Assembly: GCA_001603075.1 (NCBI GenBank)
Contig: LVBB01000041.1
Coordinates: forward strand, 124,001-188,000
Direction of reading: 5' to 3'
DNA length: 64,000 nucleotides
DNA from: Phycisphaerales bacterium Planc_01
Lineage (GTDB): Bacteria; Planctomycetota; Phycisphaerae; Sedimentisphaerales; Anaerobacaceae
Below the pieces are notes generated by a model. The model ran no database searches and had not been told where the DNA came from. It saw only the letters and a program-made list of their open reading frames with translations. Positions within the stretch are counted from its first letter, which is position 1; each line of letters opens with the position of its first letter. Below are positions 1 to 64,000 of the stretch, piece by piece. The translations under genes and the position numbers were made by a program.

Positions 1-259
1 TCCGGACGGGAGCGAATCCTCGGATCGCGCCGTTTGCCTGCGATCCTCCTGGCCCTCGGCGGATTCCCAATCGATCGACGGTCGCATCAGACGGGTTTTT
101 TCATGCAAATCCTCGCTGATGCCGATAATGTCTGAGTTGGCATCGCACGGGGGGCATCCGCCTGACCAGGGCCTGGACGCCCGACTGTCATCGGCGCCCG
201 ACGCGACAACGAGCCTCGCCCAGAAACCCCTGGGGGAGAATCACAGGAATGTGGATGGC
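1..259. other. Left-edge non-coding sequence
   Basis: I see no gene I can support here. An exact GCCGATAA octamer at 121-128 matches the -10 box of enterobacterial sigma-28 promoters and points towards the glycosyltransferase at 260. No matching -35 box lies 11 bases upstream, so it may be chance. Confidence 0.35.
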
Positions 260-1315
260 ATGACAGACAACACGACACCGGCACAAGCCAAGACCCTGCT
301 GGTCTTTAATTGCCACGAACCGTGGGTCCACCAACTCGGAGTACTGGGCTATCGGCTGGACATCATTGTCGGTCTGAAAGGCAAGTACAATCGGGGTTGG
401 GACGAACGCATGCGTCCGTTGCCGGCCAATGCGCGTCTGCTCACTCTGCCCGAAGCGCTCCAGTCGCCGACACATTACTATTGCATCGTCACGCATAACG
501 TGGCCGATCTCCTGGACGCGCGTGTGCGTCCTGAGCCCAGGGTCCTCGTGCTGCACCATACCCTGGAAGGGCGTATCCGGGAGGAAGGCGCCACTTGCGA
601 CCCGCACCAATTGAAGGACATGCTCCACAAGTATGTCGAACTGGTGGGGGCCCACGTCGTCGCCACCTCGATGTTCAAGGGCGAGTCCTGGGGCTTTTTC
701 GACGACATCGTCCACTTTGGTATCGATGTCAACGCCTACCTGCCCTACTCCGGAGAGAAGGCTCGCGGCCTGCGCATCTGCAACTTCATCAGTTCGCGCC
801 AACAGATTCTGCGATGGGACTTTCACGAAAGGGCCTTTGAGGGGATTCCCGTAACGCTGGTGGGGCACAACCCGGACCTGCCGGGCGTTCGGGCCGCCCG
901 GGACTGGGACGATCTGAAGAAGACGCTCCAGTCGCACCGCTTCTATATCCACACGGCCGATCCGCTCCTCGAAGCAGGTCACAATATGGCCAGCGCCGAG
1001 GCCATGGCCGCCGGATTGCCCGTGCTTGGAAATCGACATCCCACCTCACCCATCCGGCACGGCATCAGCGGGTTTCTGAGCGACAACGCCAGGGAATTGC
1101 AGCACTACGCAAGAATCCTCCTGGACGACCGGGACCTTGCAGCCCTGATGGGCCAGCAGGCACGAAAGACCGTGGTGGAAAGGTTCTCCCTGACGCGATT
1201 CAAGCATGCGTTCACACGATCCATCGAGATCGCTCGACGCAAGTGGTACACCCGGAAGGTCGATCCGGCCGCAATCTCCGGCTCCTCCCGGCCTCCCGTC
1301 ACAATCGGTCGCTGA
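260..1315 (+). CDS. GT-B (GT4-like) glycosyltransferase
   Basis: This is a predicted 351-residue cytoplasmic sugar transferase. Its C-terminal half looks like the donor-binding domain of GT4 enzymes. It has a glycine- and alanine-rich helix with a conserved Glu (SAEAMAAGLPVLG, about residues 244-256), followed by the usual IRHGISGFL stretch and a helical tail ending near FSLTRFKHAF. The frame stays open upstream to 119, but the ATG at 260 has an AGGAA about ten bases before it, and the upstream residues look like non-coding translation; GTG 251 is another option. It is a lone plus-strand gene, convergent with fliK 20 bases away. The sugar substrate cannot be read from the sequence. Its place beside the flagellar cluster suggests a part in flagellar or surface glycosylation. 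Confidence 0.75.
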   Translation: MTDNTTPAQAKTLLVFNCHEPWVHQLGVLGYRLDIIVGLKGKYNRGWDERMRPLPANARLLTLPEALQSPTHYYCIVTHNVADLLDARVRPEPRVLVLHHTLEGRIREEGATCDPHQLKDMLHKYVELVGAHVVATSMFKGESWGFFDDIVHFGIDVNAYLPYSGEKARGLRICNFISSRQQILRWDFHERAFEGIPVTLVGHNPDLPGVRAARDWDDLKKTLQSHRFYIHTADPLLEAGHNMASAEAMAAGLPVLGNRHPTSPIRHGISGFLSDNARELQHYARILLDDRDLAALMGQQARKTVVERFSLTRFKHAFTRSIEIARRKWYTRKVDPAAISGSSRPPVTIGR

Positions 1316-1334
1316 GACCTCGTGTCCCGCCCGA

Positions 1335-2993
1335 TTACATCAGCATGTTGATCCCTCCGTAGGTGCCATCGCCGATGCCGGACGGCACATCGCGAACGGC
1401 CGATGACCCTCGCTGCAACGATCCGAGGTCCACCGCCGCCGATCGAAAACTGCCCGCTGGATATTGAGGACGGTATCCCTGCCGGGCCGACTCCTGCTGC
1501 TGTTGCGTCCAGGCGTCCTGCTGAAACTGCTCCCGTCCCAATCCCCTGTCAGGCTGATCGGAGACGACGACCTCCAGCCGCCGCACCTGAACGCCGGCCT
1601 CCTGCAGACCCCTCATGACCTGAGGCAGCGCCTGCTCGATCTCCCGCCGCGTCTCGTCTCGGGCCACCTCGATCATCCCACGGATCTGATCGCCTGTTTC
1701 CTGCACCCGCACCAGGACACTGCCGAGTTCCGGGGGGTCGAGCCGAATCTGTACCTGTTTGTCGGACCGAGCGATCGAGGCATGGATGGAACTGAGAATC
1801 TGGTCGCCGATGTCCTGAACCGCGCTGCGTACCGATGGTGTCTCGGCTCCAGCCGAGCCCGAGACCTGGGCTGCCATACGCCCAACGGCATCCGTAAGAC
1901 CATACTGCGAAGAACCGGTCAGTTCAGCGGATGGCGATGGAGACTCCTTGGCATTCAGGGACGTCTCCTCCTTGGTTCCCGTCGCGGCTGTGGTTACGGC
2001 CGTCTGCGGAGTCTCGCCACCCTGTCGCGAGAGGCTCTGCCCGTTCTCCCGCCGTGTGCCGTCCGCGCTTTCTTCGGATGAGATCGCTGCGCGAGCGGTC
2101 ATTGCCGCGGTGTCGGCGTCGAGCCCCTTCGCCCCTTCTGCCGAAGGTTGGCCCTGCTGCGGCGTTGTCTGCTGCGGCTTTTCAGCCGTCTGAGCCTCGG
2201 CCGAGACGACAGTTTCGCTCGGCGTGGTCGTCGGAACGACGTTGGCCTGGGCTTGCGACGATCCGCCGGTTTGCACCTCGACGGTCACCGGTGCGGCATC
2301 TGCGGCAGGTGTCTTGTGGCCTTCCGACCCCGGCATGGCCGTCGCAACCACCCCCTCTCGACTGGGCTGCTCGCCGATGATCTTATCGCCGACAGGAACC
2401 GTCTGGGGAACTTCCACGCCGTCTTCCTCTACGATTCGCATGCCCTCAAGCGGAGCGGAGGCTCTCTCGGTCTCGCCCGGCTCAACCGCCGTGGTCGTGT
2501 GTGTCGGGGGAAGCGCTTCGCTTGCGTTCGGCAACACCGGCAGTGTCTCATCCACCTGCCGATGATCCCAGACGGGCGTTGTGTCTGCAGTTTGCCTGGC
2601 CGCAGGCGTCTCGACGACCTCTGTCTGTGCGGCTGCCACGACGTTCTCTTCCAGCGGCAATACGACCGCAACCGACGCCGTCTCTGCCACTGCAGAGTCG
2701 ATCGTTGGGTCTTGCCGCTGTGGTGCGTCGCCTTCATCGCGTGGAGCGGATTCAGCAGGCTCACCCTCGCGCTCGATGAGCTGCGTCTGAGCAACATCTT
2801 GCGACTGAGCAGAATCGCCGAGGGGTTTCTTATGGGACCTGAGTTCATCCCTGAACTTCACCAGGGGCTCGGCGTCAGCGAACGCCTTCCGGGCCCCTTT
2901 GTCGGTGGATTGGGAACCCTTCGGGCAGGCCACCAGAGCCTCGACAGACGTCGCCACAGCCATGTTGCCAACCGCAATCGCTACGTTGCTCAT
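1335..2993 (-). CDS. fliK: Flagellar hook-length control protein FliK
   Basis: A 552-residue FliK-type molecular ruler, exported by the flagellar type III system to set hook length and switch substrate class. The C-terminal hook-length domain is clear at about residues 395-483, with the signature IRLDPPELGSVLVRV followed by a helical region ending QVRRLEVVVSD. The first 390 residues are low in complexity and rich in Ala, Thr, Glu, Gln and Pro, which is normal for the ruler part. ATG 2993 was chosen because GAGGA stands eight bases before it and a sigma-54 promoter lies about 45 bases upstream; the frame is open for another 116 codons that look non-coding. It is divergent from flgB, an unusual orientation since fliK more often follows fliJ. 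Confidence 0.9.
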   Translation of the reverse strand: MSNVAIAVGNMAVATSVEALVACPKGSQSTDKGARKAFADAEPLVKFRDELRSHKKPLGDSAQSQDVAQTQLIEREGEPAESAPRDEGDAPQRQDPTIDSAVAETASVAVVLPLEENVVAAAQTEVVETPAARQTADTTPVWDHRQVDETLPVLPNASEALPPTHTTTAVEPGETERASAPLEGMRIVEEDGVEVPQTVPVGDKIIGEQPSREGVVATAMPGSEGHKTPAADAAPVTVEVQTGGSSQAQANVVPTTTPSETVVSAEAQTAEKPQQTTPQQGQPSAEGAKGLDADTAAMTARAAISSEESADGTRRENGQSLSRQGGETPQTAVTTAATGTKEETSLNAKESPSPSAELTGSSQYGLTDAVGRMAAQVSGSAGAETPSVRSAVQDIGDQILSSIHASIARSDKQVQIRLDPPELGSVLVRVQETGDQIRGMIEVARDETRREIEQALPQVMRGLQEAGVQVRRLEVVVSDQPDRGLGREQFQQDAWTQQQQESARQGYRPQYPAGSFRSAAVDLGSLQRGSSAVRDVPSGIGDGTYGGINMLM

Positions 2994-3036
2994 ACACAGA
3001 TTCCTCAAGTCGTGGTCAAAACCATACGCACTGAGT

Positions 3037-3053
3037 AGCAATCTGCATGCCAA
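3037..3053 (-). promoter_or_regulatory. Sigma-54 promoter of fliK
   Basis: On the minus strand this reads TTGGCATGCAGATTGCT. It agrees with YTGGCACGRNNNTTGCW at 12 of the 14 constrained positions, with GG at -24 and GC at -12 intact. It ends about 44 bases before the fliK start codon. Confidence 0.75.
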
Positions 3054-3262
3054 TTGGCGGCCCATCGCGACAAGTGGAGCGTAACCTGTTTTCGTAAAGC
3101 CAGTTACAGCATGTCCGGCGCAATAGGAAGGGACTACACCTCCCCTCGACCCGCCGCCGGACGGAGGATTGTTCCGCCGGCGAGGAAATCCCTTCCGCCA
3201 CGCCGGCACCGACCGTACGACCGGAAACGACGTGGACCAGCGCGTCCAATTACCCAACCGCG

Positions 3263-3280
3263 CGTATAGAATCCTGACAC
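3263..3280 (+). promoter_or_regulatory. 18-base repeat, copy 1 (candidate activator site)
   Basis: CGTATAGAATCCTGACAC occurs here and again, without a mismatch, at 62212-62229. In both places it stands on the same strand as a sigma-54 promoter, 97 bases before it here and 96 bases at the other copy. That geometry fits an upstream activating sequence for a sigma-54 enhancer-binding protein. It could instead be a promoter element for another sigma factor, since it contains TATAGAAT. Confidence 0.6.
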
Positions 3281-3377
3281 GCGGCGGATGGTCCGAGAAC
3301 ACGCGTGAACGGCTTCTTGGCGTCCCTCGGCACCCGAGCATCGCACCGTCGGCAGCGCTTCCGTCGAGAATCGGGAC

Positions 3378-3394
3378 TTGGCACGGTTATTGCA
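3378..3394 (+). promoter_or_regulatory. Sigma-54 promoter of the flgB operon
   Basis: TTGGCACGGTTATTGCA is a full match to the sigma-54 consensus YTGGCACGRNNNTTGCW. It ends 50 bases before the flgB start codon. It probably drives flgB through the export and stator genes. Confidence 0.9.
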
Positions 3395-3444
3395 CAGCAC
3401 GTTCACGTCAGAGAATGTTCGTACGCACAGCAAGGACGCATAAG

Positions 3445-3807
3445 ATGTCACAATCGAACAACATCATGGACCTGCTCGAAGCCGGGCTCAAGGCCGAAGG
3501 GCTTCGCCAGAGGACGATCGCCAGCAACATGGCCAACATCGAGACGCCGGGGTATCGACGTCTCGATGTCAAGTTCGACGAGTTGCTGGCCAAGGCCCTG
3601 AGCTCTACCAGCACGGTCGATCTTGAGAAGCTGGAGCCCGAGGTCTACCAACCCAGGAAGACGCCGGTCCGGCCCAACGGAAATGACGTCAGCATAGAGG
3701 CCGAGGTGGGAGGCCTTCTGAAGAACTCGTTGCGTCACACCGCCTACGTCAGGCTCCTCCAGAAGCGGTTCACCCAGATCGAGACGGCGATCCGCGTCGG
3801 CAGTTGA
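3445..3807 (+). CDS. flgB: Flagellar proximal rod protein FlgB
   Basis: A 120-residue proximal rod subunit, exported to the periplasm. The N-terminal flagellar rod signature is visible: a helix, then RQRTIASNMANIETPGYRR (about residues 21-39), which carries the NMAN/TPGY motif of this family. The C-terminal helix (about 92-116) would pair with the N-terminal one in the assembled rod. Length is close to the usual 110-140. The frame is open further upstream, but ATG 3445 has AAGGA eight bases before it, directly follows the sigma-54 promoter, and gives the normal family start. It is first in the flgB-flgC-fliE rod unit. Confidence 0.95.
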   Translation: MSQSNNIMDLLEAGLKAEGLRQRTIASNMANIETPGYRRLDVKFDELLAKALSSTSTVDLEKLEPEVYQPRKTPVRPNGNDVSIEAEVGGLLKNSLRHTAYVRLLQKRFTQIETAIRVGS

Positions 3808-3868
3808 GGCAGGTCGTCCCTTGGCGGTCGGCGCGAGCGATGCGTATGGAAGGAAAGGATTCACCACG

Positions 3869-4282
3869 ATGCGAATAGGAAACACATTCGGTCCGGTCGA
3901 CATCGCGGTCTCGGGCATGCGAGCCCAGAGCACGCAGATGGAGGTCATCTCCTCCAACATCGCCAATGCCCGAACCGTCGACAACGGACAGGGCCAGGCC
4001 TACCGCCGACTCCAGGTGCTTTTCGGCACCGACAATGAAGACGACGACGGGATCGCCGGCGTGACCATCAGCAACATCGCCCAGGATATGAGTTCGCTGG
4101 AGCGGATCTTCGATCCGGGCAATCCGAAAGCCGATGCCACAGGCTACGTCAATATGCCCAATGTCCAATTGCCGGTCGAAATGATGAACATGTCGACGGC
4201 CACCCGGGCGTATCAGGCCAATGCGGCCGTTCTGAAGCGATATCAGAAGATGGTGGAAACTACATTGGAACTGCTCCGGTAA
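3869..4282 (+). CDS. flgC: Flagellar proximal rod protein FlgC
   Basis: A 137-residue proximal rod subunit. The N-terminal motif GMRAQSTQMEVISSNIANA (residues 16-34) is the rod/hook signature. The C-terminal helix carries the FlgC-type MMNMSTATRAYQANAAV stretch. The start at 3869 gives the family-typical MRIG N-terminus and has GGAAAGGA upstream; the open frame back to 3821 reads as non-coding. It follows flgB and precedes fliE, the usual order. Confidence 0.95.
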   Translation: MRIGNTFGPVDIAVSGMRAQSTQMEVISSNIANARTVDNGQGQAYRRLQVLFGTDNEDDDGIAGVTISNIAQDMSSLERIFDPGNPKADATGYVNMPNVQLPVEMMNMSTATRAYQANAAVLKRYQKMVETTLELLR

Positions 4283-4297
4283 CGGAAGGACAACTCG

Positions 4298-4609
4298 ATG
4301 ATCCAGTTCGATCCAAACATCAGCTCGATCTTGCCGAATGGCAGGTCCCCCATGTCGCCGACCGAAGGTCTCGGCGGCAAGGCCGATTTCTCTCAGGCGG
4401 TCAAGGCCGTGGACAAATATGTCCGCCAGGTCGATGATCTCCAGCAGGACTCCGATGCCTCGATTGAAGACCTTCTGACCGGCAAGAACAACGACATCAC
4501 GGCCGTTGTCTCCAGCGTCGCCAAGGCGGACGTCAGTTTCAAAGTCCTGGTCGGCGTTCGCAACAAGCTCATCGAGGCGTACAAGCAAACGATGAACATG
4601 TCGATTTAG
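4298..4609 (+). CDS. fliE: Flagellar hook-basal body protein FliE
   Basis: A 103-residue adaptor that joins the MS ring to the proximal rod and is needed for early export. The C-terminal half holds the family pattern: an Asp-rich region, then a helix ending KVLVGVRNKLIEAYKQTMNM, which is the FliE signature. Length matches the family. It lies 15 bases after flgC in the same operon. Confidence 0.93.
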   Translation: MIQFDPNISSILPNGRSPMSPTEGLGGKADFSQAVKAVDKYVRQVDDLQQDSDASIEDLLTGKNNDITAVVSSVAKADVSFKVLVGVRNKLIEAYKQTMNMSI

Positions 4610-4668
4610 GCCCGGCCGTACGCGACGATGTTCCGGGTTGGCCGTCCTAACACGGGTTCAGAGGCTTG

Positions 4669-6165
4669 ATGGAAATCCTGCACAAAATAGCCTCCGTCTG
4701 GCAGAAAGTGAGCCTCATACAACGGGCTTTGCTGGTCGCCATTCTGGTGGCCTCGGCCATCATGGGGACGCTGCTGATTCATTGGGCGCGCCGACCCGAC
4801 ATGCGGATGCTCTACCAGGACCTGACCCCGGGTGAAGCCGCCAAGATCACCGACAAGATCACCGAGAAAGGGATCGTCTACCTGCTGCGGGACGGCGGCA
4901 CCACCATCTATGTACCCCAGGAACACGTCTATCAACTCCGACTGGATCTGGCCAAGGAAGGCCTGCCGACCGGGGAACAGAGCGGATACAAGCTCTTTGA
5001 CGACGAGAAGATCGGCATCAGCCCGTTCGTCCAGAACGTCAATCTCAGCCGGGCCCTGCAGGATGAACTGGCCAAGAGCATCCAGATGATCGACGGCGTC
5101 GCCCATGCCCGGGTCCACATCGTCAATCCGGAGCAGCGCCTGTTCGCCTCGGAGCAGGGCCAGACCTCCGCCTCCGTCGTCCTGCGTCTGAAGCCTGGCT
5201 ACCGCCTCAGCGGCACCAATATCGCCGCCATCACGCACATGGTCTCCGGAAGCGTCAAGGGCCTCAAGTCGCAGGATGTCACGGTCATCGACAGCCAGGG
5301 CAACCTTCTCTCGGGCCAGGACGACTCGAAACTCGCCACCGGCGCCGGGACCGTTCACGACTATAAGGAACGCGTCGAGCAGGGCCTGGTCAAGAAGGCC
5401 GAAGATATGCTCACGATGGTCCTCGGACCGGGACGCGCCACCGTTCGCGTCAGCGCGGTCGTCGATATGAACAGCATCAGCACCGTCACCGAGACCTACG
5501 ATCCCTCGGCCAAAGTGGCCACGAAGGAGGAGATCACCAACAACTCGGAAACGGGCGGCGCTGCCGGCCAGCAGGCCGGCGGTGGCAGCATGAAGAAGGA
5601 TGAGACCATCCTCACCGAATACCAGGTCGGCAAGACGATCAAGCAGCACGTCGTCGTACCCGGTGAGATTCGCTCGCTCTCGGTGGCCGTGCTCGTCGAT
5701 TTGTATGCCTCAGGAACCGAGGAGGGCCCCGGGGGACAACCGGCCCTGATCATGGAGATAGCCGAGGTCGAGCAGATCGTACGCACGGCCCTGGGCCTGA
5801 AAGACAACGACTCGCTCAAGGTCGCCAACGCACGATTCCGCCCACCGAGCGAATCACCGATGGAAGAAGAACCGGTGGCGTGGTCGCATTACCTGGCGCT
5901 GGCGCGTCAGTTGTCGCTGGGGATCATGGCCGTCTGTGCTCTGCTCGTCTTCCGCATCTTCAGCCGCGCACGCAGCAAGGCGGTGGCCGCCGCCGTCGAG
6001 GCGCAGCAGTTGGCCGAAGGCGGCAGCGTCAGCGCCGGCCTGCTGACGCCGGGAGCTCCGGTCGGCGAACCGATCATGCTGCGACGCCAGATCACGCACG
6101 CCTTGCGAAACAATCCGGAGCAGGTCCGAGAGATGTTCCTCAACTGGATCGAAGAGAAGGAGTGA
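4669..6165 (+). CDS. fliF: Flagellar MS-ring protein FliF
   Basis: A 498-residue inner-membrane protein that multimerises into the MS ring, the base on which rod, export gate and C ring assemble. Two membrane segments are seen, at about residues 18-40 and 415-432, bracketing the periplasmic ring-building domains. The second periplasmic part begins near RVHIVNPEQ. The C-terminal cytoplasmic tail NPEQVREMFLNWIEEKE is the FliG-binding end. It is somewhat shorter than the 550-residue enterobacterial protein. ATG 4669 is preferred over the TTG three bases earlier; GAGG lies just upstream. fliG follows after ten bases. Confidence 0.95.
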   Translation: MEILHKIASVWQKVSLIQRALLVAILVASAIMGTLLIHWARRPDMRMLYQDLTPGEAAKITDKITEKGIVYLLRDGGTTIYVPQEHVYQLRLDLAKEGLPTGEQSGYKLFDDEKIGISPFVQNVNLSRALQDELAKSIQMIDGVAHARVHIVNPEQRLFASEQGQTSASVVLRLKPGYRLSGTNIAAITHMVSGSVKGLKSQDVTVIDSQGNLLSGQDDSKLATGAGTVHDYKERVEQGLVKKAEDMLTMVLGPGRATVRVSAVVDMNSISTVTETYDPSAKVATKEEITNNSETGGAAGQQAGGGSMKKDETILTEYQVGKTIKQHVVVPGEIRSLSVAVLVDLYASGTEEGPGGQPALIMEIAEVEQIVRTALGLKDNDSLKVANARFRPPSESPMEEEPVAWSHYLALARQLSLGIMAVCALLVFRIFSRARSKAVAAAVEAQQLAEGGSVSAGLLTPGAPVGEPIMLRRQITHALRNNPEQVREMFLNWIEEKE

Positions 6166-6175
6166 CGAAGACACC

Positions 6176-7174
6176 GTGGCACTGACGGGAAAACAGAAAG
6201 CCGCCCTGCTGCTGACCAGTCTCGATGTGGCCACCGCCGCCGAGCTGCTCAAAGGCGTGGATCCCAGAACGGTTCAGGAGTTGGCCGTCGAGTTAAGCTA
6301 TCTCGACGCCTCCGGCCATCGCAATGCCAAGGAAACCGCCGAGGTCGCCCGGCAGTTCTGCCGGTCGCTGGAAAGCGAATCGACTTTTCAGTTCAAGACC
6401 TTTCTTCGCGAGGTCCTCAAGAACACCGTGGGCGAGGACAAGGCCAAACACGTTCAGCAGCAGATCGAAGACCTTCTTCAGAAGCGCGATCCGTTCATGA
6501 CGATCCGTTCGGCCGACCAGCGGAAGCTGGCGATGGTGCTCGAAACCGAGCATCCCCAGGCCGTCGCGGTGGTCCTTTCCGAGTTGCCTGCCAAGAAGGG
6601 CTCGGAGGTCCTCGGCCTTCTGGGCGACGGCATGCGCGTCAGTGCGATCAGCCGTATGACGGCAATCGGAGGTGTTACCCCCGAGGCCAAGGCCAGCATC
6701 GCCCAGATGGTGCGCAAGCGGATCGAGGGACTCGACACGACGCACCAGATCGGCGGGCAGGTTCCCCCGGAGGAATCGCTTCGGAAGGTCGCCGTCATCG
6801 TACGAAGCCTGGACAAGGAGGTCCGCGACGGCGTCCTCGAAGCCATCCAACAGAAGGACAGCGACGCGGCGGAGAAGGTGATGAACCTCATGGTGATTTG
6901 GGACGATATTCCACAGATCGGCGACCGCTCTCTCCAGCAGGCCCTGCGCGGCATCGACGAGCAGCAACTGGCGTTGGCGCTGCACGAGAGCCCGGAGGAG
7001 ATCGCCCAAAAGGTCAAGTCGAACATCTCCGAGCGTGCGGCGGCGATGGTGAACGAGGAAGCGTCCCTGATGTCGGCGCCGAAGAAGGAAGAGATTCGCC
7101 AGGCCCGCGACAGAATCGTCGGCGCGCTGCGGGAACTCAACCGCAACGGCGAACTGGCCTTCGTGGAAGAGTAG
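6176..7174 (+). CDS. fliG: Flagellar motor switch protein FliG
   Basis: A 332-residue C-ring protein that binds the MS ring and turns with the stator. The N-terminal FliF-binding domain begins at once (GKQKAALLLTSLD). The middle domain has the conserved EHPQ motif near residue 126, and the C-terminal domain carries the charged torque helix region. Length is normal. The start is GTG at 6176. The stop codon lies two bases before the fliH start. The usual partners fliM and fliN are not found in this window. Confidence 0.95.
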   Translation: MALTGKQKAALLLTSLDVATAAELLKGVDPRTVQELAVELSYLDASGHRNAKETAEVARQFCRSLESESTFQFKTFLREVLKNTVGEDKAKHVQQQIEDLLQKRDPFMTIRSADQRKLAMVLETEHPQAVAVVLSELPAKKGSEVLGLLGDGMRVSAISRMTAIGGVTPEAKASIAQMVRKRIEGLDTTHQIGGQVPPEESLRKVAVIVRSLDKEVRDGVLEAIQQKDSDAAEKVMNLMVIWDDIPQIGDRSLQQALRGIDEQQLALALHESPEEIAQKVKSNISERAAAMVNEEASLMSAPKKEEIRQARDRIVGALRELNRNGELAFVEE

Positions 7175-7175
7175 T

Positions 7176-7769
7176 ATGATGACCGACACATTGACGATTC
7201 GTCTTTCCAGACCGGCGGCGCGGTTTCGCATCGTCGAGGAACCGTCGTGCGCGTCCGCACCGGAACCGACCGAGGTCGATCGCGAGCGAACCGACCGGGC
7301 GCAGGCCGAGTTGTCCCACCTCTCGGAGGCGCTGCGGCAACAACACGAGAACCTGTCGCAGTTGGTCGCAACGGTCAACGCTCTCGCCGCTCGGCTGAAC
7401 GACCTGCATCAACAGACCGTCGCCCACCATCGCAGCGACATCGCCAAACTGGCCGTGGAGATCGCAAGGAAGATCCTGACCCAGAGAATCGACCGAGGCG
7501 AATACGACATTCAGGCCATCGTCGAGGAAGCCCTGAAACGGGCGCCTGCCAGACAGAATCTCGTGGTCCACCTGCACCCCGAGGATCTGGCGGCCTGCCA
7601 GCAGTTCCAGCGGGAAGACCCCGACAATCAATTCGCGGAACTGGACCTCGTCGCGGACTGGAGCGTCGCACGTGCCGATTGCCTGGTGGAAACCCCCAAG
7701 GGCATCGTCAAGTCGTTCGTCGAAGAGCATCTCGCACGCATTGGAGAAGCCCTGGAAAGGGCTCAGTAG
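7176..7769 (+). CDS. fliH: Flagellar export regulator FliH
   Basis: A 197-residue FliH-type stator of the export ATPase, which inhibits FliI and links it to the export gate. The order of parts fits: a variable N-terminus, a coiled-coil helix (about residues 30-85), then a C-terminal FliI-binding domain starting near SDIAKLAVEIARKILTQ and including the VHLHPEDL strand typical of FliH/YscL. Two adjacent ATG codons (7176, 7179) can serve as start. It lies between fliG and fliI with almost no spacing. Confidence 0.85.
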   Translation: MMTDTLTIRLSRPAARFRIVEEPSCASAPEPTEVDRERTDRAQAELSHLSEALRQQHENLSQLVATVNALAARLNDLHQQTVAHHRSDIAKLAVEIARKILTQRIDRGEYDIQAIVEEALKRAPARQNLVVHLHPEDLAACQQFQREDPDNQFAELDLVADWSVARADCLVETPKGIVKSFVEEHLARIGEALERAQ

Positions 7770-7772
7770 ACC

Positions 7773-9137
7773 ATGATCGACTGCAACTGCCCCACCATCG
7801 ATTTCGAGAAGTACCACTCGGCCCTGGAGACCGTGGACCTGATGAACTGCCAGGGTTACGTCGTACGCGTTTCCGGCTCCACGATCGAGTCGGCCGGCCC
7901 GGCCATCGGCCTGGGCCAGTTGTGCGGCATCCATATCGGCCGGGATCGGCGCGTTCTGGCCGAGGTGGTGGGTTTCCGCCACGACCACGTCATCCTGCTG
8001 CCTCTGGAACACATCGAGGGCGTCTCGCCGGGCGACATCGTGACCGCTCGAACTACACCTCGGCACATCCTGCTCGGCCCCGACGTCCTGGGGCGCGTCC
8101 TGAACGGTCTGGGCGAGCCGATCGACAACAAAGGACCGCTCAACGGCCAGGAAAAGAGGCCACTGGACGTCGGCAGTCCGCCGCCGCTGAGCCGCGAGAA
8201 GATCACCAAGCCGCTTGCACTGGGCATCCGTTCCATCGACGGGATTCTGACCTGCGCCCAGGGCCAGCGCGTCGGCATCTTCGCCGGCAGCGGAGTCGGC
8301 AAGAGCGTCCTTCTCGGAGATATCGCCAACGGCAGCGACGCCGCCGTCAACGTCGTGGCTCTGATCGGCGAACGCGGCCGGGAGGTTCGCGAGTTCTTGG
8401 AGGAGAACCTGGGTCCCGAGGGTCTGGCTCGCAGCGTCGTGGTGGTCGCCACGTCGGACGCCCCACCCATTCAAAGGGTCAAGGCGGCGTTCGTAGCCGT
8501 GACGCTCGCCGAGTATTTCCGGGACAAGGCCAAGAAGGTCCTGTTCATGATGGATTCGCTGACGCGGTTCGCCCAGGCCCAACGGGAAATCGGACTGGCC
8601 GCCGGAGAGCCGCCGGCCACGAAGGGCTATTGTCCCAGCGTCTTCGCCCTGATGCCCCGGCTGATCGAACGCCTGGGCTGCTCCAGCACGGGAAGCATCA
8701 CGGGAATCCTGACCGTGCTCGTCGAAAACGACGACCTGACCGATCCCGTCGCCGACAGCGCACGCAGCCTGCTCGACGGCCACATCGTCCTGTCGCGCAA
8801 GCTGGCGGGCCGAGGTCACTATCCGGCCGTGGACATCGCCCAGAGCGTCAGTCGTCTGATGTCGGCGGTGGTCAGCGACGAGCACCGCACGGCCGCACAG
8901 AGACTGCGCGAAATCTACGCCACCTATGCCGACGCCGAGGACCTGATCAACATCGGCGCGTTCTCGCCCGGCAGCAATCGGCGAATCGACGGCGCGATCA
9001 GCCTGATCGATCGCATCAACGACTTCCTGATCCAGCCGATCCGTCAAAGGACGCCCTTCGAGGAGACCGTCCGCCAGTTGACGGGCATCCAGCACACGTG
9101 GGAACAGTTGCTCACTCCCGATGGGCATCGCGGATGA
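7773..9137 (+). CDS. fliI: Flagellar export ATPase FliI
   Basis: A 454-residue F1-beta-like ATPase that unfolds and delivers substrates to the flagellar export gate. The Walker A loop AGSGVGKS is at about residues 171-178 and Walker B at VLFMMDSLTRFAQ. The ATPase signature includes the PAVDIAQSVSRLM stretch. Length is normal for the family. Start ATG 7773 lies three bases after the fliH stop. Its frame-shifted shadow on the same strand is also long but not coding. Confidence 0.97.
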   Translation: MIDCNCPTIDFEKYHSALETVDLMNCQGYVVRVSGSTIESAGPAIGLGQLCGIHIGRDRRVLAEVVGFRHDHVILLPLEHIEGVSPGDIVTARTTPRHILLGPDVLGRVLNGLGEPIDNKGPLNGQEKRPLDVGSPPPLSREKITKPLALGIRSIDGILTCAQGQRVGIFAGSGVGKSVLLGDIANGSDAAVNVVALIGERGREVREFLEENLGPEGLARSVVVVATSDAPPIQRVKAAFVAVTLAEYFRDKAKKVLFMMDSLTRFAQAQREIGLAAGEPPATKGYCPSVFALMPRLIERLGCSSTGSITGILTVLVENDDLTDPVADSARSLLDGHIVLSRKLAGRGHYPAVDIAQSVSRLMSAVVSDEHRTAAQRLREIYATYADAEDLINIGAFSPGSNRRIDGAISLIDRINDFLIQPIRQRTPFEETVRQLTGIQHTWEQLLTPDGHRG

Positions 9138-9150
9138 GGCCGAGACTGCC

Positions 9151-9603
9151 ATGAAACGATTCGAATGGCGATTGCAGAAGGTACTGGACGTCAAGACGAA
9201 GGAAGAGCAGTTCAAACGCATGGAACTGTTTCGTCTGAGCGAGATGCTGGCCATCAAGCGAAGCGAACTGCTCATGCGTCGGCGGATTCTGCAGGAGATC
9301 GCGGCGGAAATCGCCCGCGATCGATCGCGCGGACGTCTGGAGGCCCAGGAGTTTTTCCTGAGAAACGCGGACGTGGACGACCAGATCATTCGAACGTTGC
9401 ATGGGGAAATCGAGAAGCTCGAGACGCAGCGAACGCAGAAGACCGCCGAGGTGCTGGCCGTCAAACGGTTCAAAGAGGGTCTGGAGAAGTTGCGTACCGA
9501 AGCCAAGGTCCGATTCATCGAGGAACAGGAACGGATCGAGCAGAAGGAGATGGACGACGGCACCACCATCGCCTTCGCTCGAAATGGGAGCATAGGACTG
9601 TGA
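9151..9603 (+). CDS. fliJ: Flagellar export protein FliJ
   Basis: A 150-residue, almost fully helical coiled-coil protein. It begins MKRFEWRLQKVLDVK, the typical FliJ N-terminus, and is rich in Glu, Lys and Arg heptads throughout. FliJ is the central stalk of the FliI hexamer and escorts chaperones. The frame opens at 9121 inside the end of fliI; ATG 9151 is preferred because it gives the family N-terminus. It follows fliI as expected. Confidence 0.85.
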   Translation: MKRFEWRLQKVLDVKTKEEQFKRMELFRLSEMLAIKRSELLMRRRILQEIAAEIARDRSRGRLEAQEFFLRNADVDDQIIRTLHGEIEKLETQRTQKTAEVLAVKRFKEGLEKLRTEAKVRFIEEQERIEQKEMDDGTTIAFARNGSIGL

Positions 9604-9661
9604 TGCGGGGTTCCGTGCCGCGGCACGAGCCTCACAAGAATACGAATTGGGAGCACGCACT

Positions 9662-10378
9662 GTGAGCAAGAAACTTCTCCTTATCACTGCCGCGGCGGGC
9701 GTGGTCAGTTTCCTCGGGGCCTTTGGCGCCGCGTGGTTCACCCGACCGGCTGCCGTCAAGGGGGCGTCTGACGAGGGACAGGCCGACGCGTCGGCTCAGA
9801 CTCGTTCGCTCGCCAAGGGTCCGCCGACGGCCCTGACCCCCACGACGACGCCAGCCCACGACGGCTCCAACACCCGCGCGATGACCGAAGAGCAACTCAA
9901 AGAGCTCATCTTCGAGGTTCGTGAGAAGATCCAGGAATACCACACGAAGAACCAGAGCCTGGACAAGGAGAAACAGCGCCTGCTCGTTGCCCAGCAGACG
10001 CTGCAGAAGGACATCGCCGCGCTGAACGACCTGCGCGTCGAGCTCGCGGCCACTGTGGCGAACCTCCGAAATGAACGCGACATGCTTCAGAAGACGCGCG
10101 TCGAGGTCGAACAGGCGGAGAAGGGCAATCTGCTCGCCATCGCGGCGGCGTACGACAAGATGGACCCCGTTCGGGCCAGCGAAATCCTCAGCAACATGGC
10201 CTCGACACAATCGAAGAGCGGCAGCGTCAATCGCGGCACCAACATCGACGACGCCGTCAAGATCCTGTTCTACATGCAGGATCGGACCAAGGCCAAGATC
10301 CTGGCCGAATTGGCCGGCACCGAGCCGGCTCTGGCCGCTCTGCTGAGCCAGAAGCTCAAACAGGTTACAGGAGGATAA
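9662..10378 (+). CDS. MotE-like flagellar protein (MgtE-N-type domain)
   Basis: A 238-residue protein with an N-terminal membrane anchor (about residues 5-25) and a Pro/Thr/Ala-rich linker. A long coiled coil follows (about 75-155), then a C-terminal MgtE-N-like domain around YDKMDPVRASEILSNM and ILFYMQDRTKAKILAELA (about 162-222). This arrangement is that of the MotE/FlbB class, periplasmic proteins placed next to stator genes. They are linked to motor assembly or stator function in other bacteria. The GTG start at 9662 has GGGAG nine bases before it. It sits between fliJ and motA, which supports a stator-related role. Confidence 0.75.
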   Translation: MSKKLLLITAAAGVVSFLGAFGAAWFTRPAAVKGASDEGQADASAQTRSLAKGPPTALTPTTTPAHDGSNTRAMTEEQLKELIFEVREKIQEYHTKNQSLDKEKQRLLVAQQTLQKDIAALNDLRVELAATVANLRNERDMLQKTRVEVEQAEKGNLLAIAAAYDKMDPVRASEILSNMASTQSKSGSVNRGTNIDDAVKILFYMQDRTKAKILAELAGTEPALAALLSQKLKQVTGG

Positions 10379-10385
10379 TGCGGCT

Positions 10386-11156
10386 ATGGACATCGCAACG
10401 ATCATTGGAACGCTTCTGGGCTTCGTCGTCGTCATCGGAGCGATCGTGATGGGCGGCGGGGCCGCCATGTTCTTTCACGTTCCCTCGCTGTGCATCACCA
10501 TCGGCGGGATGCTCTGCGCGACGATGATCCATTTCTCCCTGCCGCAATTCCTCAGCATCTTCTCGATCATCAAGAAGACCATTATCGCCAAGATTCCCGG
10601 ACAGTCCGAAGTGGTTCAGAAGATGGTCAACTTCGCCGCCATCAACCGTCGCGACGGCACACTGGCCCTGGAGCCGGAAATCAGCAAGCTCAACGATCAC
10701 TTCTTCGCCAAGGGTCTGCAGTTGCTCGTGGACGGACAGGACGCCGAAGCCATCCGGGACATGCTGGAACCCGAGATTCAGTACCTCCAGGAACGCCACT
10801 CCGGCGGCAAGAAGATCCTGGAGTTCATGGGGGCCGCCGCTCCGGCCTTCGGTATGATTGGAACCCTCATCGGTCTGGTCCAGATGCTGCGAAATCTCAG
10901 TTCGCCCGATCAGATCGGCCAGGGCATGGCCGTGGCCCTCCTGACGACGTTCTACGGGGCGTTTGCCTCCAATCTGGTCTTCATCCCTCTGGCCGGCAAG
11001 CTCGGCATCTACTCCAAGGAGGAATCACTGGCCATGGAAATGATCCTCGAGGGCGTCTGTGCCATCGCCCAGGGCGACAATCCAACGATTGTCCGCGAGA
11101 GGATGCAGGCGTTCGTCTCGCACAGCCGACGCAAAGAGATCAAGGCGACCGTCTGA
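10386..11156 (+). CDS. motA: Flagellar stator protein MotA
   Basis: A 256-residue inner-membrane stator subunit that forms the ion channel with MotB. Four membrane segments are seen: two near the N-terminus (about residues 5-27 and 32-52) and two in the C-terminal half around FGMIGTLIGLVQMLRNL and the FYGAFASNLVFIPLAGKL helix. A cytoplasmic charged loop lies between the pairs, as in the MotA/ExbB family. A strong AGGAGG lies upstream of ATG 10386. The stop overlaps the motB start by one base (TGATG), so the pair is translationally coupled. The coupling ion cannot be told by eye. Confidence 0.95.
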   Translation: MDIATIIGTLLGFVVVIGAIVMGGGAAMFFHVPSLCITIGGMLCATMIHFSLPQFLSIFSIIKKTIIAKIPGQSEVVQKMVNFAAINRRDGTLALEPEISKLNDHFFAKGLQLLVDGQDAEAIRDMLEPEIQYLQERHSGGKKILEFMGAAAPAFGMIGTLIGLVQMLRNLSSPDQIGQGMAVALLTTFYGAFASNLVFIPLAGKLGIYSKEESLAMEMILEGVCAIAQGDNPTIVRERMQAFVSHSRRKEIKATV

Positions 11157-11860
11157 TGGCCCCGAAAGGCAGATCCAGACAAGTCGAGGATGACCCCGGG
11201 GCCCCGGAATGGATGGTCACCTTCAGCGACTGCATGACCCTTCTGCTGACGTTCTTCGTCCTGCTGCTGAGTTTCTCGTCGTTCGACAACAAGGTCTTCC
11301 CAAGGATGCAGTCGGCCTTCAGCGAAGGACTCTCCTCCATCGGTCTGCGTCTGACCCGCGACCATGACGCCTTCCTGCCCTCCCCCCGGATCATACATGA
11401 CCAGGACCCGGAGGTGGGCAGTGAGCAACCGACCGTCGATGGACAGTACGAATCGAATCCCGCGACGAGTCTGGACTTCATGGATTTCCAGGACCAGAAG
11501 GTCTTTCTGGTGCCGTCGGAAGACGTCTTTCTGGGGCGTGGCACGCGTACCACCGGTCACGGCCGTCGGATCCTGACGGATGTGGTGACCCTGCTGAAAG
11601 CCGTGCCCAACCGTGTGATCGTCAGCGAGCACTCCATGGAGGGCAGCGGAGGCGACGCCGATGAGATCGGACTGAAAAGGGCCTGGACGATCGCCCAGCT
11701 TCTGACGGACGGTGAAGGGATCGAGAAGATGCGGGTCAGCATCACCGCGGCGGCGACGGTGGACACCGAGACGCTTCGACACAGCGGCCTGGCGGCCATC
11801 AATCCGAAGGTCCAGCGCGTGATCGAGATCGTCATTCTGGAACGGAGCACGTACCATTGA
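11156..11860 (+). CDS. motB: Flagellar stator protein MotB
   Basis: A 234-residue stator subunit. The plug/transmembrane signature VTFSDCMTLLLTFFVLLLS carries the ion-binding Asp at residue 25. The C-terminal part is a weak OmpA-like fold in which the usual LSxxRA peptidoglycan motif reads GLKRAW near residue 172. Cell-wall binding may therefore be altered. It starts at ATG 11156, overlapping motA by one base, and its stop overlaps the start of a second motB-like gene. Confidence 0.9.
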   Translation: MAPKGRSRQVEDDPGAPEWMVTFSDCMTLLLTFFVLLLSFSSFDNKVFPRMQSAFSEGLSSIGLRLTRDHDAFLPSPRIIHDQDPEVGSEQPTVDGQYESNPATSLDFMDFQDQKVFLVPSEDVFLGRGTRTTGHGRRILTDVVTLLKAVPNRVIVSEHSMEGSGGDADEIGLKRAWTIAQLLTDGEGIEKMRVSITAAATVDTETLRHSGLAAINPKVQRVIEIVILERSTYH

Positions 11861-12624
11861 GATCCCGCAGCCAGCCACCCCAGGAGGAAAAACAGAAGGT
11901 CCCGGCCTACATCGTCACCTTCAGCGACATGGTGACGTTGTTGCTGACGTTCTTCGTGCTGCTTCTGTCGCTGGCGCAGGTGCAGGACCCGGACCTGTTC
12001 AATCAGGGTCGGGATTCCTTCTGGGAATCGATCCACCTCTGCGGGCTCGGGGCACTTCTGGGCAGCGATGCAAAGCCCGAGTTCGAAGCCGACAAGACCA
12101 AGTACCTCACGACGGATCCTCAAATGACACAGGATCGGACGCTCGATGAGTACCGGGAGAAACTCCGCCAGGCGTTCGAGCGCCTCAGCCAGTCCATGAC
12201 CACGCTGCCGTCGCAGATTGTCGGGCACCGCCTCGATTTCTCGATCACCCCGGTCAAATTCGGCGCCGGCGAAGCCCTTCTCAGCGACGAATCCCGCCAG
12301 TATCTGGCACGATATTGTGTCGATCTGCAGCAAAACCTCCGCGCCGACAGCTGTACGCTGTATGTGCTGGGGCTGGCCGGAGACGAGGCAACGCAGATGC
12401 GGCAGTGGATGCTCTCGGCGCAGCGAGCAGAGACCGTGGCCCGGTTCCTCCGCGAGGAGTTGGACCGCCACACCAGGTCGCTCCCGGCGGCGGCATCCGG
12501 AGAGGCCCCTGCCTGGCGCATTCTGTGGTGGGGAGCCGGCCCGGGCGGCCACTGGGCAGGGCAAGACCGTCCCGATCCCGGACAATCGCAGATTCTGATC
12601 GCCACGTTGAAGTCGGGTCTGTGA
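11857..12624 (+). CDS. Second MotB-like stator protein
   Basis: A 255-residue paralogue directly behind motB, with a TTG start overlapping the motB stop by four bases (TTGA). It keeps the membrane signature VTFSDMVTLLLTFFVLLLS with the ion-binding Asp at residue 24. Unlike the first MotB it retains LSAQRA in its OmpA-like C-terminal domain. The two proteins share little outside the membrane helix. Tandem MotB genes behind one motA suggest a mixed stator, or alternate B subunits. The position is where fliL and fliM often stand, but the FSD motif rules out FliL. Confidence 0.85.
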   Translation: MRSRSQPPQEEKQKVPAYIVTFSDMVTLLLTFFVLLLSLAQVQDPDLFNQGRDSFWESIHLCGLGALLGSDAKPEFEADKTKYLTTDPQMTQDRTLDEYREKLRQAFERLSQSMTTLPSQIVGHRLDFSITPVKFGAGEALLSDESRQYLARYCVDLQQNLRADSCTLYVLGLAGDEATQMRQWMLSAQRAETVARFLREELDRHTRSLPAAASGEAPAWRILWWGAGPGGHWAGQDRPDPGQSQILIATLKSGL

Positions 12625-12731
12625 CCGCCCTGCCGTCAAGTTTCTCGACAGCGGGGCCATTCTTCATGCGCCGCCCGGAGCGAGTCCGCCCTGGCGCCCC
12701 CTCAAGGCCCGCCTCCGCGTCTGTATCCGTC

Positions 12732-12748
12732 CCGGCACGCCGTTTGCA
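12732..12748 (+). promoter_or_regulatory. Sigma-54 promoter of fliO-flhB
   Basis: CCGGCACGCCGTTTGCA fits YTGGCACGRNNNTTGCW at 12 of the 14 constrained positions (C for T at -26, C for R), with GG and GC in place. It lies in the 208-base gap between motB2 and fliO, 84 bases before the fliO start. It would give the export-gate genes their own flagellar promoter. Confidence 0.7.
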
Positions 12749-12832
12749 CATACAGTCCGGGCACCAGAGGCACATCCGGAAACCCGATCCCGATGCCCAT
12801 CGGAACGACGGGGCCGGGATTTTGAGGGCCGT

Positions 12833-13318
12833 GTGGACGACAGGAAAAAGAAAATCACGATCATGTTCGCCGGGGTGGTTGTCGCAGGCGGCCTGATCGG
12901 TTTCGCCGCCCGTGCGACCGACCAGGATCCCGGGGCCACCTCCGCACCGCAGGCGCACCGCAGCGTGTTCGACGATCCCAACTTCGTCCGCCAAGGTCTC
13001 GAACCATCGCGCGGCATCGGTACCGGCGAACTGTTCTTCAAGATGATGCTCTCCGTCCTGCTGGTGGTCGGCCTGGGCGTCGGGGCCCTGTATCTATCCA
13101 AGAAGGTGCTTCCCAACGTCACGAAAGCGTGCGGCAAAGAGGTCCGCATCGTGGAGACCACCTATCTCGGACCGCGCAGGGCCCTCCATCTCGTGGAGAT
13201 CGGCGGCCAGAGGCTGCTGATCGGCAGCACCAACGACAGCATCACCATGCTGGCCCACGTGGGAGACGCCTGGTTGGATCTGCCCAAACAGGACATCGAC
13301 AGTTCGGTGGACGCATAG
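12833..13318 (+). CDS. fliO: Flagellar export-gate assembly protein FliO
   Basis: A 161-residue small membrane protein that helps FliP assemble. A hydrophobic N-terminal segment (about residues 7-25) may be a signal or anchor. The main membrane helix is at about 64-86 (MMLSVLLVVGLGVGALYLSKK). It is followed by the short conserved cytoplasmic domain with VRIVETTYLGPRRALHLVEI, the FliO signature. The GTG at 12833 is used with GAGGG five bases before it. The stop is directly followed by the fliP ATG. Confidence 0.85.
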   Translation: MDDRKKKITIMFAGVVVAGGLIGFAARATDQDPGATSAPQAHRSVFDDPNFVRQGLEPSRGIGTGELFFKMMLSVLLVVGLGVGALYLSKKVLPNVTKACGKEVRIVETTYLGPRRALHLVEIGGQRLLIGSTNDSITMLAHVGDAWLDLPKQDIDSSVDA

Positions 13319-14161
13319 ATGACCGGCATCCGAGTCAGGCTGATGGTGCTGTCGCTGCTGGGGCTGGCGATGGCCGCAACGTCCCACGGACAAATCGTTA
13401 CCCCGACGGCGCCCCTGCCTCTGCCCGGGACCGAATCGAGCGTGCCCCCCTCGGCAACGCAGGGAAACGTCCCGTCTCTGAGCGACTTGGCAACCCTGCT
13501 CGAAAAAGCCACCGCTCCAGAGACCGAGGCCAGGGACTGGTCCACCCCGGTCAAGCTCGTCATCATTTTCGGCGGTCTGGCGATTCTTCCCAGCCTGCTC
13601 ATGATGATGACCTCCTTCACCCGGATCGTGATCGTTCTGTCGTTCGTCCGACGAGCCCTGGGCACCCAGACGATCCCGCCGACGGTGGCCATCATCGGGC
13701 TGGCCCTGTTCCTGACGCTCTACACAATGGCCCCGACCTACTCGAGAATCAACACGCAGGCGATCCAGCCCTATCTGGCCGACCGGATCACGTTCACCGC
13801 GGCCACCGACACGGCGACCGGATGCCTCAAGGAGTTCATGCTGCGCCAGAGTCGCCGCAGCGATCTGGCGCTGTTCGTCGAGATGGCCAACGCCGCTCCT
13901 CCCGCCACGCCGATGGACATCCCGCTGCACGTGGTGGTTCCGGCTTTCATCATCAGTGAATTCCGGACCGCCTTCGAGATCGGCTGTCTCCTGTTCATCC
14001 CGTTTCTTCTGATCGACATGGTCATCGCCAGCGTGCTGCTCAGTGCGGGCATGATGATGTTGCCCCCGGTGATGATCTCACTGCCGTTCAAGCTGATTCT
14101 GTTCATTCTCGTCGACGGGTGGGGACTGTTGGCCAGGAGCCTCAGCCTCGGGTTCTCGTGA
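13319..14161 (+). CDS. fliP: Flagellar export-gate protein FliP
   Basis: A 280-residue core component of the export gate. An N-terminal signal peptide (about residues 1-26) is followed by a loop and then four membrane helices. The FliP signatures are LMMMTSFTRIVIVLSFVRRALG (inner-membrane helix near residue 98) and PFLLIDMVIASVLLSAGMM. Length is normal. It is immediately behind fliO and ahead of fliQ and fliR. Confidence 0.96.
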   Translation: MTGIRVRLMVLSLLGLAMAATSHGQIVTPTAPLPLPGTESSVPPSATQGNVPSLSDLATLLEKATAPETEARDWSTPVKLVIIFGGLAILPSLLMMMTSFTRIVIVLSFVRRALGTQTIPPTVAIIGLALFLTLYTMAPTYSRINTQAIQPYLADRITFTAATDTATGCLKEFMLRQSRRSDLALFVEMANAAPPATPMDIPLHVVVPAFIISEFRTAFEIGCLLFIPFLLIDMVIASVLLSAGMMMLPPVMISLPFKLILFILVDGWGLLARSLSLGFS

Positions 14162-14193
14162 CGGCGGCCTCGTGATAGAGAGGATGGAAACCT

Positions 14194-14463
14194 ATGGATA
14201 GCAGCTATGTGCTCTACCTGGGACGACACACACTGGAAACCGCGCTGCTCCTGTCGGCGCCGATCCTGATCACCTGCATGGCCGTGGGCGTCATCGTCAC
14301 CCTGCTCCAGGCAGTCACGTCCATCCGGGACATGACTCTGACCATCGTGCCGAAGCTGCTGGCCGTCTCAGCCGTCAGTCTGTTGTTCGGCAGTTGGATG
14401 CTGCAGATCGCCCTGCGATTCACGGCCGAGATCTTCGCCCAGATCCAGAATATCAAGTACTGA
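14194..14463 (+). CDS. fliQ: Flagellar export-gate protein FliQ
   Basis: An 89-residue export-gate subunit with two membrane helices. The conserved stretch GVIVTLLQAVTSIRDMTLT is the FliQ signature, and the length is the family norm. It sits 32 bases after fliP and 13 before fliR. Confidence 0.95.
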   Translation: MDSSYVLYLGRHTLETALLLSAPILITCMAVGVIVTLLQAVTSIRDMTLTIVPKLLAVSAVSLLFGSWMLQIALRFTAEIFAQIQNIKY

Positions 14464-14476
14464 GCGGGGAGTTGGG

Positions 14477-15238
14477 ATGCTTGCAGCACTGCTCGGCTTT
14501 ATCCTGGTCGTGACGCGCGTTTCCGGATTCTTTCTGATCGTACCGGTCTTCGGATGGCCAGCGGTCCCCGTCCAGATCAAGGTCGCGGCGATCGTGCTGA
14601 TCTCGCTGTTCCTGACCACCGTCGTCCCGACGCCCCTCGGCATCGACGTGGTCGACGCCGACAGTCTTCGGGACACGATAAGGGTGGTGGTGCTGCTGGC
14701 CGGGGAAGCTACCTACGGTCTGGCCCTCGGACTGATCGCCAATCTGCTTTTCGCGGTGGTCAAGCTCAGCGCGCAGATCGTGGAACAGCAGATGGGAATG
14801 ACGATGGCCGAGGTTCTCGATCCGCTGACCGGGGAAAGCGCCCGGCCGCTCAGCGGGCTGATTGAGATGGTCTTCGTCCTGCTGTTCCTCAGCGCCAACG
14901 GTCACCACCTGTTTCTCCTGGTCCTCACGAAGAGCTACGCCGCCTTTCCGGCCGGAACAGTCCCTACCATCCCGATTCTCAGTGAAGGGGTGCTCGTCGC
15001 CGGCTCGACCATGCTGATCGCCGGCCTGCGCCTCGCGGCCCCCATGCTGGCGGCATTCATGGTTCTGATGGTGGCGCTGGCCCTGCTGGCGCGTCTGGTT
15101 CCCGAGATGAACATCCTCTTCATCAGTATGCCCGCACGCATCGGACTGGGACTGATCATGGCGGCGATGTTTCTGCCTTTCATCAATGGATACGTCACGG
15201 AACTGGCCGATTGGATGGCGAAAATCTTACCGCTGTAG
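14477..15238 (+). CDS. fliR: Flagellar export-gate protein FliR
   Basis: A 253-residue integral membrane export-gate subunit with about six helices. Recognisable motifs are FGWPAVPVQIKVAAIVLISL near the N-terminus and the PEMNILFISMPARIGLGL stretch near the C-terminus. GGGGAG precedes ATG 14477. It completes the fliO-P-Q-R set. Confidence 0.95.
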   Translation: MLAALLGFILVVTRVSGFFLIVPVFGWPAVPVQIKVAAIVLISLFLTTVVPTPLGIDVVDADSLRDTIRVVVLLAGEATYGLALGLIANLLFAVVKLSAQIVEQQMGMTMAEVLDPLTGESARPLSGLIEMVFVLLFLSANGHHLFLLVLTKSYAAFPAGTVPTIPILSEGVLVAGSTMLIAGLRLAAPMLAAFMVLMVALALLARLVPEMNILFISMPARIGLGLIMAAMFLPFINGYVTELADWMAKILPL

Positions 15239-15328
15239 GAGAATTGTCGATTCCGGATGATTGACCCCTCTGGATGCCGCCCGTTTCTTCGAGGGTTCAT
15301 CGTCAACCACCCGTAGGCAATCACGAAC

Positions 15329-16405
15329 ATGGCCGATAAGCCCGCTGCCGAAAGAACAGAACAACCGACCCCCCGAAAGCTGGGCAAGGCCCGCGAGAAG
15401 GGGCAGGTCCCGCAGAGCCAGGACATGGGGGCCGCCGCCACGCTGGTCGCCCTGCTTGTGAGTCTGGCCCTGCTGGCGCCCGGCTTGTATCAGTGGTTCA
15501 AGGGGCAGGTCGAATCGAGCACCTCCGGCCAACTCGGCCCCCTGGCCAACCCCCAGGTCTTCATCGCCTATCTGAATGCGAATGTCATCGACGCGACCGT
15601 CGTGATGCTGCCCATCCTGGCCGCTATCACTGTGGCTGGAATCGCCGCAAGCATCGCCGTCGGGGGTGCGACATTCAGTCCGCAAGCCCTTCAGTTCCGA
15701 TGGGACGCCATCAATCCGGCCACCGCCATCCAGAGAGCCGCCAATCCACGATCCCTGGTCCGCCTGCTCGCCTCGATCGCCAAACTCTTCATCGTCAGCG
15801 TAATCGTCTGGTTCTACCTGCGGGACAAGCTGGAAGCGATGGCCGCGCTTCGATGGGCATGGTCTTCCCAGTTGCTCGGGGCGATCGCTTCGATGACGTT
15901 CGGCCTCGGAATTCGCGTCGGCATCGCGGTGTTCATCCTTGCGTTGGCCGACACGCTCTATCAGAAATGGCAATACATCCACGAACTCAAGATGACCCGG
16001 CAAGAGGTCAAACAGGAGCGGAAGGAAAGCGAAGGAGCGCCCGAGGTCAAGAACAGAATCCGTCGCATCCAGATCGAAATGTCGATGAAGCGTCTGATCC
16101 GCGATGTGCCCAAGGCCAGCGTCATCCTGGTGAACCCCACCCACGTGGCCGTTGCCCTGCAATATGAGGCCAGGACCATGGAGGCACCGGTCCTGCTGGC
16201 CAAAGGCGCCGACCATATGGCGCAGAAGATCATCGCGATCGCACGGTCCTATGGAGTCCCGATCGTCCGCAGGCCGGAGGTGGCCCGCGCCATCTACGCC
16301 TCGGTCAAACCGGGCCAGCGCATTCCCGAGGCGTTCTATGTGGCTGTCGCCGAGGTGCTGGCGATGATCTATCGGCTCCGACAGAACAAGAAGAACACCA
16401 GGTGA
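15329..16405 (+). CDS. flhB: Flagellar export switch protein FlhB
   Basis: A 358-residue export-gate protein that switches specificity from rod/hook to filament substrates. The N-terminus ERTEQPTPRKLGKAREKGQV is the family signature. Four membrane helices follow, and the cytoplasmic domain contains the self-cleaving NPTH at residues 269-272 (VILVNPTHVAVAL). Length is normal. It is the last plus-strand gene of the run and is convergent with fliD, only 18 bases away. flhA, which usually comes next, is absent. Confidence 0.97.
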   Translation: MADKPAAERTEQPTPRKLGKAREKGQVPQSQDMGAAATLVALLVSLALLAPGLYQWFKGQVESSTSGQLGPLANPQVFIAYLNANVIDATVVMLPILAAITVAGIAASIAVGGATFSPQALQFRWDAINPATAIQRAANPRSLVRLLASIAKLFIVSVIVWFYLRDKLEAMAALRWAWSSQLLGAIASMTFGLGIRVGIAVFILALADTLYQKWQYIHELKMTRQEVKQERKESEGAPEVKNRIRRIQIEMSMKRLIRDVPKASVILVNPTHVAVALQYEARTMEAPVLLAKGADHMAQKIIAIARSYGVPIVRRPEVARAIYASVKPGQRIPEAFYVAVAEVLAMIYRLRQNKKNTR

Positions 16406-16423
16406 CACGGCAGCCCTCGCGCG

Positions 16424-18448
16424 CTATCCCATGTTCAGAGCAGCCATCTGGTTCTGTAGCAGCGTCAGAGCCTTCTCCAGTCGCGCGTATTTGGTGATCA
16501 GGCGCGTTTCCACGCTCGACAGGCGCGTCTCCTCCTGGGCGATGCGGTTTTCGAGATTCCGAATCTGCGCATCAACCGAATTCTGATCCAGCGTCAGCCA
16601 GCCGCTCGTGGATTTCACGAAGCGCTCGATCACGTCCTCCATGGCGCCGGTGAAGCCCTGTCGGACGCGGACGGTGGCATTGAACGTGCCGTCCTGACTG
16701 AGATCGACGCTCAGGAACATCCCGTTTTCAGCGTACATCGGGGTCCCGTTGTCGGTGAACGTACTGTTGCCTGAGATCATATTCCCGCTGATGGTGGCGT
16801 CGCGATAGGCGGATTCGCCCTTGAGTTTGATCTGCGCGCTGGTGATGGCCCCTCCGGAAACGGTGACCTGCACGTTGTATGTTCCGCCCTGGGTGTACTT
16901 GCTCGATGCGCTGTAGAACTGGATCATATTGCTGTCGGAAGTGCCGGTCTTGTCGGCTCCGATAAGGGCCAGCACGCCCATGTAGTCCTTCGCGATGGCC
17001 TCGTTGAACACCGTGGTATCGAGAGAGAGCGTCCCATCCCGTTCGAGTTCGAGACCGATGTGTCCGGGCATGAGGAAGGAGTCGATGTCGATGACGAAGC
17101 CGTCGGTCTGTCGCAGCAGCGGCATACGAAGGCTGTTGAGGATGCTCGACACGGTGGAGTCGCCCATCAGGACACCGGCTGTCTTGAGGGTGCTGTTGTA
17201 GCCGGTCTTCTCGGCGAGAAACGTCACGACCGAATTGTACGCGTCGACCAAAGTCGTGAGCTTCTGCTTGACCGACTCGATATCACGCGTCAGATTGACC
17301 TGGACCGTTCCCGTGTCGTGCAGGTGCAGTGTCACGCCCTGAAGAACGTCGTCGATGGTGTTGGAGCTGCGGCTGATCCATGCCTCCTCCCCCATCGGAA
17401 ACCCATCCACCTTGATCTGCGAATCCTGGGCCGATTGGGTCTCGGCAAAGTCCGATTCGGCAAATCCCGCCAGGCTCGCCGCCGTGCTGCCCCCCTGCGT
17501 GAACTGCGCAATTGGAGGAAAGGTCAGAGTCGTGGAGCCGGAACCCGCATCGTAGCTGAGGCTCAACTGCATCTGGCTGGCGCCGCTGGTGTGGTCGGTC
17601 AATCGAATCTGACCGTTCACCACCGTCGCGCTGGCCGTCCCTCCAAACGCCGTATTGATCTCCTCGACGAGATGGTCGAGCCGGGTGTTCTCATTGATCG
17701 CGAAGTTGTAGCTCACCTCCGTCCCATCGTTCTGCCGGCCGGTGATCGTAATGGATTCATCGCCGGCAAACGTTCCCGTGAACTGATCCAGATCTTTGAT
17801 CTTCGTGGTCAATGAGGCATTCTCCCCTCCGACCGTGACGGGCGATGTGGTCTGCCATACTTCCGTATTGCTGGGATTGATGAAGATCTCGTAGTCGGAG
17901 CCGGCCTCGTTGCCGTTGAGAACGAGATGATAGGCGCCGTTATGATGGAGCAGCGTGGCGGTCACGCCGGGGTTGTTGGCGTCATTGTTGATCAGCCCGG
18001 CGAACTCCTCCAGCGTGGTATCGGCCGTCGTCGTGATGGTCACCTCTTTACGGTTATACGAGTAGATGAACACCCCCTCACCGACGTAGTCCTCCTTGTA
18101 CTTCATTCCCGTCGCGTGCACCCACCGTTCGGCGTTGGCGAGTTGGTTGACCACCACCGAATGGTTGCCCTCGAACGCGTTATTGGACGATACAGCGGTC
18201 AGGACGTCCGTGTCGCTGGAGGCGGTGGCATAGGCCCGCAGCGTTCGCGCATCCGAAAGGGCCGTCGCCGCCGTCTTGAGGTCGTTGAGCTTGGTCTTCA
18301 GCGTGTTGAGCGCCTCTTTGCGCTGGTCCCACGTATCCTTGGTCGCGACGTATTTGTTGAGTCTGCGCTGCTCGATCTGCATCAACTGCGTGATCAGAGC
18401 GCTCGTGTCGATTCCGGTGGACAAGCCTGACAGACGCAATTCACCCAT
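16424..18448 (-). CDS. fliD: Flagellar filament cap protein FliD
   Basis: A 674-residue filament cap that folds flagellin at the tip. The N-terminal FliD domain begins LRLSGLSTGIDTSALITQLM, and the C-terminal domain ends with a long coiled-coil helix (LENRIAQEETRLSSVETRL). The middle holds flagellin-hook-like IN motifs. ATG 18448 was chosen for its fit to the family N-terminus and GAAGGGG upstream; the frame is open to 18478. It is the last gene of the minus-strand run, behind the giant glycosylation gene, which ties that island to filament assembly. Confidence 0.95.
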   Translation of the reverse strand: MGELRLSGLSTGIDTSALITQLMQIEQRRLNKYVATKDTWDQRKEALNTLKTKLNDLKTAATALSDARTLRAYATASSDTDVLTAVSSNNAFEGNHSVVVNQLANAERWVHATGMKYKEDYVGEGVFIYSYNRKEVTITTTADTTLEEFAGLINNDANNPGVTATLLHHNGAYHLVLNGNEAGSDYEIFINPSNTEVWQTTSPVTVGGENASLTTKIKDLDQFTGTFAGDESITITGRQNDGTEVSYNFAINENTRLDHLVEEINTAFGGTASATVVNGQIRLTDHTSGASQMQLSLSYDAGSGSTTLTFPPIAQFTQGGSTAASLAGFAESDFAETQSAQDSQIKVDGFPMGEEAWISRSSNTIDDVLQGVTLHLHDTGTVQVNLTRDIESVKQKLTTLVDAYNSVVTFLAEKTGYNSTLKTAGVLMGDSTVSSILNSLRMPLLRQTDGFVIDIDSFLMPGHIGLELERDGTLSLDTTVFNEAIAKDYMGVLALIGADKTGTSDSNMIQFYSASSKYTQGGTYNVQVTVSGGAITSAQIKLKGESAYRDATISGNMISGNSTFTDNGTPMYAENGMFLSVDLSQDGTFNATVRVRQGFTGAMEDVIERFVKSTSGWLTLDQNSVDAQIRNLENRIAQEETRLSSVETRLITKYARLEKALTLLQNQMAALNMG

Positions 18449-18529
18449 GTTTATCGCCCCTTCATCTTCCGCCGGCATCCCGACGGACGGGTATCCGGGG
18501 CCGTTCCAGCAAACGACCCTGGTCTTGTT

Positions 18530-18549
18530 ATCGTTCCGAATCGAACGAT
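18530..18549. other. Stem-loop between the giant gene and fliD
   Basis: ATCGTTC and GAACGAT form a perfect seven-base stem around a six-base loop, 26 bases past the stop of the giant gene. No T-run follows on the minus strand, so it is not a classical terminator. It may be a processing site or an operator for fliD. Confidence 0.4.
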
Positions 18550-18574
18550 CCTGAACCTCATGCCACGGCTTTTT

Positions 18575-21500
18575 CTATGCCGCACCGACAGAATGTGCCT
18601 TCGTCGGTGAGGCCTTCGGGCGGGCCTCCGCCAGACCGATGGGCAATCGCCCGTCGTGTTCCCGGCACCACGCCACGACATCGACGGGTCGCGCCGATTC
18701 AAAGGCATCCCTGACGAATTGGCGGGCCGCCGGGTGGTCATGACGGTCGATCTCGCGCTCCAGATACAATCGAGCCTCCGGTTCCATCCGCAGGGCAAAG
18801 AGTGCCAGACCTCGAAGCAGGTCGAAGCCCTCCACGCGGTCCATGACCGTCGGCGCCAGGGCCTCCACGTCGTTGAGCATGCCTGCGCAACTGACGTAAC
18901 AGCCCCCATTGAACAGATCCACGGCCAGGCGCAGATACTCCGGAACAACGTGTTCGTCCAACGGCTCGTTCTCCCACGCAATGATCTGGGCCTTGAAACG
19001 CGTCAGGAAATCGCCGCAGGTGCATTGGCGCAATTCACGTCCGATATCCGCGCCGGGATGCAACCTCAGACGATCGCGGACGCCCTGGAGCTTGACCATG
19101 CAGTATTGTCGGTATCGCATCCTGCGATTGCGCGGGTCCAGAGTGGATACGAGCCGTGTGGAGTTGCTCCCGTGCATCCGGATCAGGGTCAGACACTCCG
19201 GCACGCTCTTTGCGCAAACCGGCTTGCCCGCTTCGGCATAAAGGGCCAGCTTCGCCGACCAGAAAGAGTCGGCGGCGAAAGGATTTTCATCGTAAAGACC
19301 GATCTCGGCGAAAAGCGATTTGCGGATGATGGCCGATCCATGGCTCATCCCGTGCTGCCAGGAACGGAACCGGGCCAGAATCTCCTCGTTCGTCCGCGGC
19401 AATCGGTTGTGCTCGCTGCACTGGGGGCCACGATACCGATCCAGGAAGGTGCGATAGTCCGATCCGACCATGGCCATCCGATCATCCATCCGGATCTCAT
19501 GATAGAGGGTCTCCAGCTTCGTCGGACACATGATGTCGTCGGCATCGTGCACGACGATAAAATCGGCGGCGGCCCGCTCGATGGCGAAGTTGCGCCGGAC
19601 GTAAGGGCCCCGACTGTCGTCGAAGCGGTGCACCTGAATGCGACCGTCGTGTCGGGCATACTCCGCCATGATTTGCCGTGAATCGTCCGTGCTGCCGTCA
19701 TCGAGCAGGAACAACTCCCACTCGCCCAGCGTCTGGGCCAGGATGCTGTCCACACACTCGGCCAGGAAACGTTCGGCGTTTCGGCACGCCGTGACTACCG
19801 TGACCTTGGGCGAACCTGCCGGCGTCGTCGCGGCCGCAAGGTGCGCTTTCGGAGACGCCTTCGGCCACAGGACCCTGTCGATCCGAGGTGTGATGACGTC
19901 GGCGCGTTCGGCGTACCACTGAGCCACATCGACCGCAACGCCTCGTTCGAAGATCTCCTGGTGCAACTGTCGAGCCATCGAGTTGTCGTGGTTGACCATC
20001 TCGCGATGCAGACAGTCCCGACCGCAATTGGTATGTCCCAGCCCATAAAGCGCCATCGCGTGGATCAGATCGAAGTTGGCCGCGCGAACCGCCACGGCGG
20101 GGTCCATGATTTCCAGCCAGCGCAGCGTCCGCACACAACTGACATACCGCCGTTCTCGCAAGTGCTCCAAGGCACGCCGGAGCAGGTCGTCCATGGCCCG
20201 GTCATCCGCAGGCTGCTTCTCCCCTTCGATCGCCTGATCGCCCCGTCGCTCCAGAAAATCGCTGCATGTGCATTCGCGCAGTTCATGGGCCATGTCGACA
20301 CCCGAGTCGCACTCAGCCCGCCCGACCGCCCCTTCGAGCGTCTCCAGGCAATACTGAGCATAGGCAACCCTTCGGCTGCGCGGGTCCATCGTCGGCAGCA
20401 ATCCGGTTTGCGAATCGGCATGGACCCGACGCAGGGTGAGGAACTCCGGGATCGTGCCGAGACGCACCCGACCGGTATGGTGGGCATATTCGATTGCCTT
20501 GGCCAGCCAGAACGAATCGGCGCCGAAGGGATTCTCGTCATAGAGACCGATCGTATCGAACAGATCGCGTCGCACGATGGCCGAGCCGTGCCACAGATAG
20601 TCCCAGATGCGTTGCGTCCGGTAGACTTCCAGCATCTGTTCCTGCGTCGTGGGCAGGATCGCCGCCTCCGTGTGCTCGATGCCGGTGAACTCATCGAGGA
20701 AACTGCGATAGAACGACCCGACGACTCCCAGACGCTGGTCCTCGGCGATTGCCTCAACCAGACGCTCGAGCTTCTGTGGAACCATGATGTCGTCGGCGTC
20801 CTGGATCGAGATGAACGGCGCGCGGGCTTGTCGGATGGCGAAGTTGCGGCGAACGTAGGGTCCGGCGCTGTCGTCGAAGTAGAGAGGCCGGATGCGCGCG
20901 TCCCGGGCAGCGTATGTCTCGATGATCCGCCGGGTGTCGTCCGTGCTGCCGTCGTCGATCAGGAATAGTTCCCATTCGGTCAGCGTTTGGCTCAGGATGC
21001 CGTCCAGGCACTCGGCAAGGTGCGTCTGCGCGTTGCGGCATGTCGTCACTACCGTGACCCTGGGACCCGAGGGGCGTGACGCAGGAGTGGACGCCGACGA
21101 TGCGGGGCGGGACGGTGTCCCCAGACGCTCTCTCATCTCCGGCACGAGAGCCGGACCGACGTGCACCATCACATCGTTGGAATCGGTCCCTCCCATGAGG
21201 ATCTGGCAGTGCTTGCACCGATGGGGCATATCGTCCCGGCTGTCCTTGATGGCCTGCCGCAAATCCTGGAGCTTCCTGCCGTTCCACACGCCTTCGAGGG
21301 GCTCCGTCAGCGCATTGCCCATCGGAAGGTCCAGCAGATGACAGCAGGGCACGACGTCGCCGTTGAGAAGGATGCGAACCCGCTGCCAAGGTCGAACACA
21401 CCGTCTGTGGCCTTCCGTCAGTTGCTGCGAGGCCACGTAGGGAGGGCGGCTCACATCGAAGTTGTTGGGGATGTCCAGGACCAATCCGAGTCGAGCGGCC

Positions 21501-24500
21501 TTGGCCCTGGCCAGATCGAAGCTTTCGTTCGCCTGTTCCCGATGGAAGAGCAACGAGTCGTCCAGCGCCGAGGCACTGTAGATGTGGACGAAGTTCACCG
21601 CCACGCTGTCGAAGGCATATCGGCCGGCCATCTCGATCACGTCGGGCAGTTCGGCGATGTTCTGGCGCATCGCAACGAAGGCCAGTTCGCAACCGAGGTC
21701 GGGCTTGTCCCGCCGGATGTCGGCCAGAATCTCCAGGTTACGGCAGAGGCGATCGAAACGCAGACGTGTACGGATGGATTCGTAGGTCTGTCGGGTGGAT
21801 CCGTCCACCGAAACACGAACGGTGTTGAAGAACTTCCGAATCGTCTCCGCCCGTCGCCCGGCCAGCGTGGACAGATTCGTCGTCATTCCAAGAGACACAC
21901 CGAAGCGATTGGCGTACTCGCAGAGATCGTAGAACTGCGGATGCAGCAGGACCTCGCCGCCGATCAGGTGAACATCCATGGCGGTCGGCAACCACTCGTC
22001 GGCCAGCCGTCTGAACTGCTCCAAATCCACGATCTCGCCGTCCATCCCGTAGCCGCACATGACACACCCCCCGTTGCACCGTGTGATCACGTTGAACTCC
22101 ACGATCGTGGGGCGGTGGGAACAGACAGCGGGTTTGTCGCGCCTGGCCTGGGCGAAGGCAAGCGCGTTGCTGAGGGTCCTCGCCTCGAAATCGAGCGCTC
22201 GGGCCTTGCTCTTCCTTCCGGCCTTGCGAAACAGCTCGGCGAGCTTCACCGCAACGGCATGCTTTCCCGAGGCCCCTCGAGGCATGGACCGATACTTGCG
22301 CTCCAGTTCGACAAGAACCTGCGCCGTTCGCTCGTCCAACGCCTCGTCCTCATCCGTCGCACGATCCGCAGGCATCTCAATTGCCGTCGGCGGGCTCGTT
22401 CGGTCTGTGTCGTGATCGCTGTCCGTCCCCTCCGGCGCAAGTCGGCCGCCGGGCGAGGGATCGCCTTCTGTCGATTGGGTCTCTGAAGGCGGCAATCGAT
22501 CCCGCATCTGTTCCATCCTCTGTCGTTGGGCCGGTTCCAGGCGGATATGACGATTCGCCAGAAGCCTCGCATACGTCTCGGCCACACCGTCATACCGGCC
22601 GATTTGCATGTAACACTCCGCCAGACGCGTGCAGGCGGCGATGTAACACTCCGTGATGTCTCGATAGTCGTGAAATTCCTTCTGTACGCGATCCAGACGC
22701 TCCCGGCCGAGCAGTTCCTCCAGAGGGGCGAGGATACCCTCAAGATAGGTACATGCCTCGGCGGGCCGACCCAGAAGCGTCCAGGAGGACCCCAGAACAC
22801 ATTTCGCCTTGATGGAATCGGGGCGGCCCTGGAGAGCCTTCTGCGCCCACTCAATCGCCACACGCGGATTGCGTTTTCGGAAGAACAGGCTGTTCTGCAG
22901 ACATTGCTCGTGCCGTTCGTCGTCCGTCCAGGTTCCGCTCGGACACAGGCCAGTGACAAACACCAGAAAACTCCATGCGTCGGATTCCTGCTCCTTCGCC
23001 AGGCAGTTCGATTGCATCAATTGCCCGATGGCAAACCGATGCTCCACAATCAGAGAATCCACATACTCGGCATGCGGCTCTACCGGACCACTGTAATGGA
23101 CAAGAACATCAGGGCAGTAGAGGATCGGTCGCCGACTCGCATCGGGATCCGCATAGATGCGGCACGACAGTTGAATCGCCCCGTGGTCGAACGGCATGCC
23201 GCCGAACCCGCCGAAACGGAGGAAGGTCGCCCTCTCGAAGACACACATTTCGTCGATGTCACATGCCGCATCAAGGACAGCGGGGCCCAAATCGAATCGA
23301 ACAGGACACACGGCATCTGCTGTGCACGCGATCCGGCCTCGCAGGCCGCTGAGATCCTGCCGCCGAACATGTTGCAGGATGCATCTGACGAAATCGCCGT
23401 CCGGCAGCACGTGCGGGCCCAGGAAGGCCACGTATCGGCCTTCCGCCTGCTTCGCGGCGGCATTGCGGTGCCGGCCCCAGCCGGCGCCCTGCCCGACCCC
23501 GAGAACCACAAGGCGAAAACCGACCGAATCGGCCACTGACGCCAAATCGCCGGGGACAGGCCCTCGCGTCAGTGCGATCACCTCGAAGTCCTTCTCGGTC
23601 TGCGCGTTGAACGAAGCGATCATCTCCGTCCAGGGCATCCCACCATCCGCCACAGACACGACCACGGACAGGCCCTTCGGGCCTTTGACGCCGCGCTCCA
23701 ACAGACATCGCGCCGGCTCACTCGGCTCATCGGAATCGCCGAGGAAGATGGCTTGCTCGATGAACCTCATACGCTCCGCCCGTGTCCACCAGCCGTCATA
23801 CCGGTCTACATACTTCGCCCGAAAGAACGCCGCCAGGGGCGTCCCATGCGTGCGCCATTCCCGGTCGAGACACTCCTCGGCCTGCTGTGGATATCCAAGG
23901 GCGAAGTACGCCAGCGCCTTGACCAGATCATAGCTCCGCACGTTCTGCGCGATACCCTCCACGAGTTGCTCGACGATCTGGCTTGTCACGATACACCGAA
24001 CGAACTGGCTGTTTGTCAGATGGGAACAAATCCTTCCGATGAACTCCCGAACCATCCGAGGCGTCAGAGGAGCGCTTTCCCATTCGGCGAATCGGTGGCC
24101 GTTCTCGCGGGCGAAATCACTGCACACGGTCTGCCGCAGCAGTCTCCGGACATCCGCCTGAGGATCGAAGTCGAGCTGCCGGATCACCTCGGACAACCTC
24201 CGGGCACGGAACTCCTTGAATCGCGCCCGACGACTGCGCGGATCGAACGCCGGCAGGCTGCCCGTCTGAGAGCCGACGTGCATCCGCCGCAACGTCAGCA
24301 CCTCAGGGATGTTCATCAGGCGAATCTTGTCGTTTCGGCACGCATACTCGGCAACCTTCGCCAGCCAGAAGGAATCGGAGGCAAACGGGTTTTCATCATA
24401 GGGGCCGATCTCGTCGAAGACCCGTTTCCGGATGATGGCGGAGCCATGCCAGCAGAAATCGCACGTCGCAGAGCTTCGGTATTCGGCCAGGATCTGTTCG

Positions 24501-27500
24501 TGCGTTGTCTCCAGGGCAACCGCCTCGCAGTGCTCGGCCCCCTCGTATTCGTTCAGGAACATATGATAGAACGAGCCCACGACAGCAAGGCGTTCGTCCT
24601 GCGTGATGGCGAGGTGCAGTCGTTCGAGCTTCTGTGGAACCATGATGTCATCGGCATCCTGGATCACGATCAACGGAGCGCCTGCTTTCTCGATGGCGAA
24701 GTTCCGTCGCACATACGGTCCGGCGTTGTCATCGAAGTAGAAGGCCCGGATGCGCGCGTCACGAGCGGCGTAGTCCGCCATGATCCGCCGCGTGCCATCC
24801 GTGCTGCCGTCGTCGAGCAGAAACAGTTCCCACTCCGCCAGCGTCTGACACAGAATGCTGTCGAGACACTCGGCCAAGTGCCGTTCCGCATCGTGACAGG
24901 CCGCAATCACCGTCACCTTTGGACGAGATCCGGCCGGTCGCCCCGCTGCAACATCGACAGAGCGGTTTCCGTCGGGCCGCGTCTCGACGCAAGCGGCCGC
25001 ATCCCGACATAGCAGGGACGCCGACGAAGTCGCAGATGCACGGTCCGGGCGGATGCGACGCGCACACGCATCGCGCTGCTGCACGAGCTTCTCTCGCAGG
25101 GTCTCGGGAATAGATAACCTGCGATTTTCGAGCAGTCGTGAGTAGCTTGCCACGGCTCGTTCATATTGTCCCATCTGCGCCTGGCATTGGGCCAGACAGA
25201 CGCAGGTCGTCGCATACCGCTCGATAAGGCGGGTGCTCCCGACGGAATCCGACGACGCACGGCTCGACTGCTTCGCGGCGATCAGAACCTCCTGATGGCC
25301 CAGCGATTCCTCCTGTTTGCAGGCGGCCAGGTCGCGTCTTCCGGCGGCCATCAACCGATCGGCCTGCCGCAGCAGCCAATCCACGCGCGCGGCTCTATAC
25401 GCCGCCGTCAGGTGGTTGGGCTGCCGGGGCGGCGTTTCGACGAGCACGCCTTGTCGGTTCAGTATCCATGTGGCCCCCGAGGTTCGTCCCGTGTTGTCGG
25501 AAGCCCCGGCCAGTTCGCGGTTGCGGGCCGCCTCCACCCCCTTCCAGGCCTCCTCTCGTCCACCGGCTACGTGTCCGTAGTCATGGTCTTGATGGACGGC
25601 AGTGATGAACTCGGTGCCGTCGACCACCACCGCCCCGTACGTATGCGGCGCCATGACCAGCCAATTGTCCCAGGCCGTCCGTCCGATCGCAAAAGGAGGA
25701 ATCTCGCGATACAGTCCCTTGGGAAAAACGAAGTAGTCGAGGCCGCACTCCGCGTGAAGCATGGCGTTCTCGGCCATCTGCTCCTGGAGCGAGCGCTGCC
25801 AGCACGGCTGACGGAAGTCAATCTCCTCCAGAACGGGGATGTCCCATCGCTGGCCGATGAGCAGGAATTGCGACTGTTGCGTCCGCACCCTCTGCACGCC
25901 GTCGGCGAAATCCTGAAAGAGGATCATATCCGCATTGACGTAGGCCAGCACCGCGTGCGAGGCGTGCAGCTGGGCGGCCTCAAACAGCTTGTTGACCAGA
26001 GGCGTGCCAAACTCATTGCGCTCGATATGAGGAACGTGACAGGCGCCGACCTCTTCAGCCATCTCGCGAATCCCTTGCTCATCGCCGAACAGGATGATCT
26101 CCGGCGCCGGGTCGAGCCGGGCCCAGCTTCGGATCGCGTTCTTCTGAATGACGGCCACGTGACCGACAAAGGCCTTCGGCATCGCGAAGATCGTCAGTCC
26201 CCGCTCATTCTGCGGCTGAGGTCTCGGCGTCTGTGCCTCGCCGCCGGGTCCAACGCGTGCGACAAGGTCCTCAAACAACCGCCGGCAGCTTGGATTGTCG
26301 GAATTCGGTACGACACGACCGAGGATGTCTCTGGCCTGTCTGAGCTGGCCGCACCGAGCAAAGCACACCGCCAGGCCGTAGGCGAAACCCCAGTCGCCCG
26401 GATGCTTGTCCATCAGATCGACCAGAGCCTGTGCCGCCTCGGCGATTCGATTCTGCTTGTAGTACCGCAAGATACGCTGCATGGCATCGCCCAGGGACGC
26501 AGAGGCGGGAATGCAGGCCAGGGGATGGTACAGGACAGTGCCCCATTCATCGGGCCGCTCGGCCGGCTGACAACAGCGTGACAGGCACCCCTTCCGCCAG
26601 ATGAGATGGACGTGCTTGGCATCCTCATCGTAATGCAGCTCGATACCATGACGGTTTACAAAATCGAGCAACGGGATCACTTCCGCAAAGCCCATGAACG
26701 AACCGCCTTTGTGGTAGGGAGCATAGTGTCCCTCGAAGCACTGCAGTTCATCGATCTCACCAACCACGCGACTGTTCAGAAACGTCTGAGCATTGTCGCG
26801 CGTCAGTCGCTCTTCGCTGAACCAGACATCGTCCACAATCACCAGGCTGCCGTCGGGTAAGACAGGCAGCGCCTTGGTGAGCACATGCTCCATAATCGGA
26901 ACACCAGGCAGATCGTGGGCATCCACGAAGAAGATCACTTTGTCCTGCGGCGTCCACAGCGTGGTGAAGTCGGTATCGAGGATGTCCTGCTCCAGAAGGG
27001 TCACTCGCGAGAGATCGACGGGAAGCAGACGCATCGTCTCATGCAATTCGGCGAAACTGCGGTCCACGGCGTAGATCTTCGCCCGAGGAGCGGACGTGAT
27101 CCACGTTCGCAACGACAGCCCGGCCAGCGTTCCCAGCTCGACAATGACCGTGGGATCGAAGGCCCGAGCCTGGGACGCCAGAGCGGCCAGGGTCTCGCTG
27201 GACTGATCGCGATGATACAGGCGGTTCTGCCTGGAGGTCAGGGTCTCGATCCAGCGGCTGAAGTGGGCCATATCCTGCACAGATCCCGGCAACGGAGCAT
27301 TGGCACATGAATCCAGTTGCTCCGTCAGGGCGCGCGTAAGCTCCTTCTGGACGAACGGGCCGAATCGATGGTTGCGCCGCATGAGTTGGAAGACAAACTC
27401 GTCCGGCTGCAGATGGCCTCGCCGCTCTTCGATCTGGCGCTGCCATGTGGGTTCGCCGTGGACGAGCGACGCGAGCGTCAAACGGGCATCCGCATAGATC

Positions 27501-29056
27501 CAACGGTCGGGCTCGCGCTGTGGCGCCGCGGGCCTGCCGTCACGGTAGTACCAGTAGCCTGTCACGTCGACGCCGACGGCTACCACGCACGGTCGCACCG
27601 CCGGACGCTCTCGCATGCGAATGGAATCGTACTGATGATAACCGATTCGTCGGAGCAGTTCGGGCAAGTCCAAGGGACGATTGGACACGGCATCGCGGTA
27701 GTCCAGGTTGAAATAGGCGTCCGATATGTAGAATCGCGGCGACTCAGATTTCACATCGGCAAAAAGCGTCACCGCATGAGATAGCACAGAGCCGGAAGAG
27801 TCCGCATAGCCGAAATGCGTCGCCGGTATGCCGAACAAGTTGAGAACCATCGCATGAAACACGGCCGTGCCGCCGCACCACACGCCTCCGTGTCGTCCCG
27901 AGAAGATTCGATACGCCGAGACCACATCCGTGGGGTGAATCTTCTTCGTCTCATCCGTCACCGCAACGGTCCGGGATGTCCAATCACGGAGAATATCGAC
28001 CGCCCTATGAACATCCGCACATCGAAGAGCCTCATCGAGCCCCGGACATTCCCGCCGTATGAGGTCCTTGAGTTCTTCCGGCGTAGACGGAGCCTCGCCG
28101 GCACATCGGGACCAGGGCGAGGGCGCGACACCCTGTCCGACGGACGAGACGGCCTTACGCGCCTTGCTCCGGAGCTTCGGCAATCGCGCAGCGTTCGGAT
28201 CGTATCGCTCCGCCTGCCGCACGAAGTACTCCCACCTCTCGGACGGCCCCTCGAACTTGAACACGCTGTCGGCCGCCCAGGCATAGTTGCCGGCGATGGC
28301 CTGCTCGACAGTGACCTTGCAGTCTCGCAGGATCTCGTTCTCACGAAACAGGGCGGGCATGACCCGCTCCCGTGCCGCCAGCAAGGCATCGTAGATCTCG
28401 CCACAGCGCGTGTGGGACTGCGAATGTCGGCCGAAGTGGCTGATGCTCACAGGCTGATAGAGGATCGTACCCACATTGGCCAGACGAATCCAGAATTCGA
28501 ACTCCCCGATCTCGTATCGCCAGGGGTGTTCGTGTAGGCCGGCCCGTTCGAGGGATTCGCGGTGAAAGAACGAGGAACAGAAGGGAGGCACCAGCGTTTG
28601 ACACACGTACGCCTCGATCGAGAACGGATGCGGCGGTACTCGTGGCCCCGACTTGTTCGCGTTCTCATCGACGTAGGAGACATTTCCGTAGAACGCCGCG
28701 ATGTGCGGATGGGCGACAAAGACTCGCGAGGCCTGCTCCAGCGCATCCGGAAACAACTCCTCATCGGACAGGCACGAGCCGATGTACCTTCCACGACAGC
28801 GTTTCAGCACCCGGAAGAATCCCTCTTCACCGCACGAATCCTCTTCCGACAGGAACCGAATGCGCGGGTCGGCGTACTGCGCCACGATATCGGCCGTTCC
28901 ATCGATCGATCCACCATCCTGGATCACGTATTCGAAATCCGTGAACGTCTGATGAAGAACGCTCTCGATGGATCGGCGAAACATGGCCTCCCGACCGACC
29001 ACGTTCTTGATGACCGAGTAGATGGAAAACTGTGGCGTTCTCTGATCGATGGACAT
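18575..29056 (-). CDS. Giant modular glycosyltransferase/radical SAM protein (3,493 aa)
   Basis: One uninterrupted frame encodes a cytoplasmic protein of about 390 kDa. In order, with rough residues: GT2 domain A (9-225, DGGS at 47-50); transglutaminase-like domain (350-455) with Cys394, His427 and Asp446; Rossmann methyltransferase-like domain (630-760); TPR-like helices (855-920); GT-A-like domain (950-1165, VNADMILF near 1040); TPR; GT2 domain B (1378-1600, DDGST 1415, DADD 1467). Then a degenerate GT2 (1793-1990); TPR; radical SAM with Cys2327, Cys2331 and Cys2334 and SPASM-like cysteines 2553-2617; GT2 domain C (2664-2890, DDGST 2701); GT2 domain D (3082-3300, DDGST 3119). B, C and D are clear duplications. 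ATG 29056 gives the GT2 start; the frame is open to 29254. It lies last in the glycan island, before fliD. I infer an assembly-line-like glycan builder; the acceptor is unknown. Confidence 0.85.
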   Translation of the reverse strand: MSIDQRTPQFSIYSVIKNVVGREAMFRRSIESVLHQTFTDFEYVIQDGGSIDGTADIVAQYADPRIRFLSEEDSCGEEGFFRVLKRCRGRYIGSCLSDEELFPDALEQASRVFVAHPHIAAFYGNVSYVDENANKSGPRVPPHPFSIEAYVCQTLVPPFCSSFFHRESLERAGLHEHPWRYEIGEFEFWIRLANVGTILYQPVSISHFGRHSQSHTRCGEIYDALLAARERVMPALFRENEILRDCKVTVEQAIAGNYAWAADSVFKFEGPSERWEYFVRQAERYDPNAARLPKLRSKARKAVSSVGQGVAPSPWSRCAGEAPSTPEELKDLIRRECPGLDEALRCADVHRAVDILRDWTSRTVAVTDETKKIHPTDVVSAYRIFSGRHGGVWCGGTAVFHAMVLNLFGIPATHFGYADSSGSVLSHAVTLFADVKSESPRFYISDAYFNLDYRDAVSNRPLDLPELLRRIGYHQYDSIRMRERPAVRPCVVAVGVDVTGYWYYRDGRPAAPQREPDRWIYADARLTLASLVHGEPTWQRQIEERRGHLQPDEFVFQLMRRNHRFGPFVQKELTRALTEQLDSCANAPLPGSVQDMAHFSRWIETLTSRQNRLYHRDQSSETLAALASQARAFDPTVIVELGTLAGLSLRTWITSAPRAKIYAVDRSFAELHETMRLLPVDLSRVTLLEQDILDTDFTTLWTPQDKVIFFVDAHDLPGVPIMEHVLTKALPVLPDGSLVIVDDVWFSEERLTRDNAQTFLNSRVVGEIDELQCFEGHYAPYHKGGSFMGFAEVIPLLDFVNRHGIELHYDEDAKHVHLIWRKGCLSRCCQPAERPDEWGTVLYHPLACIPASASLGDAMQRILRYYKQNRIAEAAQALVDLMDKHPGDWGFAYGLAVCFARCGQLRQARDILGRVVPNSDNPSCRRLFEDLVARVGPGGEAQTPRPQPQNERGLTIFAMPKAFVGHVAVIQKNAIRSWARLDPAPEIILFGDEQGIREMAEEVGACHVPHIERNEFGTPLVNKLFEAAQLHASHAVLAYVNADMILFQDFADGVQRVRTQQSQFLLIGQRWDIPVLEEIDFRQPCWQRSLQEQMAENAMLHAECGLDYFVFPKGLYREIPPFAIGRTAWDNWLVMAPHTYGAVVVDGTEFITAVHQDHDYGHVAGGREEAWKGVEAARNRELAGASDNTGRTSGATWILNRQGVLVETPPRQPNHLTAAYRAARVDWLLRQADRLMAAGRRDLAACKQEESLGHQEVLIAAKQSSRASSDSVGSTRLIERYATTCVCLAQCQAQMGQYERAVASYSRLLENRRLSIPETLREKLVQQRDACARRIRPDRASATSSASLLCRDAAACVETRPDGNRSVDVAAGRPAGSRPKVTVIAACHDAERHLAECLDSILCQTLAEWELFLLDDGSTDGTRRIMADYAARDARIRAFYFDDNAGPYVRRNFAIEKAGAPLIVIQDADDIMVPQKLERLHLAITQDERLAVVGSFYHMFLNEYEGAEHCEAVALETTHEQILAEYRSSATCDFCWHGSAIIRKRVFDEIGPYDENPFASDSFWLAKVAEYACRNDKIRLMNIPEVLTLRRMHVGSQTGSLPAFDPRSRRARFKEFRARRLSEVIRQLDFDPQADVRRLLRQTVCSDFARENGHRFAEWESAPLTPRMVREFIGRICSHLTNSQFVRCIVTSQIVEQLVEGIAQNVRSYDLVKALAYFALGYPQQAEECLDREWRTHGTPLAAFFRAKYVDRYDGWWTRAERMRFIEQAIFLGDSDEPSEPARCLLERGVKGPKGLSVVVSVADGGMPWTEMIASFNAQTEKDFEVIALTRGPVPGDLASVADSVGFRLVVLGVGQGAGWGRHRNAAAKQAEGRYVAFLGPHVLPDGDFVRCILQHVRRQDLSGLRGRIACTADAVCPVRFDLGPAVLDAACDIDEMCVFERATFLRFGGFGGMPFDHGAIQLSCRIYADPDASRRPILYCPDVLVHYSGPVEPHAEYVDSLIVEHRFAIGQLMQSNCLAKEQESDAWSFLVFVTGLCPSGTWTDDERHEQCLQNSLFFRKRNPRVAIEWAQKALQGRPDSIKAKCVLGSSWTLLGRPAEACTYLEGILAPLEELLGRERLDRVQKEFHDYRDITECYIAACTRLAECYMQIGRYDGVAETYARLLANRHIRLEPAQRQRMEQMRDRLPPSETQSTEGDPSPGGRLAPEGTDSDHDTDRTSPPTAIEMPADRATDEDEALDERTAQVLVELERKYRSMPRGASGKHAVAVKLAELFRKAGRKSKARALDFEARTLSNALAFAQARRDKPAVCSHRPTIVEFNVITRCNGGCVMCGYGMDGEIVDLEQFRRLADEWLPTAMDVHLIGGEVLLHPQFYDLCEYANRFGVSLGMTTNLSTLAGRRAETIRKFFNTVRVSVDGSTRQTYESIRTRLRFDRLCRNLEILADIRRDKPDLGCELAFVAMRQNIAELPDVIEMAGRYAFDSVAVNFVHIYSASALDDSLLFHREQANESFDLARAKAARLGLVLDIPNNFDVSRPPYVASQQLTEGHRRCVRPWQRVRILLNGDVVPCCHLLDLPMGNALTEPLEGVWNGRKLQDLRQAIKDSRDDMPHRCKHCQILMGGTDSNDVMVHVGPALVPEMRERLGTPSRPASSASTPASRPSGPRVTVVTTCRNAQTHLAECLDGILSQTLTEWELFLIDDGSTDDTRRIIETYAARDARIRPLYFDDSAGPYVRRNFAIRQARAPFISIQDADDIMVPQKLERLVEAIAEDQRLGVVGSFYRSFLDEFTGIEHTEAAILPTTQEQMLEVYRTQRIWDYLWHGSAIVRRDLFDTIGLYDENPFGADSFWLAKAIEYAHHTGRVRLGTIPEFLTLRRVHADSQTGLLPTMDPRSRRVAYAQYCLETLEGAVGRAECDSGVDMAHELRECTCSDFLERRGDQAIEGEKQPADDRAMDDLLRRALEHLRERRYVSCVRTLRWLEIMDPAVAVRAANFDLIHAMALYGLGHTNCGRDCLHREMVNHDNSMARQLHQEIFERGVAVDVAQWYAERADVITPRIDRVLWPKASPKAHLAAATTPAGSPKVTVVTACRNAERFLAECVDSILAQTLGEWELFLLDDGSTDDSRQIMAEYARHDGRIQVHRFDDSRGPYVRRNFAIERAAADFIVVHDADDIMCPTKLETLYHEIRMDDRMAMVGSDYRTFLDRYRGPQCSEHNRLPRTNEEILARFRSWQHGMSHGSAIIRKSLFAEIGLYDENPFAADSFWSAKLALYAEAGKPVCAKSVPECLTLIRMHGSNSTRLVSTLDPRNRRMRYRQYCMVKLQGVRDRLRLHPGADIGRELRQCTCGDFLTRFKAQIIAWENEPLDEHVVPEYLRLAVDLFNGGCYVSCAGMLNDVEALAPTVMDRVEGFDLLRGLALFALRMEPEARLYLEREIDRHDHPAARQFVRDAFESARPVDVVAWCREHDGRLPIGLAEARPKASPTKAHSVGAA

Positions 29057-29109
29057 CACGTTATTACCCCGTGTCAGTGTTAATCCGGATCCCCCTTCTC
29101 GGCGGAGGA

Positions 29110-30099
29110 TCAATGCGCATAGAAGACAATGTGCGAAGCCAGGGTCTCGAATCGAAACGGCACCACGAGGAACTGCTGGAGCGCTCGCCTGACCTGCGCC
29201 TGCCGTTCGGGCGGAACGAAGAAGAGGAAGAACCCGCCGCCGCCGGCACCGCACAGTTTGCCCCCCAGGGCTCCGGCGTCGATCGCCGTCTCATAAATCT
29301 CGTCGATCTCGCTGCTCGATACGAGCTCCGTCAACTCTCTCTTGAGCATCCAGGACTCGTGCAGGAGCCTGCCGAACGCGTCGTACCCGTATGCCGGTCC
29401 TCGAAGAATGTCCAATGCCTCGCCCACCATCTCGCGAATTCGTCTCAGTTCGCGGAGCTTTTGCGGCGTGCTTCGCACCTGTTCTCCGGCGATCTCCGAT
29501 GCATACCGGGAGAACCCTGTGAAACAAAGCAGCATGTGTTCCTGGAAGTACTGGAGCTTCTCCGGCGGCAGAACCACCGGCTGGACGAAGATGCCGTCGT
29601 CCCGTCCGCCGAACTCGATGCGATTGAAGCCCCCGAACGCCGCTGCCGTCTGATCCTGCGAGCCGACGCTTTCGCCGATGATGTTCTGCTCGATGTGGAT
29701 GGCGTCGAGCGCCAGCCGCCGCTTCGTGACCATCTCGCCTTTCAATGCGTACAATGCCTGCAGCAGCCCCACCGTGAAGGACGAACTCGATCCGATTCCG
29801 GACATGGCCGGGATGTCGCTGGTGTGTACGATCTCGACCCCGTGCTCGATGCCGCAGAAGCGCAGGCATTCGCGGACGGAGGGATGCTCGATTTCGTCGA
29901 TGGTGTTCGTCATCTCGCTCCTGGAATAGCGAATCCGATACTTGTAGTCGAAGAACGGCGGCAGGTATCGACAGGTGATGTAGCAGTAGTGGTTGATGGT
30001 CGTGTTCAGGACCTCGCCCCCGTGCTCGCGGTAATAGACGGGATAGTCCGAACCTCCTCCGAAGAAAGAAATCCGGAAGGGGGTCCGGGTGATGATCAT
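29110..30099 (-). CDS. hddA: GHMP sugar kinase, HddA-like
   Basis: A 329-residue kinase of the galactokinase/mevalonate-kinase family. It begins MIITRTPFRISFFGGGSDYP, typical of D-glycero-D-manno-heptose 7-phosphate kinase HddA and related enzymes. The ATP loop PAMSGIGSSSSF is near residue 100 and the C-terminal GGKLCGAGGGGF motif is intact. ATG 30099 with AGGGG upstream fits the family. An in-frame ATG at 30240 overlaps the previous stop as ATGA and has AGGAG, so a 47-residue extension is possible. With the HddC-like gene at 40528 it suggests GDP- or NDP-heptose formation, but GmhA and GmhB partners are not seen. Confidence 0.75.
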   Translation of the reverse strand: MIITRTPFRISFFGGGSDYPVYYREHGGEVLNTTINHYCYITCRYLPPFFDYKYRIRYSRSEMTNTIDEIEHPSVRECLRFCGIEHGVEIVHTSDIPAMSGIGSSSSFTVGLLQALYALKGEMVTKRRLALDAIHIEQNIIGESVGSQDQTAAAFGGFNRIEFGGRDDGIFVQPVVLPPEKLQYFQEHMLLCFTGFSRYASEIAGEQVRSTPQKLRELRRIREMVGEALDILRGPAYGYDAFGRLLHESWMLKRELTELVSSSEIDEIYETAIDAGALGGKLCGAGGGGFFLFFVPPERQAQVRRALQQFLVVPFRFETLASHIVFYAH

Positions 30100-30236
30100 C
30101 GGGTGCCCCTGCACGAGGCCGGGGCACTCGGCCCAGGCGGTATGGTCCGGGCGAAGCGTGGCAAGGGCGGCGCCGGCCGACGGACCGTATCCTGCATAGG
30201 GACGAGAGGAAGCCTTTGAGGAAGTATGGGTGACAA

Positions 30237-31187
30237 TCATAGCGTGCTCCTGTACCAGTCGATCGTCCTGCGCAGACCCGTCTCAAAGGGCGTGGTCGCC
30301 TCGAAGCCCAACAGGTGTTTCGCCCGGGAGGGATCGATCAGACGCTTCGGGATCATCGTCGGCTTGGTAAGATCGTATTCGATGCGGGCCTCCGTATAGC
30401 CATCCAGCTTGAGAATCAGATCGAGCGCATCGCGAAGACAGTGCTCCCGGCCCGTGGCCAGATTGATCGGCTCGAAGCGGTCGATCTTCTCCATCGCCAG
30501 CAACAGCCCCCCCACGAAATCCTCGACATAGATCAGATCTTTGATGTCTCGTCCGTCTCCCCAGACCTGGATGGGATCGTGCCGCTCGACCACACGACGA
30601 ATCAAAGCGGGCAGAACATGACTGGTCTCCCACTCGAAATCATCGTACGGACCGTAGATATTGGCCGGTCGGACCACCACGGTCGTCATGGGACGCTTGA
30701 TCTTGGTGGCATACATCTCGCATGCGGCCTCGCAGAAGCGTTTCAGCCAGCCGGCCACGAAGTACTTCTCGTAGAACTGGCCGGTCACGTCGGTCTCCTT
30801 GACCGGATAGTCCGTAACTGGATAGACGGTGCTGCTGCTGATGAAGAGCACCTTCTTCACACCAGCCGCATAGGCCGCCTCCAGCATCAGCACACTCATC
30901 GTAACGTTGGGCGTCAACAGGAACAGCGGCTTGGTCTCCATCATGTGCGCCCCGGCGGTGACGGCCGCACAGAGGAAGACATAGTCGACATCGGCGCAGA
31001 CGCCGGCGCAGTCCTCGGCCTTCGTCAGGTCGCATCGGACGTATTCGATCCGGTCGTCTGCGATCACCGGGTCCTTCGCGTGCACCGTCGCCCGTACCCG
31101 GGCCCCGAGGTCCACGAGACGGCGAACGAGGTTCGCCCCGACGAAACCGGCCCCGCCGGTCACAAGCACGCTCTTTCCTTCAAACAT
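30237..31187 (-). CDS. NAD-dependent sugar epimerase/dehydratase (SDR)
   Basis: A 316-residue extended SDR. The NAD loop is VLVTGGAGFVGANL at residues 7-20, the Ser-rich strand is ISSSTVYPV, and VVRPANIYGPYDDF follows. Where the catalytic YxxxK is expected the sequence reads AGWLK, so Ala replaces Tyr; the SDR at 33247 shows the same feature. Function is probably epimerisation or reduction of a nucleotide-linked sugar. It follows the RmlC-like gene by 17 bases, and its stop overlaps an ATG of the kinase frame as ATGA. Confidence 0.8.
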   Translation of the reverse strand: MFEGKSVLVTGGAGFVGANLVRRLVDLGARVRATVHAKDPVIADDRIEYVRCDLTKAEDCAGVCADVDYVFLCAAVTAGAHMMETKPLFLLTPNVTMSVLMLEAAYAAGVKKVLFISSSTVYPVTDYPVKETDVTGQFYEKYFVAGWLKRFCEAACEMYATKIKRPMTTVVVRPANIYGPYDDFEWETSHVLPALIRRVVERHDPIQVWGDGRDIKDLIYVEDFVGGLLLAMEKIDRFEPINLATGREHCLRDALDLILKLDGYTEARIEYDLTKPTMIPKRLIDPSRAKHLLGFEATTPFETGLRRTIDWYRSTL

Positions 31188-31204
31188 GATCCCTCGCCAT
31201 CACT

Positions 31205-31723
31205 CTATTCGACAAAATGCCCCGCCTCGTCTCTTCGCGACAGCACCGGCTGGCCCGTCGGCCACCAGATGCCCAACTGCGGGTCGTCCCACTTCAACGT
31301 GAACTGACCGGCGGGATGGTAGTAGGTGCTTTGCTTGTAGTGGAAGATCGCCTGCTCGCTGAGCACCAGATGGCCGTTCCCGAATCGCGGCGGAACCAGC
31401 ACCTGATGGCAGTTGCGATCGGACAGGACAAAGGACTGCCAGTGTCCGAACTGGTCCGACCCCTTGTCCCAATTGACGACCACAAGATAGAATTTGCCCG
31501 AGAGGCAACTGATCAGCTTCCAGGTTTCCGCATCTCCGTGGATGCCGCGCAGGACGCCCCGGTCCGAGACGGAAATGTCGTCCTGCACGAACGCCGCCTC
31601 GATCCCGCGGTCGCGGTACATCTGCTCGTTGTACGTTTCCACATACACGCCCCGGTGGTCCTCGAAGACCTCCGGGCGGATCCGTTTGACGCCTGCGAGT
31701 TTGGTTTCTTCGACGACGATCAT
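31205..31723 (-). CDS. dTDP-4-dehydrorhamnose 3,5-epimerase-like protein
   Basis: A 172-residue cupin of the RmlC/RfbC family. The conserved RGVLRGIHGDAETWK stretch (near residue 60) holds the catalytic His, and VPPRFGNGHLVLSE matches the second half of the active site. It should epimerise C3 and/or C5 of a 4-keto-6-deoxy sugar nucleotide. RmlA, RmlB and RmlD are not together with it, so the substrate may be GDP- rather than dTDP-linked. Its start overlaps the stop of the radical SAM gene as ATGA. Confidence 0.85.
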   Translation of the reverse strand: MIVVEETKLAGVKRIRPEVFEDHRGVYVETYNEQMYRDRGIEAAFVQDDISVSDRGVLRGIHGDAETWKLISCLSGKFYLVVVNWDKGSDQFGHWQSFVLSDRNCHQVLVPPRFGNGHLVLSEQAIFHYKQSTYYHPAGQFTLKWDDPQLGIWWPTGQPVLSRRDEAGHFVE

Positions 31724-33198
31724 GCATCACCTGAGACAGTCACGTTGTTTCTGGAGGTCCAGAGCTTCCGCCACAGCAACTTCAGGGCGCCGCCCGAGGA
31801 GGAATGCATCGGGGCCTTTCGCCTGCGCCAGTGGAGATTGAAGATCTTGTTCTCGATCGCGTAGCGATAGTAGCCCTGACGTATCCTCGCGAACAGCCGG
31901 TTCGGCGGCACGTATTTGATCGCCTGCAAGACCAGCCAGTGCAGCGGAAATGGAAGCCTGGCGGCCACGGCCCCCAGAAGGAAGATGTTGTACCGAATTC
32001 GCTTTTCTCGGTCGGTGAAACACGCCAGCGTGGAGACGCCGCAGCACCCGCTCAGGTCCCCTACGTGCGTTTGCGGATCGATCAGGCCGCGAGCAACACT
32101 GTAGTCATAAAGGGCGGTGCCTTCCACGGGCACCGTGGTCGAATAGGCAGCATACGTGACCTTGCTTCTTCGGTTCAGAGCGATGGAATCCAAATCGTCC
32201 TGGAGCGTGGAATCCGGGGCCGCCAGCATGTAATTGACCCAGGTATGAATGCCGTAGCTTTCGATCAGCCGGAGCTGCCGGGCAATATCGACCTTCTTCA
32301 TCCTCCGGCCAAGCACCGTCTCGCGTACGAATTCCGAGGTGCTGTCCACCGAGAGATGCACGGAATAGCAGCCGGCCTGCTTGAGCAATCCCAACAAATC
32401 CGAGTCGACGTGGTCGAAGCGGAGGTAGCAGTTGAACGGCAGACCAATCCGCCTGGCGTACTGATTCGTAAACTCCTCCAGCCAGTCATCCGCCTTCATG
32501 GCAAAGAGATCGTCGCCGAACTTGACGAAGTCCATGCGGTAGTGCCTCTGAACGGACTCGATCTCCCCAATGACTCTTTCCACCGAGAACCGCCGAACGA
32601 TGCGCCCTTTGCCCCGATACAGCTTCTTGTAGTAGTTGTTGCAGCAGTAGCTGCAACTGAACGGACAACCCCGCGTTGCATAGAACGTCTTCTTGGGCGT
32701 GTCCTTCAAGAACGTGTGGGCCAACGTGATGTCGCGATCCGGAACGGGCAGATCGTCGAGAGGATCGACCAGACGGCGGACGTCGTTGCGTCCCCTGCCG
32801 GTGATCAGATTGGGCACATCATCGAACGATCGCCCCGTCTCCACCCTCTTCAGGAAGTCCTCGAACGCCCGTTCGCCCTCGCCCATACAGTAGGCGTCCA
32901 CTCCGGCCTGCGCAAATGTCTCCGGGCTGAACGTGGGATGCGGCCCCCCCATGATCGATGTGAACTCGAATCGCCGGCGCGCCTTCCTGTGCGCGGCGGA
33001 CAGAGCGGCGAAGCTCACCACATTGGCCGAATAGGCCACGACGTCCGGGCGACAGCGATGGATCGTCTCCGCCAGATCCGTCTGGTCCAGAACGCACAGA
33101 TCCGTGGCCCACCCCGCCCGTTTGGCGACGGCCGACAGATAAGGGACCGCGATGTGGTCGGCGAAATCGATCTTCTCAATGACGAACAGCGATCTCAT
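31720..33198 (-). CDS. B12-binding-type radical SAM protein
   Basis: A 492-residue radical SAM enzyme with an N-terminal cobalamin-binding-like Rossmann domain (about residues 1-130, with GGPHPTFSPE). The radical SAM core begins at ATRGCPFSCSYCCNNYY, a CX3CX2C cluster motif near residue 195. This domain order is that of class B radical SAM methylases and related enzymes. In a sugar cluster it could methylate or rearrange an unactivated carbon. The C-terminal tail is basic with a hydrophobic stretch. ATG 33198 has GGAGAG close upstream; the frame is open to 33225. Confidence 0.85.
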   Translation of the reverse strand: MRSLFVIEKIDFADHIAVPYLSAVAKRAGWATDLCVLDQTDLAETIHRCRPDVVAYSANVVSFAALSAAHRKARRRFEFTSIMGGPHPTFSPETFAQAGVDAYCMGEGERAFEDFLKRVETGRSFDDVPNLITGRGRNDVRRLVDPLDDLPVPDRDITLAHTFLKDTPKKTFYATRGCPFSCSYCCNNYYKKLYRGKGRIVRRFSVERVIGEIESVQRHYRMDFVKFGDDLFAMKADDWLEEFTNQYARRIGLPFNCYLRFDHVDSDLLGLLKQAGCYSVHLSVDSTSEFVRETVLGRRMKKVDIARQLRLIESYGIHTWVNYMLAAPDSTLQDDLDSIALNRRSKVTYAAYSTTVPVEGTALYDYSVARGLIDPQTHVGDLSGCCGVSTLACFTDREKRIRYNIFLLGAVAARLPFPLHWLVLQAIKYVPPNRLFARIRQGYYRYAIENKIFNLHWRRRKAPMHSSSGGALKLLWRKLWTSRNNVTVSGDA

Positions 33199-33246
33199 GG
33201 ATCTCTCCAGCGTCCCGGCGGCCATGGCGCGCCGGACGCTTCGGAC

Positions 33247-34224
33247 TCACGCCGTCTGCAGAAAGTAGTTCTTCTTGTTCTTGTACTCGTCCTCATGCTC
33301 GATGTACCAGGCCCACGTCTCCTGCAGACCGTCCAGCAGCGAGGTCGATGGATTGTAGCCGAGGCGCTCCCGGGCCAGAGAGATATCCATCACACGCTTG
33401 GGATACCCCGTGGGCTTGCTCGCGTCGAACTCGTAGCGGAAATCGAGGAACGCATTCAGCGCTTCGATCAACTGACGAATCGTGCATTCCCTCCCACTTC
33501 CGAGATTCACGAAGCCGCCCTTTGTGCCGTGACAGAGGGCCAGAACCACGCCTTCCGCCACGTCCCGGCTGTATACGAAATCGCGGACGGCCGAGCCGTC
33601 GCCCCAGACCACCAGCGGGTCCTCGCCCCGACGGATGCGACACATCAGCGAGGGAATGACCATGGCGTTGTCCGGATCGAAGTTGTCGCCCGGCCCGTAG
33701 ACGTTGCTGGGCCTTACGACGGCAAAACTCTCCAGCCCGTACTGCGTATGGTAGGCCTCGACCTGCAACTCGGCGACGCGTTTGGCCCAGCCGGCAAAGT
33801 CCATCGGCAGGCTGTCCAGCCGGTAATCGGATTCCCGGAAGACGTCTGTGCTGGCATAGGCGCCGATGGAACTGGTGTAGACCACCCTTTGCACCCCGTT
33901 GACCCGGCAGGCTTCGAGCACGTTCGTGTTCATCATCAGGGTCGGGACGAAATGCGTGGCGATCATGCCGGTCGAAACGGCGGCCGAACCCTTGATCCCC
34001 GCCAGATGGCAGACGCAATCCATCCGGCGCGTCACGTCCTTGCAGAACTCAAAGCGGGTCAGGTCGCCCAGGACATGCTCCGCCCGTTCGTCCACGGTGA
34101 CACGATCGAGCGACACGATCCTCACGTGCGCGCCGGCGTCGCACAGGAGCTTGACGACCTGACGCCCAATGAGTCCCGTGCCGCCGGTCACCAGAACACG
34201 GCGTCCTTCAAACTTCTCCAGCAT
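33247..34224 (-). CDS. NAD-dependent sugar epimerase/dehydratase (SDR)
   Basis: A 325-residue extended SDR. VLVTGGTGLIGRQVV (about residues 9-23) is the NAD loop, VVYTSSIGAYAS holds the catalytic Ser/Thr, and VVRPSNVYGPGDNF follows. The expected YxxxK reads AGWAK, with Ala for Tyr, as in the SDR at 30237. ATG 34224 has AGGAA five bases upstream and gives a family-like start; the open frame to 34368 overlaps the upstream gene and is unlikely. Substrate unknown, likely a nucleotide sugar. Confidence 0.8.
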   Translation of the reverse strand: MLEKFEGRRVLVTGGTGLIGRQVVKLLCDAGAHVRIVSLDRVTVDERAEHVLGDLTRFEFCKDVTRRMDCVCHLAGIKGSAAVSTGMIATHFVPTLMMNTNVLEACRVNGVQRVVYTSSIGAYASTDVFRESDYRLDSLPMDFAGWAKRVAELQVEAYHTQYGLESFAVVRPSNVYGPGDNFDPDNAMVIPSLMCRIRRGEDPLVVWGDGSAVRDFVYSRDVAEGVVLALCHGTKGGFVNLGSGRECTIRQLIEALNAFLDFRYEFDASKPTGYPKRVMDISLARERLGYNPSTSLLDGLQETWAWYIEHEDEYKNKKNYFLQTA

Positions 34225-34262
34225 GTATTCCTGTATCACGTTGCACGCTCCAGAACAGGGTA

Positions 34263-34985
34263 TCACACGACGCAGTATGCCGAGGGGGCGAAGGCCCAGG
34301 GAATCGACTTGAGCTTCAACTGATACCTCTTGAGGAATTGATCGACGGCAATCGTCTCCCCAGGCCATTCGGGGAAGCCATACTCATCGAAACAGATGAC
34401 ACCTCCGGGCACCATGTAGTCGTGTATCGATTGAAGAACCACCTCCGTCGGTTTGAATATGTCCATGTCCATCAGGACGAATCGGAACCGCACGCCGGGA
34501 TTGTCTTCGAGAAACTTCGGAAAGGTCTCCGAGACATCGCCCTTGATCACATGCAGACGCTCACCGAGCGCGGAGGTACTCTCTTTGAATCGCTCGAAAT
34601 CATCCAGAAACACGGCAGCGCTCTGTGTGAAGCCACCCACTTTGCGTTGCGATGCGGTGAGCACCGTCTCATCTCTGCGGTCCAATTCAACGATGCCTTC
34701 GAACGTATCGAAGCCGTAAAGGTGGTGCGAGCAACTGTCGTATTTCTCAAAACTGGGCCGATTGAAGATTTCCAGAAGGCGCGCGAGGAAGAAGAAGGTG
34801 GAGCCGTTGAACACGCCGAATTCGACCACGGAGCCGGGAAGTTCACAGGTCTTCCTGTACAATTCGTGGATGGCCAAGTGCCTTTCGATGTGAGACCGCC
34901 AAAGATAACCGGCGTACTTGGAGACCTCGAAGAAGAAGTCCCTTTGCACACCCTTTTCATCTGTGATACAGAGCTTGTCATTCAT
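34263..34985 (-). CDS. TylF/MycF-type sugar O-methyltransferase
   Basis: A 240-residue class I SAM methyltransferase of the macrocin-O-methyltransferase (TylF) family. The SAM motif is VVEFGVFNGSTFFFLARL, with GFDTFEG next. Metal-binding acidic residues are in RFVLMDMDIFKPTEVVL and VICFDEYGFPEWPGET. Members methylate sugar hydroxyls in antibiotics and polysaccharides. It is one of three such genes in the island and the most divergent of them. Confidence 0.8.
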   Translation of the reverse strand: MNDKLCITDEKGVQRDFFFEVSKYAGYLWRSHIERHLAIHELYRKTCELPGSVVEFGVFNGSTFFFLARLLEIFNRPSFEKYDSCSHHLYGFDTFEGIVELDRRDETVLTASQRKVGGFTQSAAVFLDDFERFKESTSALGERLHVIKGDVSETFPKFLEDNPGVRFRFVLMDMDIFKPTEVVLQSIHDYMVPGGVICFDEYGFPEWPGETIAVDQFLKRYQLKLKSIPWAFAPSAYCVV

Positions 34986-35026
34986 TCGAACAACTCATTC
35001 CCATACGATCAGTTTCACGGACCTGG

Positions 35027-35788
35027 CTATTCCACCACGAAGTACGATACGCGGGAGGCGTAGCGATGGCGTTTCAGCCGCACGTTGCGCAGCCCGAAGA
35101 CCTCCATCAGGGCCGTCGTCTCACCTGGAGAATCGGGATCGTTCAGTTCGTCGAAGGCCAGCACGCTGCCCTTGACCAGACGGTCCTTGATCGCTTCGAG
35201 GCATTTCTTCGTCGGCTCGTAGATGTCGAAATCGAAGAACGCCAGGGCCACGATCGTTTCCGGGTGCTCGTGCAGGTACCGTTCGATCTCCTCCGTCGCG
35301 TCGCCCTTGCGGACCTCAAATTTGCAGATGTGCGACAGCGGGTTGTCGCGCTCCTGAAACTGCATGACTCGTTCGAGGTACTCCTCGTAGCGGTCGGTCG
35401 TCGCCAGCCCGCCCTGGCGAATCACGTCGCAGCCGGTGTTGTCCTTTTCCGTCAGAGCGGGAAAGCCGGTGAAGGTATCGAAGCCGATGATCCTCCGGTG
35501 ACGATTGAACGGCTCGTAAATCCCCCGCAAGGCGGCAAACAGAGACATGTTCTGGCCCCAACGGGTGCCGAACTCCATGACCGTGCCCATGACGTCCACG
35601 ATCTGTCGATAGATGTGGTCCATGAAGAGGATTCGGGAGAGGTTCTTGGAGTTCAGGAACAGGCCCAGGTTGTTCAGAACGTCCGCCTCCGGAATGGGAC
35701 AGGCGCGGAAATGGCGCACGAAGTCCGCTCGAACATCCATCTCTTCGGCGCTGGCGTACAACTCCTGTTGATCGATTTGGTCTAACAC
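35027..35788 (-). CDS. TylF-like methyltransferase, paralogue 1
   Basis: A 253-residue protein with the TylF-like motifs VMEFGTRWGQNMSLFAALRG, GFDTFTGFP, LAFFDFDIYEPTKKCLEAI and VLAFDELNDPDSPGET. It closely resembles the gene at 38740, sharing the LGLFLxSKNLSRxLF and EPFNRHRxIxGFDTF patterns, so the two arose by duplication. The start is GTG 35788, with AGGAGA seven bases upstream. Probable sugar O-methyltransferase; the exact acceptor is unknown. Confidence 0.75.
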   Translation of the reverse strand: MLDQIDQQELYASAEEMDVRADFVRHFRACPIPEADVLNNLGLFLNSKNLSRILFMDHIYRQIVDVMGTVMEFGTRWGQNMSLFAALRGIYEPFNRHRRIIGFDTFTGFPALTEKDNTGCDVIRQGGLATTDRYEEYLERVMQFQERDNPLSHICKFEVRKGDATEEIERYLHEHPETIVALAFFDFDIYEPTKKCLEAIKDRLVKGSVLAFDELNDPDSPGETTALMEVFGLRNVRLKRHRYASRVSYFVVE

Positions 35789-35801
35789 GATTGTCTCCTA
35801 C

Positions 35802-36878
35802 TCATGCCGGCTGCCTGACGAGAGCGGGCACCGCCCGCTCGGCCCCCATCGCCTTGACCCAGGCCCAGTAGCGGAGCTTGCCCTCGACCAGATCGAATCG
35901 ACTCGGGTCATCCGGAGCCGGAACCACACGGATCGGTTTGATCGCCTCGCCGGCGACGATGTCACGGGCCAGCTCGTTCGGCCCGGGGACGAAGTTCTGA
36001 AGCCCTTTCGTGTCGGCGCGGACCCTCCAGGCCGGGATGGCGGCCGGTCGAGGGGCAAAGGCGAGGTCAACCGCCGCCACATCCTCTTCATCCAGCGTAA
36101 AGTCCAGGGCCGCCGCATTCTCCCGCAGGTGAGCCGGATTGCCCGCCTTGGGAATCGGCACGACGCCCTGGACGCGGGCCAGCCAATTGAGGATCACCTG
36201 GGCCACCGTCCGCCCGTGCTTGTCGGCGATCCCGACCAGCGTCTCGGCGCCCATCCCCCTCGTCGGCGAATGACCCTGATCGAGCGGGCTGTAGGCGATC
36301 AGGCCCATGCCGGCCTTCCGACAGAACGGCAACAGATCGTTCTCTATGGTGCGGTCGAACAGGTTGTATTCGGTCTGCAAGGCCACCACGGGATGTCCCG
36401 CGCAGGACAGCGCTTTCGCCAGGCCCCGGCAGCCGAAATTGCTCAACCCGATGAATCGAATCTTGCCCTGCTCGACGAGTCGATCCATGGTCCCGAGAGT
36501 TGCCTCGATGGGGACCGATGAATTGGGCCAGTGAATCTGATACAGATCGATGCAATCGATGTCGAGACGACGGAGGCTTCCTTCGGCCGCCCGAACGACA
36601 TCTTCGGGCCGCAGGTGCTCGGGCGAGACCTTCGTCGCGATACACACGTCCGAATGCCGACCCCGAACCGCCCGGCCGACGAGACGCTCGGTGTGCCCGG
36701 CGCCGTAGGCTTCGGCTGTATCGATGAACGTCAGGCCCAGATCGAGTCCCATCTTGATCGCGTCCACGCAGAGATCGTCGTGGCGCGCATCGGCGGTAAA
36801 CCGTCCGCCCAGGCCCCACGTGCCCAGGCCGATCGCCGATACAAACGGACCATCTTTTCCCAGTCGCGTCCGGATCAT
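35802..36878 (-). CDS. Aldo/keto reductase
   Basis: A 358-residue NADPH-dependent aldo/keto reductase. The catalytic tetrad is visible: Asp and Tyr in FIDTAEAYGAGHTE, Lys in VCIATKVSPEH, and His in DLYQIHWPN. The C-terminal half has the IPIPKAGN cofactor-binding stretch. In this context it may reduce a keto sugar. The start overlaps the stop of the transketolase C-terminal gene as ATGA. The C-terminal extension of about 50 residues is not typical of the family. Confidence 0.85.
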   Translation of the reverse strand: MIRTRLGKDGPFVSAIGLGTWGLGGRFTADARHDDLCVDAIKMGLDLGLTFIDTAEAYGAGHTERLVGRAVRGRHSDVCIATKVSPEHLRPEDVVRAAEGSLRRLDIDCIDLYQIHWPNSSVPIEATLGTMDRLVEQGKIRFIGLSNFGCRGLAKALSCAGHPVVALQTEYNLFDRTIENDLLPFCRKAGMGLIAYSPLDQGHSPTRGMGAETLVGIADKHGRTVAQVILNWLARVQGVVPIPKAGNPAHLRENAAALDFTLDEEDVAAVDLAFAPRPAAIPAWRVRADTKGLQNFVPGPNELARDIVAGEAIKPIRVVPAPDDPSRFDLVEGKLRYWAWVKAMGAERAVPALVRQPA

Positions 36879-37903
36879 CGAGTAACCTCACTCGTCTGCC
36901 GTCTCCGTTGCGGCCGTCGGGAGCCGACCGAGCGCAGCGGCTGCGGAGCCGTTCGGTACCCTGTGTCGTCGTCCATCCAGCGACAGACGGTCCGCTCGAT
37001 GCCTTCCAGATCGAGTCCGTCCAAGGCCCGCATGCCCTCGCGGTCGCTGATATCGCAGCGGTAGGTGTCCTGAATGCCCAGACGCTTGACGCTCGCCGGC
37101 AGTCCCGCCTCGGCTACGGTTTCACACACCAGACTTCCCAGACCGCCGATGACGCTGTTCTCCTCGACCGTCACCACCCGCCGGCTGCCGGCCAGCGCGC
37201 GTTCGAGCAGCGGGACATTGAGCGGCTTGATGCGATACAGATCGATCACACCTGCATCGATGCCGCGCTCGGTCAGACGGGTCGCGACCCGCATGGCCTG
37301 TGCCACCATGACGCCCGTCGCTACGAGAGTGACGTCGCGGCCGGACCGCAGAACCGCCAGCCCATCGGAGAAATCCGCATCCGGCGAATAGGTCGCATCG
37401 AACGGCCCCTTGTCCATGTACAGGTACGTCGGGCCGTCCGCCCGATAGGCCGACCGGATCGCTGCCGCAATGATCGAGTAGTCCGATGGGGACCACACCG
37501 TCAGGCCGGGCAGGGTCCGAACCAGAGAGAGGATGTCGGTCATGTGGTGCGTCGGACCGTCCTTGGGATAAACATATCCGGTGCCCATCCCGATGATCGT
37601 CACGGGCAGGTCCATGCAACAGATATCGAGCTTGATCTGCTCGAAGCAGCGCAGGGTCACGAAGTTGGAGATGCCGAACACGAAGACCCGCTTGCCGCTC
37701 AGGGCCAGGCCGGCCGCGACCGTCATGGCGTTCTGCTCGGCGATGCCCACGTTGAAGAACTGGTCCGGCAACTCCGCGCGGAATCGCTGGAACGCAAAAG
37801 CGCCCGTGTCGGCTGTCAGCAGGATCACGTCCTTGTCATGCGAGGCGATTTCGAACAGCTCCTCGAAACAGGCATCTCGCGCTTCGGTGTACGCTCTGGT
37901 CAT
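36875..37903 (-). CDS. Split transketolase, C-terminal subunit
   Basis: A 342-residue subunit with the pyrimidine-binding and C-terminal domains of transketolase. The family motif FFNVGIAEQNAMTVAAGLAL holds the catalytic Glu, and GPTHHMTDI follows. It pairs with the N-terminal subunit at 37900, which overlaps it as ATGA, so both must be made together. Split transketolases in sugar clusters often transfer a two-carbon unit to a sugar nucleotide or supply heptulose phosphates. The last 25 residues are basic and poorly conserved. Confidence 0.88.
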   Translation of the reverse strand: MTRAYTEARDACFEELFEIASHDKDVILLTADTGAFAFQRFRAELPDQFFNVGIAEQNAMTVAAGLALSGKRVFVFGISNFVTLRCFEQIKLDICCMDLPVTIIGMGTGYVYPKDGPTHHMTDILSLVRTLPGLTVWSPSDYSIIAAAIRSAYRADGPTYLYMDKGPFDATYSPDADFSDGLAVLRSGRDVTLVATGVMVAQAMRVATRLTERGIDAGVIDLYRIKPLNVPLLERALAGSRRVVTVEENSVIGGLGSLVCETVAEAGLPASVKRLGIQDTYRCDISDREGMRALDGLDLEGIERTVCRWMDDDTGYRTAPQPLRSVGSRRPQRRRQTSEVTR

Positions 37904-38736
37904 ACCAGTACTCTCCTTGCCATCTCGATCTGTTCGCCCTTCGGCAGGGTGTGATGGGCCCGCGGGGTGTTCTCCAGCACGGGCATTCCTCGGCCCTTGA
38001 CCGTGTTGGCCACGATCATCAACGGCCGCTGCCGATCGCGCGAGCAGACATCTCCCAGGGCAGCGAAGATGTCGTGGAAGTCATGCCCGTTGATGGAGCG
38101 GACATCCCAACCGAAGGCGGCCCATTTGTCCTCGACCGGGTCCAGACCGGCGGTATCCTCCGTGAAATCCTCCGAGCCGAGTCGGTTGCGATCGAGAATG
38201 CCCACCAGATTGCCCAGTCGACGCTGGTGCGCGAACATCGCCGCTTCCCAGATCGATCCTTCCTGAGACTCTCCATCGCCCAGGATGCAGAACACGCGGT
38301 AGTCACGGCCCGACAGCCTGGCCCCCCAGGCCAGACCCGCCGCCGTCCCGAGGCCGTGGCCGAGCGAGCCGGAGATGGTCTCCACTCCCGGAACCATCTT
38401 GTCGCAGTGATTGCCCAGGAAGCTGCCCGGCCGACAGAAACGATCGAGCTCCTCTGGCGGGAAGTAACCCCGATCAGCCAGGATCACGTACAACGTGTTG
38501 TTGGCGTGGCCCTTGCTGAGGATCAGGCGGTCGCGATCGGTCCAGGTCGGATCGGCCGGGTCGTGCCGCAGAAGACCGCCATAGTACAGGGCCACCAGTA
38601 TATCGGCGCACGAGAACGAACCGCCCAGATGACCGGCGCCCGCCTGCAACGCCATCTCCAGGGCCCTAAGCCGTGTCCGCTTGGAGAGGGCTTCATATCG
38701 TTCCGTATCCATGAGGCTTTCGCGTTCGTGAATCAT
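37900..38736 (-). CDS. Split transketolase, N-terminal subunit
   Basis: A 278-residue thiamine-diphosphate-binding subunit. The ThDP motif starts ILGDGESQEG and ends at Asn of GILDRN, with the usual spacing. The GHLGGSFSCADILVALYYGG stretch near the N-terminus and RLILSKGHANNTLY are transketolase signatures. ATG 38736 has GGTGGA seven bases before it; ATG 38712 is an alternative without a ribosome site. It works with the subunit encoded directly downstream. Confidence 0.88.
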   Translation of the reverse strand: MIHERESLMDTERYEALSKRTRLRALEMALQAGAGHLGGSFSCADILVALYYGGLLRHDPADPTWTDRDRLILSKGHANNTLYVILADRGYFPPEELDRFCRPGSFLGNHCDKMVPGVETISGSLGHGLGTAAGLAWGARLSGRDYRVFCILGDGESQEGSIWEAAMFAHQRRLGNLVGILDRNRLGSEDFTEDTAGLDPVEDKWAAFGWDVRSINGHDFHDIFAALGDVCSRDRQRPLMIVANTVKGRGMPVLENTPRAHHTLPKGEQIEMARRVLV

Positions 38737-38739
38737 AGA

Positions 38740-39498
38740 TCATTCCACCACAGCATAGGAGACCCGCGATGTCATCGGGTACCGCTCGAATCGAAGGCCG
38801 TTCAGGCCAAACACCTCCCGGACGGCGATCGTCTCACCGGGGAAGATATCATCGCACAGTTCATCGAAGACCAGCACGCTGCCCTTGGCCAGATGCGGCC
38901 TCAACGCTTCCAGGGCCACCCGGGTCGGAGCATAGATGTCGAAATCGAAGATCGCCAGGGACACGATGGTCTCCGGGTGACGGTCGAAGTAGTGCGGCAC
39001 AGTCACGGCGGCATCGCCCTTGACCAGTTCGAAACGCCGGATGTGACTCATCGGATTGAGTTGTTCCTGAAGAGTCAGTATTTCCGACAGGTGCTCCTCG
39101 TATCGATTCGAGACGGAAAACGAACCGTCGCGACACCGGCACGCCTGGCCGTCCTTCTCGTTCATCCCCACAAACCCCTCGAAGGTGTCGAAGCCAACGA
39201 TCTTGCGATGACGATTGAACGGTTCGAGAATTCCTCGCAATGCGGACAGCAGCGACAGGGTCTGGCCCCAGCGTACGCCGAACTCGACGATGATGCCGTG
39301 GGTGCACACGATCTTCCGGTAGATCTCATAGAAGAACAGCAGCCGGGAGAGGTTCTTCGAGGTCAGAAACAACCCGAGATTCGCCAGAAGCTCGTCATCC
39401 GGCAGCGGAGTCGTCTTCAGGTGCTCCAGCAGCATGGCCTGGGCACTCTTCTCGTCGGTGCTGGAAAGGACAATTGCATCGTATTGATCGGTCTTCAT
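38740..39498 (-). CDS. TylF-like methyltransferase, paralogue 2
   Basis: A 252-residue paralogue of the gene at 35027. Motifs are IVEFGVRWGQTLSLLSALRG, GFDTFEGFVG, LAIFDFDIYAPTRVALEAL and VLVFDELCDDIFPGET. The pair flanks the aldo/keto reductase and split-transketolase genes, so a block may have been copied or the enzymes may act at two positions of the same sugar. Its stop is three bases before the transketolase start. Confidence 0.75.
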   Translation of the reverse strand: MKTDQYDAIVLSSTDEKSAQAMLLEHLKTTPLPDDELLANLGLFLTSKNLSRLLFFYEIYRKIVCTHGIIVEFGVRWGQTLSLLSALRGILEPFNRHRKIVGFDTFEGFVGMNEKDGQACRCRDGSFSVSNRYEEHLSEILTLQEQLNPMSHIRRFELVKGDAAVTVPHYFDRHPETIVSLAIFDFDIYAPTRVALEALRPHLAKGSVLVFDELCDDIFPGETIAVREVFGLNGLRFERYPMTSRVSYAVVE

Positions 39499-39508
39499 CG
39501 GTATCGCC

Positions 39509-40534
39509 TCATCGCGTCAGACATCGGACGCCCCGGTCCAGGCGCTGACGCCAGTAGTCCAGAAGGTCCTGCATGGTCTTCTCGAAGGGAATCTCCGGCT
39601 CCCAGCCGGTATGTTGTCGAAACTTCGTCGTGTCCGGCACCTGCAGATCGGCATCCAGGGGCCTCAGTCGGGCGGCGTCCGTCTCCACCTGAATGTCCCG
39701 CCGCGTCGAGAGCGAGATCAGATGGTCGAGCATCTCTCCGACGGTGCAGTGATACGTGCCCCCAATGTTGTAATATGCGCCGGGGATGGGATCGACGGTG
39801 ACCAGCAGGTAATACGCCCTGACGGCATCGCGCACATCCGACCATGTCCGAAGGGATTGAAGGTTGCCGGTCTTCACCACCGGCGGGATCTGCCCCTGTT
39901 CGATCATGACGATCTGCTTGGCAAAGGACGATTCGGCAAACACATCGCCGCGTCGCGGTCCTGTATGCGTGAACATTCGCGTGGTCATCACCTTCATCCC
40001 GTAGGCCTCCGCGTAGAAGCGTCCCATCAGATCGGTCCCGGCCTTCGAGATCGCATAGGGCGAAGCCGGATGGAAGGCACACTCTTCGCCGATGGGGAGC
40101 TTCTCGCGGCGAACCCGCCCGAAGACCTCGGAGGAAGCACACACGTGGATCACCGGGTCGATGTCACGACAGTGACGGATCGCTTCGAGAAGGCGCGTCG
40201 TGCCCAGGATGTTCGTATCCAGCGTGGCGATAGGAGAAGTGAAGCTGGTCGTCGGGTAGCTCTGGGCGGCCAGGTGAAACACGAAATCCGGCCGGCTTTC
40301 CTCGACCGCCCCTTGTAGCGAGATGTAGTCGCAAAGGTCTCCATCGAGGAACACGAGGCGATCGCCCCGGTTGGCCCGGTCCAGCAGGTGTTCGACGTTG
40401 TCGAGCGGACTGCGCCAGCGGCACATGCCGTAGATATCCCAGTCCGTGTTCTCCAGCAGGAAATCGGTCAGGTGCGAACCGACCATACCGGTCACACCCG
40501 TAATCAGTGCTCGTTTCTTGCGACCGCTCACCAT
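39509..40534 (-). CDS. GDP-mannose 4,6-dehydratase-like SDR
   Basis: A 341-residue extended SDR with full catalytic motifs: NAD loop ALITGVTGMVGSHL, SSEVFG strand, and SPYAISKAGTD with an intact YxxxK. The arrangement and motifs such as TRMFTHTGPRRGD fit GDP-mannose 4,6-dehydratase relatives, which make the 4-keto-6-deoxy intermediate. ATG 40534 is used, with GGAGG seven bases upstream. Its start overlaps the end of the nucleotidyltransferase gene by seven bases. Confidence 0.82.
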   Translation of the reverse strand: MVSGRKKRALITGVTGMVGSHLTDFLLENTDWDIYGMCRWRSPLDNVEHLLDRANRGDRLVFLDGDLCDYISLQGAVEESRPDFVFHLAAQSYPTTSFTSPIATLDTNILGTTRLLEAIRHCRDIDPVIHVCASSEVFGRVRREKLPIGEECAFHPASPYAISKAGTDLMGRFYAEAYGMKVMTTRMFTHTGPRRGDVFAESSFAKQIVMIEQGQIPPVVKTGNLQSLRTWSDVRDAVRAYYLLVTVDPIPGAYYNIGGTYHCTVGEMLDHLISLSTRRDIQVETDAARLRPLDADLQVPDTTKFRQHTGWEPEIPFEKTMQDLLDYWRQRLDRGVRCLTR

Positions 40535-41277
40535 CTCCAACCCTCCGCTGTAATGAACTCCTCGGCATCGGCGTAGGATTCGGGTGTCCCGATATCCGTG
40601 AAGGGACTCTCGCCGACCACTGCAGAGAGCCCTCGTCCGATCAGGGCCGGAAAGACATCGTTCTCCAGAGACACAGCGCGTTCGGTTGGAATCGTCTCGG
40701 CCGCCCGGCGTTCGATCAGATAGACCCCGGCGTTGACCAGCCCGGTCCCGAAAGCCGATGACTTCTCCGCAAAAGACTCCACGGCGCCTTCAGGACCGAC
40801 GCGCACCGATCCGTATCGCCGGCAGTCCTCCGCTCCGACCAGCCAGAGCGTGGCCGCCGCGCCGGTGCGCACATGCGTCCGCAACAGAGCGTCCCGATCG
40901 AACCGACAGTAGGAATCGCCGTTGAGAACCAGGAAACGGTCGCCGCACACATGGTCGAGACCCCGGCGCACGGCTCCCCCCGTGCCGAGCGGAAACGGAT
41001 CGCGAGAATAGCACAATTCCATGTTCCAGCGGCTCCCGTCGCCGAAATAGGCCTCCACGTGATCGGCGAGATGGCCCGTACACAGAACCACGCGTCGGGT
41101 CCCCTGGTCGTACAGCATTGCGAGCAGCCATTCCACGAACGGCCGGCCGGCCACCTGTGCCATGGGTTTGGGCCGGTCGCCAACCACACTGCGGAGCCGC
41201 GTGCCCTTGCCGCCGGCCAGAATCATGGCATCCAGGGCGTCGCTGTCGCCGTATACGGATCGTGTATCGCTTGCCAT
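40528..41277 (-). CDS. hddC: Sugar nucleotidyltransferase, HddC-like
   Basis: A 249-residue NTP-transferase. The N-terminal signature ILAGGKGTRLRSVVGDRPKP and the MAQVAGRPFVEWLL stretch are typical of D-glycero-D-manno-heptose 1-phosphate guanylyltransferase (HddC). GTGGAVR and the FLVLNGDSYCRF metal site are intact. ATG 41277 overlaps the methyltransferase stop by one base (TGATG). With the HddA-like kinase at the other end of the island it suggests activation of a heptose or similar sugar as a GDP or NDP form. Confidence 0.75.
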   Translation of the reverse strand: MASDTRSVYGDSDALDAMILAGGKGTRLRSVVGDRPKPMAQVAGRPFVEWLLAMLYDQGTRRVVLCTGHLADHVEAYFGDGSRWNMELCYSRDPFPLGTGGAVRRGLDHVCGDRFLVLNGDSYCRFDRDALLRTHVRTGAAATLWLVGAEDCRRYGSVRVGPEGAVESFAEKSSAFGTGLVNAGVYLIERRAAETIPTERAVSLENDVFPALIGRGLSAVVGESPFTDIGTPESYADAEEFITAEGWRW

Positions 41278-42149
41278 CAGACAGCCCCCCCATCCGACGG
41301 ACTTGCCTGGCAATCCGTGGTCGCCTCCACGCACAGATGCCAGCCGAGGCTTCTCTCCAATCGGCGGAACGAACTGTCAGGAAGAAGGCGGAAATACCAC
41401 ACCTTGCGGTACTCGTGGCGTTTGTACTCGGGGATGCGGTAGGCGAAGATGTGGTCGACGAACGTCTTCTGCACGGTGAGCCCCTGCAGCAGGTCCCGCA
41501 CCGTCCGGCGCGAGTAGCTGTACGTCACGGGACAACCGGTCTGGGCCTCGGAGTGGCGGGCAATCAGCTCATCGAGCTTCCAGAAAGCCCCTTTGCCGAA
41601 CTTCGCCAGGATCCAGAGCACCTTCCAGGAGTGGCGATGGTAGACCATCATCTTGAACACGCTCTGCGGGCCCATGTACTTGCGGATCTCGCGGACGGCG
41701 TCCTGGGGGCGTGGCGTATGGTGGATGACGCCGAATGAGTAGACCAGATCGTATTCCTCGACCGGCACCACTTCGCTGAGCCGCTCGACGTCAGCCTGGT
41801 GGAAGGTGATGCGATCATCCAGCTCATAGACCGCCGCACGCTCCTTCGCCACTGCCAGGGAGGCGTCTGAAAGATCCACCGCCGTAACATGCGCGCCGGC
41901 CCGTGCGAAGCGGATCGTGTCCGTACCGATGCCGCAGCCGATCTCCAGGACCTTCTTGCCGGCCCATCGGTCGAACTCGGCGAACGCCGGGATGTGCGGC
42001 TCCACGAAATACTTGCGGGCCTCCACCTCGTCAAAGTACGCCCGTGTCCCGACCGGCTTAGGTGAGTGCCGGATGTTGCACGGACGCGCGTTCCAGTACC
42101 GGCGTACGTCCTCGACGGTCCTGGTAGAGAATGTCTGGGCGACAGCCAT
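41277..42149 (-). CDS. SAM-dependent methyltransferase
   Basis: A 290-residue class I methyltransferase. SAM-binding motif I is KVLEIGCGIGTDTIRFARAG near residue 66, followed by VTAVDLSDASL and the YSFGVIHHTP loop. The N-terminal VRRYWNARPCNIRHS stretch is typical of a methyltransferase group found in polysaccharide clusters. Its start lies 92 bases inside the upstream dehydrogenase gene, with AGGGGG eight bases before ATG 42149, so the two genes truly overlap in different frames. Acceptor unknown. Confidence 0.85.
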   Translation of the reverse strand: MAVAQTFSTRTVEDVRRYWNARPCNIRHSPKPVGTRAYFDEVEARKYFVEPHIPAFAEFDRWAGKKVLEIGCGIGTDTIRFARAGAHVTAVDLSDASLAVAKERAAVYELDDRITFHQADVERLSEVVPVEEYDLVYSFGVIHHTPRPQDAVREIRKYMGPQSVFKMMVYHRHSWKVLWILAKFGKGAFWKLDELIARHSEAQTGCPVTYSYSRRTVRDLLQGLTVQKTFVDHIFAYRIPEYKRHEYRKVWYFRLLPDSSFRRLERSLGWHLCVEATTDCQASPSDGGAV

Positions 42150-43482
42150 ATTCGATTCCCCCTGAAAGCCGGGTGCCGATCCCGAATGCCCGGTACGTGA
42201 ACTTCTTCAGCGGAACGTTGCGGAAGGTCCGCCAGCAGTCGATCAGCAGCGGCGCCTCCCCGGCCCGGTCCTCCAATCGATCCATATCCAGAAGGCCGTA
42301 TTGAGGCCAGTTCGTCAGCATCACCACGACGCAGGCGTCGGCCACGGCCTCGTACGGATCATCGCAGTAGACCCCACGTCCACAAAGGGCCTCCGAGACA
42401 GACTCCAGGGCCTTGGGGTCATGCATCCGAACCACATATCCCGCCTCCAGAAGCTGCGACGCCAGCATGACCGACTGCGATTCCTCGATGATGTGCGTGC
42501 CGGGCTTGTAGGAAAGGCCCAGCAGCGCCAAAGTCGATCCGGGGCGGGCGTGTTCTGCGACCATCGCGAACAACCGATTCACGACCTCGTCGTTCACCCG
42601 GACCACGCGAGGGCTCAGATGTGCGTCGGCTCCGGCGTCTTCGGCGCAACGCTGGAACGCCAGATTGTCCCGCGGGAAGCACGGACCGCCGAATCCGAGA
42701 CCCCCTTTGAGGTATCGCTGTCCGATCCGCGTGTCGGCCCCCAGGGCCGAGGTCACCACGTCCACGTCGGCGTCCGGAATCCGTTCACAGACCGCCGCCA
42801 ATTCGTTGACGAAACTGATCTTCATCGTTACATAGCAGTTGAGGCTCAGTTTGGTGATCTCGGCGTTGGTCAGATTCATCACCGCATAGTGCGGCCGGTT
42901 CTCCACCACCGAGGCATACAATTCGCGACACATCTGTGCCGATCGCTCGTCGGAAGCGCCGATGAGCAACATGTCCGGATGGAGGAAGTCGTGAATGACC
43001 GAGCCCAGCGCGATGAACTCGGGGTTGTAGACGAACCCGAAATCCCGGCCGCAGACCTTCCCGGTCAGTTTCTCCAGCATCGGCTGGAACACGTATTCGC
43101 AGGTCGTCGGCATGACAGTCGAGACCAGCGTCACCACGTGGAACTCCTTCTTGGCCTTGAGCGCCGGGGCCATGCGATCAAGGACGGCCTCGATATAGGC
43201 ATTGGAGAAACGTCCGCTGGAATCGCTCGGGGTCGGGACGGTGATCAGCGTGATGTCGCTGTTCTGCACGGCATAGGCGCAGTCGGTCGTGAACTCCATG
43301 CGTCCCCGGCATCCGTCCAAGAGCGCCGTCAGCCCCGGCTCATCGATGGGGCACAGCCCGTCCCTGAGGGCATCGATGTGTTCGGCATTGGAATCGACAC
43401 CGATGGCGCGATGGCCCTTGGCAGCGAAACACGCGGCCGAGCAGAGGCCCAGTTTGCCCAAGCCGATGAAGGACATGTTCAT
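42058..43482 (-). CDS. UDP-glucose/GDP-mannose dehydrogenase family protein
   Basis: A 474-residue NAD-dependent four-electron dehydrogenase that oxidises the C6 hydroxyl of a nucleotide sugar to a carboxylate. The NAD loop FIGLGKLGLCSA is at the N-terminus. The catalytic Cys is in GGLGFGGPCFPRDN, near residue 265. The C-terminal UDP-binding domain has LLGLSYKPGTHIIEESQS. Length is somewhat above average. Which nucleotide sugar is oxidised is open. AAGGAG lies nine bases before ATG 43482. Confidence 0.88.
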   Translation of the reverse strand: MNMSFIGLGKLGLCSAACFAAKGHRAIGVDSNAEHIDALRDGLCPIDEPGLTALLDGCRGRMEFTTDCAYAVQNSDITLITVPTPSDSSGRFSNAYIEAVLDRMAPALKAKKEFHVVTLVSTVMPTTCEYVFQPMLEKLTGKVCGRDFGFVYNPEFIALGSVIHDFLHPDMLLIGASDERSAQMCRELYASVVENRPHYAVMNLTNAEITKLSLNCYVTMKISFVNELAAVCERIPDADVDVVTSALGADTRIGQRYLKGGLGFGGPCFPRDNLAFQRCAEDAGADAHLSPRVVRVNDEVVNRLFAMVAEHARPGSTLALLGLSYKPGTHIIEESQSVMLASQLLEAGYVVRMHDPKALESVSEALCGRGVYCDDPYEAVADACVVVMLTNWPQYGLLDMDRLEDRAGEAPLLIDCWRTFRNVPLKKFTYRAFGIGTRLSGGIEYGCRPDILYQDRRGRTPVLERASVQHPALT

Positions 43483-43507
43483 CCGAAACGCTCCTTACTC
43501 AGTGGAC

Positions 43508-43888
43508 TCATTGAACGGCCCTGTCGTCGAACACCGTTGGATGCGACGCCGCCGCTTCATTTCGATAGGAACCGACCGCTCTCTTAACCTGCCTCAACTG
43601 CCTCAGTTTCGTCTGTACGTCGCTTCGTTCGGCGCGCAGGGCGAGAGTCAGCTCTTCATACCGCCGTTTCAGGCGTGCCTTGGATGATGCGGCCATCACC
43701 GACCCCGGGATGCCGTGGGACACGATCCCGGCGACGAGGGCATCGGCGCGGGTGGCGATCTGCTCGACCCCGTCGAGATTGCCCTCGCGCATGCACGCAA
43801 TCTGCTGATCCAGCAGACCGTCCAGTTGCTCGGACATCGCCTGCACAGAATCGGCGGGAACACGCGAATGGTCTGAAATCACTGTCAT
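43508..43888 (-). CDS. Small helical protein, FlgN/FliT-like
   Basis: A 126-residue, mainly helical protein. Helix-forming stretches are MSEQLDGLLDQQIACMREGN near residue 18, and the charged coiled coil RLKRRYEELTLALRAERSDV and beyond. Size, helical pattern and charge resemble the flagellar export chaperones FlgN and FliT, but no motif proves it. A genuine FlgN is encoded at 51188. It lies between a TPR gene and the dehydrogenase gene, three bases after the TPR stop. It could tie a flagellar substrate to the glycosylation machinery. Confidence 0.55.
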   Translation of the reverse strand: MTVISDHSRVPADSVQAMSEQLDGLLDQQIACMREGNLDGVEQIATRADALVAGIVSHGIPGSVMAASSKARLKRRYEELTLALRAERSDVQTKLRQLRQVKRAVGSYRNEAAASHPTVFDDRAVQ

Positions 43889-43891
43889 AGC

Positions 43892-44509
43892 CTACCCGAC
43901 CGGAACGAGGCTGTGCTCGACCTCTTCGAGCAGGTTCCTCGCGTCGTTGTTTGCCGGTTCCAGCGCCAGTAGATCCAGCAGCATGCGCCTGGACTCCTCC
44001 AGCCCCCCGTCCTTGAGGTGCAGCGCCGCCAACGCGAACATTACGGATGTATCCCCAGGATGCATATCCAGGTACACCTGGAGGTAATGGATCACCTTGG
44101 CGAACGAGCCCATCTCACATGAAACCTGGAACAACCCGAGCAGCGCGGTAATGTTGTCGGTATCCAGTTCGAGCGACTTCATGTAGAGGTCGAAGGACAG
44201 AGGATACTCCTTGCGCTGCTGGGCCACCATGGCCAAGCCGGCATACCCCTTGGCGCAGTTCGGGTCCAGACGACAGGCCACCCGAAATGCGATTTCGGCG
44301 TCCTCGCACCGGCCCGTCTGGAGCGCAGCGGCTCCCAGACCGATGTAGGGCCCTGGCTCGTCCGGCCCGATCGATGCGGCCTTCTCATAGCAGCGCTGGG
44401 CCTGCACGTAGTTGCCGACACTCGTATAACAGTCGCCCAACTCCCGTAACACCTCGTAGTGCTGCGTTTGTTTGCGCTTCTCGAATTCGTCCGTTCGCGC
44501 CGTATCCAT
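43892..44509 (-). CDS. TPR protein
   Basis: A 205-residue soluble protein made of about five tetratricopeptide repeats, for example YVQAQRCYEKAASIGPDEPG and the repeat beginning CEDAEIAFRVACRLDPNC. TPRs bind proteins, so this may dock a flagellar substrate or the neighbouring glycosyltransferases. GAGGAA precedes ATG 44509. It is co-oriented and closely spaced with the two glycosyltransferase genes upstream. Confidence 0.8.
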   Translation of the reverse strand: MDTARTDEFEKRKQTQHYEVLRELGDCYTSVGNYVQAQRCYEKAASIGPDEPGPYIGLGAAALQTGRCEDAEIAFRVACRLDPNCAKGYAGLAMVAQQRKEYPLSFDLYMKSLELDTDNITALLGLFQVSCEMGSFAKVIHYLQVYLDMHPGDTSVMFALAALHLKDGGLEESRRMLLDLLALEPANNDARNLLEEVEHSLVPVG

Positions 44510-44522
44510 ATCTGTTGGTTCC

Positions 44523-46214
44523 TCAGTTCTGTCGCTGATCTTGCGAGCACGTCACCGGCGCCCGACCCGGTGCCGGAAGACGGTCTTGAAGTTCCCGCTC
44601 CGCCCGTTCGAGCAATCGGATAGCCGTCTGAAACTCGTGTCCCCGACGATAGACCTTGGCCTCGAGCAGAAGGGTCTCCACCGTCGGCCGCACTTGATTG
44701 ACCTGATGACTGAGCCGTCTGGCCTCGCAGTAATTGTCGGCACGAAAGTAGGCGTCGGCGGCCATCGACCGCATCCACAACTCGTTGTAACGGCGGTCAG
44801 CCAGATGCTCGCACAGCCGGGCCGCGACGGCCCAGTCGCCATCCGATTCGGCCTGCCAGGCCCGCCGCAGCAGTTCATCGAATTCAAAGGGCAGTTCCTC
44901 CGGCCGTGGCGTTCGCACCCGAATGCCACAGGCCGTCACAGAGGCCTCCACGCTCAGGTGGGGGTGGGCCCTCCTGGCCCGTTCCAGATCGACACGTCTC
45001 AGCACGGCCCCCCACTGCTCCCGTCCGGCGCCGTCCAAAAGGAAGCCTTCACAATTCGACGCATCGTGGATCAGGGCATAGAGGGGGTTCTCCACCCACA
45101 TCTCTTCGACGGGCAGCGTAGCGGGCAGGATCGCCACATACGGCCCTTCGGCCCGTTGCAGCGCCACGTCGAGACGTTCGGCCGGCGAGCTGAGCGGATC
45201 GACCGGGACGAGCACAACGTTCGGCATCTGGCTGTCCAGCCGTGCGATGGCCTCGGGCACAAGTGGGAGATACAGGTGATATGGATAGAAAGTGTGTCGC
45301 CACAGGCGTTTGCACGTCTCGGCAAGATCCTGATCCAGCCGGTCGGCGAGCAGGATGATCGACAGCTCGTCGAGTTTGTCCCACGGCTTCGGCGGATGCG
45401 TCGTGCGGATGGTCAGAACGTTTCGGAGGTACTCGCGGGAATCCTTGCGGCGCTGGATCGAGATGCGGTCCGACTCCCCGATAGGACTGTAGAATTCGCC
45501 GGTGATCGTATGCAAATGCTGAAAATCGGAGAAGAACGCCAGCCGGCGCGTCATGTCCCAGTCGATCAGAATGTTCAGATCTTCGTTGTACAGGCCGGTC
45601 CGGTCGAGAAGATCACGGCGATGCATCAAGGACACATGCAGGACGTGGTTAAAGTACAGCATGAGCAACCGGTCGAAGTCCCGACTGATTTCCAGGTGTT
45701 TGCTGCGAATCTCCCGGGTGCCGTCGGACAGCACATGACAATACGTCTTGTACAGATCGCTGTAGGCCACGCGACAGTCCGTCGGACCCTCAAGGGCGTC
45801 GACCAGGGCCTGCACGTGATGGGGATAGTAGATGTCGTCATCATCGAGGTACGCGATGTACTTGCCTTGCGCGCGGGCCAGCGCTTCGTTGAGCGAATAC
45901 GGCTTGCCCCGGTTCTCGCGCCGGTCGATGAAGTGGATTCGAGGGTCCCCGAACGAGCGAACGACATTGCCGACGTCCTCGCCACCGTCGTTGATCACGA
46001 AGATCTCGACATCGCGGTAGCTCTGGCGGACCGCACTGGCCAAAGCGTATGGCAGGTAGCGACGCCGGTTGTAGGTGGGCAGCAGAATGCTCACCAGGGG
46101 ACCTCGCCGGTCGCTTCGGTCGGGGGCCAACCGGACCGGCGCGTTCCGACCCGGGCTTCCGGACATTGGAGGGGCGTTCGCTCTCACGGGCGGGTCACCA
46201 TCACAGATCGGCAT
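44523..46214 (-). CDS. GT2 glycosyltransferase with C-terminal TPR-like region
   Basis: A 563-residue protein. An N-terminal GT2 domain spans about residues 40-260: VSILLPTYNRRRYLPYAL, VINDGG, and the DDDD metal-binding site in IAYLDDDDIYYPHH. The middle (about 280-440) looks like a second, degenerate GT-like fold. The last 120 residues are TPR-like helices. The start overlaps the previous gene by 14 bases; Met17 is a possible alternative. It likely transfers a sugar to a growing glycan. Confidence 0.82.
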   Translation of the reverse strand: MPICDGDPPVRANAPPMSGSPGRNAPVRLAPDRSDRRGPLVSILLPTYNRRRYLPYALASAVRQSYRDVEIFVINDGGEDVGNVVRSFGDPRIHFIDRRENRGKPYSLNEALARAQGKYIAYLDDDDIYYPHHVQALVDALEGPTDCRVAYSDLYKTYCHVLSDGTREIRSKHLEISRDFDRLLMLYFNHVLHVSLMHRRDLLDRTGLYNEDLNILIDWDMTRRLAFFSDFQHLHTITGEFYSPIGESDRISIQRRKDSREYLRNVLTIRTTHPPKPWDKLDELSIILLADRLDQDLAETCKRLWRHTFYPYHLYLPLVPEAIARLDSQMPNVVLVPVDPLSSPAERLDVALQRAEGPYVAILPATLPVEEMWVENPLYALIHDASNCEGFLLDGAGREQWGAVLRRVDLERARRAHPHLSVEASVTACGIRVRTPRPEELPFEFDELLRRAWQAESDGDWAVAARLCEHLADRRYNELWMRSMAADAYFRADNYCEARRLSHQVNQVRPTVETLLLEAKVYRRGHEFQTAIRLLERAERELQDRLPAPGRAPVTCSQDQRQN

Positions 46215-47703
46215 TCACAGGGCCGCAGCAGGTCCGCTGACCCCGTGATGCAGGAACACCGGCAATCCCGACCGCCGGACCGCCGGCAACGGGATACTGT
46301 GACTCGATTTCGGTCTCAAGCTGGTTTACGATGCCGCCGATCTGACGCAATTGCTCGCGAAGTGGATAGCGGTCTTCCACGAATCGGCGGCAGTTGGAGG
46401 GATCGTACTCGGGCCCCAGCGCGCGCTCGCAGAACTCTTCGGCGATGTTGAACAGGTACTTCGAAGGAAACAGACGGTCGGCTCCGGCGAAATTGTGTAC
46501 GATGGGCTTGAGTCCACAGGCCATCCCCGTCAGCAACGACTCGATCTGGCTGTCCCCGAGGCCGCAGGAGACAACGAAGTGCTTATCCGCAAGCCAGGCG
46601 TTCAGGTCGTTCGGATACGGTTCAAACGAAACGGCGTCGGACAGGCCGAGGGCCTCGACCATGTGGCGCGTGTATTGTTCGAGCATCGGACTGTCGAAAT
46701 CGCCCGAGAAGAACAATCGATAGCCGGCGTCGATGTAGTGCAGCTTCTGCATGCATTGCAGGAGAAAGGCCGGATTGGCCTCCAGAGACAGGCGACCCAT
46801 GCACGCCAGGTTCTTGCCGCGATGGCGCTGCTGGAACTTGTACCGTTCGAGGTTGACCCCGTGCGGCACGACCACCAGGCGCGTCCGGTTCCGAATGTCG
46901 GGGACCCATGCCAGTAGCGCTTCCTCGACGGCGGAACTGCCGATCTGAATCAGGATATCCACATGCTCCCATCGGACCAGCCCCACCCAATCATCGCGAA
47001 CGTCCGACCGTCGCAGACTGACGATCGTCTTGCCGCAGCGCGGCCGTTGCGAGGCCTCGACCGCCAGCGGGCCGCCGCCGTCAAACCACGCGATATCACA
47101 CCACTGCATCAGCCTGGCCAGCTCGTCCGGTCCGTGCTCGGTGCAGAACTGCGTTTGAAAACGCTCCTCGAAGAATGCCCACGCCTCCCCCAGCACTCCG
47201 TCAAGAGCGTCGCCGGCGCGGAACATCGCGATCTTCGGCCGCTTGCTGCGAATCACTTCCAGGATCGGGTTGAGAACCGCCTGTTCAGGCCAGAGGCGAC
47301 GCGACCGCAAAAGCACCTCGATGGCCTGGCCTCTGTGGCCCTGATCGAGCAACATGGTCGCGATCCGGTTGAGCACCTCAATGCTGAGGATCTCCATCCG
47401 CTCCATCGTCTCAACCAGGGACGCGGCCTCGCTGGCCATTCCGGTAGCAAGGTAGGCCTCCACAAGGTTCCATACGATCTCGCCGCTGTCGACCTGGAGC
47501 GCATGGGCCTTGACCAAATGCCCGACGGCGTCCTCGGAGCGGCCCAGGCAGTGCAGAATCGCACCGGCGTCGTTCAGGGCCTGCGGATCCTGTGGCGACC
47601 GACGCAAATGCTCTTGAATGCAACTCAACGCGGCTTCGTACTTGCCGGCTTCCGCCAGGTCCAGCCCTCGCTGGTAGGCGCTCACACCTGTCTGTGTCGT
47701 CAT
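46201..47703 (-). CDS. TPR-glycosyltransferase fusion protein
   Basis: A 500-residue protein. The N-terminal 140 residues are TPR helices (GLDLAEAGKYEAALSCIQEH; LNDAGAILHCLGRSEDAVGH). A GT-B-like glycosyltransferase of the GT4 type follows, with VVVPHGVNLERYKF, a GKNLACMGRLS core and the GMACGLKPIVHN donor-side helix. A TPR region fused to a glycosyltransferase is the layout of Caulobacter FlmG, which binds and glycosylates flagellin; the similarity here is of layout only. ATG 47703 has GGAG nine bases upstream and a sigma-54 promoter about 50 bases upstream. It is the first gene of the glycan island. Confidence 0.78.
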   Translation of the reverse strand: MTTQTGVSAYQRGLDLAEAGKYEAALSCIQEHLRRSPQDPQALNDAGAILHCLGRSEDAVGHLVKAHALQVDSGEIVWNLVEAYLATGMASEAASLVETMERMEILSIEVLNRIATMLLDQGHRGQAIEVLLRSRRLWPEQAVLNPILEVIRSKRPKIAMFRAGDALDGVLGEAWAFFEERFQTQFCTEHGPDELARLMQWCDIAWFDGGGPLAVEASQRPRCGKTIVSLRRSDVRDDWVGLVRWEHVDILIQIGSSAVEEALLAWVPDIRNRTRLVVVPHGVNLERYKFQQRHRGKNLACMGRLSLEANPAFLLQCMQKLHYIDAGYRLFFSGDFDSPMLEQYTRHMVEALGLSDAVSFEPYPNDLNAWLADKHFVVSCGLGDSQIESLLTGMACGLKPIVHNFAGADRLFPSKYLFNIAEEFCERALGPEYDPSNCRRFVEDRYPLREQLRQIGGIVNQLETEIESQYPVAGGPAVGIAGVPASRGQRTCCGPVNADL

Positions 47704-47753
47704 CTGCGTAACTCCATTCTGACCAACGAATAGATTGGGACTGTCTGAGTGAC

Positions 47754-47770
47754 TGCAAATCACATGCCGT
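47754..47770 (-). promoter_or_regulatory. Sigma-54 promoter of the glycan island
   Basis: The minus strand reads ACGGCATGTGATTTGCA. The GG at -24 and GC at -12 are correctly spaced, and GGCA and TTTGCA are kept; four other consensus positions differ. It ends about 50 bases before the start of the TPR-glycosyltransferase gene. It would put the island under flagellar control. Confidence 0.6.
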
Positions 47771-47821
47771 CATCGAGAAACGGGGTTAATTTCGCGCACG
47801 GCTCCCTCGCCGCCGCCGGAT

Positions 47822-47838
47822 GGATAGAAATCAGACAC
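47822..47838 (+). promoter_or_regulatory. Degenerate copy of the 18-base repeat
   Basis: GGATAGAAATCAGACAC matches 13 of 17 bases of the repeat found at 3263 and 62212. It lies 51 bases upstream of the island promoter, in the opposite orientation. Part of it also forms a short hairpin (TCAGAC/GTCTGA, 47831-47848), which could be a weak terminator for flgL. Confidence 0.4.
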
Positions 47839-47889
47839 CCACGTCTGAAAAAACAACCGCCGCCCGAGGCACGTTCGATGGCCCGGCGA

Positions 47890-49080
47890 TCAGATGAAAT
47901 CCAACAACGACAGAGTCATCAGCTTGCCCGCTACCGACAGCGACATCTGATAGAGAATCTCCCGACGCGACAGATCGATGGCAATCTGGGCAATATCGGC
48001 TTCCTGGAGCCTCGTCGTCTCGTCCTCTGTGTCAAATTGCATGTTTTCGAGGGTATCCTTCAGCGTGTTCAGAAACCCGATCTTGGAACCTGTGGTGACG
48101 TTGGCCTGAATCAGAAGGTCCCGCACCTCCTTCACGGCCTTGACGCATTCATCCACGTATCCCAGCAGTTCCTGTACGGGCACGTCCCGGTCGTTGTTGA
48201 GCATATCCCGCAGGCTGATCAGAGTCCCGAACACATCGTACGTTCCAGGGACCCGCACGAGGTCGACGCCGGTGCTCTGAATCGACGTGGTATCCACGTA
48301 GAGCACACGACCGGTCCGAGAATCGGTGATGGCCTGATTGGGATCGCCGCCGGCCGGCACCGTGAAGAACGTGGCCCCTTCGTCAATCGAGATCCGATAG
48401 TTGGCGCCGTCGTGCTCGACGGTCATCCAGACATCGCCGCGGATGTTCGACGTGCCGGTTCCGGCCTGGACCCCGGTGTTGCCGAGAATCACGGGGCTCT
48501 GCCGCCTGTCCACGCGAAACACGTCGTCGCCCGCATGATACGCCGCGATATCCACGGCCGGCGCAACATCGACACGACGCGCCTCGTTGCTGCCCTGGTA
48601 GGTCACCCCAACGATCTGCCCGTTCGCGTATTCCACCGCATAGGGCGCCGTGCTGGTGCTGCTTCCGGAGAACAGATACTGGTTGGCGTGTTTCGTGTTG
48701 GCCAGCGACATCAGTTGCTCCAGGGTGCTGTTGATCTTGTCGGCGATCCTCTTCTGACCCTCCTTGTCATAGACGCCGCCGACGATCTGCGTCAGCAGCG
48801 TCTCGACGGACGACAGTTCTGACGCCATGTTCTCCAGGATCGTCGAGGAGATCTCCAGCGTCCCGATCAGCTCGACCGCATTCTCCAGATAGCCGTCCAG
48901 GGCCCGGTGCTGCGTGTTCAGCCCCAGGATCCGATAGGCCTCGGAGGGGCTGTCGGAAGCGCGGTTGACCCGGTTGCCCGTGGAGGTCTGCTCCTGCAAC
49001 TGGGTGATCGCCTTGGCATGCAGCGCCAGGGAGTAGCTGACATTCGAATAGATGCTCGCCAACGAGCCGCTCATAGTCAC
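47890..49080 (-). CDS. flgL: Flagellar hook-filament junction protein FlgL (HAP3)
   Basis: A 396-residue junction protein between hook and filament. The N-terminal flagellin-like helix has ITQLQEQTSTGNRVNRASDS (about residues 24-43), and the C-terminal D0 helix ends YQMSLSVAGKLMTLSLLDFI. Both ends are needed for the coiled-coil core. The large middle domain is variable. It follows flgK by 72 bases. Its stop is followed by the island promoter region, not by fliW or csrA as in many bacteria. Confidence 0.94.
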   Translation of the reverse strand: MTMSGSLASIYSNVSYSLALHAKAITQLQEQTSTGNRVNRASDSPSEAYRILGLNTQHRALDGYLENAVELIGTLEISSTILENMASELSSVETLLTQIVGGVYDKEGQKRIADKINSTLEQLMSLANTKHANQYLFSGSSTSTAPYAVEYANGQIVGVTYQGSNEARRVDVAPAVDIAAYHAGDDVFRVDRRQSPVILGNTGVQAGTGTSNIRGDVWMTVEHDGANYRISIDEGATFFTVPAGGDPNQAITDSRTGRVLYVDTTSIQSTGVDLVRVPGTYDVFGTLISLRDMLNNDRDVPVQELLGYVDECVKAVKEVRDLLIQANVTTGSKIGFLNTLKDTLENMQFDTEDETTRLQEADIAQIAIDLSRREILYQMSLSVAGKLMTLSLLDFI

Positions 49081-49152
49081 CTCACATGCATTTCAACACA
49101 TCCCGGCACCGGCATTCGCCACATGGCCATCTCGGGCGCAACCGACGCCTCA

Positions 49153-51123
49153 TCACACGATATCCATCAGCGTGGACATGGCCGTCTGGAGCGTGGCCAG
49201 ATACTTGGCGACCGCCTGGAACATCTTCTCGAACACAAGCAACTGGGCCGCTTCGTCATTGATATTGACGCCGCTGATCTCACCCTGTCGCTTTTCCAGG
49301 TTCGTGATCAACGCCTCGATGTTATCCTGTCGGGACTGCTTCAAGGAGACTTCCTGCCCGACACGAGCCACGATGCGCTGGTAGTATTCGTTGGCCGTCA
49401 TACCGTCGAGACTGTCGATCGTCTCATCCTTGATGCGCGCCAGTTGCAGCGCAACGGTGTTATCACTGAGATCGGCGCCGGCGGCACTGGCGATCCGGCT
49501 TGGGTTGTCCGCCACATCGGCACACAGACGCATTTCCGAGGCGCTGGCGCCGGTGAAGAACGTGTTCATGCCCGCCGCCGCCAGAAAGCCCGATGTATCC
49601 GTGGTGGCGAAGACATCGACTTCGAAGCTGTCGCCATCGTTGAGTCCGCCCGTACCGACGGCAATCTTGACTCCGTTCTTCAGTTCGATCACGTCGCCGG
49701 CGGCATAGCCGGACCCGACGTTCACCGTCGCCACAAGGTCGCCGGCTTCGTCCACCACGTCCAGTCGCAGATTGCCGTTCCCCACGGTTCCCGTACCCAC
49801 CGCGGTGAAGGTGAGCGTCTGGTTCGCCTCTCCACTGTAGATGCCGGAGACCGAAATCGCCGGCGGAGAACCTGCCGTCAAATTGGTGGAGTTCGGATCC
49901 GGAAGCATCGCGGGCAGAAAGTCGAATGTGTAGCCCAGATCGGAGATGATGTGAAGTCGCGATGAACCCGCCGAAGCGTTCAGACCATCAACGGCGTTGA
50001 TCTTGGCGGCGATCGACGACAGACTGTCCGGCGTGGCTCCCGAAACGTTCACGTCGATGGCATGCCGTTCGATCTGGCCGGTTTCCATGTTCGTCAACCG
50101 GATGTAGAAAGTCCCGTCCACAATCGGCGGCTCGACGTCGGCCAGATTCTCGGCAGGCAGGCCCTCCCCGATCAACTGCGCGAAGGAACCGTCCAGCCCC
50201 AGACCCTGTACGTGATAGGAGTTGACCTGGCTGATGATTCCTTTCGCCAACGTGTCAAGTTCCCCGCGTATACCCGGCAGCAGTTCGTTTTTCAGCGTGA
50301 GCAACGCCCCCAGTCGTCCCCCCTGGACGTTCAGGCTCGATCCGGTCGTGCCCGCGGCGGAGATGTTGAGCATCCGACCTTCCTGTACGGTGGCGCTGAT
50401 CTCCAGGGACACGGCCCCGGTGACGATGGGCAGGCCCCCGAGCGAAATGTCCACCACGCCGTAGTCGCGGGAGACGACTTCCACCCCCGCCAGCGCGCTC
50501 AACCTCGACACCAGGCTGTCCCGATGGTCCCGCAGGTTGTTGGCCTGTCCACCTGTGATTTCGACGCTCTGGATCTGCATATTGAGCTCGGCGATCTGCT
50601 TGGCCAGCGTGTTGATCGAATCGGCCGCGTTCTGCGCCTCCGTGACAATCGCATCCTCCATCTGGGTCAGCGACGTTCCCATGCGACGGAATTCGCTGGT
50701 CAGCACTTCGGCCGCACTGATCGTCTCATTGCGCCACACGCTCTCCGATGGATGCGCCGCCATGCCGCGCAGGGCATCGAAGAATGCGTCGATCGTGGCG
50801 TTGAGTCCCCCTTCCTCGATGAACTCTCCGAAGATCGTCTCCACGCTGCTCAGCGTCGTCAGTTCCTGGGAGATCTGCCCGTAGGAGGACTTCTGACGAA
50901 GCAGTTCCCCCTCCAGCAGACTGTCGATCATCTGGGCGACGCCCAGCACCTGTACGCCGCCGCCGACCTCCGTGGTGCCGCTTCGGACGGTTCCTGCGGC
51001 GACGAACTCCACCCGTTGGCGGTGGTAGCCTTCCGTCGATGCATTGGCGATGTTGTTGCCGACCACGTCGAGCGCCGCATAGGCGGCGTTCAGACCGCTC
51101 AAGCCGATTACGTAGTTCTGCAT
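49153..51123 (-). CDS. flgK: Flagellar hook-associated protein FlgK (HAP1)
   Basis: A 656-residue junction protein. The N-terminus contains GLNAAYAALDVVGNNIANAS, the rod/hook/HAP signature, and the C-terminal D0 helix ends AKYLATLQTAMSTLMDIV. The middle carries several hypervariable domains, making it longer than the 550-residue enterobacterial protein. A strong hairpin lies 17 bases before its start codon in the 64-base gap to flgN. Confidence 0.95.
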   Translation of the reverse strand: MQNYVIGLSGLNAAYAALDVVGNNIANASTEGYHRQRVEFVAAGTVRSGTTEVGGGVQVLGVAQMIDSLLEGELLRQKSSYGQISQELTTLSSVETIFGEFIEEGGLNATIDAFFDALRGMAAHPSESVWRNETISAAEVLTSEFRRMGTSLTQMEDAIVTEAQNAADSINTLAKQIAELNMQIQSVEITGGQANNLRDHRDSLVSRLSALAGVEVVSRDYGVVDISLGGLPIVTGAVSLEISATVQEGRMLNISAAGTTGSSLNVQGGRLGALLTLKNELLPGIRGELDTLAKGIISQVNSYHVQGLGLDGSFAQLIGEGLPAENLADVEPPIVDGTFYIRLTNMETGQIERHAIDVNVSGATPDSLSSIAAKINAVDGLNASAGSSRLHIISDLGYTFDFLPAMLPDPNSTNLTAGSPPAISVSGIYSGEANQTLTFTAVGTGTVGNGNLRLDVVDEAGDLVATVNVGSGYAAGDVIELKNGVKIAVGTGGLNDGDSFEVDVFATTDTSGFLAAAGMNTFFTGASASEMRLCADVADNPSRIASAAGADLSDNTVALQLARIKDETIDSLDGMTANEYYQRIVARVGQEVSLKQSRQDNIEALITNLEKRQGEISGVNINDEAAQLLVFEKMFQAVAKYLATLQTAMSTLMDIV

Positions 51124-51139
51124 AATCCGATCCCGATCC

Positions 51140-51170
51140 CCATCCCGACGCGCCTCGGCGCTTGGGATGG
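51140..51170 (-). other. Stem-loop in the flgN-flgK gap
   Basis: CCATCCC and GGGATGG pair around an inner GCGCC-TC-GGCGC hairpin, giving 12 base pairs in two blocks. No T-run follows, so it is not a classical terminator. It ends 17 bases before the flgK start and could stabilise the message or limit access to the weak flgK ribosome site. Confidence 0.5.
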
Positions 51171-51187
51171 ACAGCGTTCTTCGAAGC

Positions 51188-51709
51188 CTAATAGTGCAAA
51201 TTGACCAGGGACGCCTCCGCTCGGCGCTTCGCCGCGCCTGTGGCGCTGTACGTCGTATCCCCCTTGGCGTTCAGTCCGAAGAACATGTGCATCAACGACC
51301 GATTGAAGCGGGCGCAATCCGTCACCAGGGCGCTCGTCAGGGCGTATTCTCGCTTCAGTTGGGCAATCAACGATTTGAGTCGCGTTTGCCGGTCGGCCAC
51401 CGCCTGTCGCCGTGGACCGGACAACACGCCCTGCAACGCCGACAGCGTCATCGCGATGCGATCCACGTTCAGCTCGGCGGCCAGCTCCTCACGGAGCGAT
51501 TCCCGCCTGCGGACGCCAGCCACACGAGATTCGGCCTCGTGCCGCAGACCGTGCAGAAGCTGTTCGAGGGCCACGTCGTCCCGTTTGACGATCAGCGTTC
51601 TGAGCGTGTCCAATCGCGACAACGTGCTCTCCATATGCCGAATGTCCTCGTCGAGGACTTCCAGCAGGGCATCCACCTTGGTTTCCATCAGACCGGATGT
51701 CATTCTCAT
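51188..51709 (-). CDS. flgN: Flagellar export chaperone FlgN
   Basis: A 173-residue helical protein of the FlgN family, the chaperone for FlgK and FlgL. It has long amphipathic helices (EVLDEDIRHMESTLSRLDTL and LKSLIAQLKREYALTSALV). It lies directly ahead of flgK and flgL, its clients. Its start overlaps the flgJ stop as ATGA. Length is somewhat above the usual 140-160. Confidence 0.85.
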   Translation of the reverse strand: MRMTSGLMETKVDALLEVLDEDIRHMESTLSRLDTLRTLIVKRDDVALEQLLHGLRHEAESRVAGVRRRESLREELAAELNVDRIAMTLSALQGVLSGPRRQAVADRQTRLKSLIAQLKREYALTSALVTDCARFNRSLMHMFFGLNAKGDTTYSATGAAKRRAEASLVNLHY

Positions 51710-52089
51710 AGTTCCTCGTTCACCAATCCGCCGCTTACGTCGTCACCTTCCAGTGCCTTGAAATGCTGATACAGATCCTGCCACAGACCAAAGCCCCCTT
51801 TGTTCGCCACATCCTGTGCCAGATACGACCAGAACATGCCGTGCACCTGATCGGCTGCCACGTCATCGTCGAAGCCGGAGTCCTCGATGGACTTGCGGAC
51901 CTCGTCAAACAGTCGGGTCAGAAGGACCGATTCGAAGTCTTTCGCCAGTTGTTTCTTCTTCTCGTCGGACGCGCTGCGGATCGTCTCAAGGTCCATCGAC
52001 TCGACGGGACCCGAGGCGCTCGACGCCACCTGGCGCAGGGCGGCCGGCGGTACGGCCAGCGGCATGGCGATGGACTCGATGCCATCCAT
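51706..52089 (-). CDS. flgJ: Flagellar rod-cap domain protein FlgJ (no muramidase)
   Basis: A 127-residue protein with only the rod-binding domain of FlgJ: KKKQLAKDFESVLLTRLFDE is the signature helix, and the MFWSYLAQDVANKGGFGLWQ stretch ends the domain. The C-terminal muramidase domain of enterobacterial FlgJ is absent, as in many other phyla, so a separate wall hydrolase is needed. AGGAA precedes ATG 52089. Confidence 0.9.
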   Translation of the reverse strand: MDGIESIAMPLAVPPAALRQVASSASGPVESMDLETIRSASDEKKKQLAKDFESVLLTRLFDEVRKSIEDSGFDDDVAADQVHGMFWSYLAQDVANKGGFGLWQDLYQHFKALEGDDVSGGLVNEEL

Positions 52090-52099
52090 TCGGGTTTCC

Positions 52100-53275
52100 T
52101 TACATGATGACCAGTTTCGCTTGCAGGGCCCCGGCCTCCTTCAGCGCGTTGAAGATCGCGATCAGGTCGCGAGGCGATGCTCCGATCGCGTTCAACGTCT
52201 TGGCCAGTTCCGATACGGTCACCGCCCGCTCCACCGGAATCAGATAGGCGCTCTGCTCCTCTACGCCCAACATGGTCTCCGGGATGACCTCCGTCGTTCC
52301 GGCATCGGAGAACGGCGCCATCGGCTGCGAGACCTGGGCCGTTTCCTTGACCTTGACCACGAGGCTGCCCTGGGCGATCGCCACGGAGGAGATGCCGACG
52401 TTTTCGCCGACCACGATCGTTCCTGTCCGTTCGTTGATCACGACGACGGCGGGCGTATCGACGACCACTTCCATCTGTAGAATCTCGTCGAGAAAGGCGA
52501 TGACGCTCCTCTGCGTGATCTCGGTGGGGACCAGCACTTTGACCCCGGCCGCATCGAGAACGAACGCGCTGTCGGCATACGATTGATTGATGATATTGCT
52601 GATCCGCTGGGCGGTGGAGAAATCACTGTTGCGCAGACTCAAGGTGATGAAACGCTGGCCCGCCGCCTGCTCGATGAAGCTGGCCAATTCGGCCTTTTCC
52701 ACAATGGCGCCGTCGGCGATGCGACCGACCGTCTGGTGGTTCTTCGAGAGGGAGGCCTGTTTGCCTCCGACCGACCAGCCGCCCAGCGAGATTCCCCCCT
52801 GCGCGACCGCGTACACCTGGCCGTCGAGGCCCTTCAACGGCGTCGGCAGGAGCATGGCGCCTTGCAGGCTCTTGGCGTCGCCCAGCGCCGAGACGTCCAC
52901 GTCGATGCGCATCCCTTCACGATGGAACGGCCCCAGTTCCGCCGTCACCATCACCACGGCGATGTTGCCTCCGCTCAGATCCGTGGGCGACAGGACCAGG
53001 CCCGACTCCCGCAGAACGTTGGTCAGCATCTGCCGTGACAACAAGCCTGAGTCGCCGGTCCCCGCCAGGCCGATCACCAGCCCTACACCCGTCAAAGGGT
53101 TGCCTCGCACGCCCTGGATATCGACGATGTCCTTGATGCGTTCGCCGCGTACCGAACCGCTGACGACCAGCATCAGCAGGAACGCCGCGCCGGCAAGCGT
53201 CCGTCGGATCGCCCCAGACGACCGCCTGAGCCCGGCGGCCGGCGTTGTCACCCTGCATCCACTCATCAATCTCAT
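52100..53275 (-). CDS. flgI: Flagellar P-ring protein FlgI
   Basis: A 391-residue periplasmic P-ring subunit. A signal peptide (about residues 1-46, with AGAAFLLMLVVSGSVRG) is followed by ERIKDIVDIQGVRGNPLTG, the FlgI start. Family stretches such as GLAGTGDSG and the C-terminal VSELAKTLNAIGASPRDLIA are clear. ATG 53275 has GAGAGG seven bases before it; ATG 53281 or TTG 53290 are possible. It requires an outer membrane and peptidoglycan layer. Confidence 0.93.
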   Translation of the reverse strand: MRLMSGCRVTTPAAGLRRSSGAIRRTLAGAAFLLMLVVSGSVRGERIKDIVDIQGVRGNPLTGVGLVIGLAGTGDSGLLSRQMLTNVLRESGLVLSPTDLSGGNIAVVMVTAELGPFHREGMRIDVDVSALGDAKSLQGAMLLPTPLKGLDGQVYAVAQGGISLGGWSVGGKQASLSKNHQTVGRIADGAIVEKAELASFIEQAAGQRFITLSLRNSDFSTAQRISNIINQSYADSAFVLDAAGVKVLVPTEITQRSVIAFLDEILQMEVVVDTPAVVVINERTGTIVVGENVGISSVAIAQGSLVVKVKETAQVSQPMAPFSDAGTTEVIPETMLGVEEQSAYLIPVERAVTVSELAKTLNAIGASPRDLIAIFNALKEAGALQAKLVIM

Positions 53276-53344
53276 CGTCATACCTCTCAAAGAAACACGG
53301 GACGCCGAGTCCCCCCGAAACGGGACCCAACGCCGTCCGACAGG

Positions 53345-53956
53345 CTACCATGGCCATACAACGTCGAAGATCCGTCCAAGCCATCCCGGCCTTGTATAGG
53401 GGGCCGCCACACCGCTGTTCTGACTGACGATCCGGAAGTTCGCCACCTGCTCGCTCTTGATCGTGTTGTCGAAGGCGATGTCGCTGGGCCGAACGATGCC
53501 GCTGATTTCGATCGTCTGCGTGTCGCCCGCAATGTTGCGGTCGCGCGTCCCGATCACCACGAGATTCCCGTTGGGCAGGATGTCCACCACCACCACGCTG
53601 ACGCGGTCCGAGAAGCTTCGCTCGTCCTTCAGGTCCGCCTTGCTGCTCAGCTCGTTGGCCGACTCGGCGTTCATCGTGAAGCCGGGAATGCTGGGCAGAA
53701 CGTGGTCGATGTTCAGATCGCCGTTGAAGGTGCTCGAACGTTCCGTCTCCTTCTGAAGCTCGCGTTTGGCCTTGTTGTCGACCTTGCTGTCTTCGGCGAT
53801 CCTGATCGTCAGGACGTCGCCGATGTTGCGGGCCACGTCGTCGGCATAGACGGTCTTCATATTGGTGTTGCGTCGGGCCCAGATCGATGCGGCAAACAGC
53901 GTTTGGGCCGCTCCGAGGAGCAGGGCCGCCGCCAACAATGTCATGGTCTTGTTCAT
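53345..53956 (-). CDS. flgH: Flagellar L-ring protein FlgH
   Basis: A 203-residue L-ring subunit. The ring domain is clear from ARNIGDVLTIRIAEDSKVDN to the IEISGIVRPSDIAFDNTIKS stretch that is typical of FlgH. An N-terminal signal sequence (LLAAALLLGAAQTLFAAS) is present but has no Cys, so the usual lipoprotein anchor of FlgH is missing. ATG 53956 has GGAAGG eight bases upstream. It sits between flgA and flgI. Confidence 0.92.
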   Translation of the reverse strand: MNKTMTLLAAALLLGAAQTLFAASIWARRNTNMKTVYADDVARNIGDVLTIRIAEDSKVDNKAKRELQKETERSSTFNGDLNIDHVLPSIPGFTMNAESANELSSKADLKDERSFSDRVSVVVVDILPNGNLVVIGTRDRNIAGDTQTIEISGIVRPSDIAFDNTIKSEQVANFRIVSQNSGVAAPYTRPGWLGRIFDVVWPW

Positions 53957-54016
53957 GTGTTGTCCTTCCACAGTTGGGCGGGACCCGCTGAATGGGCCCG
54001 CCGTATCTTTCGGAGT

Positions 54017-55012
54017 CTACAGGGCCGGCTCCACCGAACCGTCGGGCATCACCTTGCAGACGATCACCCGGGACGAGTCGGAATTACGCACCTTGACCAG
54101 TTCGCCCGTGCGGCCCTCCTGAAGCGAAGTGCCCATGGCGGTCACGAGAATGCCTGGCCGCTCGATGCGAATCAGCACCGTTTCGTTGCGCCGCACGAGC
54201 ACCGCTGTCTGCGCCGCACTGAGCATGCTCTCATGGATCTCGGCGCCGGCAGCCATGGAGCGAGTCGCCACCCATCCATACGGAGGCCTCCATCCGGGCG
54301 ACTCCGGCTGGTCCGACACGACCGTTTCGATCTTCACATTCTCGGGGCTCAGCACAGTCCCCTCGGCGATCGCCGCGGCGGCCGTCACACGGTGCCGCTG
54401 GTACTTCAGGCGAAAGGAAACGTCGCGCGTACCCACCTCCTGCCCATCGGCCATAACGCGGACCCGGACGGTGACATGACCTCGCGTCGTCTCGCGAACC
54501 AACTGGGGCTTCAACTGAACGTCTTGCGGCTGATCGGCAAGGACCAGGTCCTTCGGACGAGTGACCACAATGATCTCACTGACGGAGTGCGAGGAGGCGA
54601 ACTGACGCAGGAACTGCTGTCCGATCGCCACGAAGTCCTCGATCTCGACGATCAACTGCCGTCGGCGTACGGTCACGGCGTCGGCGCCGGTCAGTCGCAC
54701 CTGCTCGGCGCCGATCCCGCAGGAGGCCAGACGGCTCAGGATGGTCGAACGGTCCAGAACCACGCTCTGGCCCGGCACCGAAAATCGGCCCAGGCGAACC
54801 TCGCGGGCCTGCGCCGCCGTCGGCGCCGGCCCTCGGATCACGCTGATCTGTCCCAGGGTCAACTGATTTCCCTCGACCGTCATCTCCCGCGGCAGATGGA
54901 CCTGGAGACGCACATCCGCATTGGGATCGCCCCCGACGGCCGAGCCCGTCACAGTCCAGAGCAAAAGGAGGCACCCGACCGCCATGGCACGACATAGGAC
55001 GCTATGATTCAT
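54017..55012 (-). CDS. flgA: Flagellar P-ring assembly chaperone FlgA
   Basis: A 331-residue periplasmic protein that helps the P ring form. An N-terminal signal peptide (about residues 1-27) is followed by two FlgA/SAF-type domains. The C-terminal SAF domain has AIAEGTVLSPENVKIETV and ends with GELVKVRNSDSSRVIVCKV, typical of FlgA. It is longer than the enterobacterial form (about 220), as in other groups with an extended N-terminal part. GGGAG precedes ATG 55012. Confidence 0.9.
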   Translation of the reverse strand: MNHSVLCRAMAVGCLLLLWTVTGSAVGGDPNADVRLQVHLPREMTVEGNQLTLGQISVIRGPAPTAAQAREVRLGRFSVPGQSVVLDRSTILSRLASCGIGAEQVRLTGADAVTVRRRQLIVEIEDFVAIGQQFLRQFASSHSVSEIIVVTRPKDLVLADQPQDVQLKPQLVRETTRGHVTVRVRVMADGQEVGTRDVSFRLKYQRHRVTAAAAIAEGTVLSPENVKIETVVSDQPESPGWRPPYGWVATRSMAAGAEIHESMLSAAQTAVLVRRNETVLIRIERPGILVTAMGTSLQEGRTGELVKVRNSDSSRVIVCKVMPDGSVEPAL

Positions 55013-55023
55013 CGGCGGCTCCC

Positions 55024-55806
55024 TTAGAAGATGTTGTTCGTATTGCGAAGCATCTCGTCGCCCGCCTTGATGGCACGCGAGTTGATTTCATAGGCGCGCT
55101 GGGCCGTAATCAGATTCACCAGTTCGTTGACCATGTGCACATTCGACTTCTCCAGAAACCCGGACTGGATCGACCCGAATCCGTCCTGGGCGGGAAGGCC
55201 GATCAAGGGCTCCCCACTGGCGTCCGTCGGCGCATAGAGGTTGTCGCCCTGACTGTGCAGACCCGACGGGTTGGGAAAGCGGACCAACTGGATCTGGCCG
55301 ACGACGGAGCGGACGCCCGCCTGGTCCGTGACGTTGATGCCTCCATCGGCGCCGATGTCGACCGTCGCCGCATCCGTCGGGATCGCCAGGGCCGGCTCGA
55401 TGAGATAGCCCGTCATGCTGACCACCTGACCGTTGGCGTTGATCTGCAAGGACCCATCGCGGGTGTAGCGGATGTCCCCGTTGGGCATCAGGACCTGCAG
55501 CAAACCTTCGCCCCGGATGGCAATATCCATGTTGCGTCCGGTGTTGCGGAACTCGCCCAGGCTGAAGATCTTCAACGTCGAGGCGACGCGCACGCCACTG
55601 CCGACCTCCAGGCCGGTCGGGGCGTTGATACCAGGCGCCACCTCTGTACCGGCCTCCTTCTGTCGGGCGTACAGGAGGTCCTGAAACTGGATCTGGCTTT
55701 GCTTGTATCCCGTGGTGTTGACGTTGGCCAGGTTGTTGGCGATGACGTCCACCAACGTCTGCTGCGCCATCATTCCTGTAGAGGCTGTGGAGAAGGCTCT
55801 CAGCAT
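55024..55806 (-). CDS. flgG: Flagellar distal rod protein FlgG
   Basis: A 260-residue distal rod subunit. The N-terminus MMAQQTLVDVIANNLANVNT is the rod signature. The Gly-rich FlgG-specific segment follows, and the C-terminus VNELVNLITAQRAYEINSRA is nearly the family consensus. Length is exactly that of enterobacterial FlgG. AGGAGAG precedes ATG 55806. Confidence 0.96.
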   Translation of the reverse strand: MLRAFSTASTGMMAQQTLVDVIANNLANVNTTGYKQSQIQFQDLLYARQKEAGTEVAPGINAPTGLEVGSGVRVASTLKIFSLGEFRNTGRNMDIAIRGEGLLQVLMPNGDIRYTRDGSLQINANGQVVSMTGYLIEPALAIPTDAATVDIGADGGINVTDQAGVRSVVGQIQLVRFPNPSGLHSQGDNLYAPTDASGEPLIGLPAQDGFGSIQSGFLEKSNVHMVNELVNLITAQRAYEINSRAIKAGDEMLRNTNNIF

Positions 55807-55851
55807 CGGTATCTCTCCTAATCGTATCCATTCCGGACCGGGCGGGCCACG

Positions 55852-56565
55852 CTACCCCATGGCCACTCCGATCACGCTGCTGGTCGTATCTTTCCTGGAG
55901 TTCAGAAACTTCATGTTCGCTTCGTACATTCGGGAGACCTTGATCATGCCGACCAGTTCGTCGATCATCTGCACGTTGGAGGCCTCCTGATATCCCTGTT
56001 TGACGACCACCTCCTCGGTCTCCTGCGGTCGCACATCCTCGGGCGCGCGATAGCAGCCGAATCCGACGGGTTCGAGCAGGTCTTCCTTGTCGGGGAAACG
56101 GACGATCCGGAATTGCCCGACCAGCGAACCGTCTACGTTGATCCGCCCGTCGAGACTGACGGTGACCTGGGACACATCACTCCCCGCCGGGATGACGAGC
56201 GGTCCGGCCGTACCGGCCAGCGCACGCCCTTCCGAATCCACGATCTGCCCGTTTTGATTCGCCCGAAACACCCCATGTCGCGTATACAGCGGCCCATCGG
56301 GAGTCTCCACAACGAAGAACCCCTTGCCGTAGAGCGCCACATCCAGCGTCCGTCGGGTCTCCACCAGATTGCCCTGGGAGAAATCGATGGAACTTGCCCC
56401 TCCCTGCGAGTCCCCCGCCCCCTGCTCGGCCAGCACGCTTGAGAACGCGTTGCACCTGCGCTTGTACGCCGTCGTGCTGACGTTCGCCAGATTGTGGGCG
56501 ATGATGTCAAACTCTCGGGTCAACGCCTTGAGACTCGCTCGGACTTGGGCTCCTGCGTCGGCCAT
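55852..56565 (-). CDS. flgF: Flagellar proximal rod protein FlgF
   Basis: A 237-residue rod subunit similar to FlgG but with the shorter FlgF layout. The N-terminal motif FDIIAHNLANVSTTAYKRR and the C-terminal VQMIDELVGMIKVSRMYEAN are diagnostic. ATG 56565 has GGAG upstream and starts directly after the PilZ-like gene; the frame is open to 56673 but overlaps that gene. Confidence 0.93.
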   Translation of the reverse strand: MADAGAQVRASLKALTREFDIIAHNLANVSTTAYKRRCNAFSSVLAEQGAGDSQGGASSIDFSQGNLVETRRTLDVALYGKGFFVVETPDGPLYTRHGVFRANQNGQIVDSEGRALAGTAGPLVIPAGSDVSQVTVSLDGRINVDGSLVGQFRIVRFPDKEDLLEPVGFGCYRAPEDVRPQETEEVVVKQGYQEASNVQMIDELVGMIKVSRMYEANMKFLNSRKDTTSSVIGVAMG

Positions 56566-56566
56566 G

Positions 56567-57865
56567 CTAAATCTCCTGCACCACAGAGGAGTCGGCAGCA
56601 ACGGCAACCGGTGACATCGGTTCCGATGCGCCGACGGCGCCGGTCTCGGCGCTCGCCTTGGAAGCCATCGCATTTGTGATACGCACGAGCTCGTCGATCT
56701 CCCCCTCGCTCAACCCCGAAAGCTCCACGGCGATCGACACACCGTCGTGGGAGGCACGACAGTTTCGGACCAGCCCCACATCCTCCAACACGTACCCGAC
56801 ATCGATAGCGGACTCACCGTCCGACCTCGCCCGTTCGGCCTCCGTCGGGCGGAATACGACCAGAACCCGCTCGCCCGGACGCACCCTCGTCGGCATCTCG
56901 ATCCGAAGCCCGGGCCCCGCCAGTTCCGTGACTGTTCCCCGAACGAACGTCGGCCCCTCAAGCGTCCCCCCCCAGGCATCGACCCCGTGTCCGGACTGAC
57001 CTGCCCTCTCCCCCGCCTCCGTCGGCTCTCTCCGAGCAAAGGGGAAACACGCCACCAACGCAGGCAGATTCACCGCCACCCGCGAAAACCGGCGGCGATT
57101 CACGAAACGCACGTTGTCGGTGTGGTTGAGCAGCAGGCGTGGGCCATCCGAGGTCACCGCGGTGGCATCGAATTCCCAGACATAGACACCGAAGGCATAA
57201 CGCACACACCACAGGTCGCCGGGACGCGTCACCACCGGCTCGTCCAACTGGACCGCCAGCTCCAGGTCGTCGTTTCGGACAACCTCTGCCCGGACGGGCA
57301 CGCTCGCATGGCGACGACGACGCGTCATCTCCACAACGCGGCCCACAGGGATATCCCGGCTGCTCGGTCGCCGCGAGGCACCGACCCCACCCATACCCCG
57401 CAAGGCTCGGAAGCCCAGCTTCTCGCGCAGGTAGGCAACCTCCGTCTTCAACCGCTCATTCTCCTCGACCGTCCGTGTGCGCCCGCATTCGGCGAGCAGC
57501 TTGGCCGCTCCCCGGTCGAATGCATCGACGGTCGTGAAGATATCGTGACTGCGTCCCAGCCCGCTCCTCATGACGATCGCCAGCAGAATCTGCCGCTCGC
57601 GTCCGCTGAGCCCCCGGCGAACAGCGCTCTCGGCGAACAGCTCGCGCGTCAGAGCCTTGTCCTGGGTCCGACGGCGGTGGCTGATCCACCACAACAGACT
57701 GATCAGGACCGCCAGCGTCACAACGGCCGCCAGGATGAATCCGTGTTGTGACGTATACGGCGACGGACCGTCATTCAGCCGGCGCGCCGCCGACCACCGC
57801 TCGGTCGGCGACAGCACCAACATCGCGGCCTGAATCATGTCCCGTATGACGTCGCTGACGATCAT
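56567..57865 (-). CDS. Membrane-anchored PilZ/YcgR-like protein
   Basis: A 432-residue protein with one membrane helix (about residues 43-62) and a cytoplasmic helical linker. It then has a YcgR-N-like beta domain (about 185-255: VRYAFGVYVWEFDATAV, LLLNHTDNVRFVNRR) and a C-terminal PilZ-like domain. The first c-di-GMP motif RxxxR is present in RRRFSRVAV near residue 256. The second, normally D/NxSxxG, reads ELAGPG near residue 313, so binding may be weak. YcgR-type proteins brake the motor when c-di-GMP rises. Its place inside the flg operon between flgE and flgF supports a motor role. The anchor is unusual. Confidence 0.7.
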   Translation of the reverse strand: MIVSDVIRDMIQAAMLVLSPTERWSAARRLNDGPSPYTSQHGFILAAVVTLAVLISLLWWISHRRRTQDKALTRELFAESAVRRGLSGRERQILLAIVMRSGLGRSHDIFTTVDAFDRGAAKLLAECGRTRTVEENERLKTEVAYLREKLGFRALRGMGGVGASRRPSSRDIPVGRVVEMTRRRRHASVPVRAEVVRNDDLELAVQLDEPVVTRPGDLWCVRYAFGVYVWEFDATAVTSDGPRLLLNHTDNVRFVNRRRFSRVAVNLPALVACFPFARREPTEAGERAGQSGHGVDAWGGTLEGPTFVRGTVTELAGPGLRIEMPTRVRPGERVLVVFRPTEAERARSDGESAIDVGYVLEDVGLVRNCRASHDGVSIAVELSGLSEGEIDELVRITNAMASKASAETGAVGASEPMSPVAVAADSSVVQEI

Positions 57866-57907
57866 CTCAATTCCTCATCGGCCCGTCATGCGGGCCGGTG
57901 ACTGTCC

Positions 57908-59569
57908 CTACCGGATCAGGTTGGTCAGTTCGCGAAGAATCTCGTTGGCCACCGAGATCGTTCTCGCATTCGCCTGGAATCCGTTCTGCGCCTGGATCAG
58001 CGTGACGAACTCCGTCGCCACGTCGGCATTGGATTTCTCCAGCGCCATGCCGCGGATGGAGCCGGCCCCGCCCGTCGTCCCCTGCGTGATGACTGCCGAG
58101 CCGGAGTTGGCCGATGAAACGTAGTATCCATTGCCCGCGCTCTGCAGGCCGGCCGGATTGTTGAACAGCGCGACGGCAAGCACCGCCAGATCCTTCTTGA
58201 TCCCGTTGCTGAAGCTGCCGACGAGCACTCCATCGTTGTTGATCGATACGGCGGACAGATTCCCGGCCTCATAGCCGTCCTGTTCCCGGGCCACGGCGGT
58301 CGAATTGCCCGCGAACTGAGTCAGGCCATCGAACGAACCGATGGTCCCGAGGTTCACACGGATCGTCTGTGCGTGAGCGACGTCATGGGCGAATGTCAGG
58401 GAGAACTCGGCGGTCGTCCCTTCGGGCAGGCCATTGAACGCGCCCGTCTGAGGGTCGAAGGTAATCCCTTCGATCCGTCGGCTCTCCAGATCCACGGACG
58501 CGACGTTGCCCGTCACGGACGTGAGCACCAGGTCCCACGTATTGACGGTGTCGGTGCGAACGAAGGCGGCGGACATGACATGCTTGCCGCCCTGCGAATC
58601 GAACACGGCAATGTTGACGCCTTTGACCTCATCGCCGCCCACCGTGGTGACCTCGAAGTAGCCGGGCAGATCCAAGTCTCCGGCGCCCGTGTACGACATG
58701 GTCAGGTCCGATCTGCTGTAGCCGGTCTGGTCGTCCGTAATGCGAATCTGTCCGCTCACCAGCGACGCGGTGGCGCCGCTGAGCACGTTGTTGTTCAGAT
58801 GGTCGACCACATCTGCCAGCGTGGTGGCGGCGCCGACCGCCATGTCCAGGCCGGCCCCGAAGGCCGTCCCATCCGGGCGGTATCCTTCGAAACGGATCGT
58901 GCCGCTCGGATTTGCGCTGCCGGAGAACTGGTCGAGCTGGCCGAGAAGCGTGGCGGAGGTCGCGTCGGTGCCTCCGTACGTGAACTTCGAGGAGGCCGTC
59001 AACACCTGGGCGGCCGGCGTCCCGGAGGCATCGGAACTCAGGTTGCCGCTGAGGACCACCTGCGAAGTGGGATTGGCCGGCAGGGACACATCGTAGGGCA
59101 CGCGAATCGCGCTGTCGCCCGGAATCTGGAAACCGTCGGACTCACCGGTGAGTCCCAGACGCTGAACGCGGAATCCTGTAGCCGGGTCGACCAGATAGCC
59201 GGCCTCGTCCACACCGAACGCGCCCGATCGCGTATAGAGCATCTGCTCGCCATTGTCGACCACGAAGTAGCCGGCCCCGTCGATCGCCAGATCGAGAGCG
59301 TTTCCCGTGTTCACGATGTTGCCCTGGGTCGTGTTGACGGAAATCCCCGAGACCCCTACGCCGCCTCCGATCTGCTGCGGGTTCGTGCCACCGATCTGAG
59401 AGGTGGGCTGCGAAGCCTGTCGAAGCGTCTCGCCAAGCACTTCGGAAAACGTGACCTGACTGGCCTTGAAGGCGGTCGTATTGACGTTGGCCAGGTTGTT
59501 GCCCGCCACGTCCAACATCGTCTGATGGGCCTGAAGTCCGGTCACTCCGCACGACAACGCGTAACTCAT
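57908..59569 (-). CDS. flgE: Flagellar hook protein FlgE
   Basis: A 553-residue hook subunit. The N-terminus GLQAHQTMLDVAGNNLANVN is the signature, and the C-terminus VATEFVTLIQAQNGFQANAR closes the D0 core. The middle domains are extended compared with the 400-residue enterobacterial protein, common outside Proteobacteria. AGGAGAG precedes ATG 59569. flgD, its cap partner, is just upstream. Confidence 0.96.
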   Translation of the reverse strand: MSYALSCGVTGLQAHQTMLDVAGNNLANVNTTAFKASQVTFSEVLGETLRQASQPTSQIGGTNPQQIGGGVGVSGISVNTTQGNIVNTGNALDLAIDGAGYFVVDNGEQMLYTRSGAFGVDEAGYLVDPATGFRVQRLGLTGESDGFQIPGDSAIRVPYDVSLPANPTSQVVLSGNLSSDASGTPAAQVLTASSKFTYGGTDATSATLLGQLDQFSGSANPSGTIRFEGYRPDGTAFGAGLDMAVGAATTLADVVDHLNNNVLSGATASLVSGQIRITDDQTGYSRSDLTMSYTGAGDLDLPGYFEVTTVGGDEVKGVNIAVFDSQGGKHVMSAAFVRTDTVNTWDLVLTSVTGNVASVDLESRRIEGITFDPQTGAFNGLPEGTTAEFSLTFAHDVAHAQTIRVNLGTIGSFDGLTQFAGNSTAVAREQDGYEAGNLSAVSINNDGVLVGSFSNGIKKDLAVLAVALFNNPAGLQSAGNGYYVSSANSGSAVITQGTTGGAGSIRGMALEKSNADVATEFVTLIQAQNGFQANARTISVANEILRELTNLIR

Positions 59570-59608
59570 TTCACTTCTCTCCTACTACTGAAAACGCCGA
59601 TTTGCCCG

Positions 59609-59989
59609 TTAGTCTCGAATGGAAAGCACGTCTGCGAGGCGAACCTGATAGTTGCCCACGAGCAGCGTGATATCGTCACCGCCCAGGACCACTTCCTCCA
59701 CCCGGCCCGTTTTCGTCTCCAGGGTCCCGTCGCTGGCCGTTCCCACGAATGAAACGTCTTTGCCCATCAAGGAACCGGCGTAGTCTGTCTGGACGGCCTT
59801 CAGCACCTGGCCGAAGGAACTGTTCATGTTCTCCAACTGCTGAAGCTGTGAGAACTGCGCCAGTTGGGCCGCCATGTCCTGGTTGTCCATCGGTTCCAGA
59901 GGATTCTGATTCTGAAGCTGCGTGACGAGCAACTTCATGAAGTCCATCTGAAGCTCACTGGCCGACGAGACGGCATTGGTCTGACTCAT
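59609..59989 (-). CDS. flgD: Flagellar hook cap protein FlgD
   Basis: A 126-residue hook-capping scaffold. The conserved N-terminal stretch FMKLLVTQLQNQNPLEPMDN (about residues 15-34) and AQLAQFSQLQQLENMN are the FlgD signature. A short beta domain follows; the C-terminal Ig-like part of longer homologues is missing. It is the first gene of the flg operon and starts 95 bases from a sigma-54 promoter. Confidence 0.95.
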   Translation of the reverse strand: MSQTNAVSSASELQMDFMKLLVTQLQNQNPLEPMDNQDMAAQLAQFSQLQQLENMNSSFGQVLKAVQTDYAGSLMGKDVSFVGTASDGTLETKTGRVEEVVLGGDDITLLVGNYQVRLADVLSIRD

Positions 59990-60083
59990 GTCCGTTCACC
60001 TTACCCATGAAGAATCGGTTCCCTGTGGCAGATCTTCGTTCGCGCCGTGCGTCCGTGTCTGCCGACGATCGTGAAACTCACAG

Positions 60084-60100
60084 AGCAATCACCGTGCCAT
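60084..60100 (-). promoter_or_regulatory. Sigma-54 promoter of the flgD operon
   Basis: The minus strand reads ATGGCACGGTGATTGCT. It matches the consensus at every position except the first. It lies 94 bases before the flgD start and should drive flgD through flgL. Confidence 0.88.
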
Positions 60101-60325
60101 TCGCCATCCGTCCTCCTCAACAAACCCCGCACAATGCATCTAACGCCGCTTCTGAACAGACACTTAGAAACCTCGCATGTTTTTTTCCGCTCGCGACGAC
60201 CGGCGTACGGAACGTCTGAAGACCGGACAAATCTTCCCCTTCCGCAGAGAATCCTGCCCCGGACGCGCGCCGAAAAAACGATCTCCGTCCCACGGCGATT
60301 TTCCGCACACTTCGATGACGGACGC

Positions 60326-60475
60326 GTCCCATAAGAATTCCCGGAGGAGTCCTGCGGACGCGCTCGACACAAGCTTGCGGCACGGCCCGCTCGATATGTC
60401 CCATAAAAGAAGACGACAACGACTGTCGCAGGCCGGTCGCCCATGACGTGACATATCGGGTCGTCCAATAAAAAA
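60326..60475. repeat. Three copies of a GTCCMATAA motif
   Basis: GTCCCATAAGAA (60326-60337), GTCCCATAAAAGAA (60398-60411) and GTCCAATAAAAAA (60463-60475) recur 72 and 65 bases apart. The core CCATAAAAGAA occurs again at 62245-62255, upstream of another sigma-54 promoter. Such spaced repeats fit binding sites of a regulator, but no known consensus is matched. Confidence 0.45.
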
Positions 60476-60570
60476 TTCAAGTTGTTTCGGACGCACGGCC
60501 GATGGGGCCGATATCATTCGTGGAACGCAGCAGCACGGTACCAAGAATTCGAAAGTGACATTGGGGTGGT

Positions 60571-62016
60571 ATGAGCATACTTCGACGGATCGCAGTCATC
60601 AGCAGAGACATTCATATACACGACCTCGCCCAGGAGGTGGCCCAGGAGGTATTTGTGGCCGACGACCTGGCCGAGGCAGGTGACATCGTCACAACGGTGA
60701 CGCCGGACATGGCCTTGTTCGACGGAAGCGTCTCGCCAGGTCACATTCGCCGCTTCCTCGATCGGGTCCACCGGCAGAGCCATCGCGTTCCGGCCGCCGT
60801 CGTGGTCTGCTTTGACCAGCCGCCGTTCGCCGATCGCGAATACGAACAAGCCGGCATCTCCCACTGCCTCATCGGCCACGACAATCACCGACGGCTCCAC
60901 GACATCGCCGCCACGATTCGGGACGCCGAACGGAGCACCGGAGAGAACGAGGCCGGCGACGAAACCTACTTTGTCGATGACCGCGCGGCGGCCATCTCGA
61001 TGGTCGGACGAAGCCAGGCGGTGTGCGATGCGTTGAGGATGATCCATCTCGTCGCGGAAAGCCGGTGCAATCCCGTCCTGATTCTCGGCGAAACGGGAAC
61101 AGGCAAAGAGGTTGCCGCCAAGGCGGTTCACCAATCGAGGCATCCGAACGCCCCGTTTGTCGCGGTGAACTGCGCGGCCCTGACCAGTACCCTGCTGGAA
61201 AGTGAACTCTTCGGGCACGTCAAGGGGGCCTTCACCAGTGCGGACCGTGACAAGACGGGCCTGCTCGAACAGGCCGGCTCCGGCACACTGTTCCTCGACG
61301 AGATCAGCGAGATGCCGCTCGAACTGCAGGCCAAGCTCCTGCGCGTCCTGCAGGAGCGAACGTTTCGCAAGGTCGGCGGCGTGAAAGACCTGACCTGTGA
61401 GGCCACCATCATCGCATCGAGCAACCGGAACCTGAAGAAGGAGGTCCGAGAACATCGTTTCCGCCAGGACCTCTACTATCGCCTGAACATCTGCCCGATT
61501 GTCTTGACCCCGCTGCGGTCTCCGGAGCGTCGGGAAGACATCCCGCTTCTGGCGCGCTATTTTCTGGCTCACTCGAACATCCGCGGCGGCCGGCCCGACA
61601 AGGTGACCGCCATCACCAAACTCGCCCTTGAATCCCTCTCCCAGCACGACTGGCCGGGCAACGTGCGGGAACTGCGCAACGTGATCGAGCGAGCCATCCT
61701 GCTGGAACGGACGGACAAGATCGGGCTTAATAGTATTGTCATCGAGCCTTCGGAGGGGGATGAGAGCCATCCGAGTCCTATCGGCGAACGTGTCCGTGGC
61801 TTCTCTCTGGAGAAGGCCGAACGCGAACTGATCGCCCGCGCTCTGCACGAAACCGGCTGGCAGAAGACCCAGGCGGCGTCTCTTCTCGGCATCACCCGCG
61901 CCACGCTGTACGCCAAGGTCAAGCAGTACAACATCCAGAAGATGCCCTCCCAACCGACGGACACCGAACTGCCCGCCTCCGAGCCCGCCGAGGCCGAACC
62001 CATCCTCGTGGGTTGA
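60571..62016 (+). CDS. Sigma-54-dependent flagellar activator (FleQ/FlrA/FlrC type)
   Basis: A 481-residue enhancer-binding protein that remodels sigma-54 polymerase with ATP. A receiver-like N-terminal domain (about residues 5-115) keeps a possible acceptor Asp51 but lacks the N-terminal acidic pair. The AAA+ domain (about 150-385) has Walker A GETGTGKE at 173-180, the sigma-54 contact loop GAFTSA at 219-224 and the LFLDE Walker B. A Fis-type helix-turn-helix lies near 432-454 (TQAASLLGITRATLYAKVKQ). No sensor kinase is nearby. Divergence from the flgD operon and six sigma-54 promoters in the window make it the likely flagellar master or class III regulator. Confidence 0.9.
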   Translation: MSILRRIAVISRDIHIHDLAQEVAQEVFVADDLAEAGDIVTTVTPDMALFDGSVSPGHIRRFLDRVHRQSHRVPAAVVVCFDQPPFADREYEQAGISHCLIGHDNHRRLHDIAATIRDAERSTGENEAGDETYFVDDRAAAISMVGRSQAVCDALRMIHLVAESRCNPVLILGETGTGKEVAAKAVHQSRHPNAPFVAVNCAALTSTLLESELFGHVKGAFTSADRDKTGLLEQAGSGTLFLDEISEMPLELQAKLLRVLQERTFRKVGGVKDLTCEATIIASSNRNLKKEVREHRFRQDLYYRLNICPIVLTPLRSPERREDIPLLARYFLAHSNIRGGRPDKVTAITKLALESLSQHDWPGNVRELRNVIERAILLERTDKIGLNSIVIEPSEGDESHPSPIGERVRGFSLEKAERELIARALHETGWQKTQAASLLGITRATLYAKVKQYNIQKMPSQPTDTELPASEPAEAEPILVG

Positions 62017-62211
62017 TCCGTCATTCCACCGGGCCTCGGTCCGGTCGCCCCCTCCGATCGAAACAACGCCCTTCGTGCCCACCGTCGAGGCAACCGGCAT
62101 GGAATTGCAGGCGGCGTCTTGACACATCCAGCACGGCATGTCGCCGCCGAAGCGGGGACGCCCTGCGGCGTCAAGGGCCCGCCGTCGGCGTTGTCAGAAA
62201 ACTTGCCGGGC

Positions 62212-62229
62212 CGTATAGAATCCTGACAC
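62212..62229 (+). promoter_or_regulatory. 18-base repeat, copy 2 (candidate activator site)
   Basis: CGTATAGAATCCTGACAC is identical to the copy at 3263-3280. It lies 96 bases upstream of the sigma-54 promoter at 62326; the other copy is 97 bases upstream of its promoter. Flanking bases differ, so only the element is conserved. Confidence 0.6.
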
Positions 62230-62325
62230 CGTCCCGACGACGCGCCATAAAAGAATGCCCCGCCAACCGGCCTATCAGTCGCCGCAGGGCCGTCCGACGC
62301 GTCCCATGCCTCGCACGGCATCTCT

Positions 62326-62342
62326 CTGGCACGGCTGTTGCT
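62326..62342 (+). promoter_or_regulatory. Sigma-54 promoter of the right-edge TPR gene
   Basis: CTGGCACGGCTGTTGCT is a full match to YTGGCACGRNNNTTGCW. It ends 85 bases before the start codon at 62428. It places this unknown gene in the flagellar regulon. Confidence 0.88.
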
Positions 62343-62427
62343 ACGCTATTGCCTACGTCCTGGGCGGCGCTCTGCAAACACCCAAGGCAACTCGCCGCCC
62401 AGGCACCCGTTGAGAAATGGAAACACT

Positions 62428-64000
62428 ATGGCGATGAAACGGCCACAACCGAGTCGCAAGAAGAAGATCGAGGCACAGACCCCGCTCGATGAGGAACTCT
62501 TTGCGACCCCGGTCGACCGACCGGAATACGGCGATATCTTCGCCTCACTGCTCGATTTCGCTTCCGAGGTCTCCGCACCCGAGTACGGTGACCCCCTCGA
62601 CAGTCCAATCGCCGCGCCGCTGCGCTTGCCTCGTCCGCGATTCTCCAGCATGCAGAAGGGACTGTTCGCCGGAATCGTCTTCGTCGCCGCACTGGCGGCC
62701 TACGCGCTGCTTCGCGTTCTTCCGTCCGGGCCAAGGCCCGACGGACCCGAACAAGGGGCGCCGCGTCAGAGTCAGTACACGTCGTTTCAACAGTCGTACA
62801 CCGATTCGCCGGCCCAGCCGCCACTGCAATCGCCCCAACCTTCGGCGCCGATAGCCGAGCCGGCCCCGGCCTTCGAGAGAACCCAGGTCAGTCTGCCCGC
62901 GGTCGAACCGCTCTCCCTGCAACTTGCCGACAGGCTGTATCTCAGCGCCGACTACGAAAGCGCGCTGGCCGCTTACGACAAACTCTATCGCCGACTGCCG
63001 CCGACCGAGGCGCAACAGCCGCTGCGCGACTTCCTGCTCCTTCGCATGGCCCTGTGCAGCCGGAACGCGGGCAACGCCCAACAGGCCGACAACATGCTCC
63101 GGACCGTGTCGCTCAGCCGCCTTCCGATGCTTCGGGCCTTGGCGCGATACCATCAGAGCACCACCCTGATGCGGCGGGAGCGCTTTCTCGAGGCGGCCAC
63201 GCGAGCCTATCAGACCGTCGGTCTGGTCGACGTCGTGGACTACGATGACGCCTGGCTGGACGCCGTGCGACGGCAATGCTCCTTCGTGGCAGCCGAGGCG
63301 CTGACCCGCAGCCTCCTGTCTCTGCGGGACGCCGACGGCGATCTGCCGGCGGAACTCTGGACCGAACACCCCGATATCGACCCCTTCGTCAATCTGGACG
63401 AGGCCCAACTGAAGGTCTTTCTGGCTTCGGGGGCAGAGAAACTCGACGAGGCGCTGCTGACACCTCAGGTTCGTCCGGCCAGGGAAGACGGCCACTGGAC
63501 GGTGATCTGCAACGGCGCCTCCATCGAAGAACTGCTGTCGCGCTTCGCCACGAACACGGGGTACAACCTCCAGTGGCTGGACGACGGCAAGGCAGGCCTC
63601 GACGAGGAAACCATTCGACGACGGCCCGCATATATCTATCTGCGCTCGGCGACGGCGCAACAGGTCATGACGATCGCGGCCGGCAGCGTCGGACTGCTGG
63701 CGCGAATGGATGCGAGCCGAAACGTTCGCATCGTCGATCCGTCCACCTACTTCTCCCTGGCCGATCACACCGAACTGCTCGCAGAGGAATCCGTATCCCT
63801 CTGGCAACGATACCTCCTGAGCGCCGCCGACGACAAGCGCCTCCCCAACGCTCATTTCGCCATCGGACTTCTCCACAGCGTGCGCGAACGAACGGACGAG
63901 GCAATCGCGGAGTACAAGCTGGTGGCCAATCGCTTTCCGAAGGACGCGCTGGCCCCTCACGCCCTGCTTCACTCGGGACGGCTGAAGGTTACGCTGCGCG
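62428..64000 (+). CDS. Membrane-anchored TPR protein, truncated by the window edge
   Basis: An incomplete gene; at least 524 codons are present and it runs off the right edge. The N-terminus is cytoplasmic and acidic, with one membrane helix at about residues 80-97 (GLFAGIVFVAALAAYALL), so most of the protein should be periplasmic. After a Pro/Gln-rich linker come TPR-like helices (DRLYLSADYESALAAYDKLY). A segment resembling a secretin/TonB short domain follows (ASIEELLSRFATNTGYNLQW), then further TPRs (EAIAEYKLVANRFPKDALAP). The perfect sigma-54 promoter links it to motility. Function not recognised; it might be a periplasmic motor scaffold. An AUG two codons later is an alternative start. 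Confidence 0.75.
   Translation, partial: MAMKRPQPSRKKKIEAQTPLDEELFATPVDRPEYGDIFASLLDFASEVSAPEYGDPLDSPIAAPLRLPRPRFSSMQKGLFAGIVFVAALAAYALLRVLPSGPRPDGPEQGAPRQSQYTSFQQSYTDSPAQPPLQSPQPSAPIAEPAPAFERTQVSLPAVEPLSLQLADRLYLSADYESALAAYDKLYRRLPPTEAQQPLRDFLLLRMALCSRNAGNAQQADNMLRTVSLSRLPMLRALARYHQSTTLMRRERFLEAATRAYQTVGLVDVVDYDDAWLDAVRRQCSFVAAEALTRSLLSLRDADGDLPAELWTEHPDIDPFVNLDEAQLKVFLASGAEKLDEALLTPQVRPAREDGHWTVICNGASIEELLSRFATNTGYNLQWLDDGKAGLDEETIRRRPAYIYLRSATAQQVMTIAAGSVGLLARMDASRNVRIVDPSTYFSLADHTELLAEESVSLWQRYLLSAADDKRLPNAHFAIGLLHSVRERTDEAIAEYKLVANRFPKDALAPHALLHSGRLKVTLR

Follow-up and report, generated by a model that had tools for sequence, protein, structure and literature searches.

A giant, module-swapping protein encoded beside fliD in Phycisphaerae and its probable role in flagellar glycosylation

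Introduction

Protein glycans of bacteria are commonly attributed to groups of transferases that are separate proteins. In the 64,000-nucleotide stretch of a Phycisphaerales genome analyzed here (the window, to which all coordinates refer) one frame of 3,493 codons, lying among flagellar genes, joins several glycosyltransferase-type domains with domains of modifying type, and the question is whether this is a single real protein and what it does there. In the best-studied systems flagellin glycosylation is cytoplasmic and precedes export, and the TPR part of FlmG binds flagellin and can select it (PMC7591256). If one protein bundles transfer and modification and swaps its modules, it would be a natural system in which gene order could be used to read glycan structure.

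Results

Open reading frame

The megaprotein gene (18575..29056, minus strand; 3,493 aa, about 390 kDa; delimited by reading of the frame, orthologues and dN/dS) runs from the ATG at 29056 to the stop at 18575 through 3,493 codons with no interruption. The same frame continues in the 5' direction to a GTG at 29254, overlapping the preceding kinase gene. Since this GTG lies inside the kinase gene and the orthologues in loci L002 and L003 begin with matching sequence, the ATG at 29056 is assigned as the start. Long frames are also present in relatives of the same genus or family, with 4,014 aa in G002, 2,914 in G029, 2,828 in G005, 3,202 in G378 and, up to a contig edge, at least 2,276 in G004, and the orthologues of 4,014 and 2,914 aa show the same domain order as the window protein. 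In comparison with G001 and G002, dN/dS was 0.06-0.51 in every computable domain (TPRb against G002 was saturated and not computable), and the domains of the megaprotein are thus under purifying selection. The single uninterrupted frame claimed in a preliminary description of the locus is in this way confirmed.

These genomes are draft assemblies of many contigs (162 in the window genome) and the gene has repeats, which could favor an assembly or frame artefact that fused separate genes. We give this explanation next to no credence. At the DNA level the internal GT2 repeats share only about 67-77% identity, so that a collapsed or expanded assembly is unlikely, the fused order is identical in independent genomes, and blocks of synonymous divergence cross the whole frame with no frameshift. 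Misassembly was rejected on the two orthologues of the same order and on the low dN/dS in all measurable domains. A homopolymer-type phase switch is also unsupported, there being no run of seven or more identical bases in the gene.

Domain composition

From the N to the C terminus the protein consists of the following modules (basis of assignment in brackets):

28157..29056, minus strand, GT2A, divergent N-terminal GT2, residues 1-300, motif SDEE; other relatives have one or two GT4N modules instead (Pfam, motif)
27257..28114, minus strand, TGL, transglutaminase-like domain, residues 315-600, motifs WCGG, SHAVT and SDAY; optional module (motifs, weak profile match)
26657..27256, minus strand, MT, class I SAM-methyltransferase-like domain, residues 601-800, conserved core (sub-threshold Pfam match, motif, weak CmcI/O-methyltransferase matches)
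26222..26569, minus strand, TPRa, residues 830-945 (TPR_19 at 866-922)
25412..26209, minus strand, GTX, orphan domain, residues 950-1215, invariant N-x-D and D-Y-F / W-D-N-W motifs; conserved core (motifs, profile comparison)
25022..25339, minus strand, TPRb, residues 1240-1345 (TPR_6, TPR_2)
24197..24928, minus strand, GT2B, canonical GT2, residues 1377-1620, DADD intact (Pfam, motif)
23687..24196, minus strand, helical tail of GT2B, TPR-like (predicted helices, pLDDT mostly 56-74 in part only)
22937..23674, minus strand, GT2C, GT2-like without DxD (sequence search, motif)
22457..22936, minus strand, TPRc, residues 2041-2200 (sequence search; predicted helical, pLDDT about 75)
22127..22369, minus strand, TPRd, residues 2230-2310, helical, preceding the radical SAM domain (domain mapping, predicted structure)
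21182..22123, minus strand, radical SAM and SPASM, residues 2312-2625, motif CNGGCVMC; block exchanged between species (Pfam, motif, synonymous divergence)
20387..21094, minus strand, GT2D, canonical GT2, residues 2655-2890, DADD intact (Pfam, motif)
19877..20386, minus strand, tail of GT2D (domain mapping)
19157..19849, minus strand, GT2E, canonical GT2, residues 3070-3300, DADD intact; final module in most close relatives (Pfam, motif)
18578..19156, minus strand, tail of GT2E, forming the C terminus (domain mapping)

The four GT2 domains named in the preliminary description were close to the mark, as PF00535 matched five times (370 bits summed): three canonical copies, GT2B, GT2D and GT2E, with intact DDGS and DADD motifs and each with its own helical tail, the divergent GT2A with SDEE, and GT2C, in which DxD is missing in all four homologues compared (the window protein and three others) and which, judged from its motifs, is probably non-catalytic. 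The TPR segments and the radical SAM/SPASM domain of the same description were borne out by Pfam, with TPR_19 at 55.9 bits (residues 866-922), further matches of TPR_6, TPR_2 and TPR_7, and Radical_SAM (45.8 bits) and SPASM (PF13186, 49.6 bits) both above cut-off; the motif CNGGCVMC is of the CxxxCxxC form. No carrier or tethering domain is among the Pfam matches of the megaprotein, and neither Pfam nor the 25 NCBIfam families listed gave a match to a Maf catalytic domain. Structure prediction with 3-4 sequences reached a mean pLDDT of 34 (residues 315-1215) and 41 (residues 1376-2310), too poor for interdomain geometry.

Of the transglutaminase-like and methyltransferase-like domains proposed earlier, the motifs proved conserved and profile matches were weak, with no Pfam match for the former and a sub-threshold one for the latter. 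In the TGL of the window protein Cys, His and Asp residues stand in transglutaminase order; a PDB profile search gave nothing usable, and comparison with a small transglutaminase profile from the same genome (hhalign) gave E 1.4e-4 and a probability of 53% over the Cys half only, so that motifs and a weak profile comparison suggest the transglutaminase-like assignment. G002 has lost the TGL cysteine, and from the G001 orthologue, which is otherwise roughly 90% identical, the entire module is missing, exactly and in-frame. The lost cysteine, together with a GT2C that lacks DxD in all four homologues, indicates that some modules are not catalytic. MT keeps the SAM-motif ELGTxxG, scored 17.3-21.6 bits against Methyltransf_24 (curated cut-off 26.3) and had weak PDB profile matches to CmcI/O-methyltransferases (E 0.002).

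For GTX no Pfam or PDB relative was found by sequence or profile search. Invariant N-x-D, DYF, R and WDNW-type motifs run through its 21 homologues, and alignment with a GT2 profile placed N-A-D on DADD and IPPF...WDNWL on IGxYDENPF...SFWL (probability 3%, E 0.013, one comparison). Motifs and weak profile comparisons point to GTX as probably a divergent GT-A glycosyltransferase. Standalone GTX proteins of 272-337 aa occur in other families of the class (loci L085-L091), several of them adjoining UDP-sugar dehydrogenase genes, and appear to be a glycosyltransferase-like family without a name.

Flagellar neighborhood

On one side the megaprotein gene is flanked by nucleotide-sugar genes followed by fliC and flgK, and on the other by fliD. 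The fliD gene is located 96 bp downstream and export genes are also near, in agreement with the flagellar setting described before. The genes of this region are:

16424..18478, minus strand, FliD, filament cap, next gene downstream (profile search)
29110..30240, minus strand, GHMP sugar kinase, HddA-like (profile search)
30237..31187, minus strand, SDR nucleotide-sugar epimerase/reductase, Fcl-like (profile search)
31720..33225, minus strand, B12-binding radical SAM enzyme (profile search)
33247..34368, minus strand, second SDR nucleotide-sugar epimerase/reductase, Fcl-like (profile search)
34263..34985, minus strand, TylF-type O-methyltransferase (profile search)
35802-36878, aldo-keto reductase
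36875..38736, minus strand, split transketolase pair, two genes
39509..40540, minus strand, GDP-mannose 4,6-dehydratase-like enzyme (GMD-like), start codon uncertain
40528..41334, minus strand, sugar-1-phosphate guanylyltransferase-like (ManC/HddC)
42058..43482, minus strand, UDP-sugar dehydrogenase
43892..44509, minus strand, TPR protein, conserved beside fliC
44523..46214, minus strand, GT2 glycosyltransferase, conserved in almost all homologous islands
46201..47763, minus strand, TPR and GT4 glycosyltransferase, conserved beside fliC
47890..49080, minus strand, flagellin FliC
49153..51123, minus strand, FlgK

Several methyltransferase genes lie in this sugar island, and no polymerase or flippase is among its annotated genes. 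The TPR-GT4, GT2 and TPR proteins nearest fliC recur in almost all homologous islands. The split transketolase pair, the aldo-keto reductase and the B12-radical SAM enzyme suggest a branched or otherwise unusually modified sugar.

FliD was found in 108 of the 161 genomes of the host's order. A large multi-GT gene (defined as at least 800 aa and within 9 kb of fliD) lies upstream of fliD in 26 of 57 sampled regions, often as the next gene and with 1,000-3,200 aa; 17 regions have fliC or flgK within 5 kb of fliD and no such gene, and 14 were not assignable because a contig ended or genes were called poorly in AT-rich genomes. The 57 regions include G018 and G364, both found earlier by protein search. 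In all informative multi-domain relatives the gene, or its split pieces, is situated just upstream of fliD among nucleotide-sugar genes. In other genera (L043, L080, L082 and L084) this slot is taken up by several large proteins, encoded separately, that carry GT9, GT4, GT2 and methyltransferase domains. A search with GT2D-GT2E in 392 genomes drawn phylum-wide (E 1e-25) found nothing outside the class; as the same draw missed most relatives, this says little beyond rarity.

Module exchange

Domain mapping showed a core, MT-TPRa-GTX-TPRb, that is constant across relatives. On its N-terminal side stands GT2A, which TGL may or may not accompany, or else one GT4N module or two of them; on its C-terminal side come subsets of INS1-INS2, GT2B-GT2C-TPRc-TPRd-radical SAM, GT2D, an additional GTX-TPRb and, for most close relatives, the final GT2E. 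Module content differs between close relatives while the order remains colinear. GT4N is a large family with no Pfam match and, judged from sequence, may be GT-B-like; islands of the GT4N type have a different gene set, rich in radical SAM and B12-radical SAM genes and including a SIS-domain protein. Module type tracks the sugar-gene set and not the flagellar-gene phylogeny: G005, closest to the window genome in FlhB and FliG (85-88% identity), is yet of the GT4N type, while G029 (67-75%) has the GT2A-to-radical SAM type and sugar genes like those of the window. The contrasting loci are few, and this link between modules and sugar genes could reflect ancestry as well as function. The final GT2 of the G036 homologue (L039; G036:C52 near 53500-54700, about 18500-19700 in the locus) has decayed: it has lost the N-terminal half, and what is left reads in a different frame.

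Synonymous divergence from G002 varies along the gene as a mosaic whose breakpoints lie near residues 80, 1014, 2250 and 2630. By block, pS is 0.51 at the N terminus, then 0.24 (80-1013), 0.62 (1014-2249), 0.17 (2250-2629) and 0.58 (2630-3482), and a mosaic as extreme arose in none of 5,000 permutations of codons or 25-codon blocks; flagellar genes of the same locus have a pS of about 0.4-0.6. The block of lowest pS (2250-2629) is essentially the TPRd-radical SAM module, which indicates that whole modules were exchanged recently. The genes of the GMD-like dehydratase and the guanylyltransferase (39509-41334) also lie below the flagellar genes, with pS of 0.27 and 0.20 against G002, and are another recently exchanged block.

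Discussion

A role of the megaprotein in making a flagellar glycan is well supported by its location. We consider it probable, with moderate confidence, that the protein is a cytoplasmic modular multi-enzyme which, ahead of export, extends and modifies a glycan carried by flagellin (or by some related late flagellar substrate). The TPR and helical tail segments would hold the substrate, GT2A, GTX and GT2B, GT2D and GT2E would each add one sugar provided by the island's nucleotide-sugar genes, and the MT, radical SAM/SPASM and, if present, TGL modules would alter sugars, all possibly on one shared glycan handed over between active sites. Whole-module swaps, together with the supplying sugar genes, would then lead to a changed glycan. 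Radical SAM/SPASM sugar epimerases of antibiotic pathways, such as AviX12 and NeoN, are a precedent for radical SAM modification of sugars. A more far-reaching form of this proposal, which we put forward only tentatively, is a glycan megasynthase found widely across one order of Phycisphaerae. In such a giant, recombining protein the ordered modules would work in sequence along a single flagellin-bound chain, module content would encode the glycan, and radical SAM and transglutaminase-like chemistry would take place on the growing chain. The preliminary description had suggested an assembly-line glycan builder; its flagellar glycan part agrees with the location, and the assembly line is a reasonable possibility that module exchange strengthens, while the missing carrier or tethering domain and a GT2 without catalytic motif speak against it.

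Instead, the megaprotein may join flagellin glycosyltransferases that work independently and owe their fusion to co-expression and a common binding of flagellin; its TPR-linked units would then act on different sites or in different rounds with no ordered hand-over. Each canonical GT2 and its own tail behaves as a unit, such units are freely gained and lost, and separate large proteins occupy the same slot in other genera, all of which would fit this explanation. We nevertheless find it rather unlikely, as methyltransferase, radical SAM and TGL modules sit between the GT units and the order is colinear in close relatives, for which joint action on one glycan is the better fit. A further alternative is synthesis of some other surface polysaccharide or protein glycan with the flagellar cluster as mere location. 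The standalone GTX proteins, found in polysaccharide-type loci beside UDP-sugar dehydrogenases in other families, are consistent with it, but these homologues far from flagellar genes comprise the isolated GTX domain and not the megaprotein. The multi-domain form lies directly upstream of fliD in many genera, and the TPR and GT genes next to fliC are kept in almost all, which makes this alternative improbable; an unrelated polysaccharide locus was rejected on the fliD adjacency and on the absence of a polymerase or flippase among the island's annotated genes. That the megaprotein serves chiefly as scaffold or regulator, having kept some GT domains, is suggested by GmaR, which joins GT2, TPR and an anti-repressor function (PMC9638930) and which GT2E matches weakly, and by the non-catalytic nature proposed for GT2C. 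However, three GT2 domains and the radical SAM domain retain full motifs and dN/dS is low, and we regard such a function as very improbable.

On the multi-enzyme reading, a module-swapping glycan protein might be of use as a chassis for engineering glycosylation. It further draws attention to how motility and surface vary in uncultured planctomycetes, a subject little studied so far; such variation may serve in evasion of phages or grazers.

Comparison with known systems

Nonribosomal peptide synthetases and polyketide synthases (NRPS/PKS) carry interchangeable catalytic modules within one giant protein. The megaprotein family resembles them in its exchangeable modules in colinear order and differs from them in having no carrier domains; any colinearity of order and product in it is hypothetical.

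Like the cytoplasmic flagellin O-glycosyltransferases FlmG of Caulobacter and Maf-1 (the latter reported in PMC13317340 to use a C-terminal TPR domain), the megaprotein brings together glycosyltransferase and TPR parts in a single polypeptide whose gene lies among flagellar genes. Catalytic motif, TPR in the same protein and flagellar gene context, as in TPR-linked flagellin glycosyltransferases, are found here, and binding and glycosylation of flagellin would be predicted. Unlike it, FlmG and Maf-1 have one GT domain and lack GT2, methyltransferase, radical SAM and transglutaminase-like domains. GmaR of Listeria and clostridial GT2-TPR proteins join GT2 with TPR or helical repeats and act, or are predicted to act, on flagellin (PMC9638930, PMC13317340); GmaR, in contrast to the megaprotein, is a single GT of 637 aa with no modifying domains. 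A GT-methyltransferase fusion, the type B flagellin GT2 of C. difficile (CDR20291_0242), is proposed to add and methylate rhamnose on flagellin (PMC5207246), and enterobacterial GT41-methyltransferase fusions occur in a flagellin glycosylation locus (PMC4875605); for these fusions no array of five or more GT-type domains, no radical SAM domain and no module swapping are described. In dGT1 of Streptococcus parasanguinis (Fap1 glycosylation) two GT domains attach sugars one after the other to a single protein-bound glycan (PMC5207161), but there the domains are two, the substrate is an adhesin, and TPR and modifying domains are absent.

In the flagellar glycosylation islands of Clostridium, Enterobacteriaceae and Geobacillus, the sugar and GT genes within the flagellar locus vary (PMC13317340, PMC4875605). 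Features of such an island, unoccupied sites (17 loci) and two contrasting sugar-gene sets, were found here as well, with the difference that the variable GT content is largely fused into one or few giant proteins. In the literature searched by domain combination no protein with this domain set is described, in agreement with the earlier claim that nothing comparable was known. Smaller GT-GT, GT-methyltransferase and GT-TPR fusions are already known (PMC5207161, PMC5207246, PMC4875605, PMC7591256, PMC9638930, PMC13317340), and what is new here is that the megaprotein gene constitutes a syntenic, module-swapping family.

Follow-up and report, generated by a model that had tools for sequence, protein, structure and literature searches.

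The segment encoded by 27270..28130 on the minus strand of the window (the whole 64,000-nucleotide stretch of DNA that was analysed) is likely to be a transglutaminase-like domain, which is the best reading of its sequence, and it appears to form an optional cassette within a giant, modular protein that would build a flagellar glycan. Where its cysteine is present, the cassette may act as an accessory, cysteine-dependent enzyme that tailors acyl or amide groups; we give this proposal a probability of roughly one half. The domain probably belongs to a known superfamily and to an undescribed family within it, lying in an unexpected and polymorphic place, and it would thus add a probable transglutaminase-like family to bacterial glycan assembly.

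The most plausible start of the open frame 18575..29254 (minus strand) is the ATG at 29056, which reproduces the residue numbers of the preliminary description. The gene and the parts of its product are as follows:

18575..29056, minus strand: giant multi-domain protein of 3493 amino acids; the ATG at 29056 encodes residue 1 and the frame is open to 29254
28131..29056, minus strand: N-terminal GT2-like part, residues 1-309, the GT2 label being read from the sequence
27270..28130, minus strand: putative transglutaminase-like cassette, 861 bases that are absent in frame from the relative G001
26825..27142, minus strand: Methyltransf_24-like part, residues 639-744 (Pfam, 17.3 bits, below the 26.3 cut-off)
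26291..26461, minus strand: TPR stretch, residues 866-922 (Pfam)
24386..24862, minus strand: GT2-type domain, residues 1399-1557 (PF10111)
21629..22093, minus strand: Radical SAM domain, residues 2322-2476 (Pfam)
21203..21400, minus strand: SPASM domain, residues 2553-2618 (Pfam)
20549..21055, minus strand: GT2 domain, residues 2668-2836 (PF00535, the best of its stretches)
19457..19810, minus strand: GT2 domain, residues 3083-3200 (PF13641)

Altogether, PF00535 matches five stretches of the protein. The preliminary description had recognized a transglutaminase-like triad in a segment between GT2-like and methyltransferase-like parts, and this placement holds: the N-terminal GT2-like part lies before the segment and the weak Methyltransf_24-like match after it. 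The three residues are encoded by the following codons:

27875..27877, minus strand: Cys394, codon TGC (TGG, tryptophan, in the homologue G002; cysteine in the homologue G517)
27776..27778, minus strand: His427, kept in all three known members, the window's own included
27719..27721, minus strand: Asp446, likewise kept in all three

They fall within the motifs GVWCGGTA (27886-27863), LSHAVTLF (27784-27761) and ISDAYFN (27727-27707), all read on the minus strand; residues and motifs have the positions and numbering originally assigned to them.

The optional nature of the domain is illustrated by G001, from the same genus, in which it is missing in its entirety and in frame: 30 other bases stand in place of the 861 of the window (27270-28130), and the DNA on the two flanks of the gap is 89.2% and 92.5% identical to the window by blastn. 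The N-terminal GT2-like part (residues 1-309; 91% protein identity to G001 and 85% to G002) is followed in G001 almost directly by the methyltransferase-like part (92%). That a version without the domain occurs within the genus shows that the domain is optional, the G001 state being read from one assembly. The less closely related G029 (69% identity in the GT2 part) is also devoid of the cassette. Across the order, the methyltransferase-like part is found in 14 of 159 genomes; when the surrounding stretch was examined in the 13 other than our own, a relative of the domain was present in two (G002 and G517), and none was seen in the surrounding stretch of the remaining 11. Trees of the separate parts either disagree with one another or are weakly supported, a discord that would fit an exchange of modules between these proteins.

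Two homologues inform the reading of the triad. The nearest, G002 (same genus; record JAAYBV010000074.1, from a Phycisphaerae MAG), carries a domain 89% identical to that of the window over 290 residues, and a profile of the window and G002 sequences found one distant homologue, G517, from the same order (E 5.8e-40; 32% identity to the window over 242 alignment columns). The latter retains VWCGGA, SH and MDAY, and, therefore, all three triad residues with the same spacing; the invariant columns of the alignment include H123 and D142, and the cysteine is common to the window and G517. The N terminus of G517 is truncated by the contig end, and after the domain comes an FkbM-like methyltransferase; it is the sole distant homologue found, and its state rests on one assembly. 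In G002, TGG GAC (Trp-Asp) replaces the TGC GGC (Cys-Gly) of the window, again on the evidence of one assembly, whereas the histidine and aspartate are unchanged. Conservation of the triad in homologues is, therefore, complete in G517, extends to His and Asp in G002, and fails there for the cysteine. Because G517 has the cysteine, its loss in G002 would be the simpler history.

The Cys-less domain has nevertheless been maintained. Between the window and G002, dN/dS for residues 340-500 is 0.16, similar to the values for the GT2 part (0.20) and the methyltransferase-like part (0.18); the domain thus appears to be under purifying selection, and it has not been drifting freely over most of the divergence of the two sequences. 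Such selection on a version without the cysteine suggests a role that is independent of catalysis. In yeast, the chitin synthase Chs2 is a GT2 enzyme. Its activity is reported to be raised by the transglutaminase-like domain of Cyk3, which is without the cysteine and has the His and Asp (PMC4758748), and inactive transglutaminase-like domains are described in other settings (PMC10318531). The G002 version presents the same residue pattern as that reported for Cyk3, the cysteine being lost and His and Asp kept, and it also sits beside a GT2 part; by contrast, the window version has the cysteine, is bacterial and shares a chain with its glycosyltransferase. As the main alternative to the tailoring enzyme, it is conceivable, if somewhat doubtful, that the cassette is a non-catalytic transglutaminase-like domain that would bind the adjoining GT2 part and activate or gate it in the manner of Cyk3, with the cysteine as a dispensable relic. 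Its location directly after the GT2-like part would suit this role; however, the cysteine is kept both in the window and in the much diverged G517, both G001 and G029 retain the GT2-like part in the absence of the cassette, and in G517 the domain precedes an FkbM-like methyltransferase, the sequence ahead of it being lost at the contig end. We consider it unlikely that the bacterial cassette is a built-in GT2 controller, a counterpart of Cyk3 and its chitin synthase, of which a single genus displays the Cys-bearing, the Cys-replaced-but-maintained and the absent states. With this natural series within one genus, catalysis and regulation can be told apart as functions of such domains.

A transglutaminase-like fold for the cassette is, in our view, very probable, and the profile relationship to the superfamily is detectable but weak. 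By itself, the window domain matches no Pfam family (E up to 10) and no NCBIfam model (E up to 1), and its best matches among the sequences of solved structures are unrelated. The G517 domain alone, however, matches PF01841 (Transglut_core) with an E value of 0.0034 (18.1 bits, profile positions 14-78); neither it nor the window domain reaches the Pfam cut-off of 23 bits. Further evidence comes from an hhalign comparison of the three-sequence profile with 31 Transglut_core members taken from genomes of the same family (32 loci were entered; L032 was not recovered): cysteine is placed on cysteine with a score of 28.2, which none of 400 column shuffles reaches (maximum 26.0), at a probability of 17.6% and over an aligned part that covers the cysteine and stops before the His and Asp. 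The preliminary claim of a transglutaminase-like triad is thus supported by the G517 residues, the PF01841 match and the hhalign alignment, but not by any family match of the window domain; likewise, the profile search proposed at the time leaves the window domain unmatched and gives a weak, below-threshold hit for G517.

The register of motifs goes beyond chance and is in keeping with these matches. Pro+17 after the cysteine is shared by the window and all 31 Transglut_core members, Gly+15 by the window and 22 of them, and Ala+4 by the window and 19. The Cys-to-His spacing of 33 residues lies inside the range of the 31 members (28-44), and the His-to-Asp spacing of 19 residues is one outside theirs (14-18). 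In a block-motif test, the window score was reached by 71 of 3000 shuffles, the right cysteine being picked together with other residues for H and D, whereas for G517 only 7 of 3000 shuffles did so, and C, H and D were all picked; among 255 real open-frame pieces, one exceeded the window score and none that of G517. The window sequence by itself is, therefore, only mildly unusual in this test. With respect to PF01841, the likeness accordingly consists of the Cys-His-Asp order (all three residues in canonical order in two of the three known members, the window and G517, G002 being without the cysteine), the CxxxA and G-I-P-A register and a Cys-to-His spacing within the family range; the differences, besides the sub-threshold score and the longer His-to-Asp spacing, are the location of the cassette inside a giant glycosyltransferase protein and the existence of a homologue without the cysteine.

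AlphaFold2 models from two and three input sequences have pLDDT values of 38.5 and 40.0, too low for a usable fold, although both the placement of the cysteine at the start of a helix and that of the His and Asp on or beside the following strands can be read from them at low confidence, as weak support. Neither Foldseek nor VIA returned a significant match with these low-pLDDT models, and, given the pLDDT values, the matches listed carry no weight; the weak Foldseek rows for the window model, which include 3isr (a putative cysteine protease), TglA (9crn) and several ubiquitin proteases (E 0.8-3), were discounted, as was the lack of comparable rows for the other model. It is quite improbable, we believe, that the cassette is not transglutaminase-like and that the C/H/D pattern and GIPA motif have arisen by coincidence in an unrelated fold: the unmatched window domain, the unrelated solved-structure sequences and the unusable models would all be in accord with this, but the independent PF01841 match of G517, the hhalign shuffles with the cysteine in register and the retention of the triad across 32% identity argue against it. 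The cassette would represent a probable divergent family of the papain-like cysteine type that is absent from Pfam and NCBIfam.

The genomic setting bears on what such a domain might act upon. The following features flank the giant gene or lie further along the window:

16424..18478, minus strand: FliD, flagellar cap protein; the next gene downstream, which also adjoins the G002 homologue
29110..30240, minus strand: GHMP-type sugar kinase; the next gene upstream
42058-43482: UDP-sugar dehydrogenase family gene
48655..49050, minus strand: Flagellin_N match in a 400-residue frame adjoining FlgK, probably FlgL
49153..51123, minus strand: FlgK, flagellar hook-associated protein 1

FliK is also encoded within the window, and a second Flagellin_N match lies ~265 bases beyond its left end. 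Between the two Flagellin_N matches are genes for a GHMP kinase, a dTDP-sugar isomerase, a UDP-sugar dehydrogenase, a transketolase-type protein, a methyltransferase and glycosyltransferases, so that glycan genes are placed among those of the flagellar filament, with FliD, FlgK, FliK and the Flagellin_N matches around them. The locus is a flagellar glycosylation island, and it probably glycosylates flagellin.

Should the cassette be the tailoring enzyme that we favour, Cys394 would be polarized by His427 and Asp446 for attack on an acyl or amide carbon, forming a thioester, whereupon an acyl or amide group on the growing glycan would be hydrolysed and trimmed, or transferred. This step would alter the decoration of the glycan and would not be required to build it; indeed, the maintenance of domain-less versions implies that the proposed activity would be one of decoration rather than a core step. 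That the cassette is a true transglutaminase or amide ligase, joining the glycan or a sugar-borne carboxyl to a flagellin side-chain, is very improbable: the fold class, the flagellar locus and the UDP-sugar dehydrogenase family gene at 42058-43482, which could supply uronic acids, would be compatible with it, but G001 is without the domain and the G002 version without its cysteine, so that the domain cannot be the sole glycan-protein link in those organisms.

With the window's own genome included, real homologues of the domain number 2 among the 89 genomes from the family, 3 among the 161 from the order, 3 among the 397 in the class sample and 1 among the 392 in the phylum sample, these samples overlapping one another. 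Viral contigs that were scanned contained no homologue of the domain, nor did plasmids and phages searched by tblastn, and a scan of genome contigs recovered the G002 record alone. Among the low-scoring matches, G627 and G459 align outside the cysteine region, at a VGNEIT/VQIGNEIS stretch which we take to be typical of glycoside hydrolases; in G507, a short stretch runs into a stop after the cysteine and looks non-coding; the alignments of G745, G564 and G133 miss the triad; and G487, G471 and G017 disappear when the three-sequence profile is used. The remaining matches all have E values above 0.04.

Among the open-licence papers searched, we found no description of a transglutaminase-like domain in a glycosyltransferase or flagellin-glycosylation architecture of this kind, and the word transglutaminase does not occur in the available text of two studies on flagellin glycosylation islands (PMC5109656 and PMC4875605). 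Those islands, from Geobacillus (PMC5109656) and Enterobacteriaceae (PMC4875605), resemble the present one in their place among flagellar genes and in having variable tailoring genes; in the Enterobacteriaceae, the islands of close strains are reported to be set apart by single tailoring enzymes, e.g. FkbM methyltransferases (PMC4875605). Here, in contrast, it is a domain-sized cassette within one giant protein that varies, which suggests that flagellar glycan diversity can be made by swapping such cassettes inside a single polypeptide.

The Cys-to-Asp core of the transglutaminase-like segment is ~95% identical at the protein level between the window (27650-27910) and G002, a genome of the same genus (L007:13336-13596), and its dS is low at 0.12, whereas values of 0.42 and 0.93 were obtained for the N-terminal GT2 part and for the GT-like part that follows, respectively. 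This disparity suggests that the core stretch has undergone recombination.

The segment lies within a giant protein; this and the other features considered here are as follows (window coordinates).
18575-29056, minus strand: giant protein, 3493 aa; GT2 occurs in five stretches, accompanied by TPRs, one methyltransferase-like part and a radical SAM domain paired with SPASM
21203-22093: radical SAM and SPASM domains of the giant protein
31720-33225: putative radical SAM gene, assigned from translation alone
7137-9656, 9632-10468, 11557-12660, 13094-13930 and 15227-16408: candidate frames between FliK and FliD

The counterpart in G002 comprises 4015 aa and has six GT2 stretches; module number therefore differs among close relatives. 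The modules N-terminal to the methyltransferase-like part also differ among related genomes, as seen at loci L089-L099 (G001, G005, G029, G487, G485, G484, G036, G491, G004, G018 and G514): G001 and G029 have a GT2-like module ahead of it, whereas G005, G487, G485, G484, G036, G491 and G004 have a different glycosyltransferase-like module there and G018 has an FkbM-like one, the latter two labels having been assigned by eye. Such variety ahead of a single methyltransferase-like part points to module swapping. In G517 (L064 4414-9948), which encodes a 32%-identical homologue of the domain, a match to FkbM methyltransferase comes next after the domain, and the CmcI/Methyltransf_24-like part, TPRs and a GT-like part lie beyond it.

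A Pfam search returned no match for the five candidate frames between FliK and FliD (7137-16408). The presence of two radical SAM genes or domains within the flagellar glycan island hints at unusual sugar chemistry.
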